Source of the DNA: Verrucomicrobiales bacterium
Lineage (GTDB): Bacteria > Verrucomicrobiota > Verrucomicrobiia > Verrucomicrobiales > DEV007
NCBI GenBank assembly: GCA_016795505.1
Contig: JAEUHH010000026.1
Span: 1 to 64,000, forward strand
Direction of reading: 5' to 3'
Length of the DNA stretch: 64,000 bases
In this document: positions 1-64,000 of the stretch, piece by piece
Layout of the letters: the number at the start of each line of letters is the position of its first letter
Position numbering within the stretch: position 1 is the first letter of the stretch
Translations under genes and position numbers: made by a program
The notes under the pieces: generated by a model
The model's database searches: none
Told to the model about the DNA's origin: nothing
The model's input: only the letters and a program-made list of their open reading frames with translations

Positions 1-474
1 GCGCGTCCGGAGGACTATCGCTGGTGCGGCTATGCCGAGGCGGTGGCGGGGCGACGCCCGGCGCGGCGGGGGCTGTGCGCGATCTTGAATCACACCAGCC
101 ACGGGGTGAACCGGGACGTGACGTGGGACTACACGGCCGGAATCTATCGGATGCTGCTTTTTGGAAAAGGACTGGAGCAGGAGGCCGATGCGCAGACGGG
201 TCGGAAGGCGCGGCGGGGATTCAGCGCGGAACAGATCGAGGCGGAGGAAAGGCGGGAGGGCAGGCTGTCGATCCCGGAGATCATCCGCTGTCGGGTGCGG
301 TATTTCTGCGATGGGGCGGTCTTCGGCTCGGTGGAGTTCGTGAACGGCGTCTTCGAAGCGAATCGCTGGCGCTACGGCCCGAAGCGGAAGAGTGGCGCGC
401 GCAAGTTGCGGGGCGGCGCCGACTGGGGAGAGTTGCGAACGCTCCGGGACTTGCAGGTGAGGCCGGTGGGATAG
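1..474 (+). CDS. REP-associated tyrosine transposase (RAYT), C-terminal part
   Basis: The reading frame is open from base 1, so the gene starts to the left of the window and only its last 157 codons are seen. It begins with ARPEDYRWCGYAEAVAG, which resembles the stretch that follows the catalytic NPVRAG-type helix in the single-strand-nicking Y1 (HUH) transposases linked to REP palindromes. The catalytic HUH and Tyr residues would lie outside the window. The rest is Arg/Gly-rich and ends in LRDLQVRPVG. Such proteins are thought to act on palindromic REP repeats, and a REP-like family occurs four times further right, though none lies next to this gene. The RAYT call rests on the short conserved segment; a Met at position 43 is internal, not a likely start. 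Confidence 0.6.
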   Translation, partial: ARPEDYRWCGYAEAVAGRRPARRGLCAILNHTSHGVNRDVTWDYTAGIYRMLLFGKGLEQEADAQTGRKARRGFSAEQIEAEERREGRLSIPEIIRCRVRYFCDGAVFGSVEFVNGVFEANRWRYGPKRKSGARKLRGGADWGELRTLRDLQVRPVG

Positions 475-626
475 GTGAGGCTGGTCAGGTCAGATCCGGC
501 GCGGGGGTGGCACCACTTCGACTGTCCGCTGGGGATTGGGGACGCAATGGGCCGGCAGGCGCGTCTTGCCAAACGATCCGCTCTGTGATTGTCTGGTGGG
601 GCCGTTTCCACCCTTCCCGTGATTTT

Positions 627-1871
627 ATGAAAGCCAGCCTGCTCCTGCTCCTCGCCTTGGCCCTCTTGCTGACCGTTCCGATGGCCCTTGCCGAGAGCCG
701 CACGTGGACGAGTGCTGACGGACGCACCTTGACGGCGGAACTCCTCGCCGTCGAGGGAGATCAGGTGACGCTGAAGACGGAGCGCGGCAATTTCCAACTA
801 CCCCTGTCGCGGCTGAGCGAGCCGGACCAGGCCTACGCGAAGGAGTGGAAAGCCAAAAGCGTCGCGCCTCCGACATCCGCGCCGGCTCCGGGCAGCCCGG
901 CGGGCGGTGGCGACACTGACAAATCGCTGGGTGACTTCGCCAATCTCAAACCCGGGGTGTGGCCGAATGCGGTGTCGGCCGATTTCGAGGTGGACCAGAT
1001 CGAGGTCGTGAAGGAGGACAAGGATGCGGGTGAATACGTCTATCGCAGCCCTCATTTCGAGTTCCACAGCCCGCTGAAGCTCTCCACGACGGTGGTGCGG
1101 GAGTTTTCCCGGATCTTCGAGGCGACCTTCGAGTTCATGAAAGCGATGCCGATCGGCTTGTCGCCGAAGCCGAAGGAGGGCGGCCATTATTTCACCCAAC
1201 TCTACGACTCGATGGATGCCTACTACGGGGCCGGCGGGGTGCCTGGCTCGGGGGGGATGTTTTCCTATTCCTGGCGGGGCAGCGAAGTGCTGAAGAGCGA
1301 GATCCATGTGCCGCTGACGAGTCTGGGGGTGGAGTTCACCGGTACCCGCTACATCGTCGACCACGGCAAGCGCAGCGACACGCTGGTGCACGAGATCGCC
1401 CATCAGATGACCGGCCGCTGGCTGCCGGTGCTGCCGGTGTGGTTCAAGGAAGGCCTGGCGGAGACGGTCTCCACCCAACGCTATGACAGTGGCCGTTTCA
1501 CGCTGACGTCGATGGATCGGGCGATCCGGGAGGATGTCACCGAGCGCACCGGTAACGACCGGGAATTCACCATGCTGAATCTGGAAACGCTGATGAACCT
1601 CACCTCCGAGGAGTGGGCCGCGGCGCTGCAGGAGCGGACCGGTGGGGCGGTGAATTACCCGTCGGCGAACCTGCTTTTCTACTATTTTCTCCGCATTGAA
1701 GGGGACGGAAAGGGCTCGTCGATGATCGAATACATGAAGGCGATCGCCGCCGGAACACCGGAGGCGCAGGCCCGCGGGGAGATCCTGATGCGGGGCAAGA
1801 CCTACGCGGAAATCCAGGACGAGGTGGCCAAGGGCTGGCGCAGCCAGGGGCTGCAACTCACGTTTCGCTGA
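627..1871 (+). CDS. secreted SHD1-domain metallopeptidase (DUF1570-like)
   Basis: Protein of 414 residues with a clear signal peptide (about 1-22, hydrophobic Leu run ending in MALAES). Residues about 23-65 form an SHD1-like module (RTWTSADGRTLTAELL), a domain common in exported proteins of Planctomycetota and Verrucomicrobiota. After a Pro/Ala linker comes a gluzincin-like domain with HEIAHQ (an HExxH zinc site) and, 20-odd residues on, WFKEGLAE, whose Glu would be the third zinc ligand; this arrangement fits DUF1570-type peptidases. The ATG at 627 is chosen because it starts the signal peptide; the frame is open further upstream but that sequence is arginine-rich and unlike a protein start. 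Substrate unknown. It stands alone, 150 bp after the RAYT fragment. Confidence 0.75.
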   Translation: MKASLLLLLALALLLTVPMALAESRTWTSADGRTLTAELLAVEGDQVTLKTERGNFQLPLSRLSEPDQAYAKEWKAKSVAPPTSAPAPGSPAGGGDTDKSLGDFANLKPGVWPNAVSADFEVDQIEVVKEDKDAGEYVYRSPHFEFHSPLKLSTTVVREFSRIFEATFEFMKAMPIGLSPKPKEGGHYFTQLYDSMDAYYGAGGVPGSGGMFSYSWRGSEVLKSEIHVPLTSLGVEFTGTRYIVDHGKRSDTLVHEIAHQMTGRWLPVLPVWFKEGLAETVSTQRYDSGRFTLTSMDRAIREDVTERTGNDREFTMLNLETLMNLTSEEWAAALQERTGGAVNYPSANLLFYYFLRIEGDGKGSSMIEYMKAIAAGTPEAQARGEILMRGKTYAEIQDEVAKGWRSQGLQLTFR

Positions 1872-1955
1872 CCGGGCCATGGGTGCAAAACCGGCTGACC
1901 GGGACGGGTTTCGGGGTTATTTTGGCCGAACCGAACCACGAAACCGACCGCTGCC

Positions 1956-2813
1956 ATGACGCTGCCCGCCCTGCACTCCCTGACTCGATCGCAGATCCTG
2001 AAAGTCAGCCACCTGTCCGTCGTCCGCGACGGGCGGGCCATCCTCCGCGATGTCGAGTGGGAGGTGTGCCGCGGTGAACACTGGGCGGTGCTGGGCGCGA
2101 ACGGATCGGGCAAGACCTCCCTCCTCAATGTGGTCCTGGGCTATCTGACGGCCACGACCGGCACGGTGCAGATCCGCGGCCGCGACGCCACCGAGGACGG
2201 CGCGGCGGAGGATTGGGACACGTGGCGCAAGCAGATCGGCTTTGTCTCCAGCAGCATCGCCGGCCTGATCGACCCGGACGAGACCGCCCATGAGATCGTG
2301 ATGGCCGGACGCCATGCGATGGTGAACTACTGGCGCCAACAACGCACTCCGGAGGAGGAAATCGCCGCCGCCCACCAGATCCTGGAGCGCATCGAGTGCT
2401 CCCACCTGGCCCGCCAGCCGTGGCGTTATCTGTCGCAGGGCGAGCGTCAGCGCATCCTGATCGGCCGGGCGCTGATGTCGCCGGATTTGAAAATGCTGGT
2501 GCTCGACGAGCCCTGCGCCGGTCTCGACCCGGTGGCGCGGGAGCACTTCGTCGCTTTTGTCGAGCGGCTCATTTCCCGGAAGCGCAATGCCCCGACTCTC
2601 CTGCTGGTCACGCACCATGTGGAGGAAATCATGCCCTCGGTGACTCATGCGCTGATCCTGAAGGACGGACAGGTCATCGCGGCGGGGGAAAAGTCGCAGT
2701 CTCTGCGCTCGGCGACGCTGACCCAGGCTTTCGGCACGGAATTGATGCTGCGCCGCTACCACGGCCGCTACCGGCTCTATCACTTGGAGGAGGCGGGCAG
2801 CGAGGTCGTTTGA
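1956..2813 (+). CDS. ABC transporter ATP-binding protein, stand-alone
   Basis: 285-residue cytoplasmic ATPase. Walker A is GANGSGKT (residues 47-54), the ABC signature is LSQGERQRILIGRAL, Walker B is MLVLDEPCAGLD, and the H-loop His lies in LLVTHHVEEI, so all residues for ATP hydrolysis are present. The single-domain form and the sequence around LSQGERQR recall ModF/YlmA-like ATPases, which are often encoded without a permease. No permease or binding protein gene is adjacent: the next genes are nuoC on the other strand and a peptidase upstream. The transported substrate, if any, cannot be deduced. The start follows an 84-bp gap after the peptidase gene. Confidence 0.85.
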   Translation: MTLPALHSLTRSQILKVSHLSVVRDGRAILRDVEWEVCRGEHWAVLGANGSGKTSLLNVVLGYLTATTGTVQIRGRDATEDGAAEDWDTWRKQIGFVSSSIAGLIDPDETAHEIVMAGRHAMVNYWRQQRTPEEEIAAAHQILERIECSHLARQPWRYLSQGERQRILIGRALMSPDLKMLVLDEPCAGLDPVAREHFVAFVERLISRKRNAPTLLLVTHHVEEIMPSVTHALILKDGQVIAAGEKSQSLRSATLTQAFGTELMLRRYHGRYRLYHLEEAGSEVV

Positions 2814-2893
2814 CCCTCTCGCGCCCCCGGTGGGGAGGCTCCGCTATTTTTCCGGAAAGCCGGACGCTACGGGAGCCCTCAGGAGCCCGACAA

Positions 2894-3475
2894 TCAAGGC
2901 ATCTCGCGGGAGCGGGGCTCGCGGTGCACCGTGCTGGCGGACGTCGGCGAGGTGACAAACGGGCCGCCGGCGAGGGGCGCGGGATTGGTGAAGGCCACCT
3001 CGGGCAGGTCGCTGACACGGCCGGCGAGGGGGAAATCCTTCCGCAACGGGTAGTAGGGGTAACCCTCCCACATCAGGATGCGGCGCAGGTCGGGGTGTCC
3101 GTCGAAGCGGATGCCCATCATGTCGTAGACCTCGCGCTCGTGCCAGTTGGCCGTAGGCCACAGGTCGGAGGCGGTCGGAGCGGCTTCGTCCTCGGTCAGG
3201 GTGTATTTGACCCGCAGGTGGATGTGCTCGCCGTTGGCCAGGGAATACAGCTCATAGACCATCTCGAAGCGCGGCTCCGAGCCGTAGTGGTCGAGGCTGC
3301 TGATGTCGATGAGATAGTCAAAGCCGAGGGAGTCGCGGCAATGGGCCAGCAGGGCACGGGCGGAGTCGCGGGACACGTCCACGCTGTGCTCGCCGCGGAA
3401 CTCGCGGGTGGCGAGGATGGCCGGGCCGAATTCGGCTTGCAGGGCGCTGACGATATCGGCGGCGGTGCGGCTCAT
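2894..3475 (-). CDS. nuoC: NADH-quinone oxidoreductase subunit C
   Basis: 193-residue subunit of the peripheral arm of respiratory complex I (30-kDa family). The family signature is clear around HEREVYDMMGIRFDGHPDLR, followed by ILMWEGYPYYPLRKDFPL. It is not fused to NuoD: the frame stops after about 40 further residues of Pro/Ser-rich tail. The gene lies 24 bp downstream of nuoB on the same strand, so the two are probably co-transcribed. The expected following gene, nuoD, is missing; an ABC ATPase gene converges instead. The ATG is preceded by a short AT-poor gap and gives a normal N-terminus. Confidence 0.92.
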   Translation of the reverse strand: MSRTAADIVSALQAEFGPAILATREFRGEHSVDVSRDSARALLAHCRDSLGFDYLIDISSLDHYGSEPRFEMVYELYSLANGEHIHLRVKYTLTEDEAAPTASDLWPTANWHEREVYDMMGIRFDGHPDLRRILMWEGYPYYPLRKDFPLAGRVSDLPEVAFTNPAPLAGGPFVTSPTSASTVHREPRSREMP

Positions 3476-3499
3476 GGGCGGAAATCGGAAAAAGGGGGA

Positions 3500-4042
3500 T
3501 CAGGCGTCCACAGGCGCGGGACCGGGCTTCATCTGGGCCAGGGTCGAGTGCTCGCCCTCGATCTTGCGCTGCAACTTCATCAGCCCCTCGATCAGGGCTT
3601 CGGGCCGGGGCGGGCAGCCGGAGACGTAGACGTCCACCGGGATGAGCCGGTCGATCCCCTGCAGCACCGCGTAGCTGCGATACATGCCGCCGGACGAGGC
3701 GCAGGCGCCCATGGCGATGCACCATTTCGGCTCGGGCATCTGGTCCCAGATCCGCTTGACCGCGAGGGCCATTTTGTAGGTCACGGTGCCGGCGACGATC
3801 ATGACATCGCTTTGGCGTGGGGAAAAACGCATCACTTCGGCGCCAAACCGGGAGATGTCGAATCGCGAGGCGCCCGTGGCCATCAATTCGATCGCGCAGC
3901 AGGCGAGACCCATGGGCATGGGCCAAAGGGAGTTTTTCCGCATCCAATTGATGGCGGCGTCCACGCGGGTGAAAATCACGTTGCCCTCGATCTTGGAATC
4001 GTAGGCGGCGTGCTGCAGGGTGGTGGCTTCGGAGACGGCCAT
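3500..4042 (-). CDS. nuoB: NADH-quinone oxidoreductase subunit B
   Basis: 180-residue complex I subunit that holds iron-sulfur cluster N2, the last electron carrier before quinone. The four cluster ligands are visible: Cys48-Cys49 in [10 protein letters not shown], Cys114 in [13 protein letters not shown], and Cys143 in [15 protein letters not shown]. The ATG at 4042 gives the usual short N-terminus; an in-frame ATG 12 codons upstream is possible but adds an unusual extension ([12 protein letters not shown]). nuoA is not upstream; the neighbour is an L,D-transpeptidase gene 90 bp away. With nuoC this forms a two-gene unit split off from the usual nuoA-N order. Confidence 0.93.
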
Positions 4043-4132
4043 GGCTTTCTCTGGGAAGCCTACGTTACGTGGCGGCAAGGGGGGCGCAAGGGCTTTGTGA
4101 AAGTTTTCACAAGCGTTCCCGACTCGCGTCTG

Positions 4133-4804
4133 TCAGTGGGTGATCGTGACCGGGGTGCCGACGCCGACCTTTTCGAAAATCAGGGGCTGCATTGCCTGGG
4201 GCACGCGGATGCAGCCGTGGGAGGCGGGGAAATCGGGCACATAGCCGACGTGCATGCCCACACCGCCCGGGGTGATGCGCAGCCAGTAAGGCATGGGTGT
4301 GCCGACGAATTCCGCGTTCGGCGAGCGCGGTGGCTTGCGACTGTCGCCATCGGATACGAGGATCGAGCCGCTTTTTCCATCCACCCAGCGACCGTAGAGA
4401 TTGGAGCGCTTTGTCTGGCTCTTTTCGAGGATCTTATAACTGCCGCTCGGAGTATTGTGACCCTGTTTGCCGGTCGAGATCTGGGTTTCGATGACGAGAT
4501 CGTTGCCACGAAAGATCCGGGCGCGCTGCTCGCCGAGGTCGATCTGGATGCGGGCATTCCCGGGGTTCAACTCCGGCAGCAGGTCATCGTCGACGAAGCG
4601 GTAATGCTGGGGAACCTGAGCCGGAGCGGGGGACTTGACCCGCTGGCTGTTGCCCGAAGTGGCGAAGGGTTGCTTGCGGCCGGCCGTGGTGGTCGGTCCG
4701 AGCACGATCTGGCCGGTATCGGAGACCGTGCAGGAAGACAGGGCGAGCAGGCAGGTGAGCGCGAAGCAGAGCGTCGGCCAGGCGATGAGAAGGCGGTGTT
4801 TCAT
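4133..4804 (-). CDS. lipoprotein L,D-transpeptidase (YkuD domain)
   Basis: 223 residues. The start at 4804 begins a lipoprotein signal peptide with lipobox LLALSSC (Cys25). The C-terminal half is a YkuD domain: IQIDLGEQRARIF at its start, TPSGSYKI in the middle, and the catalytic motif SHGCIRVP near residues 197-204, where the Cys is the nucleophile and the His assists it. These enzymes make 3-3 cross-links in peptidoglycan or attach proteins to it. The protein would be anchored to a membrane facing the periplasm. It is on the same strand as nuoBC but is not functionally related to them in any obvious way. Confidence 0.85.
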   Translation of the reverse strand: MKHRLLIAWPTLCFALTCLLALSSCTVSDTGQIVLGPTTTAGRKQPFATSGNSQRVKSPAPAQVPQHYRFVDDDLLPELNPGNARIQIDLGEQRARIFRGNDLVIETQISTGKQGHNTPSGSYKILEKSQTKRSNLYGRWVDGKSGSILVSDGDSRKPPRSPNAEFVGTPMPYWLRITPGGVGMHVGYVPDFPASHGCIRVPQAMQPLIFEKVGVGTPVTITH

Positions 4805-5022
4805 GTTTCGTGAGGAGGCGGAGGCAGGCGGGAAAAAAGCCGGGCCGGCGGATTCGTCAACGCCAATCGGGAAAAATCGGCCGTGCGATCGACTTTGGCT
4901 GGTGGGTGAGGGCTGGTGGATGCGAAACATCTGTTTCACAGGCGGAAATGGGAACGGCTCCGGAATATGATCCAAAAGAACGCGCTTGTCACCCCGACCC
5001 GGTCGGAGCATGCTTACCCCCT

Positions 5023-5901
5023 GTGGACACCGACACCATTTTCCACGCGCTCTTTCGCGACCATCCCGACTGGTTGCGCGAATTGACTGGCTTGCCCCTG
5101 CCTGCCGGGTGTCGGGGATCGTCCCGGTCGCTCAAGCAACTCGAGATCCGCTGCGACCTGTTGCTGGAGCCGCCCGATCCCTGCGACCCACTCTACCTCT
5201 TCGAGTTTCAACTGTATTTCGACCACTCCGCATTCAATCGAGCCGAGTTGGCGCGGCAGATCTTGTGGAAGGGGCTCAACCCGCGCGCCAACTGCAGGCG
5301 TCGCGATTTCAGGCCACGCGAGGTGGAGGCGGTGATCATCTTTGGCTCGCGATCCGAGCTGCCCTCCACCAGTGAACGCCATCCATCGATCCGCGTATTC
5401 TTCATCGACGAACTGCTCGAAGCATTGGCGGCCCGCGTACCCGATTCGCCTCTGGTCGCGGCGCTGAAGCCGCTGAACTGCCCGCTCCCGGAACTTGCGA
5501 AAGACGCCGGGGCACTTTATCGTCGACTCAGAGAGGATACCGGACTGGAACGGGACGACCGTGAGATTCTCATCGAAATTTTTTACAATCTGCTGCTGCA
5601 GCGATTCAAAACCAAGAGCCGGGAGGAAATCAGAGCCATGATCGCCGAATTGACCCCCATTCACGAGACCCGTGTTGGACAGGAGTTGCTGGAGGAAGGC
5701 CTCCAGAAAGGCCGTCAAGAGGGCCGTCAAGAGGGCCGTCAAGAGGGCCGTCAAGAGGGCCGTCAAGAAGGCAGCCGGGAGGCGATCACGGCATTGATCC
5801 TGCGAATGGCTTCGAAAGGGCGTTCTGTTGTCGAAATTTCCGAATGGACGGAACTCCCGATCGAAGAAATCGAGAAAATCCTCAGAGTCGGAGGCAAATG
5901 A
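5023..5901 (+). CDS. DUF2887/Rpn-like PD-(D/E)XK nuclease-family protein
   Basis: 292 residues if started at the GTG at 5023, giving VDTDTIFHALFRDHPDWL, which matches the usual start of the DUF2887 group (DSIFYRLF-type). An ATG at 4948 would add 25 residues. A nuclease-like core is suggested by RCDLLLEP followed by LYLFEFQLYFD, i.e. the spaced Asp and E-x-Q of the PD-(D/E)XK fold found in Rpn/transposase-like proteins. The C-terminal part has five consecutive GRQE units, then a helix-turn-helix-like segment (GRSVVEISEWTELPIEEIEKIL). Such proteins are scattered, often multicopy, and can promote recombination; function here is inferred only. It stands alone between divergent genes. Confidence 0.6.
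   Translation: MDTDTIFHALFRDHPDWLRELTGLPLPAGCRGSSRSLKQLEIRCDLLLEPPDPCDPLYLFEFQLYFDHSAFNRAELARQILWKGLNPRANCRRRDFRPREVEAVIIFGSRSELPSTSERHPSIRVFFIDELLEALAARVPDSPLVAALKPLNCPLPELAKDAGALYRRLREDTGLERDDREILIEIFYNLLLQRFKTKSREEIRAMIAELTPIHETRVGQELLEEGLQKGRQEGRQEGRQEGRQEGRQEGSREAITALILRMASKGRSVVEISEWTELPIEEIEKILRVGGK
5710..5769 (+). repeat. 12-bp tandem repeat, five units, inside the DUF2887 gene
   Basis: Unit GGCCGTCAAGAG repeated in register at 5710, 5722, 5734, 5746 and 5758; the last unit differs by one base (AAGAA). It encodes five GRQE tetrapeptides. Because the unit is a multiple of three, copy-number change would lengthen or shorten the linker without a frameshift. Confidence 0.95.
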
Positions 5902-6089
5902 CGCTGGCGAACTGCCTGCGGGCGGTTCTTTCCGGCGAGATCCGTGCTGGCGACGTTGGCTTGTGCGATGTCGGCCATTTCCCGTGAGGCTGTCCAAACT
6001 CTCGGGTAGAAGCAGTCTGCCGCCACAAATCCCAATCCGCGAATCGGCCATTGCCGAAAAGTGACGGACTGAGGTTTCCTATCCGCCTC

Positions 6090-7523
6090 ATGAGACGCGC
6101 CTTCACCATCCTGTTTGCCCTCGTCCTGCCGCCATTGTCGCCGGCCCAGGACGCTGCCGCCAAGCCAACCCGGCTCCAAGCCGGCGCAGCGGCGGTGGAC
6201 ATTACCCCGGTCGAGTTTCCCCTGAATATGCCCGGTGGTTTCAGCGCCAACGGAGCCGAAAGTGCCCACGACCCGCTCCACGCCCGCGCCGTGGTGTTTG
6301 ATGATGGCGCCACCGCGCTGGCCATGGTCGTGGTGGACAATCTCGGAGTCGCCCCCGAAGTGCAGGACGAAGCCCGCGCCCTCGCATCGGAAAAGACCGG
6401 CATCCCCGTGGATCGCATGCTCATCTGCTCGACCCACACCCACAGCGGGCCTCCCTCGAACGGGAAGGACGGTCCTGCCGGCAGCTACCGAAAGAGACTC
6501 GTCGCTGGCATCGCCGACTCCATCATCCAGGCCCACGCCGCCCGCCAGCCCGCCGCCGTGGGCGCGGCTTCGCATCCGCTGCCGGAGGAAGTTTTCAACC
6601 GCCGCTGGTATCTCAAGCCGGGGAAAATGCCGCCGAACCCTTTCGGCAAGCTCGACACCGTAAAGATGAATCCCGGCACCAGTCCCGATGTCCTCGACCG
6701 GCCCGCCGGTCCGATCGATCCCGACGTGATGGTCATCTCGGTGCGCAACGAGCGCGGTCGGCCCCTCGCGCTGTTCGCCAACTATGCCCTCCACTACGTG
6801 GGCGCGACCCCGAAGGCCCAGATCTCGGCGGATTACTTCGGCGAGTTCGCCCGGCTCATGCCCAACCGGCTGGGAGCCGACGAGCGCTTCGTCGCCATGT
6901 TGTCTAACGGCGCCTCGGGCGACATCAACAACATCCCCTTCACCGTGACGCGTCCGCCCCGCGAGCCCTTCGAGCAGGTCCGCATCGTCGCGCAAAAGAC
7001 GGCCGATGCCGCCTGGTTCGCTCACCGGAAAATCGAGTCCCACGCCGCCGAGGTGCGCATTGGCATGCTCCACCGTGAGGTGGAGCTCGGCTACCGGCGC
7101 CCCACCGAGCAGGAGGTGGCCGATGCGAAGGCCTTTCTCGCCATCACCGATCCCGAGGGCGTCGCCAAGCTGCCGAACCTCGCCCAGACCTACGCCCGTG
7201 GCACCATCGCCGCCGCAGAACGGCCGGAAAAGACCATCAAGGTCAAGATCCAGGCCATTCGCATCGGCGACTTCGCCGTCTGTGGCTTCCCCTTCGAGAC
7301 CTTTGCCGAGATCGGGCTGGATCTGAAAAAACGCAGCCCGTTTTCCCAGACGGTTGTCATCGGTCTCGCCAATGGCCGGCATGGGTACCTCCCGACGCCG
7401 GAACAACACAAACTCGGCGGTTACGAGACCTGGCTCGGCACCAACGTGGTACAGGAGGACGCCTCCACGATCCTCACCGGGCACCTGCTGGAGATGTTGG
7501 CCGAACTCAAGGCGCTGCCGTGA
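6090..7523 (+). CDS. secreted neutral/alkaline ceramidase-like hydrolase
   Basis: 477 residues starting with a signal peptide (MRRAFTILFALVLPPLSPAQ). The mature protein begins RLQAGAAAVDITPVEFPLNM, a hallmark opening of the neutral/alkaline non-lysosomal ceramidase family, and continues with LICSTHTHSGPPS, where the His residues correspond to zinc ligands of that fold. Many bacterial members of this fold act on substrates other than ceramide, so the reaction is uncertain; an amidase acting outside the cytoplasm is the cautious reading. The ATG at 6090 was chosen over one at 6051 because it starts the signal peptide. No partner genes are adjacent. Confidence 0.75.
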   Translation: MRRAFTILFALVLPPLSPAQDAAAKPTRLQAGAAAVDITPVEFPLNMPGGFSANGAESAHDPLHARAVVFDDGATALAMVVVDNLGVAPEVQDEARALASEKTGIPVDRMLICSTHTHSGPPSNGKDGPAGSYRKRLVAGIADSIIQAHAARQPAAVGAASHPLPEEVFNRRWYLKPGKMPPNPFGKLDTVKMNPGTSPDVLDRPAGPIDPDVMVISVRNERGRPLALFANYALHYVGATPKAQISADYFGEFARLMPNRLGADERFVAMLSNGASGDINNIPFTVTRPPREPFEQVRIVAQKTADAAWFAHRKIESHAAEVRIGMLHREVELGYRRPTEQEVADAKAFLAITDPEGVAKLPNLAQTYARGTIAAAERPEKTIKVKIQAIRIGDFAVCGFPFETFAEIGLDLKKRSPFSQTVVIGLANGRHGYLPTPEQHKLGGYETWLGTNVVQEDASTILTGHLLEMLAELKALP

Positions 7524-7550
7524 GTTCGCCGACGTGCGCGGCGCGATCAC

Positions 7551-7610
7551 ACCCTGTTTGGTCTCCGATCAGACCCTGTTGCATCGCCGATGAGACAGGG
7601 TTGCATCGGA
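7551..7610. repeat. REP-like palindromic repeat, family 1, copy A
   Basis: Contains the family core GATCAGACCCTGTTGCATCG (7567-7586) next to a second inverted half (CGATGAGACAGGGTTGCATC). The same core recurs at 35.4, 49.5 and 58.4 kb. The halves CAGACCCTGTTGCATCG and CGATGAGACAGGG can pair, giving a hairpin. Located in the gap after the ceramidase-like gene; the remainder of that gap (7611-7810) shows no gene. Confidence 0.85.
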
Positions 7611-7810
7611 ATCTCTGGCCAACGAACCGAATCCCGCGACAGCCGGACTCGGTGGATTCTTGTGCGATCGTTCAGAGGTGGAGTGTCCGCTTGTTGGGAG
7701 TGGGTGAGGATTGTCTGGTGTGAGTCGTGGGTGGGGTTTATGAATCAGCGGCAGGGCTGCCCCGCTCCCGATCATTGCTGAAACGGCTGTCTCGATTGGT
7801 CTTTCCCCTC

Positions 7811-7915
7811 ATGAAACTCTTTCAGGTCGTTGTCATCGCCGGTTGGTTCGCGGGCTTGGCGCGTGCCGCCACCCTCGAGGCCGATGGCCAGGTCCTGGAG
7901 TGGAAGTCCGAGTAG
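7811..7915 (+). pseudogene. short secreted-protein fragment (signal peptide plus 15 residues)
   Basis: Encodes 34 residues: a convincing signal peptide, MKLFQVVVIAGWFAGLARA, then ATLEADGQVLEWKSE and a stop. Export genes in this window start in the same way (MKxxx, hydrophobic run, AxA), so this looks like the 5' remnant of a deleted secreted-protein gene. No continuation is seen in the other frames before the VOC gene 39 bp on. It could instead be a real small secreted peptide. Confidence 0.4.
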
Positions 7916-7954
7916 ATATCGAATCAATCGCGCGCAGACGCCCTTCCCATCCGA

Positions 7955-8344
7955 ATGAAAACGCCACCGCGCCAGGTCGAATGCACCATTCCCATCCTGC
8001 CGGTTTCCGACCTGCGGAACGCGCTGCGCTTTTACACCGGTCCCCTCGGATTCTCTCTGGACTGGGGTGGAGAACCCACCAGCACCATCGCCTCGGTGTC
8101 CCGCGACGGATGCACCCTGATGCTTTCGGAAACCGGCCCCGACCCGTCGCGCGCTTGGGTTTGGATCGGATTGGAAGACGAGAGCCTCTTTCACGAATTT
8201 CGAAACGCCGGGGTGACGATCCGTCAGGAACCACGGAACTTTACCTGGGCCTACGAAATGAAATTCGAAGATCCCGATGGCAATGTCCTCTGGCTCGGGA
8301 CAGAGCCGAGACAAGATCTGCCGTTCGAGGATTCGGCTTCTTGA
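7955..8344 (+). CDS. VOC-superfamily (glyoxalase/bleomycin-resistance-like) protein
   Basis: 129-residue cytoplasmic protein. The N-terminal pattern TIPILPVSDLRNALRFYTGPLGF and the C-terminal FEDPDGNVLWLGTEP are typical of the vicinal-oxygen-chelate fold (beta-alpha-beta-beta-beta modules). Proteins of this size and kind are usually antibiotic-resistance-like or isomerase-like; the substrate cannot be read from sequence. It has no signal peptide, unlike its neighbours, and ends 21 bp before the nucleoside hydrolase gene, which starts the next run of exported proteins. Confidence 0.8.
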   Translation: MKTPPRQVECTIPILPVSDLRNALRFYTGPLGFSLDWGGEPTSTIASVSRDGCTLMLSETGPDPSRAWVWIGLEDESLFHEFRNAGVTIRQEPRNFTWAYEMKFEDPDGNVLWLGTEPRQDLPFEDSAS

Positions 8345-8365
8345 TGCAACTCCCTCTCTCGGATC

Positions 8366-9352
8366 ATGATTGCTCGGCTCCTCCTCATTCTCTCCGTGTC
8401 CCTCAGTGCCCTCTGTGGTGTCTCCCTCCGCGCCGCCGAGCCGGTGAAGATCCTCTTCGACACCGACATGACCACCGACTGCGATGATGCCGGAGCCATG
8501 GCCGTGCTCCACGCCCTCGCGGACCGGGCTGAATGCGAGATTCTTGCCACGGTCACGAGCGTGCCGGATCCGAACGCCCTCGCCTCCGTCGATGCCATCA
8601 ATCGTTACCGCGGGCGCCCCGATGTGCCGCTCGGCCTCGTCAAGGACGGCGGCGTGAAAATGCCGTCGAAGTTCACCGGCCGCATCGCCAGGGAATTCCC
8701 CCATCGGGTCGTGTCGGGCTCGGACTTCCCCGACGCCGTCGAGGTCTATCGAAGAATCCTCACCAACCAACCGGACCGCTCCGTCGTCCTCGTCACGGTC
8801 GGCTACCTCACCAACGTGAGCCGCTTCCTCCAGTCACCCGGCGGCATGGAACTCGCCCGGGCCAAGGTCACCCGATGGGTCTGCATGGGCGGCAATTTCA
8901 TCGGCGATCCGCCGAAGGACGATCTCTCGCTCGGCAACGTCAACTTCCAGCGCGACGCCGCTTCCGCCCATCACGCGATCCACCGTTGGCCCGGGGAGAT
9001 CGTCTTCGCCGGACGCGAGGTCTGCTCGGTGCCGAGCGGGCTCGCGATCGGTTCCGCCCTGGCCGGGACGCCGGCTGACAATCCCGTGCGCCGAGCCTAC
9101 GAGCTCTACTTCGACGGCGCCGCTCGCGACCGCCATGTCGCCGATCTCGCCGCGGTGCTGGTTGCCGTGCGCGGCCTCACCGACTGCTGGGATCTGTCCG
9201 CGCCCGGACGCATGGACCTGCGCGAGGACATGACCTTCTCGTGGATTCCCGATCCGGCGGGGAAGCAACGATATCTATTAAAGAAGCCCGACAACGACCG
9301 GCACGTCGAGCGCGTGCTGGAGGCGTTGCTGGTGGCACCCCCGAAGGAATGA
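8366..9352 (+). CDS. exported nucleoside hydrolase-like protein
   Basis: 328 residues with a signal peptide (MIARLLLILSVSLSALCGVSLRAAEP). The mature start KILFDTDMTTDCDDAGAM carries the Asp cluster (DxDxxxDxDD) that binds calcium in inosine-uridine preferring nucleoside hydrolases. The later VLVTVGYLTNVSRFL resembles the conserved Asn/Thr segment of the active site. The reaction would be cleavage of an N-glycosidic bond of a (deoxy)nucleoside, outside the cytoplasm. Exported members are common in Verrucomicrobiota and Planctomycetota, but their real substrates are mostly unknown. Followed by a ThuA-like gene 58 bp downstream. Confidence 0.8.
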   Translation: MIARLLLILSVSLSALCGVSLRAAEPVKILFDTDMTTDCDDAGAMAVLHALADRAECEILATVTSVPDPNALASVDAINRYRGRPDVPLGLVKDGGVKMPSKFTGRIAREFPHRVVSGSDFPDAVEVYRRILTNQPDRSVVLVTVGYLTNVSRFLQSPGGMELARAKVTRWVCMGGNFIGDPPKDDLSLGNVNFQRDAASAHHAIHRWPGEIVFAGREVCSVPSGLAIGSALAGTPADNPVRRAYELYFDGAARDRHVADLAAVLVAVRGLTDCWDLSAPGRMDLREDMTFSWIPDPAGKQRYLLKKPDNDRHVERVLEALLVAPPKE

Positions 9353-9410
9353 CGTGAGTTGATTCCTCGGAAACGAAGCCAAAGACTACCCTGTCGCCAG
9401 ATCGATCCCC

Positions 9411-10184
9411 ATGAAATCCCTCTTTTCCCTCCTCGCCCTTCTCTTTCTCCTCACTCCATCCGCGCAATCGGCCCACATCGTCTGCCTCACGATCGAGGAG
9501 CCGAACAACTACGACTCGGTCAACGCCTGCCGCGGCTTTGCCGAAAAGGAATGGAAGACGCTCGGCCACCGCGTCACGATCATCGAGGGCAATCACGAGT
9601 TTCCGACCCATTTCGAGGGCTTCCTCGAGGCGATGAAATCGGCCGATCTCCTCGTCGTCTTCGTCCGCCGCGCCACTCCGCCGCGCGAGCAACTCGACGC
9701 GATCCGCGCCCACCTCGCCGCCGGCAAGCCGCTCCTCGGCATCCGCACCGCGAACCACGCCTTCATCCCCAAGGCGAACACGACGGTGACCGATCCGACT
9801 CTCGCGACCTGGCCGGAATTCGTGCCCGAGGTGCTCGGCTGCGACAACACCGGCTACGAGACGAAAGGCCTGCCCTACACGGTGAGCCGCCACCCGCAGG
9901 CCCCGGCGGACAGCCCCTTGCTCGAGGGCGTCGATCCCGCGACCATCCTGGGTCATGTCTCGATGTACCGCGTCCTGCCCCTCGCCGCGGACGCCACGCC
10001 GCTGTTGCTGGGCAAAGCCAAAGACATCGAGCCGGCCCAACCGCTCGCGTGGACCCGCTTTTATGGTCCGAAGAAAGCCCGAGTTTTCTACACCAGCCTC
10101 GGCGCGCCGGAAGACGTCACCCAACCGTCCGTGCGGCGCCTGATCACGAACGCGGTGCGGTGGACGCTGGAGAAAAGCAACTAA
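9411..10184 (+). CDS. secreted ThuA-like (glutamine amidotransferase-fold) protein
   Basis: 257 residues with a signal peptide (MKSLFSLLALLFLLTPSAQS). The body has the ThuA layout: strand AHIVCLTIEEPNNY, then SADLLVVFVRRATPPREQLD, the turn LAAGKPLLGIRTANHAF, and HVSMYRVLPLAADATPLLLG, ending with a VFYTSLGAPEDV segment typical for the domain. ThuA-like proteins are linked to sugar use in many bacteria but their chemistry is not settled. Neighbours on the same strand are a nucleoside hydrolase and, after a large palindromic repeat, a sialidase-like protein, all exported. Confidence 0.8.
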   Translation: MKSLFSLLALLFLLTPSAQSAHIVCLTIEEPNNYDSVNACRGFAEKEWKTLGHRVTIIEGNHEFPTHFEGFLEAMKSADLLVVFVRRATPPREQLDAIRAHLAAGKPLLGIRTANHAFIPKANTTVTDPTLATWPEFVPEVLGCDNTGYETKGLPYTVSRHPQAPADSPLLEGVDPATILGHVSMYRVLPLAADATPLLLGKAKDIEPAQPLAWTRFYGPKKARVFYTSLGAPEDVTQPSVRRLITNAVRWTLEKSN

Positions 10185-10221
10185 GCCGGAAATCGCGCGA
10201 GCTTGACTGGGAGAGTCCAAA

Positions 10222-10465
10222 AGCGATGCCGGAGGCATGACAGCCACTAGCCGGTGGTCGAGCGAGGAACGAGCGACACCACCGGGACAACCCCGCGCAG
10301 AACCAGGCATCCTGAAGGGATGGCAGCTCGCTGAATCAGCGGACCGTTCTCACGTCGGCTGGCATCCCTGCCGGGATGCCCGAATCGGAAACACCCATAT
10401 CCGGTGGTGTCGTCGCTGCGCTCCTCAACCACCGGCTAATGGCTGCGATGCCTTCGGCATCCTCG
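10222..10465. repeat. composite inverted-repeat element of about 240 bp
   Basis: Two long arms face each other: 10247-10285 (CTAGCCGGTGGTCGAGCGAG, then a run ending ACACCACCGG) and 10401-10440 (starting CCGGTGGTGTCGTCGCTGCG and ending ACCACCGGCTAAT); one is close to the reverse complement of the other. Smaller hairpins lie inside (GGCATCCCTGCCGGGATGCC around 10362-10381) and outside (GATGCCGGAGGCAT near 10224, GATGCCTTCGGCATC near 10446). No gene is seen in 10185-10619; the rest of this gap is featureless apart from a TTGCCGCCGAGGGCAA hairpin close to 10590. Confidence 0.85.
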
Positions 10466-10619
10466 ATTCTCCTCGCGAACGATCTCTTGGATTTCCGCTT
10501 TTTCCATGTGTTCCGTAGGCCGCGTCTTCTTCGCTCGATTGTAGAACGCCCTATCTACTCCTTCGAAAGACGCGCTCACGTCCTTGCCGCCGAGGGCAAA
10601 ACCTGATTGCCTCGGGGGG

Positions 10620-12233
10620 ATGACTCCCCGCCTCTATCTCGTGCTCGCGGCCTTCTTCGCCGCGTTTTCCCCGAACCTCCCGGCCGAGGAGATCCGCTGG
10701 CTGCTCCACTACGACGGCAAAAGCCTGCCCGCCTCGCTCTGGACCATCACCGGCGCGCCGAAAGCGGCGATCGAGGCCGAGGGGCTGCGCCTGACCGACG
10801 ACTCGGCGGAGTTCGCCCATTTTCAGGCCCCGTGGACCGCGGAACCCGGCACCGAGGTCATCGTCGAGGCCGTCGTGAAAGTCTCGGCCACGACCGGTTC
10901 GCAGAAAAACAAGAGTTCGCTCTCCCTCTGGCCGTGGCGCGACGGCGCTCCGGTCTCCATCCTCGTCAGCGACGGGATCCATCAGGAAGGACTCGTCCTC
11001 TTCGCCAATCAGGCGACGAGCCACACCGACCGTTTTGTCCCGATGGACACGACAAACCGATTTCACACCTACCAACTCGTCATCCGCGGACGCGACATGG
11101 AAATCCGGGTCGATGGCGAACGCAAGGTCACCGGCCAGGGTGCCTTTTGGAAAGAGGCGGATTCGCCCGAGCCCTTCCTCCGCTTCGGCTCGACCGCCAA
11201 AACCGCAACGGGTGAAGCCGTGTGGCAATCCGTGAGGCTCGGGGTGAGGAAGATGAGTGATCCACCGGCCCCCGATCCGGTCAAAATCACGATCGCTGAT
11301 CAATGGGAAATCCCCCGCGAGGACGTGCGCCAGACGAGGCCCTACCTCTACGACCTCGGCGAGGGCCTTCTCCTCATGAGTGTCGCCCAGGGACCCGATG
11401 CCTTTTACGAGCCCTATGGCCTGCTAAAATCGACTGATCAGGGCAAAACCTGGACACCCATCCCCGGTCTCGACCAGGTCGATACCACGCCCCTGCCCGT
11501 CGTGCGTCGACCGGACGGCAGCATCCTCGCGATGTCGCGCTGGACGCGCACCCAGCCCGACGGCAGCGTCGTCGGAAAGACCACCTATCTCGACAAGGAA
11601 GCCAAAACCTTCACCCAGGTCGACAACCGCATCATCCTGCCCAAGGAATTCACCAACGAATCCGAAGGCGACCAGATCATCTGCGAGCGCCATCTCTGGA
11701 ATGATCTCGACGGCGGCCTGACCATGGTGGTGTGGAGCCGCAAGGCCGTGCCCCTGCCCGACGGCCGCAGGAACACCGTGCGCATGTCCCATCTCGTCCG
11801 GAGCACCGACGAGGGGAAAACCTGGAACTACTTCTCGACGATCGGACCCGGCGGCGAGCCGGCCGTGGTGCGTTTGTCAGAGACCGAGCAGACTGCCGTG
11901 ATCCGCGGCGACCGCAATTCGCGGATGAAGCAGATGTTTTCCCACGACGGTGGCAAAACCTGGTCGAAACCCGTCGAACTGGAGGTCGGCAAGGTTCTGC
12001 CCGATCTCGTCCTCATGAGCAACGGCGTCCTCGCCTGCAGCTACGGCCGTCCCGCGAGCTGTCTCATGTTCAGCACCGACCTCGGCCAGACCTGGACCTC
12101 GCACCATGTCATCTCCGAGAGGGTCGGCTTCAACTACACCGCCATCCGCGAGATCTCACCCGGCCGCCTCCTCTACATCCACGACGCGCCGAAGATGAAC
12201 GGGCTGTTCATCGACGTGGAAGTCGTCCGATAA
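10620..12233 (+). CDS. secreted sialidase-like BNR-repeat protein with N-terminal LamG-like domain
   Basis: 537 residues; signal peptide MTPRLYLVLAAFFAAFSPNLPAEE. Residues about 25-215 form a beta-sandwich typical of LamG/DUF1080-like domains (EVIVEAVVKVSATT, QLVIRGRDMEIRVDGE). The rest is a sialidase-type six-bladed propeller with four Asp-box-like motifs: STDQGKTW, STDEGKTW, SHDGGKTW and STDLGQTW. Many exo-alpha-sialidases and other glycan-cleaving enzymes share this fold, so cleavage of sialic acid is only one option. The ATG at 10620 starts the signal peptide; an earlier in-frame ATG at 10584 lies in the repeat-derived leader. Converges with kdpE. Confidence 0.75.
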   Translation: MTPRLYLVLAAFFAAFSPNLPAEEIRWLLHYDGKSLPASLWTITGAPKAAIEAEGLRLTDDSAEFAHFQAPWTAEPGTEVIVEAVVKVSATTGSQKNKSSLSLWPWRDGAPVSILVSDGIHQEGLVLFANQATSHTDRFVPMDTTNRFHTYQLVIRGRDMEIRVDGERKVTGQGAFWKEADSPEPFLRFGSTAKTATGEAVWQSVRLGVRKMSDPPAPDPVKITIADQWEIPREDVRQTRPYLYDLGEGLLLMSVAQGPDAFYEPYGLLKSTDQGKTWTPIPGLDQVDTTPLPVVRRPDGSILAMSRWTRTQPDGSVVGKTTYLDKEAKTFTQVDNRIILPKEFTNESEGDQIICERHLWNDLDGGLTMVVWSRKAVPLPDGRRNTVRMSHLVRSTDEGKTWNYFSTIGPGGEPAVVRLSETEQTAVIRGDRNSRMKQMFSHDGGKTWSKPVELEVGKVLPDLVLMSNGVLACSYGRPASCLMFSTDLGQTWTSHHVISERVGFNYTAIREISPGRLLYIHDAPKMNGLFIDVEVVR

Positions 12234-12254
12234 GTCGGCTTTAACGCGGTGACG

Positions 12255-12929
12255 TCAGCGGTCGATCCGGCATTCCACCAGCCGGTATCCGATCCCCGGT
12301 TCATTGAGAATCTCCAGCTTTGCTCCCGCCAGTTTCTTTCGCAGATGGTTCACATACACGCGAAGGTAGTGGCTCTGATCCTCCGCTTGAGGGCCCCATA
12401 CCGCCCGCAGCAAATGTTTCAGGGTGACGATCTTGCCCGCATGCCGGACGAGTTGTGCGAGAAGGGCGTACTCGGTCGGAGTAAGGCGGAGTGGTGTTTC
12501 TCCGAGCATGGCCTCGTGATGGAGCGGGTCAAGAACGAGATCCCCAATCACCCAATCGGCTCGGGCATCGCTCCCCTGGCGCCGCTGGATGGCCGCCATC
12601 CGGGCCAGCAGTTCGGCCGTCGAGAAGGGTTTCGTGACGTAATCGTCCGCTCCGGCTTCAAAGGCCGCGATCTTGATGGATTCCTGATCACGGACGGTGA
12701 GGATGAGAACGGGCGTGTTGCTCCATTCGCGCAGTTTCTTCAGGACTTCGACACCGTCGAGATCCGGCAGGCCAAGATCGAGAAGAATGACATCGGGATG
12801 ACGGAAGATGGCCTCCTGCAGGCCCGTCACGCCGTTTTCCGCCATGAACACCTCATACCCCCGCGACTCCAGCGCCATGCGAAGGAGTCGCCGGATCTGG
12901 ATCTCGTCATCGATGATCAGGGCCTTCAT
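12255..12929 (-). CDS. kdpE: KDP operon response regulator
   Basis: 224-residue OmpR/PhoB-type response regulator. The receiver domain starts MKALIIDDEIQIRRLL and has the phospho-acceptor Asp51 in VILLDLGLPDLDG and the conserved Lys in DYVTKPFSTAEL. The C-terminal winged helix shows LRLTPTEYALLAQLVRHAGK and HYLRVYVNHLRKKL, typical of KdpE. It is the last gene of the locus and overlaps the 3' end of kdpD by 23 bp, so translation is probably coupled. In known systems it activates kdpFABC when potassium is low. Confidence 0.95.
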   Translation of the reverse strand: MKALIIDDEIQIRRLLRMALESRGYEVFMAENGVTGLQEAIFRHPDVILLDLGLPDLDGVEVLKKLREWSNTPVLILTVRDQESIKIAAFEAGADDYVTKPFSTAELLARMAAIQRRQGSDARADWVIGDLVLDPLHHEAMLGETPLRLTPTEYALLAQLVRHAGKIVTLKHLLRAVWGPQAEDQSHYLRVYVNHLRKKLAGAKLEILNEPGIGYRLVECRIDR

Positions 12930-15555
12930 GGAACGCGTTCGGAAGATGGATTGAAAACTCCGCTCCGCTGGCGGGATGATTTCTCGCCTCGACCGCCCCC
13001 CCGAGCGCCGAGATGAATCCCCGGGAGATGGCCAGGCCGAGCCCGGTTCCGCCGGCGGGCGAGCCTTTGGGCCGGTAAAATTTCGCGAAAACACGTCGCT
13101 CCTCGCCCGGTGGCAATCCGGGACCGTGATCGCGGACGATCAATCGCAAACCGTCTCCCTCGCGGACGGCCGTCACCTCGATGGGCGTACCCGGAGGAGC
13201 ATAGACGCCCGCATTGTGAAGGATGTTCGCCAGTGCTTGGGCGAGAAGCCGATGATCGGTCCGGAAAAGGGGAAAATCCTCCGGAATCGAGACCGACAAC
13301 TCATGGGACGCGAGACCGCTCCCGGCCGCCTTTACGGCACTTTGGACGACGTCCTGCAGGTCGCACCAATCACGACTGGGACTGAGGACATCCGACTCGA
13401 TTCCCGACATCTGGAGGAGACTGTCAATCACCCTCTGAAGGCGAACCGCCGCGGTTTCGATCTCGGCGAGATAGGGATCCCCCCGCTCTCCGATCCCGTC
13501 GAGGGCGGCCCGGATCACGGCGAGCGGAGTCCTCAGTTCATGCGACACGCAGTCGAGCAGAGAACGGTGCAGTTCCTCGGACCGCGACAAAACCTCGGCT
13601 TCGTTCACCGCCTCGATGAAATGTTGCTTTTCCAGCACCATGGCCAGTTGCAACGCCAACCCCTCGATCATTTGCCGTGACGCGAAATCGAGGATTGCAT
13701 CTGTAGGGAAACGGATTCCCAGCACCCCCATCATCGAAGTGGCGGTCTGAAGGGGAAACCAAGTTGCGGAAGATTCAGGCAAAGTATCGGTGAAGCGACC
13801 CGCGATCTGACGGTTTCCGAAACACCAGAGAGCCACGCCGCGCTCCTTTCCCGAAGGGGCGTGACGACCTTCCCCGATCGGGTGTTCCGAAAGAGATCGG
13901 TCCGGGAGCCGGGGAAAGATCACCGATTCGACCCCGAGCATTTCATCGATCAACCGAAGCGACCCGACCAGCCCCTTCCGGTAATCGGGAGACAAGGCGG
14001 CGCTTTGCGTCACACGAAACAAGGTCTCGGTCTGCCGGCGTCGTCGCCGCTCCGCCTCTTCGCGGGTGCGGAGGCGGTGGGTCAGGCTGCCCATGGCGAT
14101 CGCGACCACGAAAAAGAGCGCGAACATGATGGCGTCGTCCACCTTGCTGATCCAGAAGGTGAACCGGGGAGGAATAAAGAGGAAATTCCACGTCAGCGCG
14201 CTCAACGCCGCCATCGCGATGACAGGTCCTCTACGGAAGCGAAGCGCCGCCAGGACCACGGCGAACAGGAAGACAAGGGCGACGAACATGTAGCCGGTGT
14301 AGGGGACCGCCGCCCAGCACAGGCTGACCACGACAAAGAGGATCGCGGCCACCCAGCTGTATTCACCGATGACAGAGACGGGCGCCGCTTCCCGGAAGGA
14401 GGAGCCTGCCAACACCTCCCGTCCCGCCAGCGGTCTGGCCACGCAGACGTCGATGTCGCCGCTGTCGCGGATGATCCGGTCGGCGAGAGACAGTTTCCAG
14501 AAGACACGACGGTCCGGTTTCCCTACCACGATCTGGGTGACATTCCGCTCGTGTGCGACCCGGAGAAGCGCTTCCGCCACATCGTCCCCGGTTGTCAGCA
14601 CGACTTCCCCACCGAGTTTGCGCGCCAGCCCGAGTGAGCGTGCGATGCGCTCCTGATCGGCCGGAGAAGGCGGCTGCGATCCCTCGACCCAAACGACGAG
14701 CCAGGGACAGTTGATCCGCGTCGCAGCCCGTCGCGTCCAGCGCACGAGGCTCTCGGCATAGGGACTCGGGCCGATGCCTACCATCAGCCGCGCGTTCGTC
14801 TTCCACGGCGAGGAAACCCGCTTCGCCCGACGGATGTCCTCGAGGTCACGATCGACCTGTTCGGCGGTGAAGCGCAGGGCCAGTTCTCGCAGCGCGGTGA
14901 GGTTGCCCTCCTTGAAAAATCCTTCGACAGCCCGTTCGGCCCGTTCACCGAGATACACTTTTCCCTCCCCCATCCGCTCGAGCAGCTTCTCGACGCTGAG
15001 GTCGATCAACTGGATCTCGTGGGCCTCGTCGAGGATGGAGTCCGGCACCGTCTCATGCACGGAAACGCCGGTGATCTGCCGGACGATGTCGACCTGGCTC
15101 TCGATGTGCTGGACGTTGAGGGTCGAATAGACGTCGATTCCGGCCTCGATCAGTTCGAGCACATCCTGATACCGCTTGGCATGACGCGACCCGGGCGCGT
15201 TGGTGTGGGCGAGTTCATCGACAAGGACGATCCGCGGCCTCCGGGCGAGCACTCCGTCGAGGTCGAATTCGCTGACGGCGACGTCCCGGTATTCCCAGGT
15301 TTTCGGCGGGATCACCTTCAATCCCTCGAGCAGTTCGGCCGTCTCGGCGCGTCCGTGCGTTTCGACGACACCGATGAGCACGTCCTCCCCGTCCTCGACT
15401 TGTTTCCTCGCCGCCTGGAGCATGGCGTAGGTCTTTCCCACTCCTGGACACATTCCGAGGAAGAGATGGAGCCGGCCGCGGCCCGGAGTCCCTTCCGCGC
15501 GCCGCACCTCCGCGAGGAGGGCGTCCGGATCGGGGCGATGATCTTCGTCGCGCAT
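12907..15555 (-). CDS. kdpD: KDP operon sensor histidine kinase
   Basis: 882 residues, full length for the family. Residues about 20-230 are the KdpD sensor domain with Walker A GMCPGVGKT (34-42) and a VDELAHTNAPGSRH segment; 250-370 resemble a universal-stress-protein domain; four membrane helices follow (about 400-495, including WVAAILFVVVSLCWAAVPYTG). A GAF-like region leads to the HisKA His in LLDCVSHELRTPLAV (near 670) and an ATPase domain with DHGPGLPPGEE and GGTGLGLAISRG. It senses potassium limitation and phosphorylates KdpE. It lies 12 bp after kdpC. Confidence 0.95.
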   Translation of the reverse strand: MRDEDHRPDPDALLAEVRRAEGTPGRGRLHLFLGMCPGVGKTYAMLQAARKQVEDGEDVLIGVVETHGRAETAELLEGLKVIPPKTWEYRDVAVSEFDLDGVLARRPRIVLVDELAHTNAPGSRHAKRYQDVLELIEAGIDVYSTLNVQHIESQVDIVRQITGVSVHETVPDSILDEAHEIQLIDLSVEKLLERMGEGKVYLGERAERAVEGFFKEGNLTALRELALRFTAEQVDRDLEDIRRAKRVSSPWKTNARLMVGIGPSPYAESLVRWTRRAATRINCPWLVVWVEGSQPPSPADQERIARSLGLARKLGGEVVLTTGDDVAEALLRVAHERNVTQIVVGKPDRRVFWKLSLADRIIRDSGDIDVCVARPLAGREVLAGSSFREAAPVSVIGEYSWVAAILFVVVSLCWAAVPYTGYMFVALVFLFAVVLAALRFRRGPVIAMAALSALTWNFLFIPPRFTFWISKVDDAIMFALFFVVAIAMGSLTHRLRTREEAERRRRRQTETLFRVTQSAALSPDYRKGLVGSLRLIDEMLGVESVIFPRLPDRSLSEHPIGEGRHAPSGKERGVALWCFGNRQIAGRFTDTLPESSATWFPLQTATSMMGVLGIRFPTDAILDFASRQMIEGLALQLAMVLEKQHFIEAVNEAEVLSRSEELHRSLLDCVSHELRTPLAVIRAALDGIGERGDPYLAEIETAAVRLQRVIDSLLQMSGIESDVLSPSRDWCDLQDVVQSAVKAAGSGLASHELSVSIPEDFPLFRTDHRLLAQALANILHNAGVYAPPGTPIEVTAVREGDGLRLIVRDHGPGLPPGEERRVFAKFYRPKGSPAGGTGLGLAISRGFISALGGAVEARNHPASGAEFSIHLPNAFHEGPDHR

Positions 15556-15567
15556 GGTCGGCAGGGA

Positions 15568-16152
15568 TTACTTCAACCCATCCAACGCCAGATTCAACTT
15601 CAGGACATTGACCCTTTTCTCGCCGAACAGGCCGACATCGGGACGTTCGGTGTTCGCGGCGATGATAGCCTCCACGTCAGCGATGTTCAATCCCCGGGCT
15701 TTCGCGACCCGCTTTGCCTGCAAGGCGGCATTTGGCTCGCTGATGTGCGGATCGAGACCGCTTCCCGAGGCCGTCACGGCATCGGCGGGCACCGGTGCAT
15801 CGGCGGCGAGACCGTTACTCGCGCGGTAGGCGGCGATGCGTGCTTTGATCGCGTCATGCAGTTTCTTCGAGGTGGGACCGAGGTTGCTTCCGCTGGAACC
15901 CGCCGCATCGTGTCCGGCACCCGCGGCACTGGGGCGGGGATGGAAATACCCCTCCGCCGCGAAGGACTGACTCAATAGGGTCGAACCGCGGATCTGACCC
16001 TCTTTGTCCACGATCAGGCTGCCGTGCGCCTGCTCGGGAAAGAGGGAGACCGAGACCCCGGTGACCACCAGAGGATAGAGTCCGCAGGTGACCAGGGCGA
16101 GAACGAGGGTGGCGCGGAGGGAGACAATGAGTTCGGATCGAATCGTTTTCAT
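15568..16152 (-). CDS. kdpC: potassium-transporting ATPase subunit C
   Basis: 194 residues: one N-terminal membrane helix (LRATLVLALVTCGLYPLVVTGV) followed by a periplasmic domain with GSTLLSQSFAAEGYFHPRPSA and the C-terminal ASGSGLDPHISEPNAALQ and VNVLKLNLALDGL, all family hallmarks. KdpC is the small accessory subunit of the KdpFABC potassium pump. The gene starts 4 bp after kdpB stops and precedes kdpD by 12 bp. Confidence 0.95.
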   Translation of the reverse strand: MKTIRSELIVSLRATLVLALVTCGLYPLVVTGVSVSLFPEQAHGSLIVDKEGQIRGSTLLSQSFAAEGYFHPRPSAAGAGHDAAGSSGSNLGPTSKKLHDAIKARIAAYRASNGLAADAPVPADAVTASGSGLDPHISEPNAALQAKRVAKARGLNIADVEAIIAANTERPDVGLFGEKRVNVLKLNLALDGLK

Positions 16153-16156
16153 GAGG

Positions 16157-18178
16157 TTAAACCAGATTGAGGGTTGAGATGACGAGATCCACGGCCTTGA
16201 TGCCGATGAAGGGCACGACCACGCCGCCGAGTCCGTAGACGAGGAGGTTCCGACGCAGGATCGCGGCAGCGCCGAGCGGGCGATAAGGCACCCCCTTCAA
16301 CGCGAGCGGGATCAGGGCAATGATGATGAGCGCATTGAAGATCACCGCGCTGAGAATCGCGCTCTCGGGACTGTCGAGCCCCATCACGTTCAGCGGTGCT
16401 ATCGCGGGGAACGTGACCATGAGCATGGCGGGCAGGATCGCGAAATACTTCGCGATGTCGTTGGCGATGCTGAAGGTGGTGAGCGAGCCGCGCGTCATGA
16501 GGAGCTGCTTACCGATCTCGACGATCTCGATGAGTTTCGTCGGGTTGCTGTCGAGATCGACCATGTTCCCAGCCTCGCGCGCGGCCTGTGTCCCGGTGTT
16601 CATCGCCACCCCGACATCGGCCTGGGCGAGTGCCGGGGCATCGTTGGTGCCGTCGCCGGTCATCGCGACGAGGTGGCCTTCCGCCTGCTCGGCCCGGATG
16701 CGTCGCAGCTTGTCCTCCGGCGTGGCCTGGGCCATGAAGTCATCGACCCCGGCCTCGGCGGCGATGGCGGCGGCGGTCATTGGATTGTCGCCGGTGATCA
16801 TGACGGTCTTGATGCCCATCTTGCGGAGTTGGGCGAAACGCTCCTTGATGCCGCCTTTGACGACATCCTTGAGCTCGACGACGCCGAGCACGCGGCTGCC
16901 CTCGGCAACGACGAGCGGGGTCCGGCCGGCCTGCGATGCCGCTTCGACGATCCCGGCGACTGCTCCTGGATACGTCCCCCCCAATCCTTCCACGTGCGCC
17001 TTCATCGAGTCGGCGGCGCCCTTGCGGATGCGGCGCCCGTCCAGATCGACGCCGCTCATGCGGGTCTGGGCGGTGAAAGGGACGAAGACCGCATGCGGGT
17101 GGGAGAGGTCACGCCCGCGGAGGTTGAACTTCTCCTTCGCGAGAACGACGATGCTGCGCCCCTCGGGCGTCTCGTCCGCCAGCGAGGAGAGCTGGGCGGC
17201 GTCGGCCAATTCCGCCTCGGTCACGCCCGGGGCGGGCCGGAAATCGGAAGCCTGGCGGTTCCCGATCGTGATCGTTCCCGTCTTGTCCAGCAAGAGCACG
17301 TCGATGTCCCCGGCGGCCTCGACGGCGCGTCCCGAGGTGGCCATGACATTGCGGCGGATGAGTCGGTCAATCCCGCTGATGCCGATGGCGGAGAGAAGGC
17401 CTCCGATCGTGGTCGGGATGAGGCAGACGAGGAGGGCGACGAGGACGGGGGTGCTGAAATCCACTCCCGAATACACACCGAACGGCTTCAGCGTGACGCA
17501 AACGAGGAGGAAGATCAGCGTCATCGCCGCGAGCAGGATGGTCAGAGCGATCTCGTTCGGCGTTTTCTGGCGTTTCGCACCCTCCACCATCGCGATCATG
17601 CGGTCGAGAAAGGTGTGGCCTTTCTCAGAGGTGATGCGGACGACGATGCGGTCGCTGATGACACGCGTCCCTCCGGTCACGGCACTGCGGTCTCCGCCAC
17701 TTTCGCGGATGACAGGAGCCGACTCGCCGGTGATCGCGGCTTCATCCACGCTGGCGATGCCTTCGATGACTTCGCCGTCCGCGGGGATCACGTCTCCGGC
17801 CTCGCAGACGACGAGGTCGCCTTTTTCCAGGACCGGAGCGGGAACTTTGGTTTCCTCGCCGTTTTTCAAGCGGCGGGCCATCGTGTCCTTGCGGGCTTTG
17901 CGCAAGGAATCCGCCTGCGCCTTGCCGCGGCCTTCCGCGACCGCTTCTGCGAAATTGGCGAACAGCACGGTGAACCAGAGCCAGACACTGAGCTGGACGA
18001 TGAAACCCCGATCCGTCTCCACGGTGAAAATCGAGATCGTCGTGAGCACCGCGCCGACGAGGGTGACGAACATCACCGGGTTTTTCACCATCAGGCGCGG
18101 ATCGAGCTTCTTGAGGGATTCCGCCACCGCCGGCACAAGCACGGAGGGGGCGAATAGGGAGGTGGATCGTTTGGTCAT
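16157..18178 (-). CDS. kdpB: potassium-transporting ATPase subunit B (P-type ATPase)
   Basis: 673 residues, normal length. The P-type ATPase markers are present: the actuator loop [10 protein letters not shown], the phosphorylation site [11 protein letters not shown] (near residue 297), and the hinge [21 protein letters not shown]. The TGES serine, which is a regulatory phosphorylation site in E. coli KdpB, is conserved. Membrane helices occur near 40-85, 215-275 and at the C-terminus. It hydrolyses ATP to drive high-affinity potassium import through KdpA. It is flanked by kdpA (20 bp) and kdpC (4 bp). Confidence 0.96.
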
Positions 18179-18198
18179 GTCAGGAAAGGGTCCGAGTT

Positions 18199-19911
18199 TC
18201 AGAAGAGGTCACCATTGGCCATCAGGAAATGCTCGACGACGGGGCCGAGGGCGAGGGCGGGGAGGAAGTTCAGCGCGCCGATGAGCAGGACCGTGCCGAT
18301 GAGCAGGATCGTGAAGGTGGCGCCACCGACCGGAAAGGTTCCTGAACTGGGCGGCAGGGTCTGCTTCGCCCCGAGGGACCCGGCCAGGGCCATGATCGGA
18401 ACGATCATCAGGAAACGTCCGACGAGCATGGCGAGACCGAGCGTGGTGTTGTACCAGGGTGTGTTCGCGGTGAGGCCGGCGAAGGCGCTGCCGTTGTTCC
18501 CGGTGGCAGAGCTGTAGGCGTACAGCATCTCGCTGAAGCCGTGGGGGCCGGCGTTGTTGAGACCCGCGACACCCCAATCGCTCGCCGCGGCCCACGCGGT
18601 GAGGCCGAGGATGCTCAGGGTGAGCACGAGCAGCGTGAGCATGGCCAATTTCACTTCCTTGGCCTGGATCTTCTTGCCGAGATATTCCGGCGTGCGGCCC
18701 ACCATGAGGCCGGCGATGAAGACGGCCAGCACGACAAAGACGAGCATGCCATAAAGTCCCGCTCCGACCCCGCCGACGACCACCTCGCCCAGCTCAATCA
18801 TGAACAACGGAACGAGGCCGCCGATCGCGGTGAAAGAGTCGTGCATCGAGTTCACCGCTCCACAGGAGGCGGAGGTGGTGATCGTCGCGAAGAGGGCGGA
18901 ATTGAAGACACCGAAACGCACCTCCTTGCCCTCCAGATTGCCGTCCGCGGCGGCAACACCGAGTTGCTGGTGGATGGGATTGCCCTCCGCCTCGAAGTGC
19001 GCGCAGACGAGCACGCCAGCGATGAATAGTGTCATCATCGCGGACCACACCGCCCAGCCGTGCGCCTGATTCTTTACCATGCGTCCGAGGTACCAGGTGA
19101 GCCCGCTCCCGATCGCGAAAATGGAGAGCATCTGGATGAAATTCGACAGCGGCGTCGGATTCTCGAAGGGATGCGCCGCGTTCGCGTTCACGAATCCACC
19201 ACCGTTCGTGCCGAGCATCTTGATCGCCACCTGCGACGCCATCGGGCCCTGGACGATGAGCTGTTCCGCGCCCTCGAGGGTCGTGACCTTCGTGTAGGAA
19301 TCGAAGTTCTGGATCATCCCCTGGGAGACGAGGAAGATCGCGAAAACGAGGCAGACGGGCAGGAGCAGGTAGCAGGTGACACGGACGAGGTCGGTCCAGA
19401 AGTTCCCGAGCGTTTTTGTGGAACTCCTCGCAATCGCCCGGACAAAGGCGGCGGCGATGCCGATCCCGACGGCCGCGGAGACGAAATTGTGGTAGGTCAG
19501 GCCCACCATCTGCGAGAAATACGACATCGTCGCCTCCCCGCCGTAACTTTGCCAGTTCGTGTTGGTCGTGAAACTCACCGCGGTGTTGAAGGCGAGGTGG
19601 GGGCTCAATCCCGGCAGTCCCTGCGGATTCAGCGGCAGAAACCCCTGCAGACGTAGGATCGCGTAGGTGAACACGACGCCGGCGAAGCTGAAGGCCAGCA
19701 TGGAAACGGTGTACTCCTTCCATCCCTGCTCGCGACGCGGGTCGGTCCCGATCAGCCGGTAGATGAACCGCTCGAGCGGGCGGAAGACGGGGTCGAGCCA
19801 GGTCCTGCCATCCGGATCAAGGACGCGGACGAGATAGAGGCCCAGCGGTTTCGTGATCACCGCGAGACATCCGAGGAACAGGGCGAACTGCAGCCAGTCG
19901 TTGGTTTTCAT
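18199..19911 (-). CDS. kdpA: potassium-transporting ATPase subunit A
   Basis: 570-residue polytopic membrane protein, the potassium-binding channel-like subunit. Filter-type segments are visible: [57 protein letters not shown] and [14 protein letters not shown], each carrying the Gly of a selectivity loop. It is preceded by the tiny kdpF (9-bp gap) and followed by kdpB. Length and termini ([18 protein letters not shown]) agree with the family. Confidence 0.96.
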
Positions 19912-19920
19912 GGAGGGTAT

Positions 19921-20004
19921 TCAGAATCGTTCGGGACGGAGCATCGCCACGGTGAGGTAGGCGAGCAGGGCGATGGCGATGAGTCCGGGGAAAATCGTTT
20001 CCAT
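19921..20004 (-). CDS. kdpF: KdpF-like single-helix peptide
   Basis: 27 codons immediately upstream of kdpA: METIFPGLIAIALLAYLTVA followed by MLRPERF. The hydrophobic helix ending in L-x-P-E-R-F is the pattern of KdpF (which ends in xLLRPERF-type tails), the lipid-like stabilising subunit of the pump. Position, orientation and length agree with the kdpFABC order. It is too short for ordinary gene callers. Confidence 0.88.
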   Translation of the reverse strand: METIFPGLIAIALLAYLTVAMLRPERF

Positions 20005-20027
20005 GGTGCTTGGGTGGGTGGTTGCGC

Positions 20028-20111
20028 TCAAAGCATCTCACACCCGGCCGCGTAGATTCCGCAGACGAGGAAGAAGGCCACGAGCATGGCGAGGTAGATG
20101 AGGTCGATCAT
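20028..20111 (-). CDS. 27-residue membrane peptide upstream of kdpF
   Basis: ATG at 20111, TGA at 20028. The peptide reads MIDLIYLAMLVAFFLVCGIY followed by AAGCEML: one hydrophobic helix with a short acidic N-terminus and a Cys near the C-terminus. It is in the same orientation as kdpF and ends 23 bp before kdpF starts. Small hydrophobic ORFs in this position occur ahead of kdp operons in several phyla, which supports it being real. It is not a KdpF duplicate: the tail LRPERF is missing. Role unknown; a second stabilising peptide is plausible. Confidence 0.65.
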   Translation of the reverse strand: MIDLIYLAMLVAFFLVCGIYAAGCEML

Positions 20112-20172
20112 GGGCTTGCAGGAAGACCATCGGTCCAAGCCGCCCGAACGGGAGTTAATGAATGGTCCCGAA

Positions 20173-20192
20173 CCGTAAAAAAGGTGTCAAAA
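20173..20192 (-). promoter_or_regulatory. T-rich tract, candidate KdpE site
   Basis: On the kdp strand this reads TTTTGACACCTTTTTTACGG, 62-81 bp before the first small ORF. The E. coli KdpE site upstream of kdpF is also T-rich, with a T run followed by TACACC. The resemblance is loose and the call is an inference from position. Confidence 0.25.
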
Positions 20193-20236
20193 TGGCGGAT
20201 GACGCGCATGCGTGCTTGTCGCCCTGGGGAAAACCG

Positions 20237-20255
20237 GATTGGCTCGGAGCCGATC
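20237..20255. promoter_or_regulatory. palindrome, possible operator or hairpin
   Basis: GATTGGCTCGGAGCCGATC, a 19-bp inverted repeat with one T-G pair in the stem and a single central base. It lies 54 bp before the esterase start and 126 bp before the kdp small ORF. Function unknown. Confidence 0.35.
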
Positions 20256-20308
20256 AAGCGCGGAGCCGCCGCCCATCCATCGGTCTCATTTTCGCCTACA
20301 AAAGCTCA

Positions 20309-21172
20309 ATGAAAGCTCGTCTCGCCCTTCTCCTCCTTGCATGCCTCGCATCCCCGGCATTCTCCCAAGTGTCTCCGAAAACCCTCCCCTACGTCGACGA
20401 CGGCCATGACCGCCACCTCCTCGACATTTACGCCCCCAACGGAGCAAAGAACCTGCCCGTCGTCTTCTGGATCCACGGTGGAGGCTGGCAGACGGGCGAC
20501 AAGTCGAGCGTGCAGGAAAAGCCGCGCTACTTCATGGAGAAAGGCTTCGTCTTCGTCTCGACGAACTACCGGCTGCTCCCCGAGGTCGAGATGGGCATGC
20601 TGATCCGCGACGTGGCCAAGGCCCTCGCCTGGACCCACCGGCACATCGCGGAGCACGGCGGCGATCCGTCGCGGATCATCGTCGGGGGCCACTCCGCCGG
20701 CGCCCAGTTGGCCGCGATCCTGTGCACCGACGAGCGCTATCTGAAGGAGGAAGGCCTCGATTTCTCGGGGCTGAAGGGTTGTGTCCCGGTCGATGGCGAC
20801 ACCTACGACATTCCCGCCATCATCGAGACCGCGGAGACGCGCCGCCGCGTCCATCACGAGCCGCAGGCAAAGTTCGGTCATCGCGAAAAGTTCGGCAACG
20901 ATCCCGCGAAACACGTCGATTTCTCCGCCGTCACCCACGTCGCGAAGGACAAGGGCATTCCGCCGTTCCTCATCCTCCACGTCGCGGATCACCCGGATGT
21001 CAGCGCCCAAGCGCGGCGTTTCGGTGCGGTTCTGAAGGAGGCCGGCATTCCGGTGACGGTGCACGGCCAGAAGGAGACGAATCACACCCGCATCAACGCC
21101 GAGATCGGCACCGAAGGCGATCCGGTGACGCCGGTGCTGTCCGAGTTTTTGGCTAAATGCCTCAAGCCCTGA
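20309..21172 (+). CDS. secreted alpha/beta-hydrolase (HSL/BD-FAE-type esterase)
   Basis: 287 residues; signal peptide [20 protein letters not shown]. Oxyanion-hole motif HGGGW (56-60) and nucleophile motif GHSAG with Ser129 mark the hormone-sensitive-lipase/BD-FAE esterase group; the His of the triad is likely in ETNHTRIN near the C-terminus. Such enzymes remove acetyl or other acyl groups from carbohydrates. It is the first gene of a plus-strand run of five exported proteins, with only 4 bp to the next gene, so an acyl-glycan substrate is the likely context. Confidence 0.85.
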
Positions 21173-21176
21173 TTTC

Positions 21177-22724
21177 ATGAAAGCCGCCGGCCTTCTCGTC
21201 CTCGCGCTGGCGGCTTCCGCCACGGCCGCTGAACCGATCCAGATCGGCAAGGAGCGCCAGTTGTTCCTCGACGACCACCTCATCGAGCACACCGAGCATC
21301 TCGTCCGCCGGGTCCAGCCAGCGAAGAAACACGAGGCCAATCCGCTGATCGTGCCGAAGGAGGCGTGGGAGCCCGAAGGCTACGTGGTGCCGAGCGTGCT
21401 CTACGACGAGGAGGAAAAGCTCTTCAAGTTGTGGGCCGACGGCTACGGCATCGGCGTCTTCTATTTCACGAGCAAGGACGGCATCCATTGGGATCGACCC
21501 GCGCTGCGGCTCTTTCCCGAGTTCGATTCCGGACCGACCAACCGCGTCATCCTCAGCGGCAGCGAGATCGATGTCGAGGACGCCCCGCCGGACAAGCTCG
21601 ACTACATGCGGTCGCGCGAAGCGGGCTGGCGCTACTTCGGTCATGCCAGCGGGGTCATCAAGGACCCGCGCGAAACCGACCCGGCGAAACGCTACAAGAT
21701 GGCCTTCCTCTGGATCAACCGGCAGCACCAGCCGCCCGGTGCGACCCGCGCGGGCAAGTTCATCGCCATGGGCGCGGCCTTCAGTCCCGACGGCATCCAC
21801 TGGACCCCGGTGAACGAACCCGTCTGCCGGGCCACCGTCGATCTGCCCTTCCACATCAACTACGACGAGAAACGCCGTCGCTGGGTGCTCTACGGTCGCG
21901 TCACCGGCGTGGTCTCGGAGGAAAAGAAGGCCGCCCATGCTGCGGATCCGAACCTGCAGTACAACATGGGCCGCGCCGTGATCCGTTGCGAGAGCGAGGA
22001 CTTCCTCCACTGGACGCCGGAGAAGGGCGAGCTCGTCATGGCCAGCGACGCCCGTGACAGCACCCTGACCGAGATCTACGATCTGCGCAGCGTGCCCTAC
22101 GCGGGACTTCACCTCGGCTTCGTCCACGCCTTCATCAACGAGCCGGACCACGTCGCCCTGCCCATCCAGCTCGCCGTGAGCCGCGACAACCGCACCTGGC
22201 AGCGGCTCGACGACCGCTCGCCCTTTCTCGGCAATGGCGGTCTCGGCGAATGGGACCGCGGCGTCATCTCGCCTCCGACGGCCGATCCGGTCACGGTCGG
22301 CGATGAGCTGCGCTTCTATTACACCGGCCGGAACACGCTGCACAGCACGCGGTGGAAATTCGAGGACAATCCCAAGCTCCTCGGCCACATCGCCCCTTTC
22401 CGCGGTTCCCTCGGTCTCGCCACGATCCGGCGCGACCGCTTTGTCGCCATGGAAGGCAACTTCCGGCCCGGCATCCTGCGAACGAAGCCCTTTGTCCACG
22501 ATGGCTCCGTCCTTCACGTCAACGCCGCGGTGCCCTTCGGGATCCTCACCGTGAGCCTGCTCGACGAGTCGGGCCAGTCCCTGCAGAAGGTGACGGTCCA
22601 GGGACGCGATGACACCTCCATCGCCCTCCCGGAACTGACCAAGATCGCCGGTCGCAAAGGACAGCCGGTGCGGCTGGAGTTCGCAGTGCAAAACGGCCGG
22701 CTCTTTTCGTTTTGGATCGAGTGA
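21177..22724 (+). CDS. secreted beta-propeller glycoside-hydrolase-like protein (GH43/GH32-like fold)
   Basis: 515 residues; signal peptide MKAAGLLVLALAASATAAEP. The mature start QIGKERQLFLDDHLIE and repeated blade motifs such as YFTSKDGIHWDRP, AAFSPDGIHWTPVNEP and CESEDFLHWTPEKGE suggest a five-bladed propeller like GH43/GH32/GH130 relatives. Tryptophans in the HW repeats are typical of such blades. Catalytic acids cannot be assigned by eye. It is placed second in the five-gene operon, 4 bp after the esterase and 17 bp before the DUF4838 gene. Confidence 0.65.
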   Translation: MKAAGLLVLALAASATAAEPIQIGKERQLFLDDHLIEHTEHLVRRVQPAKKHEANPLIVPKEAWEPEGYVVPSVLYDEEEKLFKLWADGYGIGVFYFTSKDGIHWDRPALRLFPEFDSGPTNRVILSGSEIDVEDAPPDKLDYMRSREAGWRYFGHASGVIKDPRETDPAKRYKMAFLWINRQHQPPGATRAGKFIAMGAAFSPDGIHWTPVNEPVCRATVDLPFHINYDEKRRRWVLYGRVTGVVSEEKKAAHAADPNLQYNMGRAVIRCESEDFLHWTPEKGELVMASDARDSTLTEIYDLRSVPYAGLHLGFVHAFINEPDHVALPIQLAVSRDNRTWQRLDDRSPFLGNGGLGEWDRGVISPPTADPVTVGDELRFYYTGRNTLHSTRWKFEDNPKLLGHIAPFRGSLGLATIRRDRFVAMEGNFRPGILRTKPFVHDGSVLHVNAAVPFGILTVSLLDESGQSLQKVTVQGRDDTSIALPELTKIAGRKGQPVRLEFAVQNGRLFSFWIE

Positions 22725-22741
22725 GGATTTCCCCCGCGGCG

Positions 22742-24553
22742 ATGAAACGGTTCCTCTTTATCATTCCCTTTCTCCTCGCCACGATCGAGGCGGCCGAAAT
22801 CGTCGTGGTCGACGACCGCCGCTCCGAGCACGTCATTCACCACGCGCCCGGGGCCGACGCCACGACGGTGCTGGCGGCCCGCGAATTGCAGCGGGGCATC
22901 CAGAACGCCACCGGCGTGATGCTGCCCATCGTCACCGATGCCCCGGCCGGACCGGCTCTGCGGCTCGTTTCCGAGCCGACACTGCCGCAGGATGGCTTCG
23001 AGATCCGGAGCGAAGGACGCGATCTCATCTTCGCGGGCAACGACACCCAGACCGGTGCCGCGGGCGATACGTGGTTTGTCCCCAGTCAGGGAGTCTACTT
23101 CGGCGTGGTGGAGTTCCTCGAGCGTTTCCTCGGCGCCCGCTGGCTCATGCCCGGTGAATGGGGCGAGGAAATCCCGACTCGCCAGGAACTTCGCGTCGTG
23201 CTCGACGAGCCGCTCCGCGGTTCGCCCGGCTTTGCCGTGCGCCAGCTCGCCTACGTCGGCGAGAGCGATCCGAATTGGCCGGGACGGCCGAAATCCGAGA
23301 CGACCAACTGGATGCGCCGTCATCGCCTGACAAACGCCTTCCACGCGCATGTCGCCGGATACGGCCATTCCTGGGACGATTACCTGAAACCCGCCGACAT
23401 GGAGGCGCATCCCGAATGGAAATCGACCCGGGGCGACGCGGTGCGCAACGGCAAGGTCGCCTTTTTCTGCACCACGGCACCGGGCCTCGTCGATCTCTTC
23501 GCCGCCCGCGTCATCGAGTCGATGGACCGGAATCCGAACCGCCCCATGTCCTCGATCTCGCCGACCGACGGCGGCGGCTTCTGCGATTGCGACCGCTGCA
23601 AGAAGCTCATCGGCACCGATCCCCACGGAAAACCGAACCACGCCCTCGCGATCCTCACCTTCTACCAACAGGTCGCCGCGATCGTCGCCCGCGAGCGGCC
23701 CGGCCGCCGCCTCGGCGGTTTCGTCTACTACAACTACCAGTATCCGCCGGAGCATCCACCCGCCCTGCCCGAAAATCTCTCCCTCTGCTGGGCACCGCTG
23801 AACTACTACGGCTACGGCCTCCTCAAGCCCGTCTACCGCAATGAGTTCGACGGCGTCATGAAACGCTGGGCGGAGCTCGCGCCGCGCTTCACCTACCACA
23901 ACTACTCGACCTGGATGCGCTGCTACCACGGTGCGCCCTTGCCCGTCTCGCTCGACATCCTCGGACGCGAACTGCCCGCCGCCGCCGCGAACCGCGCCTG
24001 GGGTGCCCGCATGGTCGGCACGACCGCGTGGGGAGTGAATGCGCCGGTCAATTACCTCATCGCGAAGCAACTCTGGAATCCCGGACTCGATCTCTCCGCG
24101 ACGCTCGACGAGTGGCTTTCCCTAGCCTACGGCCCCGGGTGGCCCGAGATGCGCGGGCTCTACGACGCCCTCGACGAGCGGATGCGCCTCCACAAGGAAG
24201 CCGAGTCGCCCGTTTACAAAGGCAGCCAATACGAGATCAACGCCGCCGTGATGCGCGCGGTCTACGCGCCTTTTTTCCCGGAGATGGAGCGCCGTTACCT
24301 CGCCACTCAATCCCGCTGCGGGACCGAGCCGCAGCGGCGGCGCCTCGCGATGTTTGGCGACAATCTCATCCAGCTCCATCACGCCCTGAGGAATGCCGGA
24401 CTCCTCGAGCGGCCCGAGACCTCCACCTTCCACCGCGACGATGCGGCCTTCGCTGATTTTCTCAAGAGCATGGAGTCCGGCTTCAGCCTTTACCGCGCCG
24501 AGCGTGGCCTTGACCACGGCCCCATCTGGGAGGGAGAATACCGTGCTCCATGA
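22742..24553 (+). CDS. secreted DUF4838 protein, GH67/GH20-like fold
   Basis: 603 residues; signal peptide MKRFLFIIPFLLATIEAAE. The N-terminal part (VLAARELQRGIQNATGVMLP) is the alpha/beta domain seen ahead of GH20/GH67 barrels. The middle region carries FCDCDRCKKLIG, the Cys-rich signature of DUF4838, followed by GGFVYYNYQYPPEHPP. The third part is helical. DUF4838 proteins are frequent in polysaccharide-degrading loci of Verrucomicrobiota and Bacteroidota, but no activity is settled for the family. The stop codon overlaps the next start (ATGA at 24550), so it is translationally coupled to the SGNH hydrolase. Confidence 0.78.
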   Translation: MKRFLFIIPFLLATIEAAEIVVVDDRRSEHVIHHAPGADATTVLAARELQRGIQNATGVMLPIVTDAPAGPALRLVSEPTLPQDGFEIRSEGRDLIFAGNDTQTGAAGDTWFVPSQGVYFGVVEFLERFLGARWLMPGEWGEEIPTRQELRVVLDEPLRGSPGFAVRQLAYVGESDPNWPGRPKSETTNWMRRHRLTNAFHAHVAGYGHSWDDYLKPADMEAHPEWKSTRGDAVRNGKVAFFCTTAPGLVDLFAARVIESMDRNPNRPMSSISPTDGGGFCDCDRCKKLIGTDPHGKPNHALAILTFYQQVAAIVARERPGRRLGGFVYYNYQYPPEHPPALPENLSLCWAPLNYYGYGLLKPVYRNEFDGVMKRWAELAPRFTYHNYSTWMRCYHGAPLPVSLDILGRELPAAAANRAWGARMVGTTAWGVNAPVNYLIAKQLWNPGLDLSATLDEWLSLAYGPGWPEMRGLYDALDERMRLHKEAESPVYKGSQYEINAAVMRAVYAPFFPEMERRYLATQSRCGTEPQRRRLAMFGDNLIQLHHALRNAGLLERPETSTFHRDDAAFADFLKSMESGFSLYRAERGLDHGPIWEGEYRAP

Positions 24554-25407
24554 AGATCCGATTCACCACCCTGGTCGCGGCACTGGTCCTGACCATCGAC
24601 CTGTCCCTCCCGGTCAGGGCGGAGGACGCCGGACCGTGGCGCGTCTTCTACACCGGTCACAGCTTTGCCGGAGCCGCGCCTGCCTGGCTGGGATCGCTGG
24701 CTCAGCAGGGTGGGGTGGCCGGCTATGAGAATCTCGGCCGCCAATCGCTAGGTGGTTCCCGGGTCATCGACCATTGGAACCTCGCTGACGAGAAAAATAT
24801 CGCCAAGAAGACCCTGGCCACCGGCACCGTCGATGTGCTCGTGCTGGCGCCGAACATGCATATGCCCGACGAGGGCATCGATCGCTTCGTCGACCTCGCC
24901 CGGCAGCACCATCCCGCGGTTCGCATTGCCGTGCAGGCCTCGTGGATGACCTGGGACGGACTCGGCCGGAACGGCATCACCAATGCCGGGCGAGACACCC
25001 GGCCCGTTTCCGAGATCCGCGAGCGGACCATGAAACACCTCGACGAGGTGCGCGCCCAGCTCCGCGCCATCAATGCCCGCGTCGGTGCCGACATCTGCCA
25101 CCTCATCCCCACCGGCGCCGCCGTGGTGCGGCTGCGGGAGCGCATCGCGGCGGGCGAGCTTCCCGGATACGACCGGCCCTCGCTGCTCTTTCACGACGAT
25201 ATCGGGCATGCCGGATTGGCCGTGCAGCACCTCAATGCCTACCTTCATTACGCCGTCATTTTCCGGCGGGATCCCCGCACCCTCGCTGGCATCGGCTGGC
25301 CCGTCCGCGAGCCCGAGCCCGTGCCGGGTTTCCGCAAAATTCTCCTCGAGATCGCCTGGGAGTCCGCCCTTGCCGAGCCCCTCAGTGGCGTGACCGACGC
25401 GCTGTGA
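24550..25407 (+). CDS. secreted SGNH-like hydrolase
   Basis: 285 residues; signal peptide about 1-24 (MKIRFTTLVAALVLTIDLSL then PVRAED). Block I of the SGNH fold is YTGHSFAG with Ser38, a GHS variant of the usual GDS; the C-terminal block has FHDDIGHAG, whose Asp and His would complete the triad. These features fit carbohydrate esterases of the SGNH group. The ATG overlaps the stop of the DUF4838 gene by 4 bp. It is likely the second esterase of the same degradation operon. Confidence 0.7.
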   Translation: MKIRFTTLVAALVLTIDLSLPVRAEDAGPWRVFYTGHSFAGAAPAWLGSLAQQGGVAGYENLGRQSLGGSRVIDHWNLADEKNIAKKTLATGTVDVLVLAPNMHMPDEGIDRFVDLARQHHPAVRIAVQASWMTWDGLGRNGITNAGRDTRPVSEIRERTMKHLDEVRAQLRAINARVGADICHLIPTGAAVVRLRERIAAGELPGYDRPSLLFHDDIGHAGLAVQHLNAYLHYAVIFRRDPRTLAGIGWPVREPEPVPGFRKILLEIAWESALAEPLSGVTDAL

Positions 25408-25433
25408 ACGCCCATCCATTCAACTTCCCTGAC

Positions 25434-26369
25434 ATGAAAGCCCCCGTTCTGCTGACCAGCCTGCTCGCCCTCCTCATGCCGCTGCCGCTCGCCGCCCAGG
25501 AGCCCGAGATCGCCACCACGCTCACCTTCACCGAGGGGCCGACGGTGGATACCGATGGCAGCGTCTATTTCACCGAGATCATCACCCAGCGCATCATCAA
25601 GCTCGGTCCCGACGGTCGGCAGACCACCTGGAGGGAGAACAGCAATGTCGCCAACGGCCTGCTCATCGATCCCCAGCGCCGCCTCGTCGCCTGCGAAGGC
25701 GCCACCTTCGAGCGGCCCGGTGTGAAAGTCAGCGGCATCCCGCGGGTGACCCGAACCGATCTCGCCACCGGGCAGATGGAGATCCTCGCGGACAACTACG
25801 AGGGACGGCCCCTGACCGGGCCGAACGATGTCACCATCGATTCGAAGGGTCGCCTCTACTTCACCGAACTGGGAGGCGCCGCCGTCTATCGCATCGATGC
25901 CCCGGGCCGCATCGCCCGCATTCTCGCCGCGCCCGATGTGCAAAATCCCAACGGCATCCAAGTTTCCCCCGACGACCGGTATCTCTACCTTGTCGAGGCC
26001 AACCAGAAGGCCGGCGGTGCCCGTCTCATCCGCCGCTACGACCTCCAGCCGGACGGCACCGTGACGAACATGAAAATCCACTTCGATTTCTCCCCCGGCC
26101 GCAGCGCCGACGGCATGAGCATCGACGAGGCCGGCAATCTCTGGGCGGCGGCGGGGCTCAACCAGTTGCGCGGCACCTCCGAGACCCTGGACACGAAGTG
26201 CGGCGTCCATGTCATCTCGCCCGAGGGCAAGCGGATCCAGTTCATCCCCATCCCCGAGGACACCATCACCAACACCGCCTTTGGTGGTCCCGACCGGAAG
26301 ACTCTTTACATCACCGCTGGCAAGAATCTCTATCGCATCCGCACCGAGATACCCGGCCTGCCGCGCTGA
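25434..26369 (+). CDS. secreted SMP-30/gluconolactonase-like protein
   Basis: 311 residues; signal peptide MKAPVLLTSLLALLMPLPLA. Six-bladed propeller motifs of the SMP-30/gluconolactonase group are seen: TFTEGPTVDTDGSVYFTE, the Asn-containing NVANGLLIDPQRRLVACEG, PNDVTIDSKGRLYFTE, NPNGIQVSPDDRYLYLVE and ADGMSIDEAGNLWAA; the Glu, Asn and Asp positions bind the catalytic calcium. These enzymes hydrolyse sugar lactones. It ends the five-gene operon, 26 bp after the SGNH gene, and is followed by a hairpin at 26396. Confidence 0.8.
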   Translation: MKAPVLLTSLLALLMPLPLAAQEPEIATTLTFTEGPTVDTDGSVYFTEIITQRIIKLGPDGRQTTWRENSNVANGLLIDPQRRLVACEGATFERPGVKVSGIPRVTRTDLATGQMEILADNYEGRPLTGPNDVTIDSKGRLYFTELGGAAVYRIDAPGRIARILAAPDVQNPNGIQVSPDDRYLYLVEANQKAGGARLIRRYDLQPDGTVTNMKIHFDFSPGRSADGMSIDEAGNLWAAAGLNQLRGTSETLDTKCGVHVISPEGKRIQFIPIPEDTITNTAFGGPDRKTLYITAGKNLYRIRTEIPGLPR

Positions 26370-26395
26370 GCGGCAGCCCGCGGCGGTGGCCGCAT

Positions 26396-26422
26396 TTCCG
26401 ATCCGACCCGGTTGGATCGGAA
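26396..26422 (+). terminator. hairpin downstream of the five-gene operon
   Basis: Perfect 9-bp stem TTCCGATCC / GGATCGGAA with a 9-base loop, starting 26 bp after the lactonase stop codon. There is no following T run, so it is not a classical intrinsic terminator; it could still end transcription or protect the 3' end of the mRNA. Confidence 0.4.
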
Positions 26423-26684
26423 TGGCACGGGATTCATGTAGTAGGGCAATCGTGCAGCTGATAGGATGCCGGAGACATCACAGTAGATTTCCAGAATCCA
26501 GAAGCATGCTGATCTCATCTGAAATGGTCACTGGCGGCGTATCAACATTTCCAGGGCCAACATTGAAGTTCCAGTCCCGATCTGGGGGAATTCGCCTGCC
26601 GAAAAGATGTCTTTCCTAGTGTCGGCTTTTCTCGGACGTGGAAACAGAACTGCCTCTTATGAATTTTTGGCAATGAGGCAAAGT

Positions 26685-26712
26685 TTGACAAAATTAAAAA
26701 TTGCAATATTTT
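26685..26712 (+). promoter_or_regulatory. sigma-70-like promoter
   Basis: Perfect -35 box TTGACA at 26685-26690, 16-base spacer, and a -10-like TATTTT at 26707-26712 (four of six consensus bases). It points toward the SHOCT-domain gene at 26942, leaving a leader of over 200 bases, which is long; a closer promoter may exist. Confidence 0.35.
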
Positions 26713-26941
26713 CCATAAAATTTACATTTTCGCACCTTCTCATTCGGCCCGGGGGGATGTTCTTTCGGAATGATCATTCGCTAGCGGTTGAACTTTGAAA
26801 TTGAAGAGCTCGTTGGAAATTTTAGTGGGCGGGATTGTCGAAAATGGATTTTCCGAAATTGGCAGCTTATCTAAATAGAGAGTCGCCAACTTCTTCCAGA
26901 AAGAAGCAATTGAACAAGTCAGGTTCCCAACCAATCAAGAA

Positions 26942-27604
26942 ATGAACACAGTGTCTTTTATTCCGCCTACAACGGAAAAGCCGACTCTCCGCCAGCAGAG
27001 TCATCATCAGTTGCTCACTTTTGCCCTGGTGAATGACGAGGAAATAGAGGTCGGAACAGCGACCAAACTGGGCGGCAATACATTCAGGGTGCCATTGAAT
27101 GTCTTGAGTCCATCCCCCTCCGTTCGGCGGTCAACTCCTTCGATCTATTCATTTGGAGTCGTTTGCGTTCTTTCGATCGCTGCATTGTTCTTTGGTTTGA
27201 CTCTCCTTGCCATCTTGGGCGGGTCGATTGCTGCCGTGTTTTTAGGGGCCATCACTGCCACTTTTGGAGGCGTCGCAGCATGGGAGATCCGCCGGATTAA
27301 GCGGTCGGGATTTCATGTCGTCGTTTATGAGAATCGCATGACGGGACAACCAATTTTTTCCATCGACTATGATAATCCAACTGTCCGAGAGGTGAGCGAA
27401 TTTCGGGATAAACTCGAAGCTGCAATCAAGAAGTCGGGTCCGCCTTCATTTGCTGGCGACGAGGGGTCGATGGCATCGCAGATTGATCGCCTTCACCGCC
27501 TGATGAACGAAGGGGTGCTTACTGAAGCGGAGTTTGCCGCAGCTAAGGAGCGGGTATTGCGTGGAATCGACGAAGGCCGTTCGATTGGATTCTCGGCAAA
27601 ATAA
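26942..27604 (+). CDS. SHOCT-domain membrane protein of unknown function
   Basis: 220 residues. The N-terminal 60 residues are polar (about 20-50 could be a small beta domain). Two membrane segments follow, about 68-103 (FGVVCVLSIAALFFGLTLLA and ILGGSIAAVFLGAITATFGG), then a soluble part. The end, QIDRLHRLMNEGVLTEAEFA followed by AAKERVL, is a SHOCT (short C-terminal) motif, a putative oligomerisation or binding element often placed at the end of membrane proteins. Base composition is clearly lower in GC than neighbouring genes and it follows an AT-rich gap, which suggests recent arrival. No functional partner is adjacent. Confidence 0.7.
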   Translation: MNTVSFIPPTTEKPTLRQQSHHQLLTFALVNDEEIEVGTATKLGGNTFRVPLNVLSPSPSVRRSTPSIYSFGVVCVLSIAALFFGLTLLAILGGSIAAVFLGAITATFGGVAAWEIRRIKRSGFHVVVYENRMTGQPIFSIDYDNPTVREVSEFRDKLEAAIKKSGPPSFAGDEGSMASQIDRLHRLMNEGVLTEAEFAAAKERVLRGIDEGRSIGFSAK

Positions 27605-27685
27605 TTGGAAGGCAGGTCCGGAGCGTGGGGCTGATCTATTGGCGACGAAGATGCGCGGAAAAGAGGCGCCTGATTGTGACAGGCT

Positions 27686-28432
27686 TCAATTTCGATTTGC
27701 CGTTCGCATCTCCTCCAGCACCGGCAGCAGGGCATCGGCCCAGCGGCGGTAACCGGCGGGACTGAGGTGCAGGTGGTCGGGCATGAGGTCGGGCCGGGTG
27801 TGGCCGCGCTCGTCGAGAAAGGTGTCCCAGAGGCGCAGGTGGCGCACGTGATCGTCGCCGGCTCCGATGCGGGCGAGGCCGCGATTGGTCTCGACGACAG
27901 CCCGGCGGTAGGCATCGTCGGGGCTGGCGCCGCGGGGGAACAGGTCGAGCAGCAGCACCTCGGCGTCGGGCAGGCGCTGGCGCAGGGTTTTTACCACGGC
28001 GGCGATGCCGCGCAGCACGTCGGCGGGCGGGTCATTGTGGAGGCCGATGTTGTTGGTGCCGATCAGCACGACGACGACGCGGGGCCGGACGTGATCGAGG
28101 GCGCCGCCCGTGGTGAGGCGCCAGAGGAGATTCTGGGTGGTGTCGCCGCCGATGCCGAAATTGGCGGCGCGGAGGGGCTCGAAGGCATCGCGCCACACGG
28201 CCTGGCCGGTTTTGTCCCAGTCCTCGGTGATGGAGTCGCCGACGAAGAGCAGGTCCACGGGCCCGGCCTGGGCGCGGGCGAGATCGGCCTCGTGGAAGGC
28301 GCTCCACTTGTCGAGCGACATCCAGGAGTAGGCCTTTTGCCGGGGCAGGGGCTGGTCGGGGGCCTCGCGGGCGGGCAGGTCGGGTGTGGCGGCGGCGAGG
28401 CTGAGCAGGCAGGTGAGGAGGAGTCGGTGCAT
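27686..28432 (-). CDS. secreted SGNH/GDSL hydrolase (PAF-acetylhydrolase-like)
   Basis: 248 residues; signal peptide MHRLLLTCLLSLAAATPDLP. All SGNH blocks are visible: LLFVGDSITEDW (Ser67), NFGIGGDTTQNLLWRL (Gly), VVVVLIGTNNIG (Asn) and LMPDHLHLSPAGYRRW (Asp and His). The closeness to the PAF-acetylhydrolase gamma pattern (GDSIT, GGDTT, GTNN) suggests a carbohydrate acetyl-esterase. An upstream in-frame ATG 6 codons earlier adds only MPRHPP and was not used. It is divergent to the first of three sulfatase genes, 119 bp away. Confidence 0.88.
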   Translation of the reverse strand: MHRLLLTCLLSLAAATPDLPAREAPDQPLPRQKAYSWMSLDKWSAFHEADLARAQAGPVDLLFVGDSITEDWDKTGQAVWRDAFEPLRAANFGIGGDTTQNLLWRLTTGGALDHVRPRVVVVLIGTNNIGLHNDPPADVLRGIAAVVKTLRQRLPDAEVLLLDLFPRGASPDDAYRRAVVETNRGLARIGAGDDHVRHLRLWDTFLDERGHTRPDLMPDHLHLSPAGYRRWADALLPVLEEMRTANRN

Positions 28433-28551
28433 GGGCGGATGGCGGGGCAAGGATAGGGTGAAACGGGCGGGGCAGGCAAGGCCGGCTCGCTGCGGTGGGG
28501 CGATTTCACGGGATTGCCATTTCGGGCGCGACGGGATAGAAAGGCGGGACG

Positions 28552-30081
28552 ATGAAAATGACTCCCCGACTGTTTCCTGCCGTCCTGCTGGCCGGTGCCC
28601 TGATGATGGGTGCCGCCGGCGCGGCCGAGCGACCCAATGTGGTCTTCATACTGGCTGATGATCTCGGGTATGCCGAGCTGGGCTGCTACGGGCAGAAAAA
28701 GATCCGCACGCCGCGGATCGACCAGTTGGCGGCGCAGGGCATGCGCTTCACCCGCGCCTACTCGGGCAATGCGGTCTGTGCGCCGTCGCGCTGTGTGCTG
28801 ATGACGGGGCGCCACCCCGGCCACGCGCGGGTGCGGGACAATCAATCGATGCAGCCGGAGGGGCAGTATCCACTGGAGGCGGGCGATGTGACGCTGGCGG
28901 AGCGGCTCGGCGGACTGGGCTACACGAGCGGGATCTTTGGCAAGTGGGGCCTGGGCAACATGGAGTCGGCAGGCAACCCGCTGAAGCAGGGCTTTGCGCG
29001 GTTTTACGGCTACAACTGCCAGGGCAAGGCGCACACCTACTACCCGGACACGCTGTGGAGCGACGGGGCGGTGGTGGCGCTGAAGAATGATCCGCCGGTG
29101 CCGGGCCATGCGGGGCTGCCGGAGGGAGCTGATCCGCGGGATCCGCGCAGCTACGATGTCTTCAAGGGGCAGGACTATGCGCCGGATCGCATTCACGAGC
29201 AGGCGCTGAAGTTCATCCGCGACCAGCGCAACGGTCCGTTCTTTCTCTACTACCCGACGATCATTCCCCACGTGGCGCTGCATGTGCCGGACGAGCACTT
29301 GAAGCCCTATCTGGATCTGAAGTGGAATGATCCGCCTTTCACCCGCGAGAAGGGGGGCTACACGCCGCACTTCACGCCGCGGGCGGCCTATGCGGCGATG
29401 ATCTCGTTGATGGACCGGCACGTGGGCGAGGTGCTCGATCTGCTGGATGAGCTGAAACTGGCCGACAACACGATCGTGGTGTTTTCCTCGGACAATGGGA
29501 CGACGCATCTGGGCGAGGAGGTGGACTACACGTTCTTTGAAAGCGTGGGCCGGCTGCGGGGGCTGAAGGGGTCGCTCTACGAGGGCGGCATCCGGGTCCC
29601 ACTGATCGTGCGCTGGCCGGGACGGGTGCCGGCGGGTGCGGTGTCCGACGCGGTGACGGGATTCGAGGACTGGGTGCCGACTTTGCTGGACTTGATCGGC
29701 ACAGACGCGCCCGCTGCGGGCGAGGTGGACGGCGTGAGCCTGGCGCGGGCACTGCGCGGGGAGGACCAGCCGGAGCGGGCGTTTCTCTACCGGGAATTTC
29801 CCAGCTATGGGGGTCAACAGGCAGTGTGGCTGGGACAGCGCTGGAAAGGGATCCGGCAGAATCTGATGCCGCGCGGCGGTGGCAAAGGGAAGGGGAAAGG
29901 CAAGGCCGCGCCGGTGGAGATCCGCACGGAGCTGTATGACCTGCTCGCCGACGAATCGGAGTCGACGGATGTGGCAGCCCAGCATCCGGATGTCGTCGGA
30001 AAGATCGAAGCGCTGATGCGCAGCGAGCGGACGGTGTCGGAGGCGTTTCCGTTTCCGGCCCTGGATCGGCTGAAGAATTGA
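28552..30081 (+). CDS. secreted type I sulfatase 1
   Basis: 509 residues; signal peptide about 1-25 (PAVLLAGALMMGAAGAAE). Metal-binding NVVFILADDLGYAELGCYG and the formylglycine motif CAPSRCVLMTGR with Cys76, Pro78 and Arg80 show an S1 (type I) sulfatase that needs Cys-to-formylglycine maturation. FGKWGLGNM and FSSDNGTTH are further conserved segments. A GK-rich insert (GGGKGKGKGKAAP, near 442-455) sits just before the C-terminal ELYDLLADESESTDVA module. It releases sulfate from an unknown sulfated glycan or ester. First of three sulfatase genes in tandem; 92 bp separates it from the second. Confidence 0.93.
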   Translation: MKMTPRLFPAVLLAGALMMGAAGAAERPNVVFILADDLGYAELGCYGQKKIRTPRIDQLAAQGMRFTRAYSGNAVCAPSRCVLMTGRHPGHARVRDNQSMQPEGQYPLEAGDVTLAERLGGLGYTSGIFGKWGLGNMESAGNPLKQGFARFYGYNCQGKAHTYYPDTLWSDGAVVALKNDPPVPGHAGLPEGADPRDPRSYDVFKGQDYAPDRIHEQALKFIRDQRNGPFFLYYPTIIPHVALHVPDEHLKPYLDLKWNDPPFTREKGGYTPHFTPRAAYAAMISLMDRHVGEVLDLLDELKLADNTIVVFSSDNGTTHLGEEVDYTFFESVGRLRGLKGSLYEGGIRVPLIVRWPGRVPAGAVSDAVTGFEDWVPTLLDLIGTDAPAAGEVDGVSLARALRGEDQPERAFLYREFPSYGGQQAVWLGQRWKGIRQNLMPRGGGKGKGKGKAAPVEIRTELYDLLADESESTDVAAQHPDVVGKIEALMRSERTVSEAFPFPALDRLKN

Positions 30082-30173
30082 GGATTCCGCCCCTCTGAAG
30101 CGGAACTCCCGCCGTTCGTGGGGGTTTCCTCGGGGTCGGGCGCTTCGGCCGGGCCATTTCACGCTGTCTTCCC

Positions 30174-31640
30174 ATGAAACTGACTTTTTCCACTGCCACG
30201 ATCTTCGCGTTGCTGGGTTGCCTTGCCATGGCGGTCGTGGCGGGGGCGGCGGAGTCGCGGCCGCACATCATCTTCGTCATGGCCGACGACATGGGCTGGG
30301 GCCAGACGGGTTACCGGGGCCATCCGCGGCTGAAGACGCCGCATCTGGATGCGATGGCGGCCAATGGGCTGCGCTTCGAGCGGTTTTACGCGGGCGGGCC
30401 GGTCTGTTCGCCGACGCGGGCGAGCGTGTTGACCGGTCGCACCCACGACCGGACCGGAGTGCTCAGCCACGGCTACGCGCTGCGACGGCAGGAGAGGACG
30501 ATCGCCCAGTCGCTCCGGGCGGCGGGGTATGTGACGGGGCATTTCGGCAAGTGGCACCTCAGTGGCTACCGGGGTCCCGGCGCGCCGGTGCTGCGGGATG
30601 ATCCGCGGGGGCCGGGGGCCTTCGGCTTCGACACGTGGACGTCGATGACGAATTTCTTCGACCGCGACCCGCTGATGTCGCGGCAGGGGGAATTCGTGGA
30701 GCTGAACGGCGACTCCTCGGAGATCGCGGTGGATGAGGCGGTGGCCTTTCTCGAACGGCATCGGGGCGGGAAGCAGCCGGTCTTTGCGGTGATCTGGTAT
30801 GGCTCTCCGCACAGTCCGTTTCGGGCGCTGGAGGCGGATCGGGCGCTCTTTTCCGATCTGGACGATGCCTCCGCGGATCACTACGGCGAGCTGGTGGCGA
30901 TGGACCGCAGCATCGGCACGCTGCGAGCGAAGCTGAGAGAGTTTGGCATGGCGGAAAACACGATGCTTGTCTTTTGCAGCGACAACGGCGGCCTGCCCGG
31001 CATCGAGCCGGGCACGGTGGGTGGGCTGCGCGGCCACAAGGGCTCGGTGTTCGAGGGCGGCCTGCGGGTGCCGGGCATCATCGAGTGGCCGGCGGCGATC
31101 CAGCCCCGGGTGACGAGTCATCCAGCCTGTGTGACCGACCTGTTTCCCACCGTGGCCGACATCGTCGGCCTGCCGGACGATGCGCTGCTGCGACCGGTGG
31201 ATGGCGTGAGCCTGAAGCCGCTCTTTGCCGGCGAGACGGGGCCGAGAACCGCGCCGCTGGGATTCCGCTACGCGAAAAAGGCGGCCCTGATCGACAACGG
31301 GCATAAGATCCTGACCGAAGACCTCGGAAAGGGCGTCTTTCACGTTTACGATCTGGAGACCGACCCGAACGAGACGACCGATCTGTCGGCCAGTCAGCCC
31401 GAATTGACGGCCCGGCTGCGCGAGGCCCTGCTGGCCTTCGACGCCTCGGTGAGCGCGAGCTTTGCCGGTCGCGACTATCCGGGAGGCGCTCTCAGCGAGC
31501 CCGATCCCGACCCGGTCTCCTGGCACGAGACGGAGGCCTACCGTCCCTATTTGGAGTCCTGGAAATCCCGCCGCGAATATGGCTCCACGATGGAGCTTCA
31601 GGCGAAGCGGGCTAAAGAACCGAAGAAATCCCCCAACTGA
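30174..31640 (+). CDS. secreted type I sulfatase 2
   Basis: 488 residues; signal peptide about 1-27 (TIFALLGCLAMAVVAGAAES). HIIFVMADDMGWGQTGYRGH supplies the first metal ligands, CSPTRASVLTGR the formylglycine site (Cys78, Arg82), then FGKWHLSGY and FCSDNGGLP. The C-terminus ends with ELQAKRAKEPKKSPN, a Lys-rich tail. It lacks the GK insert of the flanking sulfatases. Only 9 bp separate it from sulfatase 3, so the two are co-transcribed. Confidence 0.93.
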   Translation: MKLTFSTATIFALLGCLAMAVVAGAAESRPHIIFVMADDMGWGQTGYRGHPRLKTPHLDAMAANGLRFERFYAGGPVCSPTRASVLTGRTHDRTGVLSHGYALRRQERTIAQSLRAAGYVTGHFGKWHLSGYRGPGAPVLRDDPRGPGAFGFDTWTSMTNFFDRDPLMSRQGEFVELNGDSSEIAVDEAVAFLERHRGGKQPVFAVIWYGSPHSPFRALEADRALFSDLDDASADHYGELVAMDRSIGTLRAKLREFGMAENTMLVFCSDNGGLPGIEPGTVGGLRGHKGSVFEGGLRVPGIIEWPAAIQPRVTSHPACVTDLFPTVADIVGLPDDALLRPVDGVSLKPLFAGETGPRTAPLGFRYAKKAALIDNGHKILTEDLGKGVFHVYDLETDPNETTDLSASQPELTARLREALLAFDASVSASFAGRDYPGGALSEPDPDPVSWHETEAYRPYLESWKSRREYGSTMELQAKRAKEPKKSPN

Positions 31641-31649
31641 CCGACCGAT

Positions 31650-33491
31650 ATGTGGCGACGCACGCTTTTCCTGTCCTTGCTGATCACGTGGCTGACCTGT
31701 GCCGGCCAGGCCGCGCCGCCGAATGTGGTCGTCTTTCTCGCCGACGATGCCGGCTGGGGCGACTACGGCCATTCAGGTAATCCCATGGCGGTGACGCCGC
31801 ATATCGACTCGCTGGCGCGCGATGGCGTGTCGCTGGACCGATTCTATGTTTGTCCGGTGTGCGCGCCGACGCGGGCGGAATTCCTCACCGGCCGTTATCA
31901 TCCCCGCGGCGGGGTGCGGGGCGTGTCCACCGGCCAGGAGCGGCTCGATCTGGGGGAAAAGACGTTGGCGGACGCTTTCCAGGCGGCCGGCTATGCCACC
32001 GGGGCTTTTGGCAAGTGGCACAACGGCAGCCAGTGGCCCTATCATCCGATGGCGCGGGGCTTTGACGAGTATTTTGGGCATTCCTCGGGCCACTGGGGCG
32101 AGTACTTCGACGCGCCCCTCGAGGAGAATGGCCGCATGATCCGGACCAAGGGCTACATCGTCGATGTCTGCACAGACCGGGCGCTGGCTTTCATCGACAA
32201 GAACCGGGAAAAGCCCTTTTTCTGCTACGTGCCCTTCACCACGCCGCACTCGCCCTGGGCTGCGCCGGCAGAACTGTGGGCCAAGCACAAGGACCGTCCC
32301 CTCGCCGTGACCGCCACCGATCCCGCCCAGGAAGTGGCCGACGAGACGCGCTGCGTCCACGCCATGCTGGAGAATCAGGATTGGAATGTCGGCCGCGTGC
32401 TCGCCAAGCTCGAAGAGCTGGGGCTGAAGGACAACACGATCGTCATCTACTTTTCCGACAACGGCCCCAACGGCAACCGCTGGACCGGCGGGATGCGCGG
32501 ACGCAAGGGCACCACCGACGAGGGCGGGGTGCGCTCCGTCTGTTACTGGCGCTGGCCTGCGAAACTGCCCGCCGGACACACCGTGAAGCCGGTTTCCGGC
32601 GCCATCGACTTGTTGCCCACGATATTGTCCCTGGCGGGCGTGCCGCGGGCAGGAGACGCGCCACTCGACGGCCGCGACCTGTCGCCGCTGCTCACCCGGC
32701 AGACGGTGGAATGGCCTGACAGGACGATCTTTTCCACCTGGGCGGGCCGGATCAGTGCCCGCAGCCAAACCCACCGGCTCGATCATGAGGGCAACCTCTA
32801 CGACATGATCGCCGATCCCGGCCAGACCAAGCCGGTCAATGCCGCGGAGCCCGCCCTGGCCGCGCAGTTTGCCGACGCGGTGGCTGAGTGGCGAAAGGAG
32901 ATGTTTGGCGACGTCGCTCCGCCTCCGCCCGCGGCGAAAGGCCCCGCGAAAGGGAAGGGGAAAGCCGGCAAGAAAGGCAGTGGCGGTGGCGGACCTGGGA
33001 ATGCCGTCGATCCACGGCCGATTCCGGTCGGCTACCGGGAATTTCCCATCACCCTGCTGCCGGCCCGCGACGGCGAGCCGCGTGGTGGTGTCCAGCGCAG
33101 CTCCGGCGCGCCGAATTGCTCCTACTTTGTCAACTGGACCTCGACGGAGGATCGGCTCGTCTGGAAGATCCGCGTCGAGACGGCGGGTCGCTACGCGGTG
33201 AGCCTCGACTACACCTGCCCGGTGCCGGATGCCGGAGCCACGGTTGAGCTGAGTTTCCAGGGTAGTCAGCTCTCTGGCAGAGTGGCGCCGGGTTGGGATC
33301 CGCCGCTTTACACCAATCAAGACACGTTGCCGCGTCCGCCGGCCGAGTCGCAGATGAAGGAGTTCCGCCCCCTGGAGCTTGGCCACATCGACCTGCCGGC
33401 GGGTGAAGGGGAACTCGTTCTGCGCGCCACCGACATACCCGGCGGCAGCGTGATGGACCTGCGGCGATTGACCCTGACGCTGCTGCCTTGA
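31650..33491 (+). CDS. secreted type I sulfatase 3 with C-terminal carbohydrate-binding-like domain
   Basis: 613 residues; signal peptide MWRRTLFLSLLITWLTCAGQ. NVVVFLADDAGWGDYG and CAPTRAEFLTGR (Cys71 as formylglycine, with a second Cys at 68) define the sulfatase. FGKWHNGSQWPYHP and YFSDNGPNGNRW follow. After residue about 420 comes a Lys/Gly-rich linker (AAKGPAKGKGKAGKKGSGGG) and then a beta-sandwich-like domain (SYFVNWTSTEDRLVWKIRVE, AGRYAVSLDYTCPVPDAG) resembling carbohydrate-binding modules. The added domain could hold the enzyme on its glycan. Last of the sulfatase trio; an oxidoreductase gene follows 61 bp on. Confidence 0.92.
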   Translation: MWRRTLFLSLLITWLTCAGQAAPPNVVVFLADDAGWGDYGHSGNPMAVTPHIDSLARDGVSLDRFYVCPVCAPTRAEFLTGRYHPRGGVRGVSTGQERLDLGEKTLADAFQAAGYATGAFGKWHNGSQWPYHPMARGFDEYFGHSSGHWGEYFDAPLEENGRMIRTKGYIVDVCTDRALAFIDKNREKPFFCYVPFTTPHSPWAAPAELWAKHKDRPLAVTATDPAQEVADETRCVHAMLENQDWNVGRVLAKLEELGLKDNTIVIYFSDNGPNGNRWTGGMRGRKGTTDEGGVRSVCYWRWPAKLPAGHTVKPVSGAIDLLPTILSLAGVPRAGDAPLDGRDLSPLLTRQTVEWPDRTIFSTWAGRISARSQTHRLDHEGNLYDMIADPGQTKPVNAAEPALAAQFADAVAEWRKEMFGDVAPPPPAAKGPAKGKGKAGKKGSGGGGPGNAVDPRPIPVGYREFPITLLPARDGEPRGGVQRSSGAPNCSYFVNWTSTEDRLVWKIRVETAGRYAVSLDYTCPVPDAGATVELSFQGSQLSGRVAPGWDPPLYTNQDTLPRPPAESQMKEFRPLELGHIDLPAGEGELVLRATDIPGGSVMDLRRLTLTLLP

Positions 33492-33552
33492 GACGCATCT
33501 CCGTCGGGGAGTGAGGTTGTCAATCGCGGGCCGGCTGGGATAATATCGCCCC

Positions 33553-34746
33553 ATGAATTGGAAACGACGCGCCTTTATCTCCTCCTCCGTGGCCACTGCC
33601 GGAGCCGCCCTGATCTCCCCATCACGGGCTGCCGAAGGCTCCCGGATGCGTGTCGCGGTGATCGGTCACACCGGGCGCGGGAACTATGGCCATGGCATCG
33701 ACACCCTGTGGCTCGACTTGCCGGAAGCCGAGATCGTCGCCGTTGCCGATGCTGATGAGCGCGGTCTCGCCACCGCAGTGGAGCGGCTCAAAGCCCCGAA
33801 GGGCTATGCCGACTACCGCCAGATGCTCGCCGAGGCCAAAGCCGACATCGTCGCCATCGGTCCGCGGCATGTCGACCAGCACCGGGACATGGTCGTGGCC
33901 GCCGCGGAGGCGAGCGCCAGGGGCATCTACATTGAGAAACCCCTCTGCCGGACCCCGGCCGAAGCCGACGAGATGGTTGCCGCCTGCGAAAAGGCCAACA
34001 CCAAAGTCGCGGTGGCTCATCGCAATCGTTACCATCCCGCGCTGGCTGCGATCGACAAACTTGTCGCCGAGGGCGCCATCGGCCGGCTGCTGGAGATCCG
34101 CGCCCGCGGCAAGGAGGACCAGCGAGGGGGCGCCCTCGACCTCTGGGTGCTGGGATCGCATCTGCTGAACTTGATCCACTACTTTGGAGGAACGCCGCTG
34201 GCCTGCTCCGCAACTCTGCTTCAGGATGGCCGTCCGGTGACGAAAGCCGATGTGAAAGAGGGCGACGAGGGCGTCGGCGCACTCGCCGGGAATGCCGTCC
34301 ATGCCCGGTTTGAGATGGAGCGTGGCTTTCCCGCCTTTTTCGACTCCGTCCAGGGTGCCGGGAACAGCGCAGCCGGCTTCGGCATCCAACTCATCGGCAC
34401 CGGGGGCATCATCGACCTCCGCGCCGACAAGGAGCCGACCGCGCATCTGCTCGCCGGCAGCCCATTTCAGCCCGTCACTGATCCGCGCGCCTGGCAGGTC
34501 ATCACCAGCGGAGGAGTGGGCGTGCCTGAGCCGGTCAAGGACATCCGGATGCAGGTCGGCGGCCATCACAGGCCCGCGCGTGACCTGATCGCCGCGATCA
34601 GCGAGGACCGTCCGCCCCTGTGCAGTCTGGAGGATGCCCGGCTCACCGTTGAGATGATCATGGCCATCTTCGGAAGTCACCGGCTCGGCGGCGGCCGGGT
34701 GGAGTGGCCGCTGAAGGAGCGGGGAAATCCACTGGCTGCGTGGTAA
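33553..34746 (+). CDS. Tat-exported Gfo/Idh/MocA-family oxidoreductase
   Basis: 397 residues. The N-terminus MNWKRRAFISSSVATAGAAL is a twin-arginine signal (RRAFIS) that would export the folded, cofactor-loaded protein. The Rossmann nucleotide-binding start is MRVAVIGHTGRGNYGHG, with a later EKPLCRTPAEADEMV (the catalytic EKP motif) and VAVAHRNRYHPALAAIDKLV. Substrate is probably a sugar or inositol derivative. Exported members are frequent in Verrucomicrobiota and Planctomycetota and often accompany sulfatases and glycosidases. It follows the sulfatase trio in the same direction. Confidence 0.88.
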   Translation: MNWKRRAFISSSVATAGAALISPSRAAEGSRMRVAVIGHTGRGNYGHGIDTLWLDLPEAEIVAVADADERGLATAVERLKAPKGYADYRQMLAEAKADIVAIGPRHVDQHRDMVVAAAEASARGIYIEKPLCRTPAEADEMVAACEKANTKVAVAHRNRYHPALAAIDKLVAEGAIGRLLEIRARGKEDQRGGALDLWVLGSHLLNLIHYFGGTPLACSATLLQDGRPVTKADVKEGDEGVGALAGNAVHARFEMERGFPAFFDSVQGAGNSAAGFGIQLIGTGGIIDLRADKEPTAHLLAGSPFQPVTDPRAWQVITSGGVGVPEPVKDIRMQVGGHHRPARDLIAAISEDRPPLCSLEDARLTVEMIMAIFGSHRLGGGRVEWPLKERGNPLAAW

Positions 34747-34762
34747 CGCCGTCGCATCACCC

Positions 34763-35347
34763 ATGAACATCGGCGAAGTATTCCATCCCCGCGACCGGGC
34801 CGAGTGGCGGGAGTGGCTGGAGACCCACCATCGGGAGAAAAGCGAGATCTGGCTGCGCCGCTACCGGATCGCCACGGGAAAGCCATCGGTCGGCTACGAT
34901 GACATGGTGGAGGAATGCCTGTGCTTCGGGTGGATCGACGGCATTGCCAAATCCTACTGCCCGGAGAGCAGCGTCCAGCGCATCACCCCGCGCCGACGGA
35001 AGGGCACCTACCTGTCCGAGTTGAATCGTCAGCGCGTCTGGAAGTTGCAGCGGCTCGGCCTGATGACTGAGGCCGGGCTCGCCCCGATCGCGAGCCAGAT
35101 CGGCTCGCCCGATGATTCCCTGCCGGTGCCGGAGTGGATGCGCGCCGCCCTGCAGGCGGATCCCGCGGTGTGGGAAACCTTCGAGGCCTTTCCCAAATAC
35201 TACCGCCGCCTCAAGATCGGCTGGGTCACCGAATCGATGAGCCCGAGCCGGAAGGCCGAGACGGAGAAGCGCCTCGCCCATCTCATCAAGATGACCGCCC
35301 AGGGCCGGCGCTACGGCACCGAGCCGCTGGCCGACTGGGAAGGCTGA
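34763..35347 (+). CDS. YdeI/OmpD-associated-family protein
   Basis: 194 residues without a signal peptide. The pattern FHPRDRAEWREWLETHHREK, DDMVEECLCFGWIDGIAKSY and QRITPRRRKGTYLSELNRQR is characteristic of the YdeI family (bacteriocin-protection, YdeI/OmpD-associated). The second half is helical (PAVWETFEAFPKYYRRLKIG). Family function is poorly known; some members affect antimicrobial-peptide resistance. It starts 16 bp after the oxidoreductase gene and is probably co-transcribed. Its stop lies inside a REP-like repeat. Confidence 0.8.
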   Translation: MNIGEVFHPRDRAEWREWLETHHREKSEIWLRRYRIATGKPSVGYDDMVEECLCFGWIDGIAKSYCPESSVQRITPRRRKGTYLSELNRQRVWKLQRLGLMTEAGLAPIASQIGSPDDSLPVPEWMRAALQADPAVWETFEAFPKYYRRLKIGWVTESMSPSRKAETEKRLAHLIKMTAQGRRYGTEPLADWEG

Positions 35348-35425
35348 TCAGACCGGGTAGGATCTCCGATCAGACCCTGTTGCATCGGAAACGGGTCGGG
35401 CATCGGGTCAACGGAGTTGCAACAG
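35344..35425. repeat. REP-like palindromic repeat, family 1, copy B
   Basis: Holds the core CCGATCAGACCCTGTTGCAT (35367-35386) and a distal TTGCAACAGGG (35417-35427) that can pair with CCCTGTTGCA, giving a larger hairpin. It overlaps the stop of the YdeI-like gene on the left and encodes the last residues (LLQLR) of the 221-residue protein on the right. Confidence 0.85.
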
Positions 35426-36073
35426 GGCCTTCCGGCGGGCGAGTTCCTCGGTCACGTAGGGTTGCCACGCTTCCCAGGATGACTCGGGATCGCCTCCGAA
35501 CCGGAGGGCGAGGCGCACAAGGGCGTCGTCGTGGCACGGGTGCGCGTCGCCGTGTTTGGCAATCTCGATAAGGAGGGGAAGCTCGATTTCGTCGGTCCTC
35601 AGAGTCATCGTTCTGAAAAATTGGGCCAGAGCGTCTGGGTTGAGGGTCGGATCGAGCAGCAGCGGTCGGATTCGGGTATCGAAGTGTTCGTCTCTGACCA
35701 AAGGAATCAACTCACGAGCCACTACTGCCTGATCCTCCCTTTTCACGGTTCGAAAGGCGTTGGCGATCGTGAGAGATACCTCATCAATGTCTGGAGACGA
35801 GGTGAGCCATTCGTGGAGGCGGACCCCGATTTCGCGATCATCCATAGGGACAGGGGTGTCGGTGGTAGGCTCGTTGGATGGAGGAGTGAACGTCAGTGCA
35901 TTTCTGGAGTTTGCGGAATTCTCGCCAGACGAGCTTTTGAGGGGTGATGGCGGCGAATCGTTGGAGTCGTTGTGATCGCCTTCCCGTCGAGACTCGAAGA
36001 GAATCCAAGCGGCAATCAGAATGGCTGCCGCCACAACAGTTGAGACGATTCTGGACATTGGAAGAGCTTTCAT
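35408..36073 (-). CDS. membrane-anchored protein of unknown function, downstream of the giant gene
   Basis: 221 residues from the ATG at 36073. One N-terminal membrane helix (SRIVSTVVAAAILIAAWILF) is followed by a Ser/Asn/Pro-rich linker (about 30-70) and a helical domain (EVSLTIANAFRTVKREDQAV, LLDPTLNPDALAQFFRTMTL, LALRFGGDPESSWEAWQPYV) with a HEAT-like appearance. I do not recognise the family. Its start is 8 bp after the stop of the 2747-residue protein, so the two are one operon and probably work together at the membrane or in the periplasm. Its last codons come from a REP-like repeat. Confidence 0.65.
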   Translation of the reverse strand: MKALPMSRIVSTVVAAAILIAAWILFESRREGDHNDSNDSPPSPLKSSSGENSANSRNALTFTPPSNEPTTDTPVPMDDREIGVRLHEWLTSSPDIDEVSLTIANAFRTVKREDQAVVARELIPLVRDEHFDTRIRPLLLDPTLNPDALAQFFRTMTLRTDEIELPLLIEIAKHGDAHPCHDDALVRLALRFGGDPESSWEAWQPYVTEELARRKALLQLR

Positions 36074-36081
36074 GGTTCCGA

Positions 36082-39000
36082 TCAATTCCCGCCGCCGCCT
36101 GCGACGATGTTCCCGCCACCGGCCGCAACGATGTTCCCACCACCGCCTGCGACGATGTTGCCTCCACCTCCCGCGACGATGTTGCCTCCGCCGGCTGCGA
36201 CGATGTTGCCGCCACCCGCTGCGACGATATTGCCGCCCCCGGCCGCGACAATGGCATTCCCGTTGTGACTCAGGACGTTTCCTCCGCCACCCGCGACGAT
36301 GGCGTTCCCGTTGTGGCTCAGAACGTTTCCACCCCCGGCTGCTACGATCCCGCCTCCGGTTCCACGCAGGATGGCATTTCCCGCTCCGGCAGGCGTGATG
36401 AATTGCGGATCGAGGGGCGGAACTTTTCCATTCAAGACAATGGGTGTCGCTGGCGGTAAGGAGTTGGAGACCCGAGGGGGTATCGCCTGCGGAGCATGGG
36501 CTGACGATTCCATGGTGTTTCCACCAGTCTTGATACCGTTGCCCCCTCCGCCCACGAGGAAGGTGCCGAGTGTCGTCAAGTTGGAGCCGAAGTGCTCGTT
36601 GATCAACGCATTGGGGATTTGAATGCCCTGCTTGTCGGCAGGATTCAGGACTACCACGCCATCGGGAAAGAACACGCCTTGCTGCGTCAGGGTGTAAGTG
36701 CCCGGTCCGGCGACAATCCTCAGGCCACTTTTCGGGTCATCCAACAGCACCCGGTTCGCGACTCCACCATTCTTGTAGTCGCCCAGCATGTAGCGGCTGC
36801 CGATGGCCATGACACGATCGAAGGGCAAGGGAATGAGCGAGGTCGAAAGCCCGGCAGGATTTGGCTTTAGCTGCAACAGGTTCGCGCCTCCGAATTGGAT
36901 GGTGCAGGAATTTGGCTGGGGCGAAAAGGTATCGCGAAGGAGGGCTTCCCCTGCGGGAGTGTGCTGCATCCCCATCCCCTCGATGGCGCCCTGGGTGACT
37001 TTTCCCGATTCAGCGTTGAAGTCTCCCTGGAGTACGGAGATGCCGATCGGACCGGGGGATTTGTCCATGGAGTTGGCGACGATCAATCGGCAGGAATTGT
37101 CTTCGATTCGAGTTCCCGGGCTTGCCGTTGCCACCAAGGTGATCTGACATGTTCCCGCTTCGGCTTTGAGCAAAGGCCCCAATGACCATCTCGCCGTTCT
37201 AGTCTTTTGGTTGTAGGAAAATGTCTCCAGCGATCTTCCGAACTCCTGAGTTTCGGCATGGTTGATATGATTGAAGTAGTAGTTCCCCGCGGACTTGAAT
37301 TCGCATCCGGTGGGAATTTTCATCTCTATGAAGGTAGGACCGAGAGGGAGGGACGTCAGGTTCCCCAGAAACATGGTGACTTGGAATTCCTCGCCCGTCT
37401 TCACTGCGATCGGTGCACACCGTCCCACGAATACTTTCGCGTCCTTTTCCGGATCGCTGCGCACATCGAGGAGAACTTCGGCCGAGGCCATCGCAATCGG
37501 CGGGCCGGTAATTCTTCCGGCGACGGCCGATTGCATCAGGTTCAGGCTGCCAGCCAAGGCGGCCACCGGGGACCCCTGGGGAAGGGAAATGCTTGATGGA
37601 TCGTTGAGAGAACGCAGAATCGCGGCGATGGGCGTCGGGCTTGTGACGTAGCGACCGCCAGTGATGACCGGATATACGGCAATGGGCCTGATGGTGTAGC
37701 CGTTCGAGTTCCTCAGAGCGCCAGCTGCCACATTCTGGTCGATGCGATAGTGGATCCAGGGAATCGAGGCGCGGATGTCTCCGGTGGCGTCCGGGTCATT
37801 TGCATTGACCAGAGGGGACGGGGCATTCGGATCGTTGAGGGGGATGCAGATTCGTTTCGCCCCATTCTTAAGGTTGGTGATTGTGATGGTGGAATTGGAG
37901 ATATTGGGGTCGCCGGGGCGTCTGAAGTTAGCGTCTTTCACCCATAGGCGGACGATTTCATTGTCTAGGTTGAAGAAGCGGATGCCCAGTAATTCATAGC
38001 CCAGTGGTAGATCGAAGCACATCTGGCTACCGACAACCCGCAACTCCGGGTTTCCCTCCATTGCGTAGGGGAAGCCGATCTCGACCTCCTCGGTGCCGTC
38101 GAGTGAGTCCCGGCTCCGCGGCTGGTCCTTCTGCGTCAGTGTGGTGGTGATCGGGTCAGCGATCTGAACGGTCAGCTTGTCGGGCTCTCCATTCACGGGG
38201 AAATGGAGGGACTGGCAGGTCAGATAGTAACCCGGCTTCAAGACATAATTCAGTCCCTCGGTACCCTTTTTGACCGCCCCGCTTACTCCGCCACTGACAG
38301 TTTCGATCTTGGTCCCCACCTTGGGCTCTCCCTTGACCTTGAGTTGGTAGATGAAGGTGCCGGAAGCTCCGGGAGCGAGGTTGCCCACATATAGTTCCAC
38401 GCTTCTCACCAAGGGGATGGTAGAGGGAGTGAGATTCTCAATCTCTCTGCCTTTGGCATCATAGAAGTGGTGCAGGTTTTCGAGGTCTTGCTGGGAAACC
38501 AGATCGCCATTTTTTGCCACGAGGCCTTGGAACTCGACATTGGCGGGGAGGATATCCCGGACGTAGACTTCCCGTGCGGTTGTCGTGCCGGTGTTGTGGT
38601 ATCCGAGGAGATAGCTCATCGCACCGTCGATGGCGCTGGCCTTTGTGTTGATCAGGAAATAGAGGTAGTCATTCCCTTTTGGGATGCTGGACAGAAGAGT
38701 GTATTTGAACTCTCCGTTGGGAATCGATTCATCTCGAGGGCCAATGGGGACTTTTCGGAGCGTGAGGCTGGGGAGTGATTCGTTCCCCGATTGGAGTTGT
38801 GTGACGGTGCCTCGCGAGGGTGGCGCCTTGGGGTTGATCAGTGGAAGCAGTGCTTCGGGGGCGGAATTCAAGGCGATGGCCGATCTGTCTTTTGCGGTTC
38901 CGTAGACGAGAAAGGGTGTTGCCGAGATGTGGCCCACCGCGTTGAAGCCGTGGTTGAGGATGCGCGTATGCACTGTCCCCTTCGCGACCAGACTAAAGTA

Positions 39001-42000
39001 GTCGACCGGCACATCGGCGCCGATCTGTACTCGGTAGCGCATCAGGCGATGTTCTCCCGGCGGCAGGGGATCGGGAAACTCCCAATAGAGGAACGGCTTG
39101 TCGCCCCGGAAGTAGGCCGGTCGATTCCCGTCATCGGTACTGGTCGTCAAGGAGATCGCGGATTCCTCGGCCCCGACGAAGTTTCCCCCGGAGCCGATCA
39201 GGCGGGCGCCCAACAGAGTAGTGCCTTGTGGGATGGCATTGACGACTCGAATCGCTTCGATGGCGGTAGACCCCCAGTTTGTTGCCTTTAGGGTATACTC
39301 AATCACCTCGCCGGGGGAATAAACCGTGAATCCTGAGTGCGATTCGTCCCTGTCGGTCGTGACGGTGAGGGAAAGGGGCGGCTCCACATCGGTAATAAAG
39401 GGCGTTGCCTTGATGAGATTTCCGCCCGGTCGTTGCGCTGTAGCGGTCGCGATGATGGAATCTTTGACACTATTGGTCGTCACGGTGGCCCGAAAGAAGG
39501 CATGCGGATGGAATGAACCGGAGGTGGTCGATACGCCGGGACCGAGATTTGGAATGGTCAATTGAACGCGTCTCGGTTTCTCCAAAACGAGCACCTCCAT
39601 ATTGGTGACTGGATCTCCGGTCAGAGGGCCCTCGAGGATGGTTTTAGCGGGCACCGGGAAGGTGACTTTGATATCCCTGATGGGAATCGTGCTCTTGTTC
39701 ACTATCTCGGGGAACCAATGGATTGACTCGTTGAACCGAACGGTCCGACCCGAGGAGTCGCTGGTGGTTTCGACTTTGGTGAATTCGAAGGAGAGCGGTT
39801 CACTCACCGTCAATTTTGGCATGAACGACGAGGCGGCGGTCTTCCCTCTCCGGATGACGTTGATCGGAACGATCGGCGTGCCGATTTTGGCCGTTGGCAG
39901 GATCCTGACGCGGAATTGCTTCACCCCGGCTGCTCCGGGTGGCAGGGTCTCGGTCCAGCGAATGATGCGAGTGGCTTTGGCGACCAGGATCTGATGCCCT
40001 GGATCGGCTTGGACGGGAGGCGATTCCAGTGTCGGCGGGAGCACGCAGTCGATGGTCGCGTCGGTCAGTGTGTTGGGCGTGTTGTTGGCATAGCTGACGG
40101 TGTAGTCGATGAACTCGCCGGGATAGGCTTTGTAGGTGAGAATGCCGTTCGGTAATTCTGTGCCGTCGGGATCGGACTCGGTGAAAAGGCCGCCTTGGAT
40201 TTCGAGGGGCTTGGAGAGCTTCGAGTAGCGGTTGAGGATCCACTGGAGGGATGGAGTCGATCCATTGGCCAGCACAATGTCTCGCTGTCCGGTGTTGCCG
40301 TGGCGGCCGGTGGCGAGACGATGGGGATTCCGGGCATTGGTGGGCAAGACGGTCTCGAATTGATCGAATCCCACCAGGGCATTCATCGGATCGAGACGGG
40401 AGTTGATCCGGACGACCAGAACCCCACCGGGCTGCCCGCCGGGAGCTGGGGGTGTCTCGAATTGGCTGGTGAAAATCAGCTCGGGGAAACGGTCCCCATT
40501 CACATCCGCGAGGATGACGTGGGATCGGAAATCGGTGGGGCCGGCGCCCTGTGGGCCTTCGCCAACTGGATACATCTCATTGCCCCTCAGACTGCCATCG
40601 GGTCGCGCGTCAAAGAGCTGCCAAAGCTGATGGTCGCGGATGTCGTCGGGATCATTCTGATTCCGGCTGGCGAAATGGTGCAGGACCACCACCGCGTCGG
40701 CGCGTCCGTCGCCGGTCACGTCTCCCACCGCGAGCGCCTGAGCCGGGAGTGGCGGGAACCCGGTGACAACCGTCTTCGCGGCGAACTCGGGATCACTCTC
40801 GGTGGCGCTGCCGAAGCCGCCATTTTGCTTGTTGCGAAAGGTGATCAGGCGATTGCCCGCCGTGTCGACCATGACGGCGTCGAGCCAGCCATCGCCATCG
40901 ACATCGCCCAGTTTCACCAGACCGGGATCGGCGCCGATGGGGGCAGTGGCACTGTTGGCGCCGGTGAGATGGAAATCGGGAGTGTTGATGATGACGGCCA
41001 CCTTTGCGACGGTCCCGCCCATCCCATCATCGCCGGTCCCGGTGATGACGATGTCCGGCCAGCCATCGGCGGTCACATTTCCCACCGCGCAATGGGTGAT
41101 GTTCGCGATGCCGGCACCGAGCAGACCGCCCACCGCGATTTCGGAAAACTGCAGCGCGCCGCCTCCATCGACGCCGTCGTTGCGGAACACCTTCAGCGTG
41201 CCGTCCACCACGATGGCGATGTCCGGCCGGTCGTCGCTGTCGAAATCGCCAATGGCGCTGTCGGTGATCGAACCCGGCGTCAGGAAAAAGCTGTTGTCGG
41301 TGAAGGCACCGCCGTTTCCCTGTCGGCGCACCCTGACCTCGCCGGTGGTGCGGTCGATCTGCAGCACATCGTCGCCCTGACCCTCGTCATCGAAGCGGGC
41401 AGCGAACAGGCCCCGGCAGTCGATGGCATCACCAGCGAGCGGCACGATGCTGGAGAAGCGCGGCTCCAGATTTGGTCCCGGTCCATAGGGGAAAGGAACC
41501 CTGAAGGTGCGGCGCTGAAGGGGGGACTTGTTGCCGGCCGCGTCCACGGCCCGGACCTCAATGACGATGGAGGTGCAGTTGAAACCCACTGAAAAGGGGA
41601 TGCCGCGCTGCCAGGCCCACTTCTGCCATCCGCCGTTGCCGGGAATCGGCGCGGTGGAATTGAGGACACTGCGGAACTCGATGGCGGTTTTCGGATTGTC
41701 TTCCGATAGGCCCGGATCGAAACCGGTCTCATCCTGGGGGTCCAGCAGCATCTTGAAGAAGGTGACCTTCCCCGCCTTTTCCATCCAGGTGTGGGTGATG
41801 TTCAATGTCGGCGGGATGGTGTCGATCACCGGCCGCTCGATCAGGATGGAGATGGTGACTTCGTTTTCGTCCTGAAATTCGGTCTCGGACGATTCATACC
41901 CAGGCGCCTCGGCTACGACGCGGAAGTAGCGATTGCCAATCGGTGGATTCACGACGGACAACACCCAAGTGTTGCCGCTCCGGGTCATGGCGCTGCCCGT

Positions 42001-44325
42001 GGGCAGATCGGTCCAGCTCAGCGGATCGTTGGGATCGAGGGTGGACTCCACGCGGAGCACCAGACCATCCGCCATGGACTCCTGATCGATGGAAAAGGTC
42101 CAGGGCAGGTCGCTATTCCCGGGAATGATGGTGAAGTTGGAGGATTCGGGCAGCACCGGCAGCGAGGTCGGTTCCATTTGATCGACGATGACGGTGAACT
42201 GCCCGAAATTTCCTTTGTTGGTGAAGGCATCGAAGGAACCCAGGAAGAGGCGGGTCGCCCCCTCGGGGACACGGAAGTGCTGGGTGTTTAACTCGTCGTC
42301 GAGGCCGTCGCCGATGAAGAAGGGCTGGCGGAGCCCGGGCTGTAGGATCGGAAGGTTCCGGTTGTCCGGGTTGCTGAAATCGAGAAGCAGGGATGGAGCG
42401 GGTTGGGCCGGCGTGTCGTCGTTCACGAAGACGCCCACAAGCGCATTTAGAGGGGCGGACATGGGTCCGATTCCGTTCTCGGGACTGTGGTTTGCTGCAT
42501 CGCCGCCGTCGGGACCGGTCGTCCCTGGGTCGGGCCCGTTGTGGGTGCCACCGAAGACCTGGAAGACGAGATCGTGTCCCGGAACGAGGGCAATGTCGGC
42601 GAGAACGGGGGATTGGGCGAAGGCGACATCTTCTTCTTCCGCAGGCGTGAATTCCGGCTGTCCGGAAAGCCAGAGATTGGCTTCGCCGGGGACGATCAGC
42701 GATCCGGGGACGGCCAGCGTGCCGGGGTGGGCGAAGGAGGGGGAGTCGACCTCCGCAGAACTATCGCCGGCAAGGACCACCCGGGGATTGTCCGGGTTGT
42801 TTTCGGGAGCGGTGGCGTTGAGTGAGACGATCCGCTTGTGGCCCGACGGCGAACCGTCGGCGTAGTCGACAAAAACGATCTTGGAACCATCCGGGCTCCA
42901 GGTGGGCGCATTGTCGACAAACATCGGAGGATCGATGAAGTAGATGGGATCGCTGAGGTATTGGCGGAGATTGGAAGATTGGTGCTCCGGTAGGAGAGCC
43001 CCGGCATTGTCGCGGATTGTCAGGGTGGCGATGGCGATCTCAGTGACGAAACCGTTGACCGGAGGGTCGCTTCCGGGAAGCGTTCCGGTGTATTGCTTGG
43101 TGGATTGGAAGGCGATTTTTTTTCCATCGGGGCTGAAGGACGGCCATGCCGCGCGGCCAACTATTTGGGAAGTAATGGGAGGGAGGGGACTTCCGATCAC
43201 GCTGGCGGTTCGATTCCCGCTCTCATCGAATACTTCCAGAAAGGCGAGATCGGCGCCAAATTGGCAGACGAGCAGATCTCTTCCATTGGGCGAGAAGGCG
43301 CAGTCGGTTACCCATACCACGCTCTGGTCATCCGTGAGCGACTCTGGTGTGTCGATGACCGGTTCACCCTGGTCGTTCAGGACTTGAACGAGATAGACCT
43401 TATTATCGTTCCCAATGTAGGCCACTTGGCCACCCGCCGGATGCCAGGAAGCGCGCTTAAGATAGGAGGCGTCCGGTCCGACCAGTTGTGGTGCATTGGA
43501 GAGGGCGTTATACGGTTCCGCTCGCATCAGCCAGAGACCGTTCTCGAAGGTATCCCAATTGATTCCGGTGAAAACCAGCCAATCTCCTCCTGGGCTGAGT
43601 TGCACGTCGAGGGCGTCGAAATCGGTTGCAGCGAGGCCTAAGGCATTCTTCCCGGAGCCGTCGGCCGCCATGAGCCAGATTTCGAAATCGGCAACATAGG
43701 CGATCTCCTTTCCGCCTGCACCTCCCCCGCCCGTATCTGCGAAACCGTAGGAGATTTTGTCGATTCCCCCGACTTCGTTGGCTGCCGAAACTCTCGCGAT
43801 GGCATAAGCGATTTCGTTGCTGCTGCGACGGATGCCGGCGAAAGAAGCGACGCTCCCTCCCGACCCTGCCGCCGGGAACAGCGCGGATTCGAGCAACTGT
43901 CCCTGTGAATCGTAAACTTCGATCGCATTGTCGCCGAAGGTGGCATCCCACCAGGAGAATCCCACCTCTGCGACTGGGGTTGCAAAATTGATTCGGATAT
44001 CGGAATAGGGGAAAGAGAAAAGGACGTCCGGATTGGCCCGCAGCAGCCGTCCCGAGACCAAGTCCGCGGGCGGCGAGTAGCCGTCGGCCGAGGGTTGGTA
44101 GATATGGAGATTTTCCACGCTGGAAAAAGTGAGGCCACTGATGGTGAGAGGATTAGCAGCAACGCCAAGGGTCTGGTCGTCGAAGTCGATTTCCGTGTTA
44201 CCGGGTGACAGTTGGGAACGGTCGGTCAGCTCCAAAGCCGGAGTTTCGTGACACAACATCAGAAAAGCGGCCAGGATGGTGCGTTTGCTCCACGAGGAAG
44301 TGATCGGAACTGAGCGAGGTTGCAT
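36082..44325 (-). CDS. giant secreted multidomain protein (propeller, FG-GAP and DUF11-like repeats)
   Basis: 2747 residues, signal peptide about 1-32 (RTILAAFLMLCHETPALE). Order read by eye: a beta-sandwich-like domain (35-195); a TolB/PD40-like propeller (about 205-560; AWPSFSPDGKKIAFQSTKQY, APTWSPDGSKIVFVDYADGS); a pre-peptidase-C-like and mixed beta region (600-990); FG-GAP/VCBS repeats (about 1020-1290; LGDVDGDGWLDAVMVD, VGDVTGDGRADAVVV, LADVNGDRFPELIF); DUF11-like modules (about 1400-2420; YSPGEVIEYTLKATNWGSTA, SYLLGYHNTGTTTAREVYVR); and a Gly/Asn repeat to the very C-terminus. DGDG segments suggest calcium binding. A surface or secreted adhesin-like role is the likely reading. It diverges from an ECF sigma gene 141 bp away and heads an operon with a 221-residue protein. 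Confidence 0.8.
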   Translation of the reverse strand: MQPRSVPITSSWSKRTILAAFLMLCHETPALELTDRSQLSPGNTEIDFDDQTLGVAANPLTISGLTFSSVENLHIYQPSADGYSPPADLVSGRLLRANPDVLFSFPYSDIRINFATPVAEVGFSWWDATFGDNAIEVYDSQGQLLESALFPAAGSGGSVASFAGIRRSSNEIAYAIARVSAANEVGGIDKISYGFADTGGGGAGGKEIAYVADFEIWLMAADGSGKNALGLAATDFDALDVQLSPGGDWLVFTGINWDTFENGLWLMRAEPYNALSNAPQLVGPDASYLKRASWHPAGGQVAYIGNDNKVYLVQVLNDQGEPVIDTPESLTDDQSVVWVTDCAFSPNGRDLLVCQFGADLAFLEVFDESGNRTASVIGSPLPPITSQIVGRAAWPSFSPDGKKIAFQSTKQYTGTLPGSDPPVNGFVTEIAIATLTIRDNAGALLPEHQSSNLRQYLSDPIYFIDPPMFVDNAPTWSPDGSKIVFVDYADGSPSGHKRIVSLNATAPENNPDNPRVVLAGDSSAEVDSPSFAHPGTLAVPGSLIVPGEANLWLSGQPEFTPAEEEDVAFAQSPVLADIALVPGHDLVFQVFGGTHNGPDPGTTGPDGGDAANHSPENGIGPMSAPLNALVGVFVNDDTPAQPAPSLLLDFSNPDNRNLPILQPGLRQPFFIGDGLDDELNTQHFRVPEGATRLFLGSFDAFTNKGNFGQFTVIVDQMEPTSLPVLPESSNFTIIPGNSDLPWTFSIDQESMADGLVLRVESTLDPNDPLSWTDLPTGSAMTRSGNTWVLSVVNPPIGNRYFRVVAEAPGYESSETEFQDENEVTISILIERPVIDTIPPTLNITHTWMEKAGKVTFFKMLLDPQDETGFDPGLSEDNPKTAIEFRSVLNSTAPIPGNGGWQKWAWQRGIPFSVGFNCTSIVIEVRAVDAAGNKSPLQRRTFRVPFPYGPGPNLEPRFSSIVPLAGDAIDCRGLFAARFDDEGQGDDVLQIDRTTGEVRVRRQGNGGAFTDNSFFLTPGSITDSAIGDFDSDDRPDIAIVVDGTLKVFRNDGVDGGGALQFSEIAVGGLLGAGIANITHCAVGNVTADGWPDIVITGTGDDGMGGTVAKVAVIINTPDFHLTGANSATAPIGADPGLVKLGDVDGDGWLDAVMVDTAGNRLITFRNKQNGGFGSATESDPEFAAKTVVTGFPPLPAQALAVGDVTGDGRADAVVVLHHFASRNQNDPDDIRDHQLWQLFDARPDGSLRGNEMYPVGEGPQGAGPTDFRSHVILADVNGDRFPELIFTSQFETPPAPGGQPGGVLVVRINSRLDPMNALVGFDQFETVLPTNARNPHRLATGRHGNTGQRDIVLANGSTPSLQWILNRYSKLSKPLEIQGGLFTESDPDGTELPNGILTYKAYPGEFIDYTVSYANNTPNTLTDATIDCVLPPTLESPPVQADPGHQILVAKATRIIRWTETLPPGAAGVKQFRVRILPTAKIGTPIVPINVIRRGKTAASSFMPKLTVSEPLSFEFTKVETTSDSSGRTVRFNESIHWFPEIVNKSTIPIRDIKVTFPVPAKTILEGPLTGDPVTNMEVLVLEKPRRVQLTIPNLGPGVSTTSGSFHPHAFFRATVTTNSVKDSIIATATAQRPGGNLIKATPFITDVEPPLSLTVTTDRDESHSGFTVYSPGEVIEYTLKATNWGSTAIEAIRVVNAIPQGTTLLGARLIGSGGNFVGAEESAISLTTSTDDGNRPAYFRGDKPFLYWEFPDPLPPGEHRLMRYRVQIGADVPVDYFSLVAKGTVHTRILNHGFNAVGHISATPFLVYGTAKDRSAIALNSAPEALLPLINPKAPPSRGTVTQLQSGNESLPSLTLRKVPIGPRDESIPNGEFKYTLLSSIPKGNDYLYFLINTKASAIDGAMSYLLGYHNTGTTTAREVYVRDILPANVEFQGLVAKNGDLVSQQDLENLHHFYDAKGREIENLTPSTIPLVRSVELYVGNLAPGASGTFIYQLKVKGEPKVGTKIETVSGGVSGAVKKGTEGLNYVLKPGYYLTCQSLHFPVNGEPDKLTVQIADPITTTLTQKDQPRSRDSLDGTEEVEIGFPYAMEGNPELRVVGSQMCFDLPLGYELLGIRFFNLDNEIVRLWVKDANFRRPGDPNISNSTITITNLKNGAKRICIPLNDPNAPSPLVNANDPDATGDIRASIPWIHYRIDQNVAAGALRNSNGYTIRPIAVYPVITGGRYVTSPTPIAAILRSLNDPSSISLPQGSPVAALAGSLNLMQSAVAGRITGPPIAMASAEVLLDVRSDPEKDAKVFVGRCAPIAVKTGEEFQVTMFLGNLTSLPLGPTFIEMKIPTGCEFKSAGNYYFNHINHAETQEFGRSLETFSYNQKTRTARWSLGPLLKAEAGTCQITLVATASPGTRIEDNSCRLIVANSMDKSPGPIGISVLQGDFNAESGKVTQGAIEGMGMQHTPAGEALLRDTFSPQPNSCTIQFGGANLLQLKPNPAGLSTSLIPLPFDRVMAIGSRYMLGDYKNGGVANRVLLDDPKSGLRIVAGPGTYTLTQQGVFFPDGVVVLNPADKQGIQIPNALINEHFGSNLTTLGTFLVGGGGNGIKTGGNTMESSAHAPQAIPPRVSNSLPPATPIVLNGKVPPLDPQFITPAGAGNAILRGTGGGIVAAGGGNVLSHNGNAIVAGGGGNVLSHNGNAIVAAGGGNIVAAGGGNIVAAGGGNIVAGGGGNIVAGGGGNIVAAGGGNIVAGGGGN
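36085..36357 (-). repeat. 24-bp and 48-bp in-frame repeats at the 3' end of the giant gene
   Basis: The DNA encodes GGGIVAA, two 16-residue units GGGNVLSHNGNAIVA(A/G), then six 8-residue units GGGNIVA(A/G) and a final GGGN directly before the stop. The 24-bp units (on the plus strand GCCTGCGACGATGTTGCCTC-like) differ mainly at third codon positions, so the protein repeat is better conserved than the DNA. Confidence 0.92.
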
Positions 44326-44466
44326 GGCAGTAGAATGGTGAAGAGCAGGTCCTGGGTTTCGGATTCGGGAATCGGAAAAATCTCCGGCTTCTGGGAGATT
44401 ACCGTTTGGCTCTTGTTTGTTTCAGGCCCGTCTGTAAAATCTGCCGGGAATTTTCGAGTCATTTGC

Positions 44467-45192
44467 ATGGGTTCCGCCAATCCCCAGTTCCCCACCACGA
44501 AATGGACCCTGATCCGCAAGGTCCAGAAGGGCGACGACCGCGAGGCGACGGCGGCGATGGAAGAGATCTGCCGACAATACTGGTATCCCGTCTACGCCTT
44601 CAACCGGCGCCAAGGGTTCGGCGAGGCGGATGCGGAGGACCTGACCCAGGACTTTTTCCGAGCGCTCGTCAGCCGTGAGACCATCCAGGCGGCGCGGGAG
44701 GAGAAAGGCCGCCTGCGATCCTTCATGCTCAACATGCTGCGCGAGATGAACGCGAATCACCTGCGATCGCGCGCGGCGGAAAAGCGGGGCGGAAAGGCGG
44801 TGATCGTTTCGTTGGATGAGAAGATCGATGCGGAGGAGCGCTATCGTCACGAACCCGCCGGGATCAGCGACCCGGCGCGCCTCTTCGACCGGGCCTGGGC
44901 GGAGCGCCTGCTCGCGGCGGCGACGGAACGGCTGCGCGAAGATTTCGAAAAGGGTGAAAACCTGGACGACTTTGAACAACTCCGCGAGTACCTGCCGCTC
45001 GGAGAGAATGCCACCCCGTATGCCGACGCCGCCCGAAAGCTCGGAGTGAAGGAAGGGGCTCTGCGACTGCAGATTCACCGGATGCGGAAGCGCTACGCCA
45101 AGCACCTCGAAGCAGAAATCGCGCAAACCGTGGCCGATCCCGCGGAGCAGAGGGCGGAGCTGGCCTATCTGCTCGAGGTGGTGGGGCGGTGA
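44467..45192 (+). CDS. ECF-type sigma factor (Planctomycetota/Verrucomicrobiota kinase-linked kind)
   Basis: 241 residues from the ATG at 44467 (MGSANPQFPTTKWTLIRKVQ). Region 2 reads YWYPVYAFNRRQGFGEADAE followed by DLTQDFFRALV, the core-binding and -10 helices; region 4 reads YADAARKLGVKEGALRLQIH followed by RMRKRYAKHL, a helix-turn-helix. ECF sigma factors of this kind are often encoded beside Ser/Thr kinases rather than anti-sigma factors. Here a receptor kinase gene converges on it from 754 bp away, with a RAYT element inserted between, and the giant surface protein is divergent, making that gene a plausible target. Confidence 0.82.
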   Translation: MGSANPQFPTTKWTLIRKVQKGDDREATAAMEEICRQYWYPVYAFNRRQGFGEADAEDLTQDFFRALVSRETIQAAREEKGRLRSFMLNMLREMNANHLRSRAAEKRGGKAVIVSLDEKIDAEERYRHEPAGISDPARLFDRAWAERLLAAATERLREDFEKGENLDDFEQLREYLPLGENATPYADAARKLGVKEGALRLQIHRMRKRYAKHLEAEIAQTVADPAEQRAELAYLLEVVGR

Positions 45193-45194
45193 GA

Positions 45195-45282
45195 TCAAGG
45201 AGCAGGGGCGCCCCCGCCCCTGTTTTCGAAAGACAAATGACACTCAACAAGATGACAGGGCCGGGGGCGGCCCTGCTCCTTG
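45195..45282. repeat. REP-like palindrome, family 2, left copy
   Basis: Starts TCAAGGAGCAGGGGCGCCCC and ends with the imperfect inverse CGGCCCTGCTCCTTGG; the two arms pair over about 25 bp with a loop of about 40 bases. It begins 2 bp after the sigma-factor stop and ends 7 bp before the RAYT start. The same sequence, with a shorter loop, follows the RAYT. Confidence 0.92.
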
Positions 45283-45289
45283 GAGATTC

Positions 45290-45940
45290 ATGCATCCCGC
45301 GCCAAAATTCTTCAATCCCTACGCGGAGATCGAAGTCACCGCGAACAACCTGCCTCACTGGCAGCAGCCGGGAGCCACCTACTTTATCACCTTTCGATTG
45401 GCTGATTCCATTCCGGCAGTGCGCCGCGAAGAATGGGCGGAGCACCGTGCCGTTTGGCTCGCCAACCATCCTGAGCCATAGTCGCCTGAGACCGAAAGGG
45501 AATATCACCGCTTCTTCAGCGCCCAAATCGATGCCTGGCTGGATGCAGGTGAGGGGGAATGTCTCCTGCGAACTCCGGCCTTGCGTGAACCGCTCGTATA
45601 CACCCTGCGACAGGGAGACGAAACTCGCTATCGGCTCCACGCTTGGATCGTGATGCCGAACCATGTTCATGTGCTTGTCACTCTGGCGGAGGAGGCCAAA
45701 CTCGAAAATGAAGTCGGTGCCTGGAAAAGCATCTCAGCTCGTCGAATCAACCGTCTTCTTGGGCAGTCGGGAGCTGTGTGGCAGGAAGACTACTTCGACC
45801 GGCTCGTGCGGGACCGCGACCATTTCGCGAATTGCGTCCGCTACATTCGCCGCAATCCGGAGAAGGCGCGGTTGCCGGAGGGGAGCTACGAGCTTTTCGA
45901 GAGCGAACTGGCTTTGCAGTTCGCGCCCCGGGAGGGTTGA
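45290..45940 (+). pseudogene. RAYT transposase interrupted by an in-frame UAG
   Basis: A single frame of 216 sense codons runs from the ATG at 45290 to the TGA at 45938, broken by TAG at 45479-45481. Translated through, it reads NHPEP-stop-SPETEREYHRFF, where related RAYTs have Trp after PEP, so a TGG to TAG change is the simple explanation. Downstream, HAWIVMPNHVHVLV gives the HUH nickase site and CVRYIRRNPEKARL the segment with the likely catalytic Tyr; both are intact. The gene is bracketed at once by two palindromes of the same family, the standard REP-RAYT arrangement. It is probably an inactive Y1 transposase. Confidence 0.85.
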
Positions 45941-45945
45941 AAAAG

Positions 45946-46012
45946 TCAAGGAGCAGGGGCGCCCCCGCCCCTATTGGGTGGTGACAGGGCCGGGGGCGGC
46001 CCTGCTCCTTGA
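45946..46012. repeat. REP-like palindrome, family 2, right copy
   Basis: TCAAGGAGCAGGGGCGCCCC, a 15-base loop region (ATTGGGTGGTGACAG), then GGCGGCCCTGCTCCTTGA. Its arms match those of the left copy. On the minus strand this repeat encodes the last residues and the stop codon of the Ser/Thr kinase. Confidence 0.92.
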
Positions 46013-49000
46013 GGCAATTCCAGGGTCTCGATGGATTTCACCAGCACTCCCTTGGTCAGCACCACCGCGCACCGTCCTTCTTTCAGCACGGAATGCCTCG
46101 CCGAAGCGTGGAGTTCGCCGTCGAGGACAAGGTCGAACTGGTCCCCGATGAAACGAAATTCGAGAGTGTGTTCGGACCGGGCGCGCAAAGGCGCGGGGAG
46201 CGGTCGATCGAACAGGCGGAACGAATGCTCCGCGTCGGCGGGGACGTAGGCAATGAGATAGTTCTCCCCGGTGTAATGTGCCAAATAGAGGTGGCGACCG
46301 AGTGCATCCCTCCTCTCCCGGGTTGTGATTTGCACGCCCTCCGAATCCCTCATGGCAAAACGGATGCGAACCGCTCCGTCACGGGTGCCTTCGGGTAAAA
46401 CGGCGATGCCTTTCAATGACTGGTCTGTTGTGATCCCCCCATCTTCGCGGATCCATCCGTCCCCTTGGAACATGTTCGGGTCCGCGAGTTTCTCTCCGAG
46501 CCAGTCGGTCCAGATGTCCTGACCGACCGCGACCGGTGAATTGCCCCGATACTCCTCCACCGGCTTCCCATTGATCTTCTTCAGCGTCGGAATGGAGAGT
46601 AGGATGGGAAGGTCGCGTTCCGGAACGAGGTCGACATCCACTTCGGCGAGTGGGAAGGCCTTCAGAGGCGTGTGGTCGGTGATGCCCGTGCCCGCGAGAA
46701 CCAGGCGGTTGAGTGGCATGTCGGAGAGGAAGGAGAGGTCTTCTAGAGGGCAGCCCTGTAAACTGAGACTACGCAGGGGTATCCCGGCGAGTGCCTCGTA
46801 GGTCCGGGGCGGTTTGTCAGGTGTGCCGAGGGTGAGATAGGTGACTTTCGATTCGCGCAGTATGTCGAGATTCTCCACCTCCGCATGTTCCAACTGAAGG
46901 TGTTCGATCGGCAATCCGCGCAGCCACTCCAGATCGCGGACCCCGGGGGCATAACAGAAAAAGATTTTCAGATCCGTTAGCGCTGCCACGGGAGAAAGGT
47001 CGTGGAGAGGACTGCCGCTTATCTGGGTGATGGTCAAGGCAGTCACCTTGCCGCCTTCGATCGTCGCTTTGAGCGATACGTCGTTTCCATTGATGGACTC
47101 GAGCGCCGCCTCGACGATCTCGACCTGGCGCTCCGCGTTTGCTTCCTTGACCTGCCCCCAGAAGCTTTCGCGCATCGTCTGATGCAGCGACTCGGACAAA
47201 GGAGCTACCTCCACGGAATGCACCACCGACTGGCGCACCCACATCACCGATCCGCTTCCGTTGGCGAATGTGTTGTCCCTCACCTGACCGGCCGGGCGCC
47301 CGTCGACCCAGGCGCGGAAAAGGTTGTCTTCGACCGTTGCGACCAGTTCGTGCATCCGATTGACGTCGAAGCCGGAGGGATGGGGACCGCCCGCTTCCAG
47401 AATCGCCGCTTCCGTCGCGCCGGTGTCATGCCGGTGGATCAGGGTTTTGAGCTTTTGATTGAGCACATAGATCATGCCGTGATCACCACCACGGAGGTTG
47501 ATCTGGGAGTCCGCGGAATGCCGGATGCGGATGGCATAGTTCCGCCAGGAAGGGTCCGTCACGGAGATTCCCACCGGCGATCCATCACCCGCTCGCCGGA
47601 TGCCGTCGGGTTCGACTACCAGAGCAGGATTGGCGGCGGCTTCCTCCCGCACCTTCGCGGTGATGTCGGTCCAGGAAGTGCCGTCCATGCCGGAGATCGG
47701 AGAACTCTGACCGATCTGCTTCGGTTCGGTGGATGTCGGGGAATCTAAAGAAGCTTCCCCGGGCGAACCCGACTCTGTGACTTCGCGGAGGACGGCGCGG
47801 TGGAATGTGATCGGCAATAACGGTCCCGCCATGATGCCGACCTTGGCCGGATCGTCGAGGGTAAAATCGGAACCGAGGGCGAGGCCATTCAAGAAACTCG
47901 ATGTCACGGGCCATTCCTCAACGATCTCGCCGTTGATCTTGGTGGTCACCCGATCCTTTCGCACCTGCACCAGCACTACTGCGCGCTGTCCCTTCCGATA
48001 GTAGGGCGTCGGGCGTCCATTGTGGCCGAGGCGGACATGCATGGGTACGCCGCCTACTCCGGCCAGACCGGCGACATAACCCGTGCCCCCATGAACGTTC
48101 ATGATCAAGGCAGTTTGCTTTCCGCCGATCGAAAAAGCGATGCCGGCATCCAGTTCCTCCGATTCTGCGGTGAATTCGACTTCGAAGTCATACTCAGGAG
48201 GTGGCACCTGTGCAAACTCCACCCTCGGATACCCCCCGCGCGCACCCGGAATAATGCCGTTTCCCAACGTTTTCAATCCACCGGGATCCGAAAACCAGGT
48301 GCCGGCGATCACGTCGCGTTCAAGGTCCACGGTTTCGAGCAGGCCAATCTCCGCAGGCGGCGCCACGGTGGGAATGGGCTCCGGCTGCGACACGACCATC
48401 CCTACCCAGACTCCCACTGCCGCGAGTGCGGCGAGACAGGCGATCAGCACCCCGGCTTTCCCCCGTTTTCGAGTGGGCTCCATCGGGGGTGAAGCCGCGA
48501 GGGTGGCTTCTGACATCCGTGCCAGTCGCGTCGTGCTGATCTCGACCAACTCCGCCCGCACCTCGAGCGCGCTTTGATAGCGTTCCTCGCGATCGGGCTC
48601 GAGGGCTCGGCAGATGACTCCGTCGAGGCGGGGATCGATTTCCTGATACCTCTGCGAGGGCAGCTTGAACAGACCGCGCGGCACCTCGCCAGTGAGCATC
48701 TGGTAAAGCATCACGCCTACCGCGTAGAGGTCGGCCCGGTGATCCACCGTCATGCCCATTGAGAGCACTTCCGGTGCGACGAAGTCGGGCGTGCCGAGCG
48801 CGACATTGCTCATCGTCAGCCCGCTGTCGAAAATCGGATCGACCATCTTGGCGAGTCCAAAGTCGGCGACCTTCACTTTGCCCTCCTGGTCGATCAGCAC
48901 GTTGGCTGGCTTGATGTCGCGGTGCACGACGCCGCGCGAGTGCGCGTAGGCCAGCGCGTCGCAGACGTGAGCCGTGACGGCGAGGGCGTAGTCTTCGCTG

Positions 49001-49383
49001 AGCCGCCCATTAGCTTGAATGAGCCGATGCGCATCGGTGCCATCGACGTACTCCATCACCAGATAAAGCAAGCCGTCCGCCGTTTCCCCGAAGTCGTGGA
49101 TGTGGACGATGCCCGGGTGATTGAGCCGGGCGAGCGTTTCGGCCTCGTGTCGGAAACGCTCCGCGAACTTCAGCTCGTCATCGGCGGTCGGCGGCAGGAC
49201 CTTGATGGCAACGGTGCGCTTCAAGGAACGCTGCACCGCGCGATAGACCGCGCCCATGCCCCCGCGGCCGAGGAGGGACTCCACCTCATAGGCAGGGATC
49301 GCGGCGGAAAGCCCTTCCGCGGACGGCGGCTCCCAGATGGGGGCGCCTCCGGGAGGGTTGCCGGTATGTTGGGTTTGGTTCAC
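45946..49383 (-). CDS. receptor-type Ser/Thr protein kinase with LamG-like and leucine-rich extracytoplasmic domains
   Basis: 1145 residues. Kinase domain about 32-300: G-loop LLGRGGMGAVYRAV, Lys61 in TVAIKVL, HRDIKPAN (His154-Asp156), DFG at 174-176 and VAPEVLS; all catalytic residues are present. One membrane helix follows near 313-335 (VLIACLAALAAVGVWVGMVV). Outside are two LamG/DUF1080-like domains (about 355-540 and 575-720), a leucine-rich stretch (about 760-930; HLQLEHAEVENLDIL, LRSLSLQGCPLEDLSFLSDM) and a third LamG-like domain (945-1125). Beyond SIETLELP the C-terminus (GAGPPPALSPPNRGGGAPAP) is encoded by a REP-like palindrome, so the native end has been replaced. It converges with an ECF sigma gene and probably controls it. 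Confidence 0.88.
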   Translation of the reverse strand: MNQTQHTGNPPGGAPIWEPPSAEGLSAAIPAYEVESLLGRGGMGAVYRAVQRSLKRTVAIKVLPPTADDELKFAERFRHEAETLARLNHPGIVHIHDFGETADGLLYLVMEYVDGTDAHRLIQANGRLSEDYALAVTAHVCDALAYAHSRGVVHRDIKPANVLIDQEGKVKVADFGLAKMVDPIFDSGLTMSNVALGTPDFVAPEVLSMGMTVDHRADLYAVGVMLYQMLTGEVPRGLFKLPSQRYQEIDPRLDGVICRALEPDREERYQSALEVRAELVEISTTRLARMSEATLAASPPMEPTRKRGKAGVLIACLAALAAVGVWVGMVVSQPEPIPTVAPPAEIGLLETVDLERDVIAGTWFSDPGGLKTLGNGIIPGARGGYPRVEFAQVPPPEYDFEVEFTAESEELDAGIAFSIGGKQTALIMNVHGGTGYVAGLAGVGGVPMHVRLGHNGRPTPYYRKGQRAVVLVQVRKDRVTTKINGEIVEEWPVTSSFLNGLALGSDFTLDDPAKVGIMAGPLLPITFHRAVLREVTESGSPGEASLDSPTSTEPKQIGQSSPISGMDGTSWTDITAKVREEAAANPALVVEPDGIRRAGDGSPVGISVTDPSWRNYAIRIRHSADSQINLRGGDHGMIYVLNQKLKTLIHRHDTGATEAAILEAGGPHPSGFDVNRMHELVATVEDNLFRAWVDGRPAGQVRDNTFANGSGSVMWVRQSVVHSVEVAPLSESLHQTMRESFWGQVKEANAERQVEIVEAALESINGNDVSLKATIEGGKVTALTITQISGSPLHDLSPVAALTDLKIFFCYAPGVRDLEWLRGLPIEHLQLEHAEVENLDILRESKVTYLTLGTPDKPPRTYEALAGIPLRSLSLQGCPLEDLSFLSDMPLNRLVLAGTGITDHTPLKAFPLAEVDVDLVPERDLPILLSIPTLKKINGKPVEEYRGNSPVAVGQDIWTDWLGEKLADPNMFQGDGWIREDGGITTDQSLKGIAVLPEGTRDGAVRIRFAMRDSEGVQITTRERRDALGRHLYLAHYTGENYLIAYVPADAEHSFRLFDRPLPAPLRARSEHTLEFRFIGDQFDLVLDGELHASARHSVLKEGRCAVVLTKGVLVKSIETLELPQGAGPPPALSPPNRGGGAPAP

Positions 49384-49536
49384 AATCGGGCGCGGTTCTC
49401 GACCGAGATCATGTCCTTAGGGTAGTAAATGATGTAATCGAGGCAAAGCAATATTTGCCCCCCTGGGGAAGATTCCGGCAGGAGGGAGGGCTCGCTCGAA
49501 AGATGGTGCCGGGCGGGTGCGTGAGCTGGATGGCTG

Positions 49537-49590
49537 ATGAAACAGGGTAGGGTCTCCGATCAGACCCTGTTGCATCGGAGAGGGTACCCT
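49537..49590. repeat. REP-like palindromic repeat, family 1, copy C
   Basis: AACAGGGTAGGGTCTCCGAT then CAGACCCTGTTGCATCGGAG. AACAGGGT pairs with ACCCTGTT, and TCCGAT pairs with ATCGGA, so two alternative stems overlap. Lies between the kinase start and the GntR stop in a gap of 238 bp that holds nothing else recognisable. Confidence 0.9.
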
Positions 49591-49621
49591 GTCTGTCCGG
49601 AATCCCCGGATGCCGTCGCCG

Positions 49622-50302
49622 TCACTGGCCCCGCATGGCCCGGACCGAGGCGGCGGCGGTGTCGGAGGCCTGGGCGAGGTGTTGGCGCATCGCTTCGGCG
49701 GCGGCGGCGGCATCGCCGCTGTGGATCGCCTCCAGGATGGCGAGATGCTCGTCGGCGGTGGTGGTGTGGATGCCGAGCGCCTGGGCGCCGACGATCTCGC
49801 GGACGGTCTGGACCAGATCGCCATAACGCCCGATCTCAGCCGCGAGGCGCCGGTTGCCGGAGGCCCGTGCCACGGCGGCGTGAAACTCGCGGTCGTGCCG
49901 CCAGTCCGGGTCGATGCCTCCGCTCTCCCGGATGCGCCGGAAATCGGCCATCATGGCCTCCGCCTTTGCCCGGTCGAGCCGACCGGTGGCGAGGCGGGTG
50001 GCTTCGACTTCCAGCAGCGACCGCACCGCATAGACCTCGCGCAGTTCCTCCGGGCCGAAGGGCAGAAACACGGCCCCGAAATGCCGCCGCAGTTCGACCA
50101 GGCCCAGTCCCTGCAATTCCAGCAAGGCCTCGCGAACGGGTGTCCGGCTCACGCCGAATCGCTCGCAGGCTTCGCTCTCGGTGTAGCGTTCGCCGCCGTT
50201 CCATTCGCCGGACAGCAGGCAGGTCAGCATGCCGCGCACCACGGCGGGTTTGCTGGGGGCGCGGGTGACGGGCTTTTCCGGTGCGGACGGGGCTGGATTC
50301 AT
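49622..50302 (-). CDS. GntR-family (FCD domain) transcriptional regulator
   Basis: 226 residues. The N-terminal winged helix shows YTESEACERFGVSRTPVREA then LLELQGLGLVELRRHFGAVF, the GntR DNA-binding signature. The C-terminal FCD domain has DREFHAAVARASGNRRL, TTTADEHLAILEAIHSGD and MRQHLAQASDTA, where the Asp and three His residues usually bind a metal and a carboxylate effector. Such repressors often control sugar-acid or amino-acid catabolism and bind TTGTATACAA-like sites. The gene is divergent to the LamG-like protein gene, 119 bp away. Confidence 0.9.
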   Translation of the reverse strand: MNPAPSAPEKPVTRAPSKPAVVRGMLTCLLSGEWNGGERYTESEACERFGVSRTPVREALLELQGLGLVELRRHFGAVFLPFGPEELREVYAVRSLLEVEATRLATGRLDRAKAEAMMADFRRIRESGGIDPDWRHDREFHAAVARASGNRRLAAEIGRYGDLVQTVREIVGAQALGIHTTTADEHLAILEAIHSGDAAAAAEAMRQHLAQASDTAAASVRAMRGQ

Positions 50303-50421
50303 CGGGATGGCGGCGATCGGGAACCTATCCCGGCCGGCCCGGTGTGCGACCGATTTCTGCCGGGGCTTGCATGCTTCGGGCGGTGAGCCAAAGTCCGGGG
50401 TGGCTTTCCCACGATCTTCGC

Positions 50422-51030
50422 ATGACGCTTCGTCTTTGGATTCTTTTGCTGTCGCTCTCTGCCACGCCTGGTCTTTCCGGATCGGCGGAGCCGGAAGTCC
50501 TTTTGGATGAGACTTTCCGCTCCGAGCTGTCCCAGGAGTGGTTTTGGGGCTTGGGCACCTGGGAGGCGGGTGAGGGCGTGCTGCGCGGGTTCGAGTCGGG
50601 ACCGAGGCGGCACGGTCCGGTCAAGATGCGGCGGCTCGCCTTTACCGACGCGACGCTGACGTGTGAGTTCCGGTTGGAGCGCGGCGCCACCTTCGCGGGT
50701 GTCATTTTCAATGGCTCGCAGGAGCGGGGTCATTTGGTCCATCTGGTGATGGGCCGCGACCATGTGCGCATCCTCGCGCATCCGAAGAAGGGAGAAACGG
50801 CCGAACTGCTGCGAAAGCCTCTGGCGCTCGCGGTGGGGGAGTGGCACCGGGTGACGCTGACCTTTTCCGGCCCGCGAATCGCGGCAAACATCGACGGGGT
50901 CCCGGTCGAGGCCTCCCATCCGTGCATCGCCGAGGAAAAACTGACCTTCGGACTGGGCGGCGATTCAGGTGGTCCGACCGGCGAGGCTGCGGGGGCGCTG
51001 GAATTCCGAAACCTCCGCATCACCCGTTGA
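50422..51030 (+). CDS. secreted LamG/DUF1080-like domain protein
   Basis: 202 residues; the ATG at 50422 starts the signal peptide (MTLRLWILLLSLSATPGLSG). The rest is one beta-sandwich of the DUF1080 (3-keto-disaccharide hydrolase-like)/LamG type: VLLDETFRSELSQEWFWGLG, TLTCEFRLERGATFAGVIFN and EWHRVTLTFSGPRIAANIDG, ending GALEFRNLRITR. It probably binds or cleaves a carbohydrate outside the cytoplasm. An esterase gene follows 31 bp downstream and is likely co-transcribed; the divergent GntR-type regulator may control both. Confidence 0.7.
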   Translation: MTLRLWILLLSLSATPGLSGSAEPEVLLDETFRSELSQEWFWGLGTWEAGEGVLRGFESGPRRHGPVKMRRLAFTDATLTCEFRLERGATFAGVIFNGSQERGHLVHLVMGRDHVRILAHPKKGETAELLRKPLALAVGEWHRVTLTFSGPRIAANIDGVPVEASHPCIAEEKLTFGLGGDSGGPTGEAAGALEFRNLRITR

Positions 51031-51061
51031 GTATCGTCTGTCCGCGCCACTCCCTCATCCC

Positions 51062-52006
51062 ATGAAATCCCTGAAAGCCCAGTCCCTCTGCCTGTTTGTC
51101 TGTCTGCTGGCAGCCGTTTCATTTGGACAGAATCCGCCGGCTGCTTCGTCAGATAAGCCGGCTCCGACCCGGCTGCCGGAGTCCCTCGTGGCGTCGCTCG
51201 AGGCGCATCCCGGTCTGGTCTATGCCCGATATGGGGAGCGGGAACTGGCTCTGGATCTGTATCGGCCACGCGAGCGGGGGCCTGCCCTGCCGGCGATCGT
51301 TTGCATTCACGGCGGAGGCTGGTTCAAAGGGGACCGCTCGGCGATGACCTTCCTCGCCCAGGCGCTGGCCGCCCGCGGCTATGTCGCGGTGACGGTCTCC
51401 TACCGACTCAGTGGTGAAGCGAAATTTCCCGCCGCCATTCAGGATGCCAAGGCGGCGGTGCGCTGGTTGCGCGCCCACGCGGCTGACTACGGCATCGATG
51501 GCTCGCGGGTCGGTGTGACCGGCCTCTCGGCAGGGGGCCACCTCGCCGCGCTGCTCACCACCAGCGGCGGGGTCGCGGAACTGGAGGGAAATGGCGGCCA
51601 TGCCGATCAATCGAGCGCCGTGCAGGCGGGCATTGCAATGGGCGCACAGAGTGATCTGGAGTCGGCCCGAATTGGTGAGCTGAGTGGGAAGGATGACGAT
51701 CCGTTCTACGGTCCCTTCCTCGGAGGTTCCCAGGCGGAGATGCCGGAAATGTATGCCCTCGCCTCGCCGAGGCATCATCTGGACCGGACCGACCCGCCTT
51801 TGCTCTTTCTGACCGGTGAGTTGGACGATCCCAGCACGCATGCGGACGCGATGCGGGTGGATCTGGAACAGGCAGGCATTCCGACCGGGCTGGTGCTCAT
51901 CCCGCGGGCGCCCCATGCGTTCCTGATGCGACAGGAAGCTTTTGATCGTTGTGTCGCGGAGTGCGACGCCTTTTTCAGCAAACATCTGCGGTCCGGCCGC
52001 CCCTGA
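51062..52006 (+). CDS. secreted alpha/beta-hydrolase (BD-FAE-type esterase)
   Basis: 314 residues; signal peptide MKSLKAQSLCLFVCLLAAVS. HGGGW at 83-87 (oxyanion hole), GLSAGG with nucleophile Ser156, Asp in ELDDPSTHAD and His in PRAPHAF make a complete triad. It resembles bifunctional feruloyl/acetyl-xylan esterase (BD-FAE)-like enzymes and is a relative of the esterase at 20309. Likely substrate: acylated plant or algal polysaccharide. A zinc-ribbon protein gene follows 39 bp on. Confidence 0.87.
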   Translation: MKSLKAQSLCLFVCLLAAVSFGQNPPAASSDKPAPTRLPESLVASLEAHPGLVYARYGERELALDLYRPRERGPALPAIVCIHGGGWFKGDRSAMTFLAQALAARGYVAVTVSYRLSGEAKFPAAIQDAKAAVRWLRAHAADYGIDGSRVGVTGLSAGGHLAALLTTSGGVAELEGNGGHADQSSAVQAGIAMGAQSDLESARIGELSGKDDDPFYGPFLGGSQAEMPEMYALASPRHHLDRTDPPLLFLTGELDDPSTHADAMRVDLEQAGIPTGLVLIPRAPHAFLMRQEAFDRCVAECDAFFSKHLRSGRP

Positions 52007-52045
52007 GGCAGTCGGGTCCGCCATCCTCCCACCCCGTTTCCCTGC

Positions 52046-52351
52046 ATGCCATCCATCCGTTTCTCCTGTCCTCAATGCCGCACCCGGCTCTCCGCCCAGC
52101 GTGACCAGATCGGCACGCCTGCCACCTGTCCGGAATGCGAGTGGACCTTCTACGTGCCATCGGTGGATGAAAAGGAGGACGAGGGGGTGATCAAGTTTTT
52201 CTGCCCGTTCTGCAATCGCAAGCTCTCGGCGACGGCCGATCAATTTGCCCGGGAGATCCCTTGTCCCTTTGAAGACTGCCAAAAGCCGGTTCTGGTGCCC
52301 AGTCCGGAGTGGAAGGCGCTGCCGCCGGTTGCTCCGGAACCGGGTGTCTGA
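52046..52351 (+). CDS. small double zinc-ribbon protein
   Basis: 101 residues with no signal peptide. Two Cys4 knuckles: CPQC with CPEC (residues 8-31), then CPFC with CPFEDC (53-78). Each would bind one zinc. The ribbon pair is similar to the short N-terminal zinc ribbons of Verrucomicrobiota and Planctomycetota membrane proteins, but here nothing follows them. Function unknown. It ends the run that begins with the LamG-like gene. Confidence 0.7.
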   Translation: MPSIRFSCPQCRTRLSAQRDQIGTPATCPECEWTFYVPSVDEKEDEGVIKFFCPFCNRKLSATADQFAREIPCPFEDCQKPVLVPSPEWKALPPVAPEPGV

Positions 52352-52991
52352 GCGGCCGGCCGGGATGCAGGGTCGAGGTCGTCAACTCATCGGCGCGCGC
52401 CGAAGCATGCCGGAGACGGATGTGGCAGTTTATTGGGGTAGCCTTTCGGGGTGGGGCGTGGCGGAGACCGAGCTGGCAGGCCGTCAACTGCTCCCCGGAC
52501 TCCCCGCGTGCCGGTCGTGGAGCGCCGGCGCTTTGGGTTGGCGGAAGTGACGCGGCAGCCTTTGGTTGCAGGGAGGTGGCATTCACCCGCATTTCTCATA
52601 CCCCTTCTGCTGTGACTGGCTGTGGTCCGCCCCTGCTTCGTTCCGGCCCGGCTTTCCCGTGACAAGCATGGTCTCAAAATGCCCGGCGGGAGATCCGCGC
52701 CGCGCCCTGGGGGACGGGACCTCGCGGCGTCCCGCGATGAAGGGGCATGAGAAATCCGGGCGAGACCTTTTGCCCAAAAATTTGCCGAGGAAGGCGATTC
52801 AACTATCCGACTGGCCAGGCGCCAACGAAGGAGCGCCGCGAGTTGCGTGACTGAGAAGCCCACTCAGTCAGAGGAGGGTCTGGTTGCTCTCTCGATACTT
52901 CCCGGGCGAAGTGAGCCGAGTGCATTCCCATTGAGAAGATATATCTCTTGCAAAGCATGGTGGCAAGAGACCCAAAGCCGCAGATACTTTC
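52352..52991. other. 640-bp gap without a recognisable gene
   Basis: Open frames here (for example 52566-52850 plus) have no recognisable motif. The gap holds one copy of a diverged 115-bp repeat (52620-52740). Near the right end is AGATATATCT, a perfect 10-bp palindrome (around 52937). Downstream end belongs to the 3' flank of the beta-helix gene. Confidence 0.5.
52620..52740 (+). repeat. diverged dispersed repeat, copy 1
   Basis: About 115 bp similar to 56857-56972 in the same orientation: both run TGTsGTCC..., then ...CAGCATG-like...CTC, CCCGGCGG, ATCCG, CCGCGCC, GGGAC and CTCGCGGCG in the same order with matching spacing. Neither copy lies in a gene I recognise; both are in intergenic gaps flanking the beta-helix/SDR/IclR block. 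Confidence 0.65.
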
Positions 52992-55100
52992 TCACCTCCA
53001 CACCTCATCCTTCGCGGGATCGCCGGGCACATCGAGGAGCTGGACTTTGTTGATGCTGGTGAAGCGGGCGTGGTCGGTAAACTGGCGGACGATGCGTTTT
53101 TGCTTGTCGAGCTCGAAAAACTGGGCGGTGGTGGCGAGGTAGCCGTGGCCGAGCCAGTTGATGACGAGGGTGTGGCCGTCGGGCAGGCGCTGGAAGCCGC
53201 TGATGAGGCGCAGCGGATTGTTTGGCACATCCTGGGTGCCGAGCTTACACACGGTCTGGCCCTCGCGGTCGAGTTCGAGCATGGCCTCGCCTTCGCCGCA
53301 GGCGATGAGGAGGTGACCGTTGGGCAGCTCACGGACTTCGTGGGGATCGCCGGGTGTGGGGATCGTGCGGAGCAGTTTTCCTTCGGCGCTGAGTTCGAGG
53401 ATGGCGCGGTCGCCTTTGGCGCTGATGAGGTAGCGGCCGTCCTTCGTGCGACGGCAGCCGCGCATTTGATCGTGCGTGTTCTTCGTCTTTACGGGCACGG
53501 CGATTTCGCGGGTGATCTGGCCATCGCGACCCACCTCGACGAGTCGCTGCGTGCCGCACTCGACGACCATGACGTTGCCATCGGGCAGGGGCTGGCAACC
53601 GTGCACTTCGGTGTTCTCCGGGGCGCGATAGCTCCAGACGACTTTGTGGTCGAGCGTGACTTCGCGGGCTCCACGCAGGTGGCTGAAAAGGATGTTGCCG
53701 TTCGCCAGCATCCACACGTCCTGCGGTCTCTCGGCGGGATGCTCCCACTCGATGCGGCCATCGGCGGCGATGATGGCGACCTTGTTGCCGCCGTAGTCGC
53801 TGACGAGCACGCGGCGACCGAACGGCGCGACAGGCGGCGTGGCGACGGGCACGGGATCGCTGAGGAGATTGCGATTGTTGCGCTGCAGGGGCGGTTCGGG
53901 GCTTTCCCAGCCGCGCGGGGCACCGAGATGCAACACGGACTGGCCTGTGATGTCGTCGATGCGCAGGTTGTCCATGACGAAGCCATTGCGCGAGCAGCGC
54001 CAGCAGTGGATGGCCTGACCGCCGCTCTTGATGACGTTACCGATGACCTCGTAGCCATCGAGATTGAAGTTCGGCTCGATGCTGGTGACGCCGGTCTCCA
54101 TGTAGTTGTAGTTGCACTTCACGTTGCGCAGATGGCCACGAAACGACGGATGGCCGAGCAGATAGCCGGAGCCGTTCGGATTGATGGTGCGGGTGCGCTG
54201 GATGGTGATGTCCTCGGCGTCGAAGGACTCGCCGGGGCCGGTTTTGCCGCCGGGCAGAAATTTCCCGGTGTGCTCGCCGTAGCACATCACCGAGCGGTTG
54301 GTGTCCACCATGGTGATGCCCTCGACGAGCACGCCGCGCAGGCGGCCATGGATGAGCACGCAGGCATTGATATCCTTCACGAGAAAGCCCGGCTGCACGT
54401 TGCGTGTGGCGTTCATGTCGATGGTGCCTTTTCCGGTGATGCGCACGTTTTCGATGGTGTCCGGCTGGCGTCCATGGCCGACACGGATGCCGTACGCGAC
54501 GGGTCCGTCGTAGGTGCAATACCAGGTGCTCCCCTTGTTGTGCCCGGTCTTGCTGCCAAAGCGGATCTGCACCCCGTGGGCGAGCGGCTGCCAGTCGCCG
54601 GTGATCGGCACGCGCTGATGCGGTGTCTCGGCAAACCTGCTCGCGGACGGTGGCAGCTTGGCGGAGCCCTGCGGATTGTCGGCGCTCTCAAAAACGCCCC
54701 AGGCAAAGGTGTCCGCTCCGCCCTCGCCGCCCTCGGAGTCGATCCGGATGGTGAAGATGCACGGCTTGATGAGGTCAAAGCGGCCGCCCATTTCCAAATC
54801 ATCGAGCTTCTTGCCCGCATCCTGGTCCGTGGTGACCTCGGGCTCGGCCTCGAGTTTCGTCGTGTCGTCCGCGAGCTTCAGCGTGGCTCCCTCGCTCAGC
54901 TCGATGTGGATCGATTTGTCCACATAGAGGATGGAGCGGTGCTTCGTCAGGCCGTGCTGATGCAAACCGGGCAGAAAGACCAGTTTGTCACCCGGAGCCG
55001 CGCGATCCAGGACGGCTTGCGGATCGTCGCCGGGCTTGATCGAATGCTCCGCGGCAGGGAGCAGCGGCGCGAGGGTGAGAAGGAATGCGAAAAGGCGCAT
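52992..55100 (-). CDS. secreted right-handed beta-helix and NHL/PQQ-type propeller fusion
   Basis: 702 residues; signal peptide MRLFAFLLTLAPLLPAAEHS. Residues about 20-430 read as a parallel beta-helix of the pectate-lyase kind (IENVRITGKGTIDMNATRNV, GVLVEGITMVDTNRSVMCYG, YNYMETGVTSIEPNFNLDGY). A Pro-rich linker near 450-465 leads to a propeller with repeated blades: VLVSDYGGNKVAIIAADGRI, DVWMLANGNILFSHLRGARE, EVHGCQPLPDGNVMVVECGT and EVRELPNGHLLIACGEGEAM. This could combine polysaccharide cleavage or isomerisation with a second binding or lactonase-like site. The catalytic function is not identifiable. Next upstream on the same strand is an SDR gene, 28 bp away. Confidence 0.72.
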   Translation of the reverse strand: MRLFAFLLTLAPLLPAAEHSIKPGDDPQAVLDRAAPGDKLVFLPGLHQHGLTKHRSILYVDKSIHIELSEGATLKLADDTTKLEAEPEVTTDQDAGKKLDDLEMGGRFDLIKPCIFTIRIDSEGGEGGADTFAWGVFESADNPQGSAKLPPSASRFAETPHQRVPITGDWQPLAHGVQIRFGSKTGHNKGSTWYCTYDGPVAYGIRVGHGRQPDTIENVRITGKGTIDMNATRNVQPGFLVKDINACVLIHGRLRGVLVEGITMVDTNRSVMCYGEHTGKFLPGGKTGPGESFDAEDITIQRTRTINPNGSGYLLGHPSFRGHLRNVKCNYNYMETGVTSIEPNFNLDGYEVIGNVIKSGGQAIHCWRCSRNGFVMDNLRIDDITGQSVLHLGAPRGWESPEPPLQRNNRNLLSDPVPVATPPVAPFGRRVLVSDYGGNKVAIIAADGRIEWEHPAERPQDVWMLANGNILFSHLRGAREVTLDHKVVWSYRAPENTEVHGCQPLPDGNVMVVECGTQRLVEVGRDGQITREIAVPVKTKNTHDQMRGCRRTKDGRYLISAKGDRAILELSAEGKLLRTIPTPGDPHEVRELPNGHLLIACGEGEAMLELDREGQTVCKLGTQDVPNNPLRLISGFQRLPDGHTLVINWLGHGYLATTAQFFELDKQKRIVRQFTDHARFTSINKVQLLDVPGDPAKDEVWR

Positions 55101-55128
55101 GGTGAGCGGGTTTGGTTGAAGTGCCGGT

Positions 55129-55866
55129 TCAAAGTTGAGCCATCGGCTGCACCATCGGCCAGAGCTTGATCTCCTCAGCGACGAGGTGCGCGGGCAGTTG
55201 GGCAGTTTGGACGATGAGCCGGCCGAGATCGGTGGGAGAGATGCACTGCGCCAGCACGTCGGGCTCGCGCGGCGGGAGGTTGGCCGCCCCGGTGAAGTCC
55301 GTCTGGCCCCAGGAAGGCAAGACGGAGGTCACCCGCACGCCGTGAGGTCTCAGCTCGGTGAGCAGGCAGCGCGTGAACATGAGCAGCCCGGCCTTGGCGG
55401 CGGAATACACGCTCCAGCCCGGCCACGCGTGCGTGGAGCAGGCGCTGCCGATGTTCACGATGAGGCCGCTGCCCTGCTTCTGCATGATCGCGGCGGCGCG
55501 ACGGGATCCGAGCATGGTGCCGGTGAGATTGCTGGCGAGACTTCGGGAGATGGCCTCATCCGTCTGCTCGCTGGCCGGGCCGATATGGACGCCCTCGCCC
55601 GCGTTGTTGATCAAGACATCGAGACGACCGGTCTGTGCGAGCACTCCGGCCACCAGGCGGTCCCAGGCCTCTCCGTCCGCCACATCGGCGACGAAGGGCG
55701 TCGCTCCGAGGCGTTGCGCGGTCTCATGAAGCCTCGCCTCGTTGCGTCCGGTGATCCAGACCCGGGCGCCGGCTTTGACAAAGGCGTCCGCGATGCCCGC
55801 GCCATAGCCGCGCGACCCGCCGGTGACGATGACGGAGGAGGAGGTCATGTTTGTCATTTGGGCCAT
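55129..55866 (-). CDS. short-chain dehydrogenase/reductase
   Basis: 245 residues from the ATG at 55866; alternatives at 55857 and 55848 shorten the start slightly. Cofactor motif VIVTGGSRGYGAGIA (13-27), NNAGEGVHIG, catalytic Ser in GSACS and YSAAK (near 153-157) define a classical SDR. Substrate is probably a sugar acid, keto acid or alcohol. It is divergent to an IclR-type regulator, with a perfect palindrome in the 77-bp gap, and is followed 28 bp on by the beta-helix protein gene, which places all three in one catabolic unit. Confidence 0.88.
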   Translation of the reverse strand: MAQMTNMTSSSVIVTGGSRGYGAGIADAFVKAGARVWITGRNEARLHETAQRLGATPFVADVADGEAWDRLVAGVLAQTGRLDVLINNAGEGVHIGPASEQTDEAISRSLASNLTGTMLGSRRAAAIMQKQGSGLIVNIGSACSTHAWPGWSVYSAAKAGLLMFTRCLLTELRPHGVRVTSVLPSWGQTDFTGAANLPPREPDVLAQCISPTDLGRLIVQTAQLPAHLVAEEIKLWPMVQPMAQL

Positions 55867-55905
55867 ATTTTGAAATGGAGAACCGATTGAAGGTCAAAAA
55901 CTGAG

Positions 55906-55923
55906 GATTTGCAATGGCAAATC
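55906..55923. promoter_or_regulatory. perfect palindrome between divergent SDR and IclR genes, candidate operator
   Basis: GATTTGCAATGGCAAATC: two 7-bp arms (GATTTGC/GCAAATC) around AATG. It lies 20 bp before the IclR start and 40 bp before the SDR start, the usual place for an IclR-type operator controlling both directions. The gap is AT-rich compared with the surrounding sequence. Confidence 0.55.
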
Positions 55924-55943
55924 TTGTTTTATATATCAAACCC

Positions 55944-56741
55944 ATGCCCACGGCCCGAAAATCCGACGCCAATCCCCTCAACCGCTACAAGGTGCCCATC
56001 CTGGACCGCACTCTGGATCTGCTGGAATTGCTCTCGCGGCATCCCGAGGGTCTGACGCTCACCGCGATGACCGAGGCGCTCCAGATGCCTAAAAACTCGG
56101 TTTTTCGGATCGCCACCACGCTGACGCTCCGCGGCTATGCCGAGCGGGATGAGGGCACCAAGGCCTACCGAGTCAGTCGCAAACTCCTCGGTCTCGGCCA
56201 TGCCGCCGTGGGCGGCGAGCGGCTCATCCAGGCCGCCGCGCCCATCCTCGCCGCTCTGCGCGATGCCACTGGTGAGACCGCGCTGCTCGGTGTCCTTGCC
56301 GGCAGTCATGGCGTGGTGCTCGATCAGGTGCCGTCGTCACATCCGGTGAAGGTCGTCGTCGAGATCGGCCACGCCTTCACCCTGCACACCGCGGCGCCCG
56401 CGAAGGCCATGCTGGCTTACTGGAGCCCCGAGGCGCAAAAAGCTTTCGTTCAGCAGATGAAGTTCACCAAACACACCCGGCACACGATCACGAATGCCAC
56501 GGCCTTCCTCGCCGAGTTGAAGCAGGTCAGTCAAAACGGCTATGCGCTCGATCGCGGCGAGGAGAGTGAGACCTATGCCTGTGTCGCCGCGCCTGTTTTG
56601 GATCATCGTGCCCATCCCGTTGCCGCCATCTGGATCAGTGGCCCGTCGGACCGCGTCACCCCGGGTAGCCTGAGTAAGCTGGGGCCGAAGGTGAGGCAAT
56701 TCGCGGATCAACTATCGCGGCAGATCGGGTATCAGACGTGA
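55944..56741 (+). CDS. IclR-family transcriptional regulator
   Basis: 265 residues from the ATG at 55944 (MPTARKSDANPLNRYKVPIL). The winged helix is LELLSRHPEGLTLTAMTEAL then QMPKNSVFRIATTLTLRGYA. The effector-binding domain carries GETALLGVLAGSHGVVLDQV, HTAAPAKAMLAYWSPEAQKA and the C-terminal AAPVLDHRAHPVAAIWISGP, all typical for IclR. Family members respond to aromatic acids, glyoxylate or uronate breakdown products. An upstream in-frame ATG at 55914 would place the N-terminus inside the operator palindrome and was not used. Confidence 0.92.
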   Translation: MPTARKSDANPLNRYKVPILDRTLDLLELLSRHPEGLTLTAMTEALQMPKNSVFRIATTLTLRGYAERDEGTKAYRVSRKLLGLGHAAVGGERLIQAAAPILAALRDATGETALLGVLAGSHGVVLDQVPSSHPVKVVVEIGHAFTLHTAAPAKAMLAYWSPEAQKAFVQQMKFTKHTRHTITNATAFLAELKQVSQNGYALDRGEESETYACVAAPVLDHRAHPVAAIWISGPSDRVTPGSLSKLGPKVRQFADQLSRQIGYQT

Positions 56742-56856
56742 AAAGTGGCCGCGGTCTGACCTGCAGGGCATCGTGTCGATATGGCTGAAGCCGAAGTCAT
56801 TCTATCTGGCCAGACTCGATTCGGGTGCCCGCCTGTCGATCAGGGAAGCCAATGCT

Positions 56857-56972
56857 TGTCGTCCCCACTTCTTTCCAGCCCGGATCTCTCCGGGACAGCA
56901 TGCTCTCATTCAGCCCGGCGGAAAATCCGGACCGCGCCTCGCGGGGACAGGCACTCGCGGCGATGATCCGCG
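56857..56972 (+). repeat. diverged dispersed repeat, copy 2
   Basis: See 52620-52740. It occupies most of the 290-bp gap between the IclR gene and sulfatase 4; nothing else was recognised in 56742-57033. Confidence 0.65.
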
Positions 56973-57033
56973 GGCGCGCGAGCGACGCAACACAGGGCTG
57001 GCAGTCGATGGTTGTCGGATCAAGTCAGCCGGG

Positions 57034-58419
57034 TCAGGGTACCATCGCGTCGTGGGCCGCCTTGAGTTTGGACACGATTTCGGGGTGCTCCGCTGCCACG
57101 TCGCGTTGCTCGCCGGGATCGGCCTTCAGGTCGAAGAGTTGCATCGCCGCCGGCGCCACGCCACCGCGGAGGCCGGGATAGTCCTGCGGTTGGTATTGGT
57201 TTGCCGGTGCGAGGATGGTGGTGCCGTCGGGAGCCCGCGGATCGACCCAGGGCTGGCCCGATTCGGTGCGCTGGAGAAAGGGATCGCGCGGTTGGATCAC
57301 GTGCAGCTTCCAGCGATCGTCGCGGATCGTGGCGAGATTCTGGTTCTGCGCGCCGAGAAGGTAGCGGGGCTCCGGTGTGGCTTTTCCCATCAGTATGGGT
57401 AACAGCGAGCGTCCGTCGATGGTGATGTCCTTGGGCAGGGAAATGCCCGCGGCGTCGAGGGAGGTGGCGAAGATGTCCATGGTGCAGGCGATCGACTCCA
57501 CCACCTGCCCCGGGGCGATGCGGCCGGGCCAGCGAACGAGGCCCGGCACCCGGTAGCCGCCCTCGTAGCTGCTGCCCTTCATGCCGCGCAGCCCGCCGCT
57601 GCTGCCGCCGTACCAGGCGCCATTGTCGCTGGTGAAGATGACGAGGGTGCGTCCGTCGAGACCGGTCGTTTTCAACTTGTCGAGGATCTGGCCGACGCTC
57701 CAGTCGAGTTCCGCGATGACGTCGCCGTAGAGGCCGGCGCCGCTTTTCCCATCGAAGTCGGGCGAGACCGCGAGCGGCTTGTGGGGCATGGCGTGGGGCA
57801 GGTAGAGGAAGAAGGGCCGGTCGCGATGACGCTCGATGAAGTCGAGGGTCCGCTCGGTGTAGCGCTTTGTTAGGGTCGCCTGATCGACGGGGTATTCGGC
57901 GCGCCGGGTGCCCTCGAGCAGTTCGACCGGGCGCATGTCATTCGAGTAGGGAATGCCGAAGTATTCGTCAAAGCCCCGCGCGGTGGGCAGCCATTCCGGC
58001 TTGGCATGTCCGAGGTGCCATTTGCCGATCGCGGCGGTGGCGTGGCCGGCCTGACGGAACAGCTGGGCCAGGGTGATCTCCGATTCGGGCAGGTGAAGCA
58101 GGTGGGTGGCCTTGTCCCTGCCATCGGGGGCGGGATTCTGGGTCATGCCGCAGCGGAAGGGATACCGGCCCGTCAGCAGCGCGGCCCGCGTCGGTGCGCA
58201 GAAGGGTGCAGGCGTGTTGAAATGGGTAAAGCGCGCTCCCTCCGCCGCCATCCGGTCGAGGTGCGGGGTCTGGTACCGCGTCTGGCCGTAGCAGCCGAGA
58301 TCGCCGTAGCCGAGGTCGTCGGCGAGGATGACGATGACATTGACGGGCGGATCCGCCGCGCGGGTGGACAGGATCGGCATCAGGGCGGTCAGGAGCAGGG
58401 CAAGGATGGGGGATTTCAT
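57034..58419 (-). CDS. secreted type I sulfatase 4
   Basis: 461 residues; the ATG at 58419 starts the signal peptide (MKSPILALLLTALMPILSTR). NVIVILADDLGYGDLGCYGQ and CAPTRAALLTGRYPFRCGM (formylglycine Cys74, Arg78) mark a type I sulfatase; IGKWHLGHAK, TSDNGAWYGG and LRGMKGSSYEGGYRVPGLVR follow. It is closer to typical arylsulfatase A-like enzymes than the trio at 28.5-33.5 kb and has no GK insert. It is not part of a sulfatase cluster: a REP-like repeat and the enolase-like gene lie upstream on the same strand. Confidence 0.93.
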   Translation of the reverse strand: MKSPILALLLTALMPILSTRAADPPVNVIVILADDLGYGDLGCYGQTRYQTPHLDRMAAEGARFTHFNTPAPFCAPTRAALLTGRYPFRCGMTQNPAPDGRDKATHLLHLPESEITLAQLFRQAGHATAAIGKWHLGHAKPEWLPTARGFDEYFGIPYSNDMRPVELLEGTRRAEYPVDQATLTKRYTERTLDFIERHRDRPFFLYLPHAMPHKPLAVSPDFDGKSGAGLYGDVIAELDWSVGQILDKLKTTGLDGRTLVIFTSDNGAWYGGSSGGLRGMKGSSYEGGYRVPGLVRWPGRIAPGQVVESIACTMDIFATSLDAAGISLPKDITIDGRSLLPILMGKATPEPRYLLGAQNQNLATIRDDRWKLHVIQPRDPFLQRTESGQPWVDPRAPDGTTILAPANQYQPQDYPGLRGGVAPAAMQLFDLKADPGEQRDVAAEHPEIVSKLKAAHDAMVP

Positions 58420-58440
58420 GGGGATCGACGAAGTGTGATT

Positions 58441-58490
58441 TCTGATCAAACAGGGTAGGATCGGCGATGCAACAGGGTCTGATCGGAATC
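58441..58490. repeat. REP-like palindromic repeat, family 1, copy D (inverted)
   Basis: On the minus strand it contains CCGATCAGACCCTGTTGCAT followed by CGCCGATCCTACCCTGTTTG, the same core as the other three copies. It lies between the enolase-like stop codon (58489-58491, at its edge) and the start of sulfatase 4. Confidence 0.88.
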
Positions 58491-59787
58491 AGACGGTGGC
58501 GCCGGGCAGGCGGATGCCGGCGGTTTCGAAGATGCCCGCGCCGATGAAGCGGGCGCGCGGTCCCAAGTCGCGTTCGATGCGGAGGACTTCGTTCCACTTG
58601 GCGAGGCGTTCGCTGCGGCTGAAGGAGCCGACTTTGAGCTGTCCGGCATCGGTGGCGACGGCGAGGTGGGCGATGAAGGCATCCTCGGTCTCGCCGGAGC
58701 GGGCCGACACGACGGGGAGCCAGCCGGCGGCCTGGGTGCGGCGGATTGCGGCGAGGGTTTCGGTGACGGTGCCGATCTGGTTCAGCTTGATGAGCACGGC
58801 ATTGGCGACTCCGGCGGCGATGCCGCGCTCGATGCGGTCGAGGTGGGTGGTGAACAGGTCGTCGCCGATGAGCTGGCAGCGGTGGCCGATGGCGTCGCGG
58901 ACGAGGCGCCAGCCTTCCCAGTCATCCTCGGACATGGGGTCCTCGATCGAGACGATGGGATAGCGGTCCACCCAGTCGATCATGAGAGCGGCGAAATCCT
59001 CGGAGGAAAAGCGGCGACCCTCCAGGCCGAGCCGGTAAAAGCCGTCGCGATGGAGATCGGTGGCGGCGATGTCGAGCGAGAGGCCGACCTCGCGTCCTGG
59101 CGTGTAGCCGGCCCGCTCGATGGAGGCCAGCAGCGCGTCGAAGACTTCCTCATTGCGGTCGAAGAGCGGCCAGTAGCCGCCCTCGTCGGCGACGCCGGCC
59201 AGCTTTCCCCGGTCGCGCATGACCTCGGCGGCGGCGTGAAAGACATTCGCGGCGACCTCGAGCGTCTCCGCGTAGGAGGTGGCGGTGAGGGCGACGATCA
59301 TGAAGTCCTGGATGTCGATGCGGCCCTGGGCGTGCTTGCCGCCGCCGAAGATCTGGATCTCGGGCAGAGGCAGCAGGGTGCCGCTGCCGAGCGAGGCGTG
59401 CAGCGGCAGGCATCGGGCGCGGGCGGCGGCCTGGGCGACGGCGAGGCTGACTCCGAGGATGGCATTGGCGCCGAGCCGCGATTTGTTCGGCGTGCCGTCG
59501 AGGGCGATGAGGGCGGCGTCGATCGCGGCTTGGTCGAAGGCGTCATGACCGGCGAGGGCCGGGGCGATCTCGTCGGTGACGTGGCCGATGGCTTTGAAGA
59601 CCGAGCGGCCCTGGAAGCGGCGCGGATCGCGGTCGCGGAGTTCCCAGGCCTCGTGGCTGCCGGTCGAGGCGCCCGATGGGACGAGGCCGCGGCCCACGGT
59701 GCCGTCCTCGAGGGTGGCGATGACTTCGATGGTGGGATGTCCGCGGCTGTCGAAGATCTGGAGCGCGTCGAGGGCGGTGAGTTTCAT
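58489..59787 (-). CDS. enolase-superfamily protein with altered active site
   Basis: 432 residues, the normal enolase length. Conserved: loop SGASTGSHEAWELRD (38-52), His152 in GGKHAQ, Glu202 in ADEGGYWP, metal ligands Asp239, Glu282 (IEDP) and Asp309 (GDDL), Lys334 (LIKLNQIGT) and Lys385. Changed: the active-site loop SHRSGETED has become SARSGETED (Ala362 for the His373 position of yeast enolase), and the Glu of QEFMI is Asp161. In yeast that His is needed for activity, so a different substrate is likely. It overlaps the kinase gene by ATGA, so both are translated together. It may be a glycolytic enolase only if another copy is absent from the genome. Confidence 0.85.
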   Translation of the reverse strand: MKLTALDALQIFDSRGHPTIEVIATLEDGTVGRGLVPSGASTGSHEAWELRDRDPRRFQGRSVFKAIGHVTDEIAPALAGHDAFDQAAIDAALIALDGTPNKSRLGANAILGVSLAVAQAAARARCLPLHASLGSGTLLPLPEIQIFGGGKHAQGRIDIQDFMIVALTATSYAETLEVAANVFHAAAEVMRDRGKLAGVADEGGYWPLFDRNEEVFDALLASIERAGYTPGREVGLSLDIAATDLHRDGFYRLGLEGRRFSSEDFAALMIDWVDRYPIVSIEDPMSEDDWEGWRLVRDAIGHRCQLIGDDLFTTHLDRIERGIAAGVANAVLIKLNQIGTVTETLAAIRRTQAAGWLPVVSARSGETEDAFIAHLAVATDAGQLKVGSFSRSERLAKWNEVLRIERDLGPRARFIGAGIFETAGIRLPGATV

Positions 59788-60743
59788 GGGTAAAGCCAGG
59801 CGGCGGTGAAGGCGTCGAGTCGGGCGGGCGGCTGGGCGAGATGGGCGAGGACGAAGCGGCTGACGAAGTCGCGCCGGCTTTCGTCGAGGTATTCGACGGG
59901 CGATTTGCCATGGACGCGGGCCAGCAGCAGGCAAAGGAGCAGCCGGATGGTGCGGCTCTCCAGCTCTTTTCCCACCGCCCCGGCGTAGGCTGACCAGAAA
60001 GCCGGCACCAGGGCGGCTGCGGCGGGATGGAGGAGGGCTTTCAGATGCAGGTGGGTGAGCAGAAAGGCGGGGTCGAAGGCCGGGTCTCCAAACCAACCAC
60101 ACTCAGCATCGAGGATGACGAGGCGATCGGGTCCGGTGAGGAGATTTTTCGGGCTGAAGTCGCCGTGGACGAGCGCGAGCCGCGTCGCTGCGAGCTGCCC
60201 GGCCTCCGCACGGAGGAAGGCTGCCGCTTCCGGTACCCGTTCGGCCGAGGTCAGGAGGTAGGGCTCGATCCGCAGAGCGTGGAAGTTGTCCAGAGTGTCA
60301 AAGCGGTCGCGGGCGGCGGGATCGTCCCACGAGGCGGCGTGCAGCCGGCCGAGCACCTCACCGGCGCGGCGGGCCACGGCGGGGTCGATCTTTTCGGCGA
60401 GCAGGGCCGTTTTCCAGTTTTCCAGACCGTCGCCGAGATACTCCATCGCGAACCAGCCGTCCGCCGCGTCGCCGCCGAGGATGTGGGGCACGGAATCGGG
60501 AACGATGCTGGCGGCATACTGGAAATAGTCCTGTTCGACACGGTTGCGCGAGACATCGGCGAACCAGTCATCGCGGACTTTTAGCTTCGCGAGCGCGGAT
60601 TTTACCACGAGCCGGCGATGGGCCGTCTCGATGAGGACGATATCGCTCGACACCCCGCCGGTCAGGGGCGTGACCCGGGCGGCTCCCGTGGCATCGAGCC
60701 AGCCAGACTCCCAGAAGCGGGGGATGAGGGCGTCGGCATTCAT
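59784..60743 (-). CDS. small-molecule kinase, aminoglycoside phosphotransferase (APH) fold
   Basis: 319 residues. The fold is shown by the Lys in RRLVVKSA (Lys48), Brenner's motif LVHGDFSPKNLL (Asp195, Asn200) and the metal-binding VILDAECGWFGDPAFD (Asp212), the last two as in APH/choline-kinase/methylthioribose-kinase relatives. It would transfer phosphate from ATP to a hydroxyl group of a small molecule. The ATG at 60743 fits the start MNADALIPRFWESG; its stop overlaps the enolase-like start. Together they suggest phosphorylation followed by water elimination on the same substrate. Confidence 0.82.
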   Translation of the reverse strand: MNADALIPRFWESGWLDATGAARVTPLTGGVSSDIVLIETAHRRLVVKSALAKLKVRDDWFADVSRNRVEQDYFQYAASIVPDSVPHILGGDAADGWFAMEYLGDGLENWKTALLAEKIDPAVARRAGEVLGRLHAASWDDPAARDRFDTLDNFHALRIEPYLLTSAERVPEAAAFLRAEAGQLAATRLALVHGDFSPKNLLTGPDRLVILDAECGWFGDPAFDPAFLLTHLHLKALLHPAAAALVPAFWSAYAGAVGKELESRTIRLLLCLLLARVHGKSPVEYLDESRRDFVSRFVLAHLAQPPARLDAFTAAWLYP

Positions 60744-60840
60744 GGAACGGGTGGGGAATTTTGGAGAAACGCGGCGGTTTGGTAGGAGGAAAGCCGACCG
60801 GGCTCCGGCGCAAGCGACCAATGGCGCCATCGTGCCCGGC

Positions 60841-60852
60841 ATTGTATACAAT
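60841..60852. promoter_or_regulatory. perfect palindrome ATTGTATACAAT, candidate GntR/FCD operator
   Basis: 12-bp perfect inverted repeat 98 bp upstream of the kinase start and 41 bp upstream of the DUF1549/DUF1553 gene, in the gap between them. TTGTATACAA-like palindromes are the usual binding sites of FCD-type GntR regulators, and one such regulator is encoded at 49622-50302. Confidence 0.55.
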
Positions 60853-60892
60853 CTCTGTTTGCGTTCCTCCCCCCGCGGACGCATCGTTCGCC

Positions 60893-63800
60893 ATGCAAGT
60901 TTCCTTTGCGATCCGGTCCTGCGCAATCCTGGGAGCCTGGATGGGCGTCTGGGCTCTTGGCGCAGTCGATCTCCGGGCGGCTGATGCCCCGCTGCCCGCC
61001 GTACTCGAAGCCCGCTGCCTCGACTGCCACGGCGCCGAGATGCAGAAAAGCGGTCTGCGGCTCGACTCGCTCGTCGCGGCTTTGCGGGGCGGGGACTCCG
61101 GGGAAAAAACCATCGTTCCCGGCAAGAGCGCGGAGAGTTATCTCATCACCCTCGTCACCTCGACCGACAAGGCCCACCGCATGCCGCCGAAGGGCGAAGC
61201 GCTCACCGCGGAGGAAATCGCGGGCCTCAAGTCCTGGATTGATCAAGCCGAAATCTGGAAAGGGGCGCAGGCCGAGTTGGACAAAAAGACGACCGATCAC
61301 TGGGCCTACCAGCCGGTCGTAAAGCCGGCGGTGCCGACCACGGGTCACGCCAACCCCATCGACGCCTTCATCGAGGCGAAGCTGAAAGAGAAAGGCCTCG
61401 CCTTCAATCCTCCGGCCGAGCCGCGCGTCCTGCTGCGGCGCATGGCGCTGGATATGACGGGGCTTTTCCCTGACGAAGACACCTCGCGGCAGTTTCTCCA
61501 CGACAGCGAAGCCGAGGGAGCTGACGCCGCCCACGTCGATGCCGCCGTCGCTGCGCTGGCCGACCGCCTGCTCGACAGCCCCCATTTCGGCGAGCGGTGG
61601 GCCCGGCACTGGCTCGACGTGGTGCGCTATGCGGATTCGAATGGCTTCGAGACGAATCATGAGCGCCCCAATGCCTACCACTATCGCGATTACGTCATCC
61701 GCGCCTTCAATGACGACAAGCCCTACGACCGCTTCGTGTTCGAGCAGCTTGCCGGCGACACTGTGGGCGAGGACGCCGCCACCGGCTTCATCGTCGCGGG
61801 CCCGTGGGACCGGGTGAAGGGGCAGGACCCGCTCCTCAACGCCATGCAGCGGCAGGATGAGCTGAGCGACATGGTCAACACCGCCGGCACCGCCTTTCTC
61901 GCCACCACCATGGTCTGCGCGAAATGCCACAACCACAAATTCGATCCCGTCACCCAGACCGACTTCTTCGCGATGCAGTCAGTCTTTGCCGGCGTCCAGC
62001 ATGGCGAACGCGATCTGCGCGGCACCGATGACGCGGGGCGGAAGGCGCGGGCCGAAAAGCTCGCCACCGAGATCGCCACGCTGCGGAAAGAACTCACGGC
62101 CCTCAAGCCCGCGCCCTACCTCGGCTCGACCCTCTTCATCGACGAGACCGACCCGGTCAGAACCTCCCAACTGGCCGAGCTGAAAGGGGAGGGAAAGAAC
62201 CGCGAGGGACAGCAGCGCGGTTATTTGGGCGACCTCGGCGGCGTGGACCGTCTCCCGAATGTCTCAGGGGGTAGCTACCGGTGGTTTGAAAATGCGGCCG
62301 GCCGGGACGTCTTTGTGTGGCGCCCCCAGACTACGGGCAAAAAGCGCGTCTGGCTCTCGTGGGGCAGTGGATTCCTATCCCACACCACTGACGCGCGTTA
62401 TGTGCTCGATCGCGACGGCGATCCTGCCACCCGAGATGACCAGCGCGAGATCGCCAGCGTCGATCAGCAGAAATTCGCCGATGGCACCGCCGATGTCGGC
62501 AACAAGGCGATGTGGTCGGGCTTTTACGATGCCGGCGAGCATGAGTTCGCGGAGAAGAGCGCGATCTTTCTCCGCGGCGGCGGGACCGGGGCCGCCATCA
62601 GCGCCGATGTCCTCGTGCTGCAGGACGCCGGAGCGACCGGCAGCCAGCCGCGCCTGCGCGCGCCGGTGAATGCGAAGGGCAACGAGGAATCCTTCATCCC
62701 CGTCGAGGCGCGCTTCGTGCGCTTCACGATCGAGGCCAGTAGCAGCGGGCAACCGTGTATCGATGAACTGGAGATCTGGTCTGGCGAAACGAACGTCGCC
62801 CTCGGCGGCAAACCGACATCGTCCGGCGATTTCCCCAACAATGCCTCCCACAAGCTCGCCCACATCAACGATGGTCAATACGGCAACAGCCGCTCCTGGA
62901 TTTCCAACACGCCCGGAAGAGGCTGGGTCATGATCGAGTTGAAGTCGCCCGCGACCGTCGACCGCATCACCTGGGCTCGCGATCGCGAAGGAAAATACAG
63001 CGACCGTCTCGCCACCCGCTACCGGATCGAGGTGGCAGGGGATGCGCAGGGCCCCTGGCGGACCGTGGCTTCCTCCGAGGGCCGCGCCCCGGTCGGGGCT
63101 CCCGCCACCGACGCCGTCACCTATGACCTCGCCGGCCTCGATCCCGGCCAAGCCAAAAAAGCCCGTGCCGTGTGGGAGCGCATCGCCCCGCTGGAGGCCG
63201 AGCGGGCCGATCTCGCCTCCCTGCCGAAAGTGTATGCCGGCCAGTTCGTGCAGCCGAAGGAGCCGACCAAGCGTCTCTTCCGCGGCGATCCGCTTTCGCC
63301 CAAGGAAGTCGTCGCACCGGCGAGTCTGAGCGTTTTTGCCGGCATGTCAGGGGCCTTCGCGTTGGCCGCCGACGCTCCCGAAGCCGAGCGCCGCGTTGCT
63401 CTGGCGAACTGGATCATCGATCCGGCCAATCCGCTCACCGCGCGCGTCATCGCGAACCGGATCTGGCATTACCACTTCGGACGCGGCCTCGTTGCCACCC
63501 CCTCGGACTTCGGCGCGATGGGATTCCGACCCAGCCATCCCGATTTGCTCGACTGGCTCGCCGCCGAACTGGTCGAGCACGGCTGGTCGCTCAAGCACCT
63601 CCACCGTCTCATCCTCACCTCGCGGACCTACCGCCAATCCTCTGCCCCGCGTCCCGACGCACTCAAAGCCGACGCGGGATCGGAATTCCTCTGGCGTTTC
63701 CCCCCGCGCCGGCTCGAGGCCGAGTCCATCCGCGACAATGTCCTCCTCGTCAGCGGTGCGCTCGACACGCGGATGTATGGCCCCGGCTTCCTCCTCTTCG

Positions 63801-64000
63801 AGCCGAACGCCAACTACGCCCGCAACTGGGTCGCGAAAGACGACTTCAATGCCGCCGACTACCGCCGCATGGTCTACTCACTGAAGCTGCGCATGGAGCA
63901 CGACGCCATCTTCGGCGCCTTCGATTGTCCCGACGCCGGCCAGGTCATGCCCGCTCGCGGTCGCTCGACCACGCCGATCCAGGCGCTGAATCTCTACAAC
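60893..64000 (+). CDS. secreted DUF1549/DUF1553 protein with CxxCH motifs (PSD1-type), 3' end cut off
   Basis: 1036 codons are in the window and the frame is still open at base 64000, so the gene continues to the right. The end seen, [12 protein letters not shown], is close to the C-terminus in this family. Signal peptide about 1-30. Planctomycete-type cytochrome c domain with CLDCH at 42-46 (heme-binding CxxCH), then HWAYQPV; DUF1549 with [20 protein letters not shown]; a second CxxCH, [12 protein letters not shown], near 342; a discoidin/F5-F8 type C-like insert with [20 protein letters not shown]; and DUF1553 ([20 protein letters not shown]). It is likely a redox or binding partner in polysaccharide use. 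Divergent to the kinase/enolase-like genes. Confidence 0.92.
   Translation, partial: [1036 protein letters not shown]

Follow-up and report, generated by a model that had tools for sequence, protein, structure and literature searches.

The window, a stretch of 64,000 nucleotides from a Verrucomicrobia (Akkermansiaceae-type) genome, carried five secreted-enzyme genes in one row, all on the plus strand and free of internal stops. These genes and two further features of the window were as follows.

20309..21172, plus strand: gene 1, secreted esterase (alpha/beta hydrolase, BD-FAE/Abhydrolase_3 type)
21177..22724, plus strand: gene 2, secreted five-bladed beta-propeller of GH130/GH43/GH32-like fold with a beta-sandwich at the C-terminus, outside any Pfam family
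22742..24553, plus strand: gene 3, DUF4838 (PF16126) protein, secreted, with an N-terminal domain of the kind in GH67/GH115/GH20/GH84
24550..25407, plus strand: gene 4, SGNH-like protein, secreted, in which GHS replaces GDS and a D-x-x-G-H block is present, a local add-on
25434..26369, plus strand: gene 5, secreted SMP-30/gluconolactonase-like (SGL) protein, a local add-on
24550..24556, plus strand: end of the similarity to the two relatives sharing genes 1-3, which is the end of gene 3
10584..12233, plus strand: BNR-repeat protein, 70% identical to the product of a gene 2.4 kb from the gene-2 ortholog in locus L121

The spacing between neighbours from gene 1 to gene 5 was 4, 17, -4 (an overlap of 4) and 26 bp, and the ORF coordinates thus confirmed the preliminary description of five co-directional genes with these gaps. 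Codon-position GC showed a coding pattern in all five genes (third position 0.82-0.86). The ORFs beginning at 20162, 22712 and 24942 extended genes 1, 3 and 5 upstream. Judged by eye, each of the five N-termini had Lys/Arg at its start, a hydrophobic stretch and an AxA-like site, and export of all five products is predicted from these signal-peptide-like ends. Genes that follow one another this closely in one direction usually share a transcript, and the five are probably transcribed together. A consensus scan gave no promoter-like site directly 5' of gene 1, terminators were not in excess (5 found, 5.8 expected), and a common leader upstream of gene 1 could not be shown beyond about 70-100 bases.

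No SusC/D or transporter was present among the five genes, as had been described. However, this absence is not notable and says little here because SusD (PF07980) had no match in the whole genome; four TonB plug domains (PF07715) were found in the genome, none of them on this contig. The available text of PMC11980603 also reports SusD absence for other Verrucomicrobiota. The CAZyme gene clusters without SusCD treated there likewise have secreted glycan-active genes in a row, whereas in our locus two of the five genes had no confident family and the core was common to genera at very low divergence.

Gene 1 scored 96.3 bits against BD-FAE (PF20434), above the Pfam gathering score of 26.8. It has HGGG at 56-59, GHSAG from 127 (S129 as the serine) and H259, and in HGGG, GHSAG and the PF20434 score it is like the BD-FAE and hormone-sensitive-lipase-like esterases. 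Gene 2, in contrast, matched no Pfam family at E 0.1 and reached only 14.7 bits against the NCBIfam beta-1,2-mannobiose phosphorylase, for which the cut-off is 450. Its predicted model was confident (pLDDT 91) and had a five-bladed propeller fold, followed by a C-terminal sandwich like that of GH32. In the VIA lists, which show families and exclude none, the model was aligned with the GH130 structure 9fj8 (Z 24.5, 269 residues, rmsd 2.5) and with the GalNAc deacetylase 6n1a (Z 24.3, 309 residues, rmsd 3.5). The GH130 mannoside phosphorylases and hydrolases and the GH43/GH32 propellers have the same five-bladed propeller (Z about 24); however, identity to the GH130 rows was 14-18% only, and a Pfam family was lacking. 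The F. plautii GalNAc deacetylase (6n1a) was closest to gene 2 both by profile, where it was the best solved match (E 1.3e-13), and by Foldseek, where it held rank 1, yet it too shared 14-18% identity. Our literature search found no paper joining GalNAc deacetylase with "propeller". The confident model suggests that gene 2 encodes a GH130/GH43/GH32-like propeller with a glycosidase fold, resembling the GalNAc deacetylase too. The records that contain its relatives bear titles such as Verrucomicrobia, Planctomycetes, Acidobacteria, Poribacteria and Armatimonadetes.

Gene 3 scored 108.9 bits against DUF4838 (PF16126; Pfam cut-off 26.6) and has D276 within SPxDGG and cysteines at 243, 281, 283 and 286. 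The best solved match of the DUF4838 profile was the GH67 alpha-glucuronidase 1k9d (E 4.2e-9), through two stretches that were weak singly (0.0019 and 0.029). The predicted model was of low confidence (pLDDT 65.9), and its top rows were GH115 at Z 13.0 with an rmsd of 13.1 over 382 residues, so that the apparent likeness to the GH67/GH115 glucuronidases is weak. This likeness is the sole basis for the uronic-acid substrate proposed earlier, which is not upheld. It had also been stated that DUF4838 has no settled activity, which was too strong: in the text available from PMC9870897 a DUF4838 protein is called a GH163 endo-beta-N-acetylglucosaminidase. Gene 3 is placed in DUF4838 by its score, but the GH163 label is that of another DUF4838 protein. 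According to the accessible part of PMC10154615, GlcNAc-beta-1,2-Man is cleaved by a B. thetaiotaomicron GH163. B. thetaiotaomicron BT1044 was considered as a GH163 enzyme and dropped, as the portion of PMC8374693 at hand names it a GH18 enzyme. Beyond the two relatives described below, the nearest gene-3 relatives found were 63-65% identical proteins of other genomes and MAGs. The literature search gave no paper on PF16126, the viral-contig scan gave no DUF4838 relative, and single-sequence phmmer of genes 2, 3 and 4 against solved structures gave nothing useful.

For gene 4, "SGNH esterase" is the weakest of the five labels, because its only Pfam hit, Lipase_GDSL_2 (PF13472), scored 16.4 bits, below the cut-off of 32.9. 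In a comparison with the block I Ser and block V Asp-x-x-His of the SGNH/GDSL hydrolases, H37-S38-F39 and D216..G219-H220 were kept in at least 90% of 20 rows, but with GHS in place of GDS and an Asp-His spacing of 4. Gene 5 was of the SGL family (PF08450; 143.5 bits, cut-off 26.3), with 8djf and 7ris as solved relatives. E34, N131, N173 and D226 stand at its motif positions and may be the four metal ligands of SMP-30/gluconolactonase; three of the motifs aligned with 8djf while D226 did not. Gene 5 differs from this family in being exported, as predicted, and in having no dehydrogenase partner in the operon. Elsewhere, the best match of gene 5 was 45% identical (13 other genomes), and that of gene 4 was at most 42% identical, at other places.

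The same gene order was looked for in other genomes, and the five genes occurred together in none of 140 related genomes; genes 4 and 5 were in none of 80 gene-2 loci. The five-gene set was therefore not a conserved unit, an outcome that the preliminary description had itself named as refuting it, but this did not hold for genes 1-3, which were contiguous and in the same order in two of the 140 relatives only (G028 and G070, both of another genus). Their identities to genes 1, 2 and 3 of the window were 79-80, 96-97 and 93-94%, respectively. 3' of gene 3, G028 has a DUF1080-like gene (3-keto-disaccharide hydrolase; PF06439, E 2.6e-40), and G070 has the same family, assigned by clustering with a Pfam-checked member. 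Close orthologs of gene 2 (at least 57% identity) were present at 13 loci, of which five had an ortholog of gene 1 and/or gene 3 (at least 63%) within 10 kb, and none had gene 4 or 5. In L111 and L112 genes 1-2-3 were contiguous, and these appear to be the same records as G028 and G070; L118 had both the gene-1 and gene-3 orthologs within 6.2 kb of the gene-2 ortholog, L113 had the gene-3 ortholog near it, and L121 the gene-1 ortholog. The remaining eight loci, some of which end at contig ends, had neither. In G136 the three genes lay on three separate contigs, and genome searches found gene-3 and gene-1 orthologs without a gene-2 ortholog in G020 and G092, and a gene-3 ortholog without gene 2 in G033. 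As genes 1-3 were also found apart, they may not form one obligatory pathway.

Other neighbours were recorded as well, and their families were checked with Pfam except where clustering is named. A ceramidase-like family (PF04734) lay beside the gene-2 orthologs in L113, L118 and L121, the members in L113 and L121 being assigned by clustering with a Pfam-checked member, and a glucuronyl-esterase-like gene (GCE_fung, 2.9e-11) was near the gene-2 ortholog in L117. The BNR-repeat gene at 10584..12233 may belong to the gene set as an outlier. The neighbouring kdpA was absent from all three congeners searched.

Compared with G028, the window differed at 45/130 fourfold sites in gene 1, 43/261 in gene 2 and 45/319 in gene 3, against 106/222 in rpoB and 61/121 in recA. 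Across the relatives, 9-16% of the fourfold sites differed in genes 2-3 and about 48-50% in rpoB and recA; G070 gene 3, split over two contigs, was compared over its first 390 codons, the rpoB comparison excluded G033 (row out of frame) and had no match for G070, and the recA comparison had none for G001. Because this divergence is far below that of rpoB and recA, genes 2-3 look to have been passed recently between genera by horizontal transfer. This comparison used two marker genes, and codon bias could account for part of the low divergence at fourfold sites. The tree of gene 2 grouped the window with G028 and G070 (100/100), while that of gene 1 grouped G028, G070 and G020 with the window outside (100/99). 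By these trees gene 1 appears to have a partly different history, not sharing the recent one of genes 2-3.

We favour, with moderate confidence, a SusC/D-less secreted glycan-degradation cluster with genes 1-2-3 as its functional core. Acyl groups would be removed by the BD-FAE-type serine esterase of gene 1, and glycosidic (or possibly N-acyl) bonds would then be cut outside the cytoplasm by the gene 2 propeller and a DUF4838 glycosidase from gene 3. All three core genes, or genes 2-3 at the minimum, would move between Verrucomicrobia by horizontal transfer. At the window site the SGNH-like protein and an SMP-30-type lactonase stand behind the core, where the two relatives carry the DUF1080 gene. 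The earlier reading of a carbohydrate-active operon thus holds for the exported esterase, the propeller glycosidase fold, DUF4838, SGL and probably one transcript, but not for a five-gene route as a unit. That the five genes make up a full set of five steps for an acylated uronic-acid glycan, in which SMP-30 would finally open a lactone, is very unlikely in our opinion: the tight spacing of all five genes, the GH67 and GH115 rows of gene 3 and the glucuronyl-esterase-like gene of L117 agree with it, whereas the set recurred in no other genome searched, the five include no sugar dehydrogenase to form the lactone, the lactonase does not recur alongside the other genes, and the DUF4838 evidence consists of singly weak GH67 stretches and a low-confidence model from which the top GH115 rows deviate by an rmsd of about 13.

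Two other explanations deserve more weight than that route. It is possible, though doubtful, that the core acts on an N-acetylhexosamine glycan. Gene 3 would then be a GH163-like (endo-)beta-N-acetylglucosaminidase and gene 2 either a propeller glycosidase or a deacetylase, and the set would extend to the ceramidase-like and BNR genes recurring near gene-2 orthologs. The GH163 naming of a DUF4838 protein and the activity of the B. thetaiotaomicron GH163, as given in the accessible text of both sources, are consistent with this, as are the ranking of 6n1a by profile, Foldseek and VIA and the ceramidase-like genes at three loci; but the 6n1a profile match is made of three stretches, two of them between different blades, and may be a generic blade motif, and VIA ties 6n1a with GH130. 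Somewhat less probable, and in our view unlikely, is a largely opportunistic grouping of secreted hydrolases gathered at a variable site and each acting alone. Genes 1-3 lie apart in several genomes, the content 3' of gene 3 differs between genomes, and the missing kdpA in the three congeners indicates that the region is variable. However, genes 1, 2 and 3 were close in 5/13 loci in differing arrangements, and even though not all five are independent, this greatly exceeds expectation, which by our own estimate is roughly 0.3% for any one gene to fall inside 20 kb in a genome of 6 Mb.

A bolder proposal would be that gene 2 founds a new widespread secreted propeller family and that this enzyme, a BD-FAE esterase and a DUF4838/GH163-like glycosidase make up a horizontally mobile three-enzyme module of aquatic Akkermansiaceae and Verrucomicrobiaceae for a glycan bearing N-acetylhexosamine; we consider it quite improbable. 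The analysis corrects a tempting five-step pathway reading of what is a fairly ordinary sugar-degradation cluster, its probable target being a complex sugar polymer. The pair worth attention is the propeller family missed by Pfam (gene 2) and the adjoining DUF4838 protein (gene 3), and the unusually low silent-site divergence of these two genes across genera suggests small-cassette exchange of secreted glycan enzymes among Akkermansiaceae.

Five co-directional reading frames, separated by 4, 17, -4 and 26 bp, were seen where the preliminary description had placed them:

20309-21172, + strand, gene 1, BD-FAE-type esterase
21177-22724, + strand, gene 2, propeller protein
22742-24553, + strand, gene 3, DUF4838 protein
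24550-25407, + strand, gene 4, SGNH-like protein
25434-26369, + strand, gene 5, SMP-30/gluconolactonase-like (SGL) protein

A signal-peptide-like N-terminus was read by eye on all five proteins. Pfam assigned gene 1 to BD-FAE/Abhydrolase_3, gene 3 to DUF4838 (the window's genome has nine DUF4838 matches) and gene 5 to SGL; gene 4 gave a GDSL match below the Pfam threshold, the same search returned no family for gene 2, and none of the five had an NCBIfam match above cut-off.

Conservation was followed in 141 genomes (140 relatives and the window's own, G000). Gene-2 orthologs above 57% identity were found in G000, in G070 (97%) and G028 (96%), both of another genus, and in G136 (76%), the next best match being 41% identical. 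Gene-3 orthologs of at least 63% occurred in G028, G070, G136, G092, G020 and G033. Among 20 loci examined, genes 1-2-3 were contiguous in G028 and G070, where a PF06439 gene (3-keto-disaccharide hydrolase, DUF1080; Pfam-checked in G028, assigned by clustering in G070) comes next after gene 3, and then a dihydroorotase-like gene named from sequence. The window's similarity to both genomes ends with gene 3. Gene 4 had no relative above 42% identity in the 141 genomes, and gene 5 had no match above 45% outside G000 in the 14 genomes searched.

A collection of contigs from 84,980 species (genome_contigs), scanned with gene-2 alignment A1, yielded 391 relatives, and the top 80 were retained. Thirteen of these 80 loci (L111-L122 and L125) carried orthologs of at least 57% identity. 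They were mostly labelled Verrucomicrobia; L117, L118 and L122, labelled Bacteroidetes, Akkermansia muciniphila and Planctomyces, are possibly mislabelled MAGs. Gene 1 and/or gene 3 flanked gene 2 in 5 of the 13: contiguously in L111 and L112, which appear to duplicate G070 and G028; as both genes in L118, with a PF04734 ceramidase-like gene and a hydrolase-like gene in between; as gene 3 in L113 and as gene 1 in L121. The contigs of L111, L112 and L125 are as long as those of G070, G028 and G136, respectively. The flanks of the other eight lacked both genes, several loci ending early. A relative of gene 4 or gene 5 (E cut-off 1e-6, alignments longer than 70 residues) was present in 0 of the best 80 of 391 loci. 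In the genomes and loci searched, the five genes are thus not a conserved set, G028 and G070 sharing genes 1-2-3 only, and the proposed five-step route through an acylated uronic-acid glycan to a lactone is without support. Genes 4 and 5 are two local additions to the core.

Fourfold-site differences between the window and G028 were 45/130 (0.35) for gene 1, 43/261 (0.16) for gene 2 and 45/319 (0.14) for gene 3; against G070 they were 39/131, 27/263 and 18/208. The controls gave 106/222 (0.48; part of rpoB) and 61/121 (0.50; recA) against G028, and 67/134 (0.50; recA) against G070. The divergence of genes 2-3, far below that of these two control genes, therefore points to their transfer. In the gene-1 tree, G028, G070 and G020 grouped together (100/99) with the window outside; in the gene-2 tree the window joined G028 and G070 (100/100), as it did with low support (80/79) in the gene-3 tree, where G020 was distant. 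These differing groupings indicate that the core is a mosaic.

The AlphaFold2 model of gene 2, built from 79 sequences, was confident (pLDDT 91.0, pTM 0.90). In VIA-align, where the top several rows were tied, it matched GH130 9fj8 over 269 residues with Z 24.5 and rmsd 2.5, 6n1a (a GalNAc deacetylase of F. plautii) over 309 residues with Z 24.3 and rmsd 3.5, and GH43/GH62 entries at Z 20-24. Foldseek ranked 6n1a first, and so did the profile search (E 1.3e-13), in three stretches, two of them linking different blades. Residues kept in at least 90% of the 79 sequences include D32, D222 and D294, which are active-site candidates. In L114, L115, L116, L117 and L125, a second gene-2 paralog, 27-29% identical, lies immediately upstream of the ortholog, which suggests a paired propeller enzyme. 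L160 holds a tandem of four family members on one 9.4 kb contig.

For gene 3, R167, C243, D276, C281, Y329, P335, P336 and W376 were among the residues invariant in 25 aligned DUF4838 proteins, and C283 and C286 were kept in at least 90%. D276 may be catalytic, and C243, C281, C283 and C286 may bind a metal. The model from 8 sequences was weak (pLDDT 65.9) and matched GH115, GH67, GH20 and GH84; the best solved profile match was GH67 (E 4.2e-9). In excerpts of the literature, a Polaribacter DUF4838 protein is named GH163, an endo-beta-N-acetylglucosaminidase (PMC9870897), and a GH163 enzyme of B. thetaiotaomicron is described as cleaving GlcNAc-beta-1,2-Man (PMC10154615). In the literature searched, DUF4838 turned up in one paper and PF16126 in none.

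Gene 1 retains HGGG, GHSAG (S129) and H259, and gene 5 retains E34, N131, N173 and D226, which we take to be ligand positions. The gene-4 family keeps H37-S38-F39 and D216..G219-H220 in at least 90% of 20 rows, motifs that depart from the standard SGNH blocks; a catalytic role for Ser38 and His220 is plausible. In contrast, 27686-28450 encodes a clear SGNH/GDSL hydrolase (Lipase_GDSL_2, 97.5 bits).

Three features precede the five genes:

6051-7523, ceramidase-like PF04734 gene
10584-12233, BNR-repeat gene
12907-19911, kdpD-like and kdpC/B/A genes (an operon between the BNR gene and the five genes; kdpA was identified by NCBIfam, the others from their sequence)

The BNR gene is 70% identical to L121:3572-5158, 2.4 kb from the gene-2 ortholog there, and 50% identical to a gene near gene 2 in L115, so there may be more than five genes in the glycan set. 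Relatives of the PF04734 gene (only 25-28% identity) adjoin gene-2 orthologs in L113, L118 and L121. kdpA was missing in all three congeners searched, whereas two genomes from a different genus had it at 66-68% identity, so this region is variable. Downstream, three sulfatases in a row and, behind them, an exported-looking Gfo/Idh/MocA-type dehydrogenase (28552-34746) form a second secreted glycan cluster. A very long minus-strand frame (36082-44325, 2747 aa) carries FG-GAP, PD40 and DUF11 repeats, and 45946-49383 encodes a serine/threonine protein kinase whose C-terminal portion is long.

Published excerpts describe Verrucomicrobiota without SusCD, having TonB and secreted enzymes (PMC11980603), glycan and sulfatase clusters in freshwater Verrucomicrobia (PMC5615132), fucose-rich glycans linked with Akkermansiaceae (PMC13174399) and DUF1080 proteins as 3-ketoglycoside hydrolases (PMC9007349); within these excerpts no description of this gene set was found. 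The cluster as a whole is of an ordinary kind, and it holds a real, probably mobile core of three genes.

Follow-up and report, generated by a model that had tools for sequence, protein, structure and literature searches.

The stretch of DNA analysed here (the window) comprises 64000 nucleotides of contig JAEUHH010000026.1 from a Verrucomicrobiales bacterium, whose 6.5 Mb genome is distributed over 120 contigs. An initial annotation had described a gene for an ECF sigma factor that diverges from the gene of a 2747-residue surface-like protein (hereafter the giant) and converges with that of a kinase. All three genes were found at the places and in the orientations claimed, and this layout was borne out. 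The features of the locus, with positions counted from the first nucleotide of the window, are as follows.

35408–36073, minus strand: partner protein of 221 amino acids with an N-terminal membrane segment (ATG at 36073)
36082–44325, minus strand: giant secreted protein of 2747 amino acids
36085–36348, minus strand: DNA for an octapeptide tail, a 24-bp tandem repeat with the consensus [ILV]-[VI]-A-A-G-G-G-N
44400–44423, minus strand: promoter-like motif GAAACAA-N13-GGTA, 74 bp before the ATG of the giant
44467–45192, plus strand: ECF sigma factor of 241 amino acids, with regions 2 and 4 alignable across 17 relatives
45195–45282, no strand: REP-like hairpin (inverted repeat), left of the transposase
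45290–45940, plus strand: frameshifted remnant of a REP-associated tyrosine transposase (Y1_Tnp, E 3e-9)
45946–46012, no strand: REP-like hairpin (inverted repeat), right of the transposase and overlapping the 3′ end of the kinase gene
45946–49383, minus strand: transmembrane Hanks-type Ser/Thr kinase of 1145 amino acids (Pkinase, E 1.6e-53)

The coding start of the ECF was assigned to the ATG at 44467, the open reading frame listed from 44320 being too long, and from this corrected start the divergent intergenic region between the ECF and the giant measured 141 bp. Three adjacent sulfatase-like genes lie upstream of the locus (28552–33491) and a fourth is present at 57034–58419, all of them called by N-terminal sequence.

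The N-terminus of the giant gave a weak signal for a signal peptide. Domain matches placed PD40 propeller repeats at about residues 210–534 and FG-GAP repeats at about 834–1505, followed by DUF11-type domains and then the C-terminal octapeptide tail. The protein is putatively displayed at the cell surface. The ATG of the 221-residue partner is located 8 bp beyond the stop codon of the giant on the same strand, and it is because of this gap only that the partner is taken to be co-regulated with the giant; relatives of the partner adjoin tail-bearing genes in L025, L026 and L064. No homologue of the giant was detected at E ≤ 1e-10 in the three further members of the genus or in 55 further genomes from the family. 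Segments homologous to it did occur outside the family within the order, chiefly in f4, and in several of the genomes concerned they likewise had an ECF and a kinase as neighbours. The G+C content across the locus (36001–48000) was 0.58–0.63 compared with 0.61–0.68 for most of the window. The patchy distribution together with the lower G+C suggests that these genes may have been gained by horizontal transfer, at which the lower G+C combined with the absence from the sampled relatives of the genus also hints. With regard to the flanking genes in relatives within the genus, an OmdA-like gene was found at a contig edge in G002 and the FCD regulator on other contigs in both G002 and G003; as the flanking genes in these two genomes were never on one contig, a date for the insertion was not obtainable.

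The kinase contains a catalytic domain at residues 32–236, with HRD at 154 and DFG at 174, and a single hydrophobic segment at 313–331 as its transmembrane part. The outside part consists of two homologous jelly-roll-like modules (B and C), separated by a stretch resembling LRRs. The initial annotation had called this part LamG-like and leucine-rich. In the window kinase neither description was confirmed by Pfam, which gave no match for modules B and C, including to LamG or related jelly-roll families, and for the repeat stretch returned LRR_4 alone with a weak E of 0.11; an LRR domain was found in relatives, with LRR_14 at E 1e-13 in the kinase of L173. Among kinase relatives the outside parts carried 3-keto-disaccharide-hydrolase domains (strong in two relatives, best E 1.7e-46) as well as LRR and FGE-sulfatase domains. 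A profile built from the two outside domains and their relatives (seven sequences) gave a weak match to the carbohydrate-binding modules of levanases (E 0.0016). Together with the strong matches in two relatives, this makes it plausible that the ectodomain binds sugar and points weakly to a glycan as the signal of the kinase. A single-sequence structural model of the ectodomain had a pLDDT of 36 and was discarded.

For the ECF, the scores against known families were modest, at E 3.8e-7 for TIGR02937 (under its cut-off) and 20.2 bits for PF07638 against a cut-off of 21.1. When the ECF was searched against 289 genomes of the order, 16 sequences at 52–100% identity were returned, after which identity fell to ≤47%. 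On the tree these 16 sequences and one 47% sequence (L138), which belongs to the window's family, formed a 17-member clade that includes the window ECF (support 0.992), outside which were placed the five ECF paralogues of the bacterium's own genome and 13 more distant ECFs; the position of the window ECF within the clade was weakly supported. Only two of 387 genomes sampled across the phylum passed E ≤ 1e-66, both of them in Verrucomicrobiales, and from these searches the clade seems to be confined to the order. The DAED motif was kept in 16 of the 17 members, with TAED in L138, and DAED or DAQD was present in most of the distant relatives. Four candidate phosphosites are conserved in the clade, namely Thr11, Thr60 (directly following DAED; 16/17), Ser115 in the linker joining region 2 to region 4 (17/17) and Thr221 (16/17). 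Since Thr11 and Thr221 are equally conserved across all of the ECFs compared, conservation alone singles out no regulatory site.

The arrangement of kinase, ECF and giant recurred in other genomes of the order, conservation of this neighbourhood having been one of the checks suggested in the initial annotation. A kinase adjoined the ECF in all 15 testable clade members, convergently in 14 and in tandem in L138; G083, at a contig edge, and G186, where the convergent gene is a fragment at a contig edge, were left out of this count. The catalytic domain was on the contig in 13 of the 15, the other two (G077a and G151d) showing only the part homologous to the ectodomain. At the 14 distant-ECF loci used as controls (L183–L196), a kinase was adjoining in most, mostly in tandem, and convergent at just four (L183, L185, L186 and L187). 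The combination of TAED with a tandem kinase in the member from the window's family is located at L138:1049–1792. On the other side of the ECF, the immediate divergent neighbour was at least 1144 amino acids long in 13 of the 17 members (the window, G083, two in G077, G135b, G171, G145, G149, G151b, G151d, G151e, G217 and L138), that of G217 being cut off by the contig end. The large protein came after one or two smaller genes in G186 and G151c, the divergent neighbour in G135a was a second kinase, and the layout of G151a was irregular. The giants of the clade had segments in common, not whole lengths, and their N-terminal parts differed strongly in some cases: domain matches identified peptidases of astacin type (G149) and of M6 type (G145), a region resembling Vps10 (G151e), and C-type lectin together with LamG domains (G077a). 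Beside the clade ECFs no gene for an anti-sigma factor was recognised.

A shared promoter motif upstream of 44325 had been suggested as a check of the circuit, and GAAACAA-N13-GGTA was indeed present there, reading towards the giant with the same spacing as in relatives. In the divergent regions inspected, GAAACAA was followed 13 bases on by GGTA or a near variant, again reading towards the giant. With the window excluded, GAAACAA was the commonest 7-mer of the divergent regions (9/15), compared with at most 4, and in one case 5, over 100 mononucleotide shuffles. The exact motif was found in G083, G171, G186, G077 and the window, and seven further members had near variants at an identical spacing; one-mismatch matches are expected by chance at 0.21 per window. 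Exact copies in the bacterium's own genome numbered two, one at this locus and the other (C108:13653) not upstream of any called gene. With one mismatch allowed there were 28 sites, below the 70 of the backwards control, so no larger regulon can be claimed. In twelve other genomes, 17 exact sites were found, of which seven were at loci of the clade: four precede the giant (G077:C50, G083, G171 and G186), two in G135 precede a second giant and a TPR-like gene, and one in G186 precedes a TPR-like gene. This share (7/17) far exceeds that of such loci in those genomes, and as the 17 hits were not above the backwards control (36), the matches elsewhere are mostly due to chance. A relaxed pattern, composed after the sites had been seen, matched 15 distinct places in clade loci, two hits in overlapping loci being counted once each, and one place at a control locus, which lay within a gene. 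No motif site reading towards the ECF was found, and autoregulation through GAAACAA-N13-GGTA is thus not indicated.

A REP/transposase insertion separates the ECF from the kinase; neither it nor the octapeptide tail of the giant was mentioned in the initial annotation. The Y1_Tnp reading frame is split into two pieces, and the REP-like hairpins on both sides have inverted-repeat arms of 27–28 nt. The last ~20 codons of the kinase, GAGPPPALSPPNRGGGAPAP, come from the right-hand hairpin. In the G171 kinase, the last domain of which is 55% identical, homology stops four residues short of the protein end; with homology ending this near the C-terminus, the insertion seems to have replaced the original 3′ end of the kinase gene. 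A Y1_Tnp gene is likewise located between kinase and ECF in G151 (L178:3490–4092). The element resembles known RAYT/REP elements in that a Y1_Tnp with REP-like hairpins on either side occupies the interval between convergent genes. It differs from them in that its transposase is frameshifted and the kinase gene takes its 3′ end from one of the REPs.

The tail of the giant was analysed separately. Its units include variants such as LSHNGNAI, and LIGQDGAS is a further variant of the repeat. A DNA pattern of two adjacent units matched 72 stretches among about 85000 species genomes, and occurred in seven of 191 relatives, where the backwards pattern gave no match. At least three units in register were held by 70 of the 73 open frames with the pattern, and in the 66 frames with their own stop codon the array ended within 50 residues of the C-terminus in 52 and within two residues in 20. 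These tails were found in Verrucomicrobiota, Planctomycetota, Acidobacteriota, Bacteroidota, Proteobacteria and Actinobacteria (loci L036–L107), on bodies that, as read by eye, differed between ricin-type lectin-like proteins, repeated small domains and DUF11 giants. No family in Pfam or NCBIfam was matched at E ≤ 1 by three tails, hits to PDB sequences were at chance level, and searches of the open literature for the motif strings returned nothing bar one unrelated peptide. A model of the C-terminus of the giant from a six-row alignment had a mean pLDDT of 44.7, leaving only the eight-residue strand rhythm of the tail usable, and a Foldseek search of it against the PDB gave nothing at E ≤ 0.001. 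In this low-confidence model a strand of three to four residues recurs about every eight residues, which is consistent with a solenoid or a cross-beta stack. Tail-bearing giants were located beside a clade ECF in the window, G050, G077:C40, G077:C50, G135 and G171, and two genes off in G186; others had no clade ECF nearby (G077:C14, G077:C47, G083:C42 and G157). Short near-palindromic repeat arrays (GCAGAATGATTCTG-like) are present beside tail-bearing giants of G077, at L025:about 7230–7800 and L026:9323–9664. The tail-less giants of the clade (G145, G149 and G151; L173 and L175–L179) end in another, mutually similar domain, ..YTRNK..VEW..RRFVRLKVTR, which may serve as an alternative end for sorting or anchoring. 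Large secreted proteins with short C-terminal repeats rich in glycine are also known from RTX and comparable tails. The octapeptide tail is like RTX in these respects, but its period is eight rather than nine, Asp occurs at position 5 in only ~18% of units, and no RTX family was matched.

The initial annotation had combined the three genes into a circuit, with the kinase sensing a glycan and activating the sigma factor, which turns on the giant and its partner. Two sequence-level checks, on the neighbourhood and on the motif, might each have refuted it, and it passed both. The layout of this circuit stood, the anatomy, the conservation of the arrangement and the motif with its placement being established by sequence comparison, whereas its biochemical steps are ones that we infer. 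The best explanation, which we consider probable, is that the locus is a self-contained sense-and-display module in which the kinase acts on the ECF and the ECF on the giant via the motif. Through its modular ectodomain the Hanks kinase would sense a signal from beyond the cytoplasmic membrane, and it would activate the ECF, probably by direct phosphorylation. The active ECF would guide RNA polymerase to the GAAACAA-N13-GGTA site between the ECF and giant genes, and transcription would drive the giant and, by read-through, the 221-residue partner. Activation of the sigma factor by the kinase is proposed by analogy with EcfP/PknT and EcfK/PknS, where direct activation of the ECF by the kinase is established (PMC8999054, PMC13147305). 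The regulon looks local because there are few other motif sites in the genome. The proposed output varies by genome, with propeller, FG-GAP, lectin-like or peptidase-bearing giants, on a constant kinase–sigma–promoter wiring. Several observations count against this module. No clear motif was found in five of the 17 clade members (G135a, G151a, G151b, G151e and L138), the motif-to-ATG distance is 74 bp in the window compared with about 12–50 bp in most relatives, and the 3′ end of the kinase gene has been altered by the insertion. In EcfP, a threonine takes the place of DAED and, once phosphorylated, re-establishes contact with RNA polymerase (PMC8999054, PMC13147305); as DAED is intact here, a switch of this type is not expected and another mechanism must be assumed.

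The intact DAED also bears on an alternative in which the ECF drives the giant via the motif and the kinase modifies other targets without acting directly on the ECF, whose activity would be set by its own transcription or by another partner. With DAED kept in the clade the ECF could bind RNA polymerase unphosphorylated, and the kinase, being convergent, is not co-transcribed with it. Nevertheless, a kinase adjoins every testable clade ECF and most distant relatives, no anti-sigma gene was recognised beside these ECFs, and other DAED-bearing ECF groups are also kinase-linked (PMC8999054), so we regard this alternative as unlikely. The motif might instead belong to another regulator or sigma factor, the genes staying together for other reasons such as cassette transfer, and the clade loci without the motif, the patchy distribution in the order and the G+C below that of the flanks would fit such an origin. 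We give this little credence: in its two-part form and its spacing the motif matches ECF promoters, it tracks the clade and, save for one match inside a gene, it is not found at control ECF loci. It is very improbable that the insertion has broken the circuit and that the locus is decaying in this genome. The kinase frame does end in a REP hairpin, with about 20 extra residues and a broken transposase beside it, but none of the three main reading frames is interrupted, the kinase retains HRD and DFG, and its last outside domain is intact up to the homologous end. Furthermore, with a similar transposase gene in the kinase–ECF interval of G151 (L178), an insertion at this position seems to be tolerated.

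Taking the sense-and-display module as the preferred reading, we tentatively suggest, as a possibility that may well not hold, that it is an exchangeable cassette: a fixed kinase–sigma–promoter switch, with kinase-dependent activation that does not involve DAED (e.g. through the linker serine), could serve any adjoining giant, and the undescribed cross-phylum octapeptide tail on many of these giants could assemble or anchor proteins outside the cell. The tail is a separate lead, as a recurrent multi-phylum C-terminal module without a Pfam or NCBIfam entry. How DAED-bearing kinase-linked ECFs are activated is an open question (PMC8999054), for which this clade offers a clean test case, with a defined sigma factor, an adjoining kinase, a conserved linker serine and a predicted promoter that has very few other sites in the genome.

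The pairing of an ECF with a Hanks kinase without an anti-sigma factor is of a known kind (PMC8999054, PMC13147305). The locus resembles ECF43 (EcfP/PknT of Vibrio parahaemolyticus and EcfK/PknS of Xanthomonas citri) in its adjacent transmembrane Hanks kinase and lack of an anti-sigma factor. In EcfK, linker residues are also phosphorylated (PMC13147305), and the clade ECF similarly has conserved Ser/Thr in its linker. However, DAED is kept here where ECF43 has the phosphorylated Thr, the kinase is convergent, and the output would be a divergent giant rather than the polymyxin resistance or type VI system of EcfP and EcfK. Other kinase-associated groups are ECF59, ECF61, ECF62, ECF217 and ECF283, which are kinase-linked with DAED kept or similar and whose model members are mostly from Planctomycetes (PMC8999054); like them, compared by description rather than by group models, the window ECF is kinase-linked with DAED kept. 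A conserved convergent kinase, a divergent giant and a mapped motif set the present clade apart from these groups, and have no description in PMC8999054 or PMC13147305. The kinase–sigma–promoter wiring of this locus is a new arrangement of the known kinase-linked ECF type.
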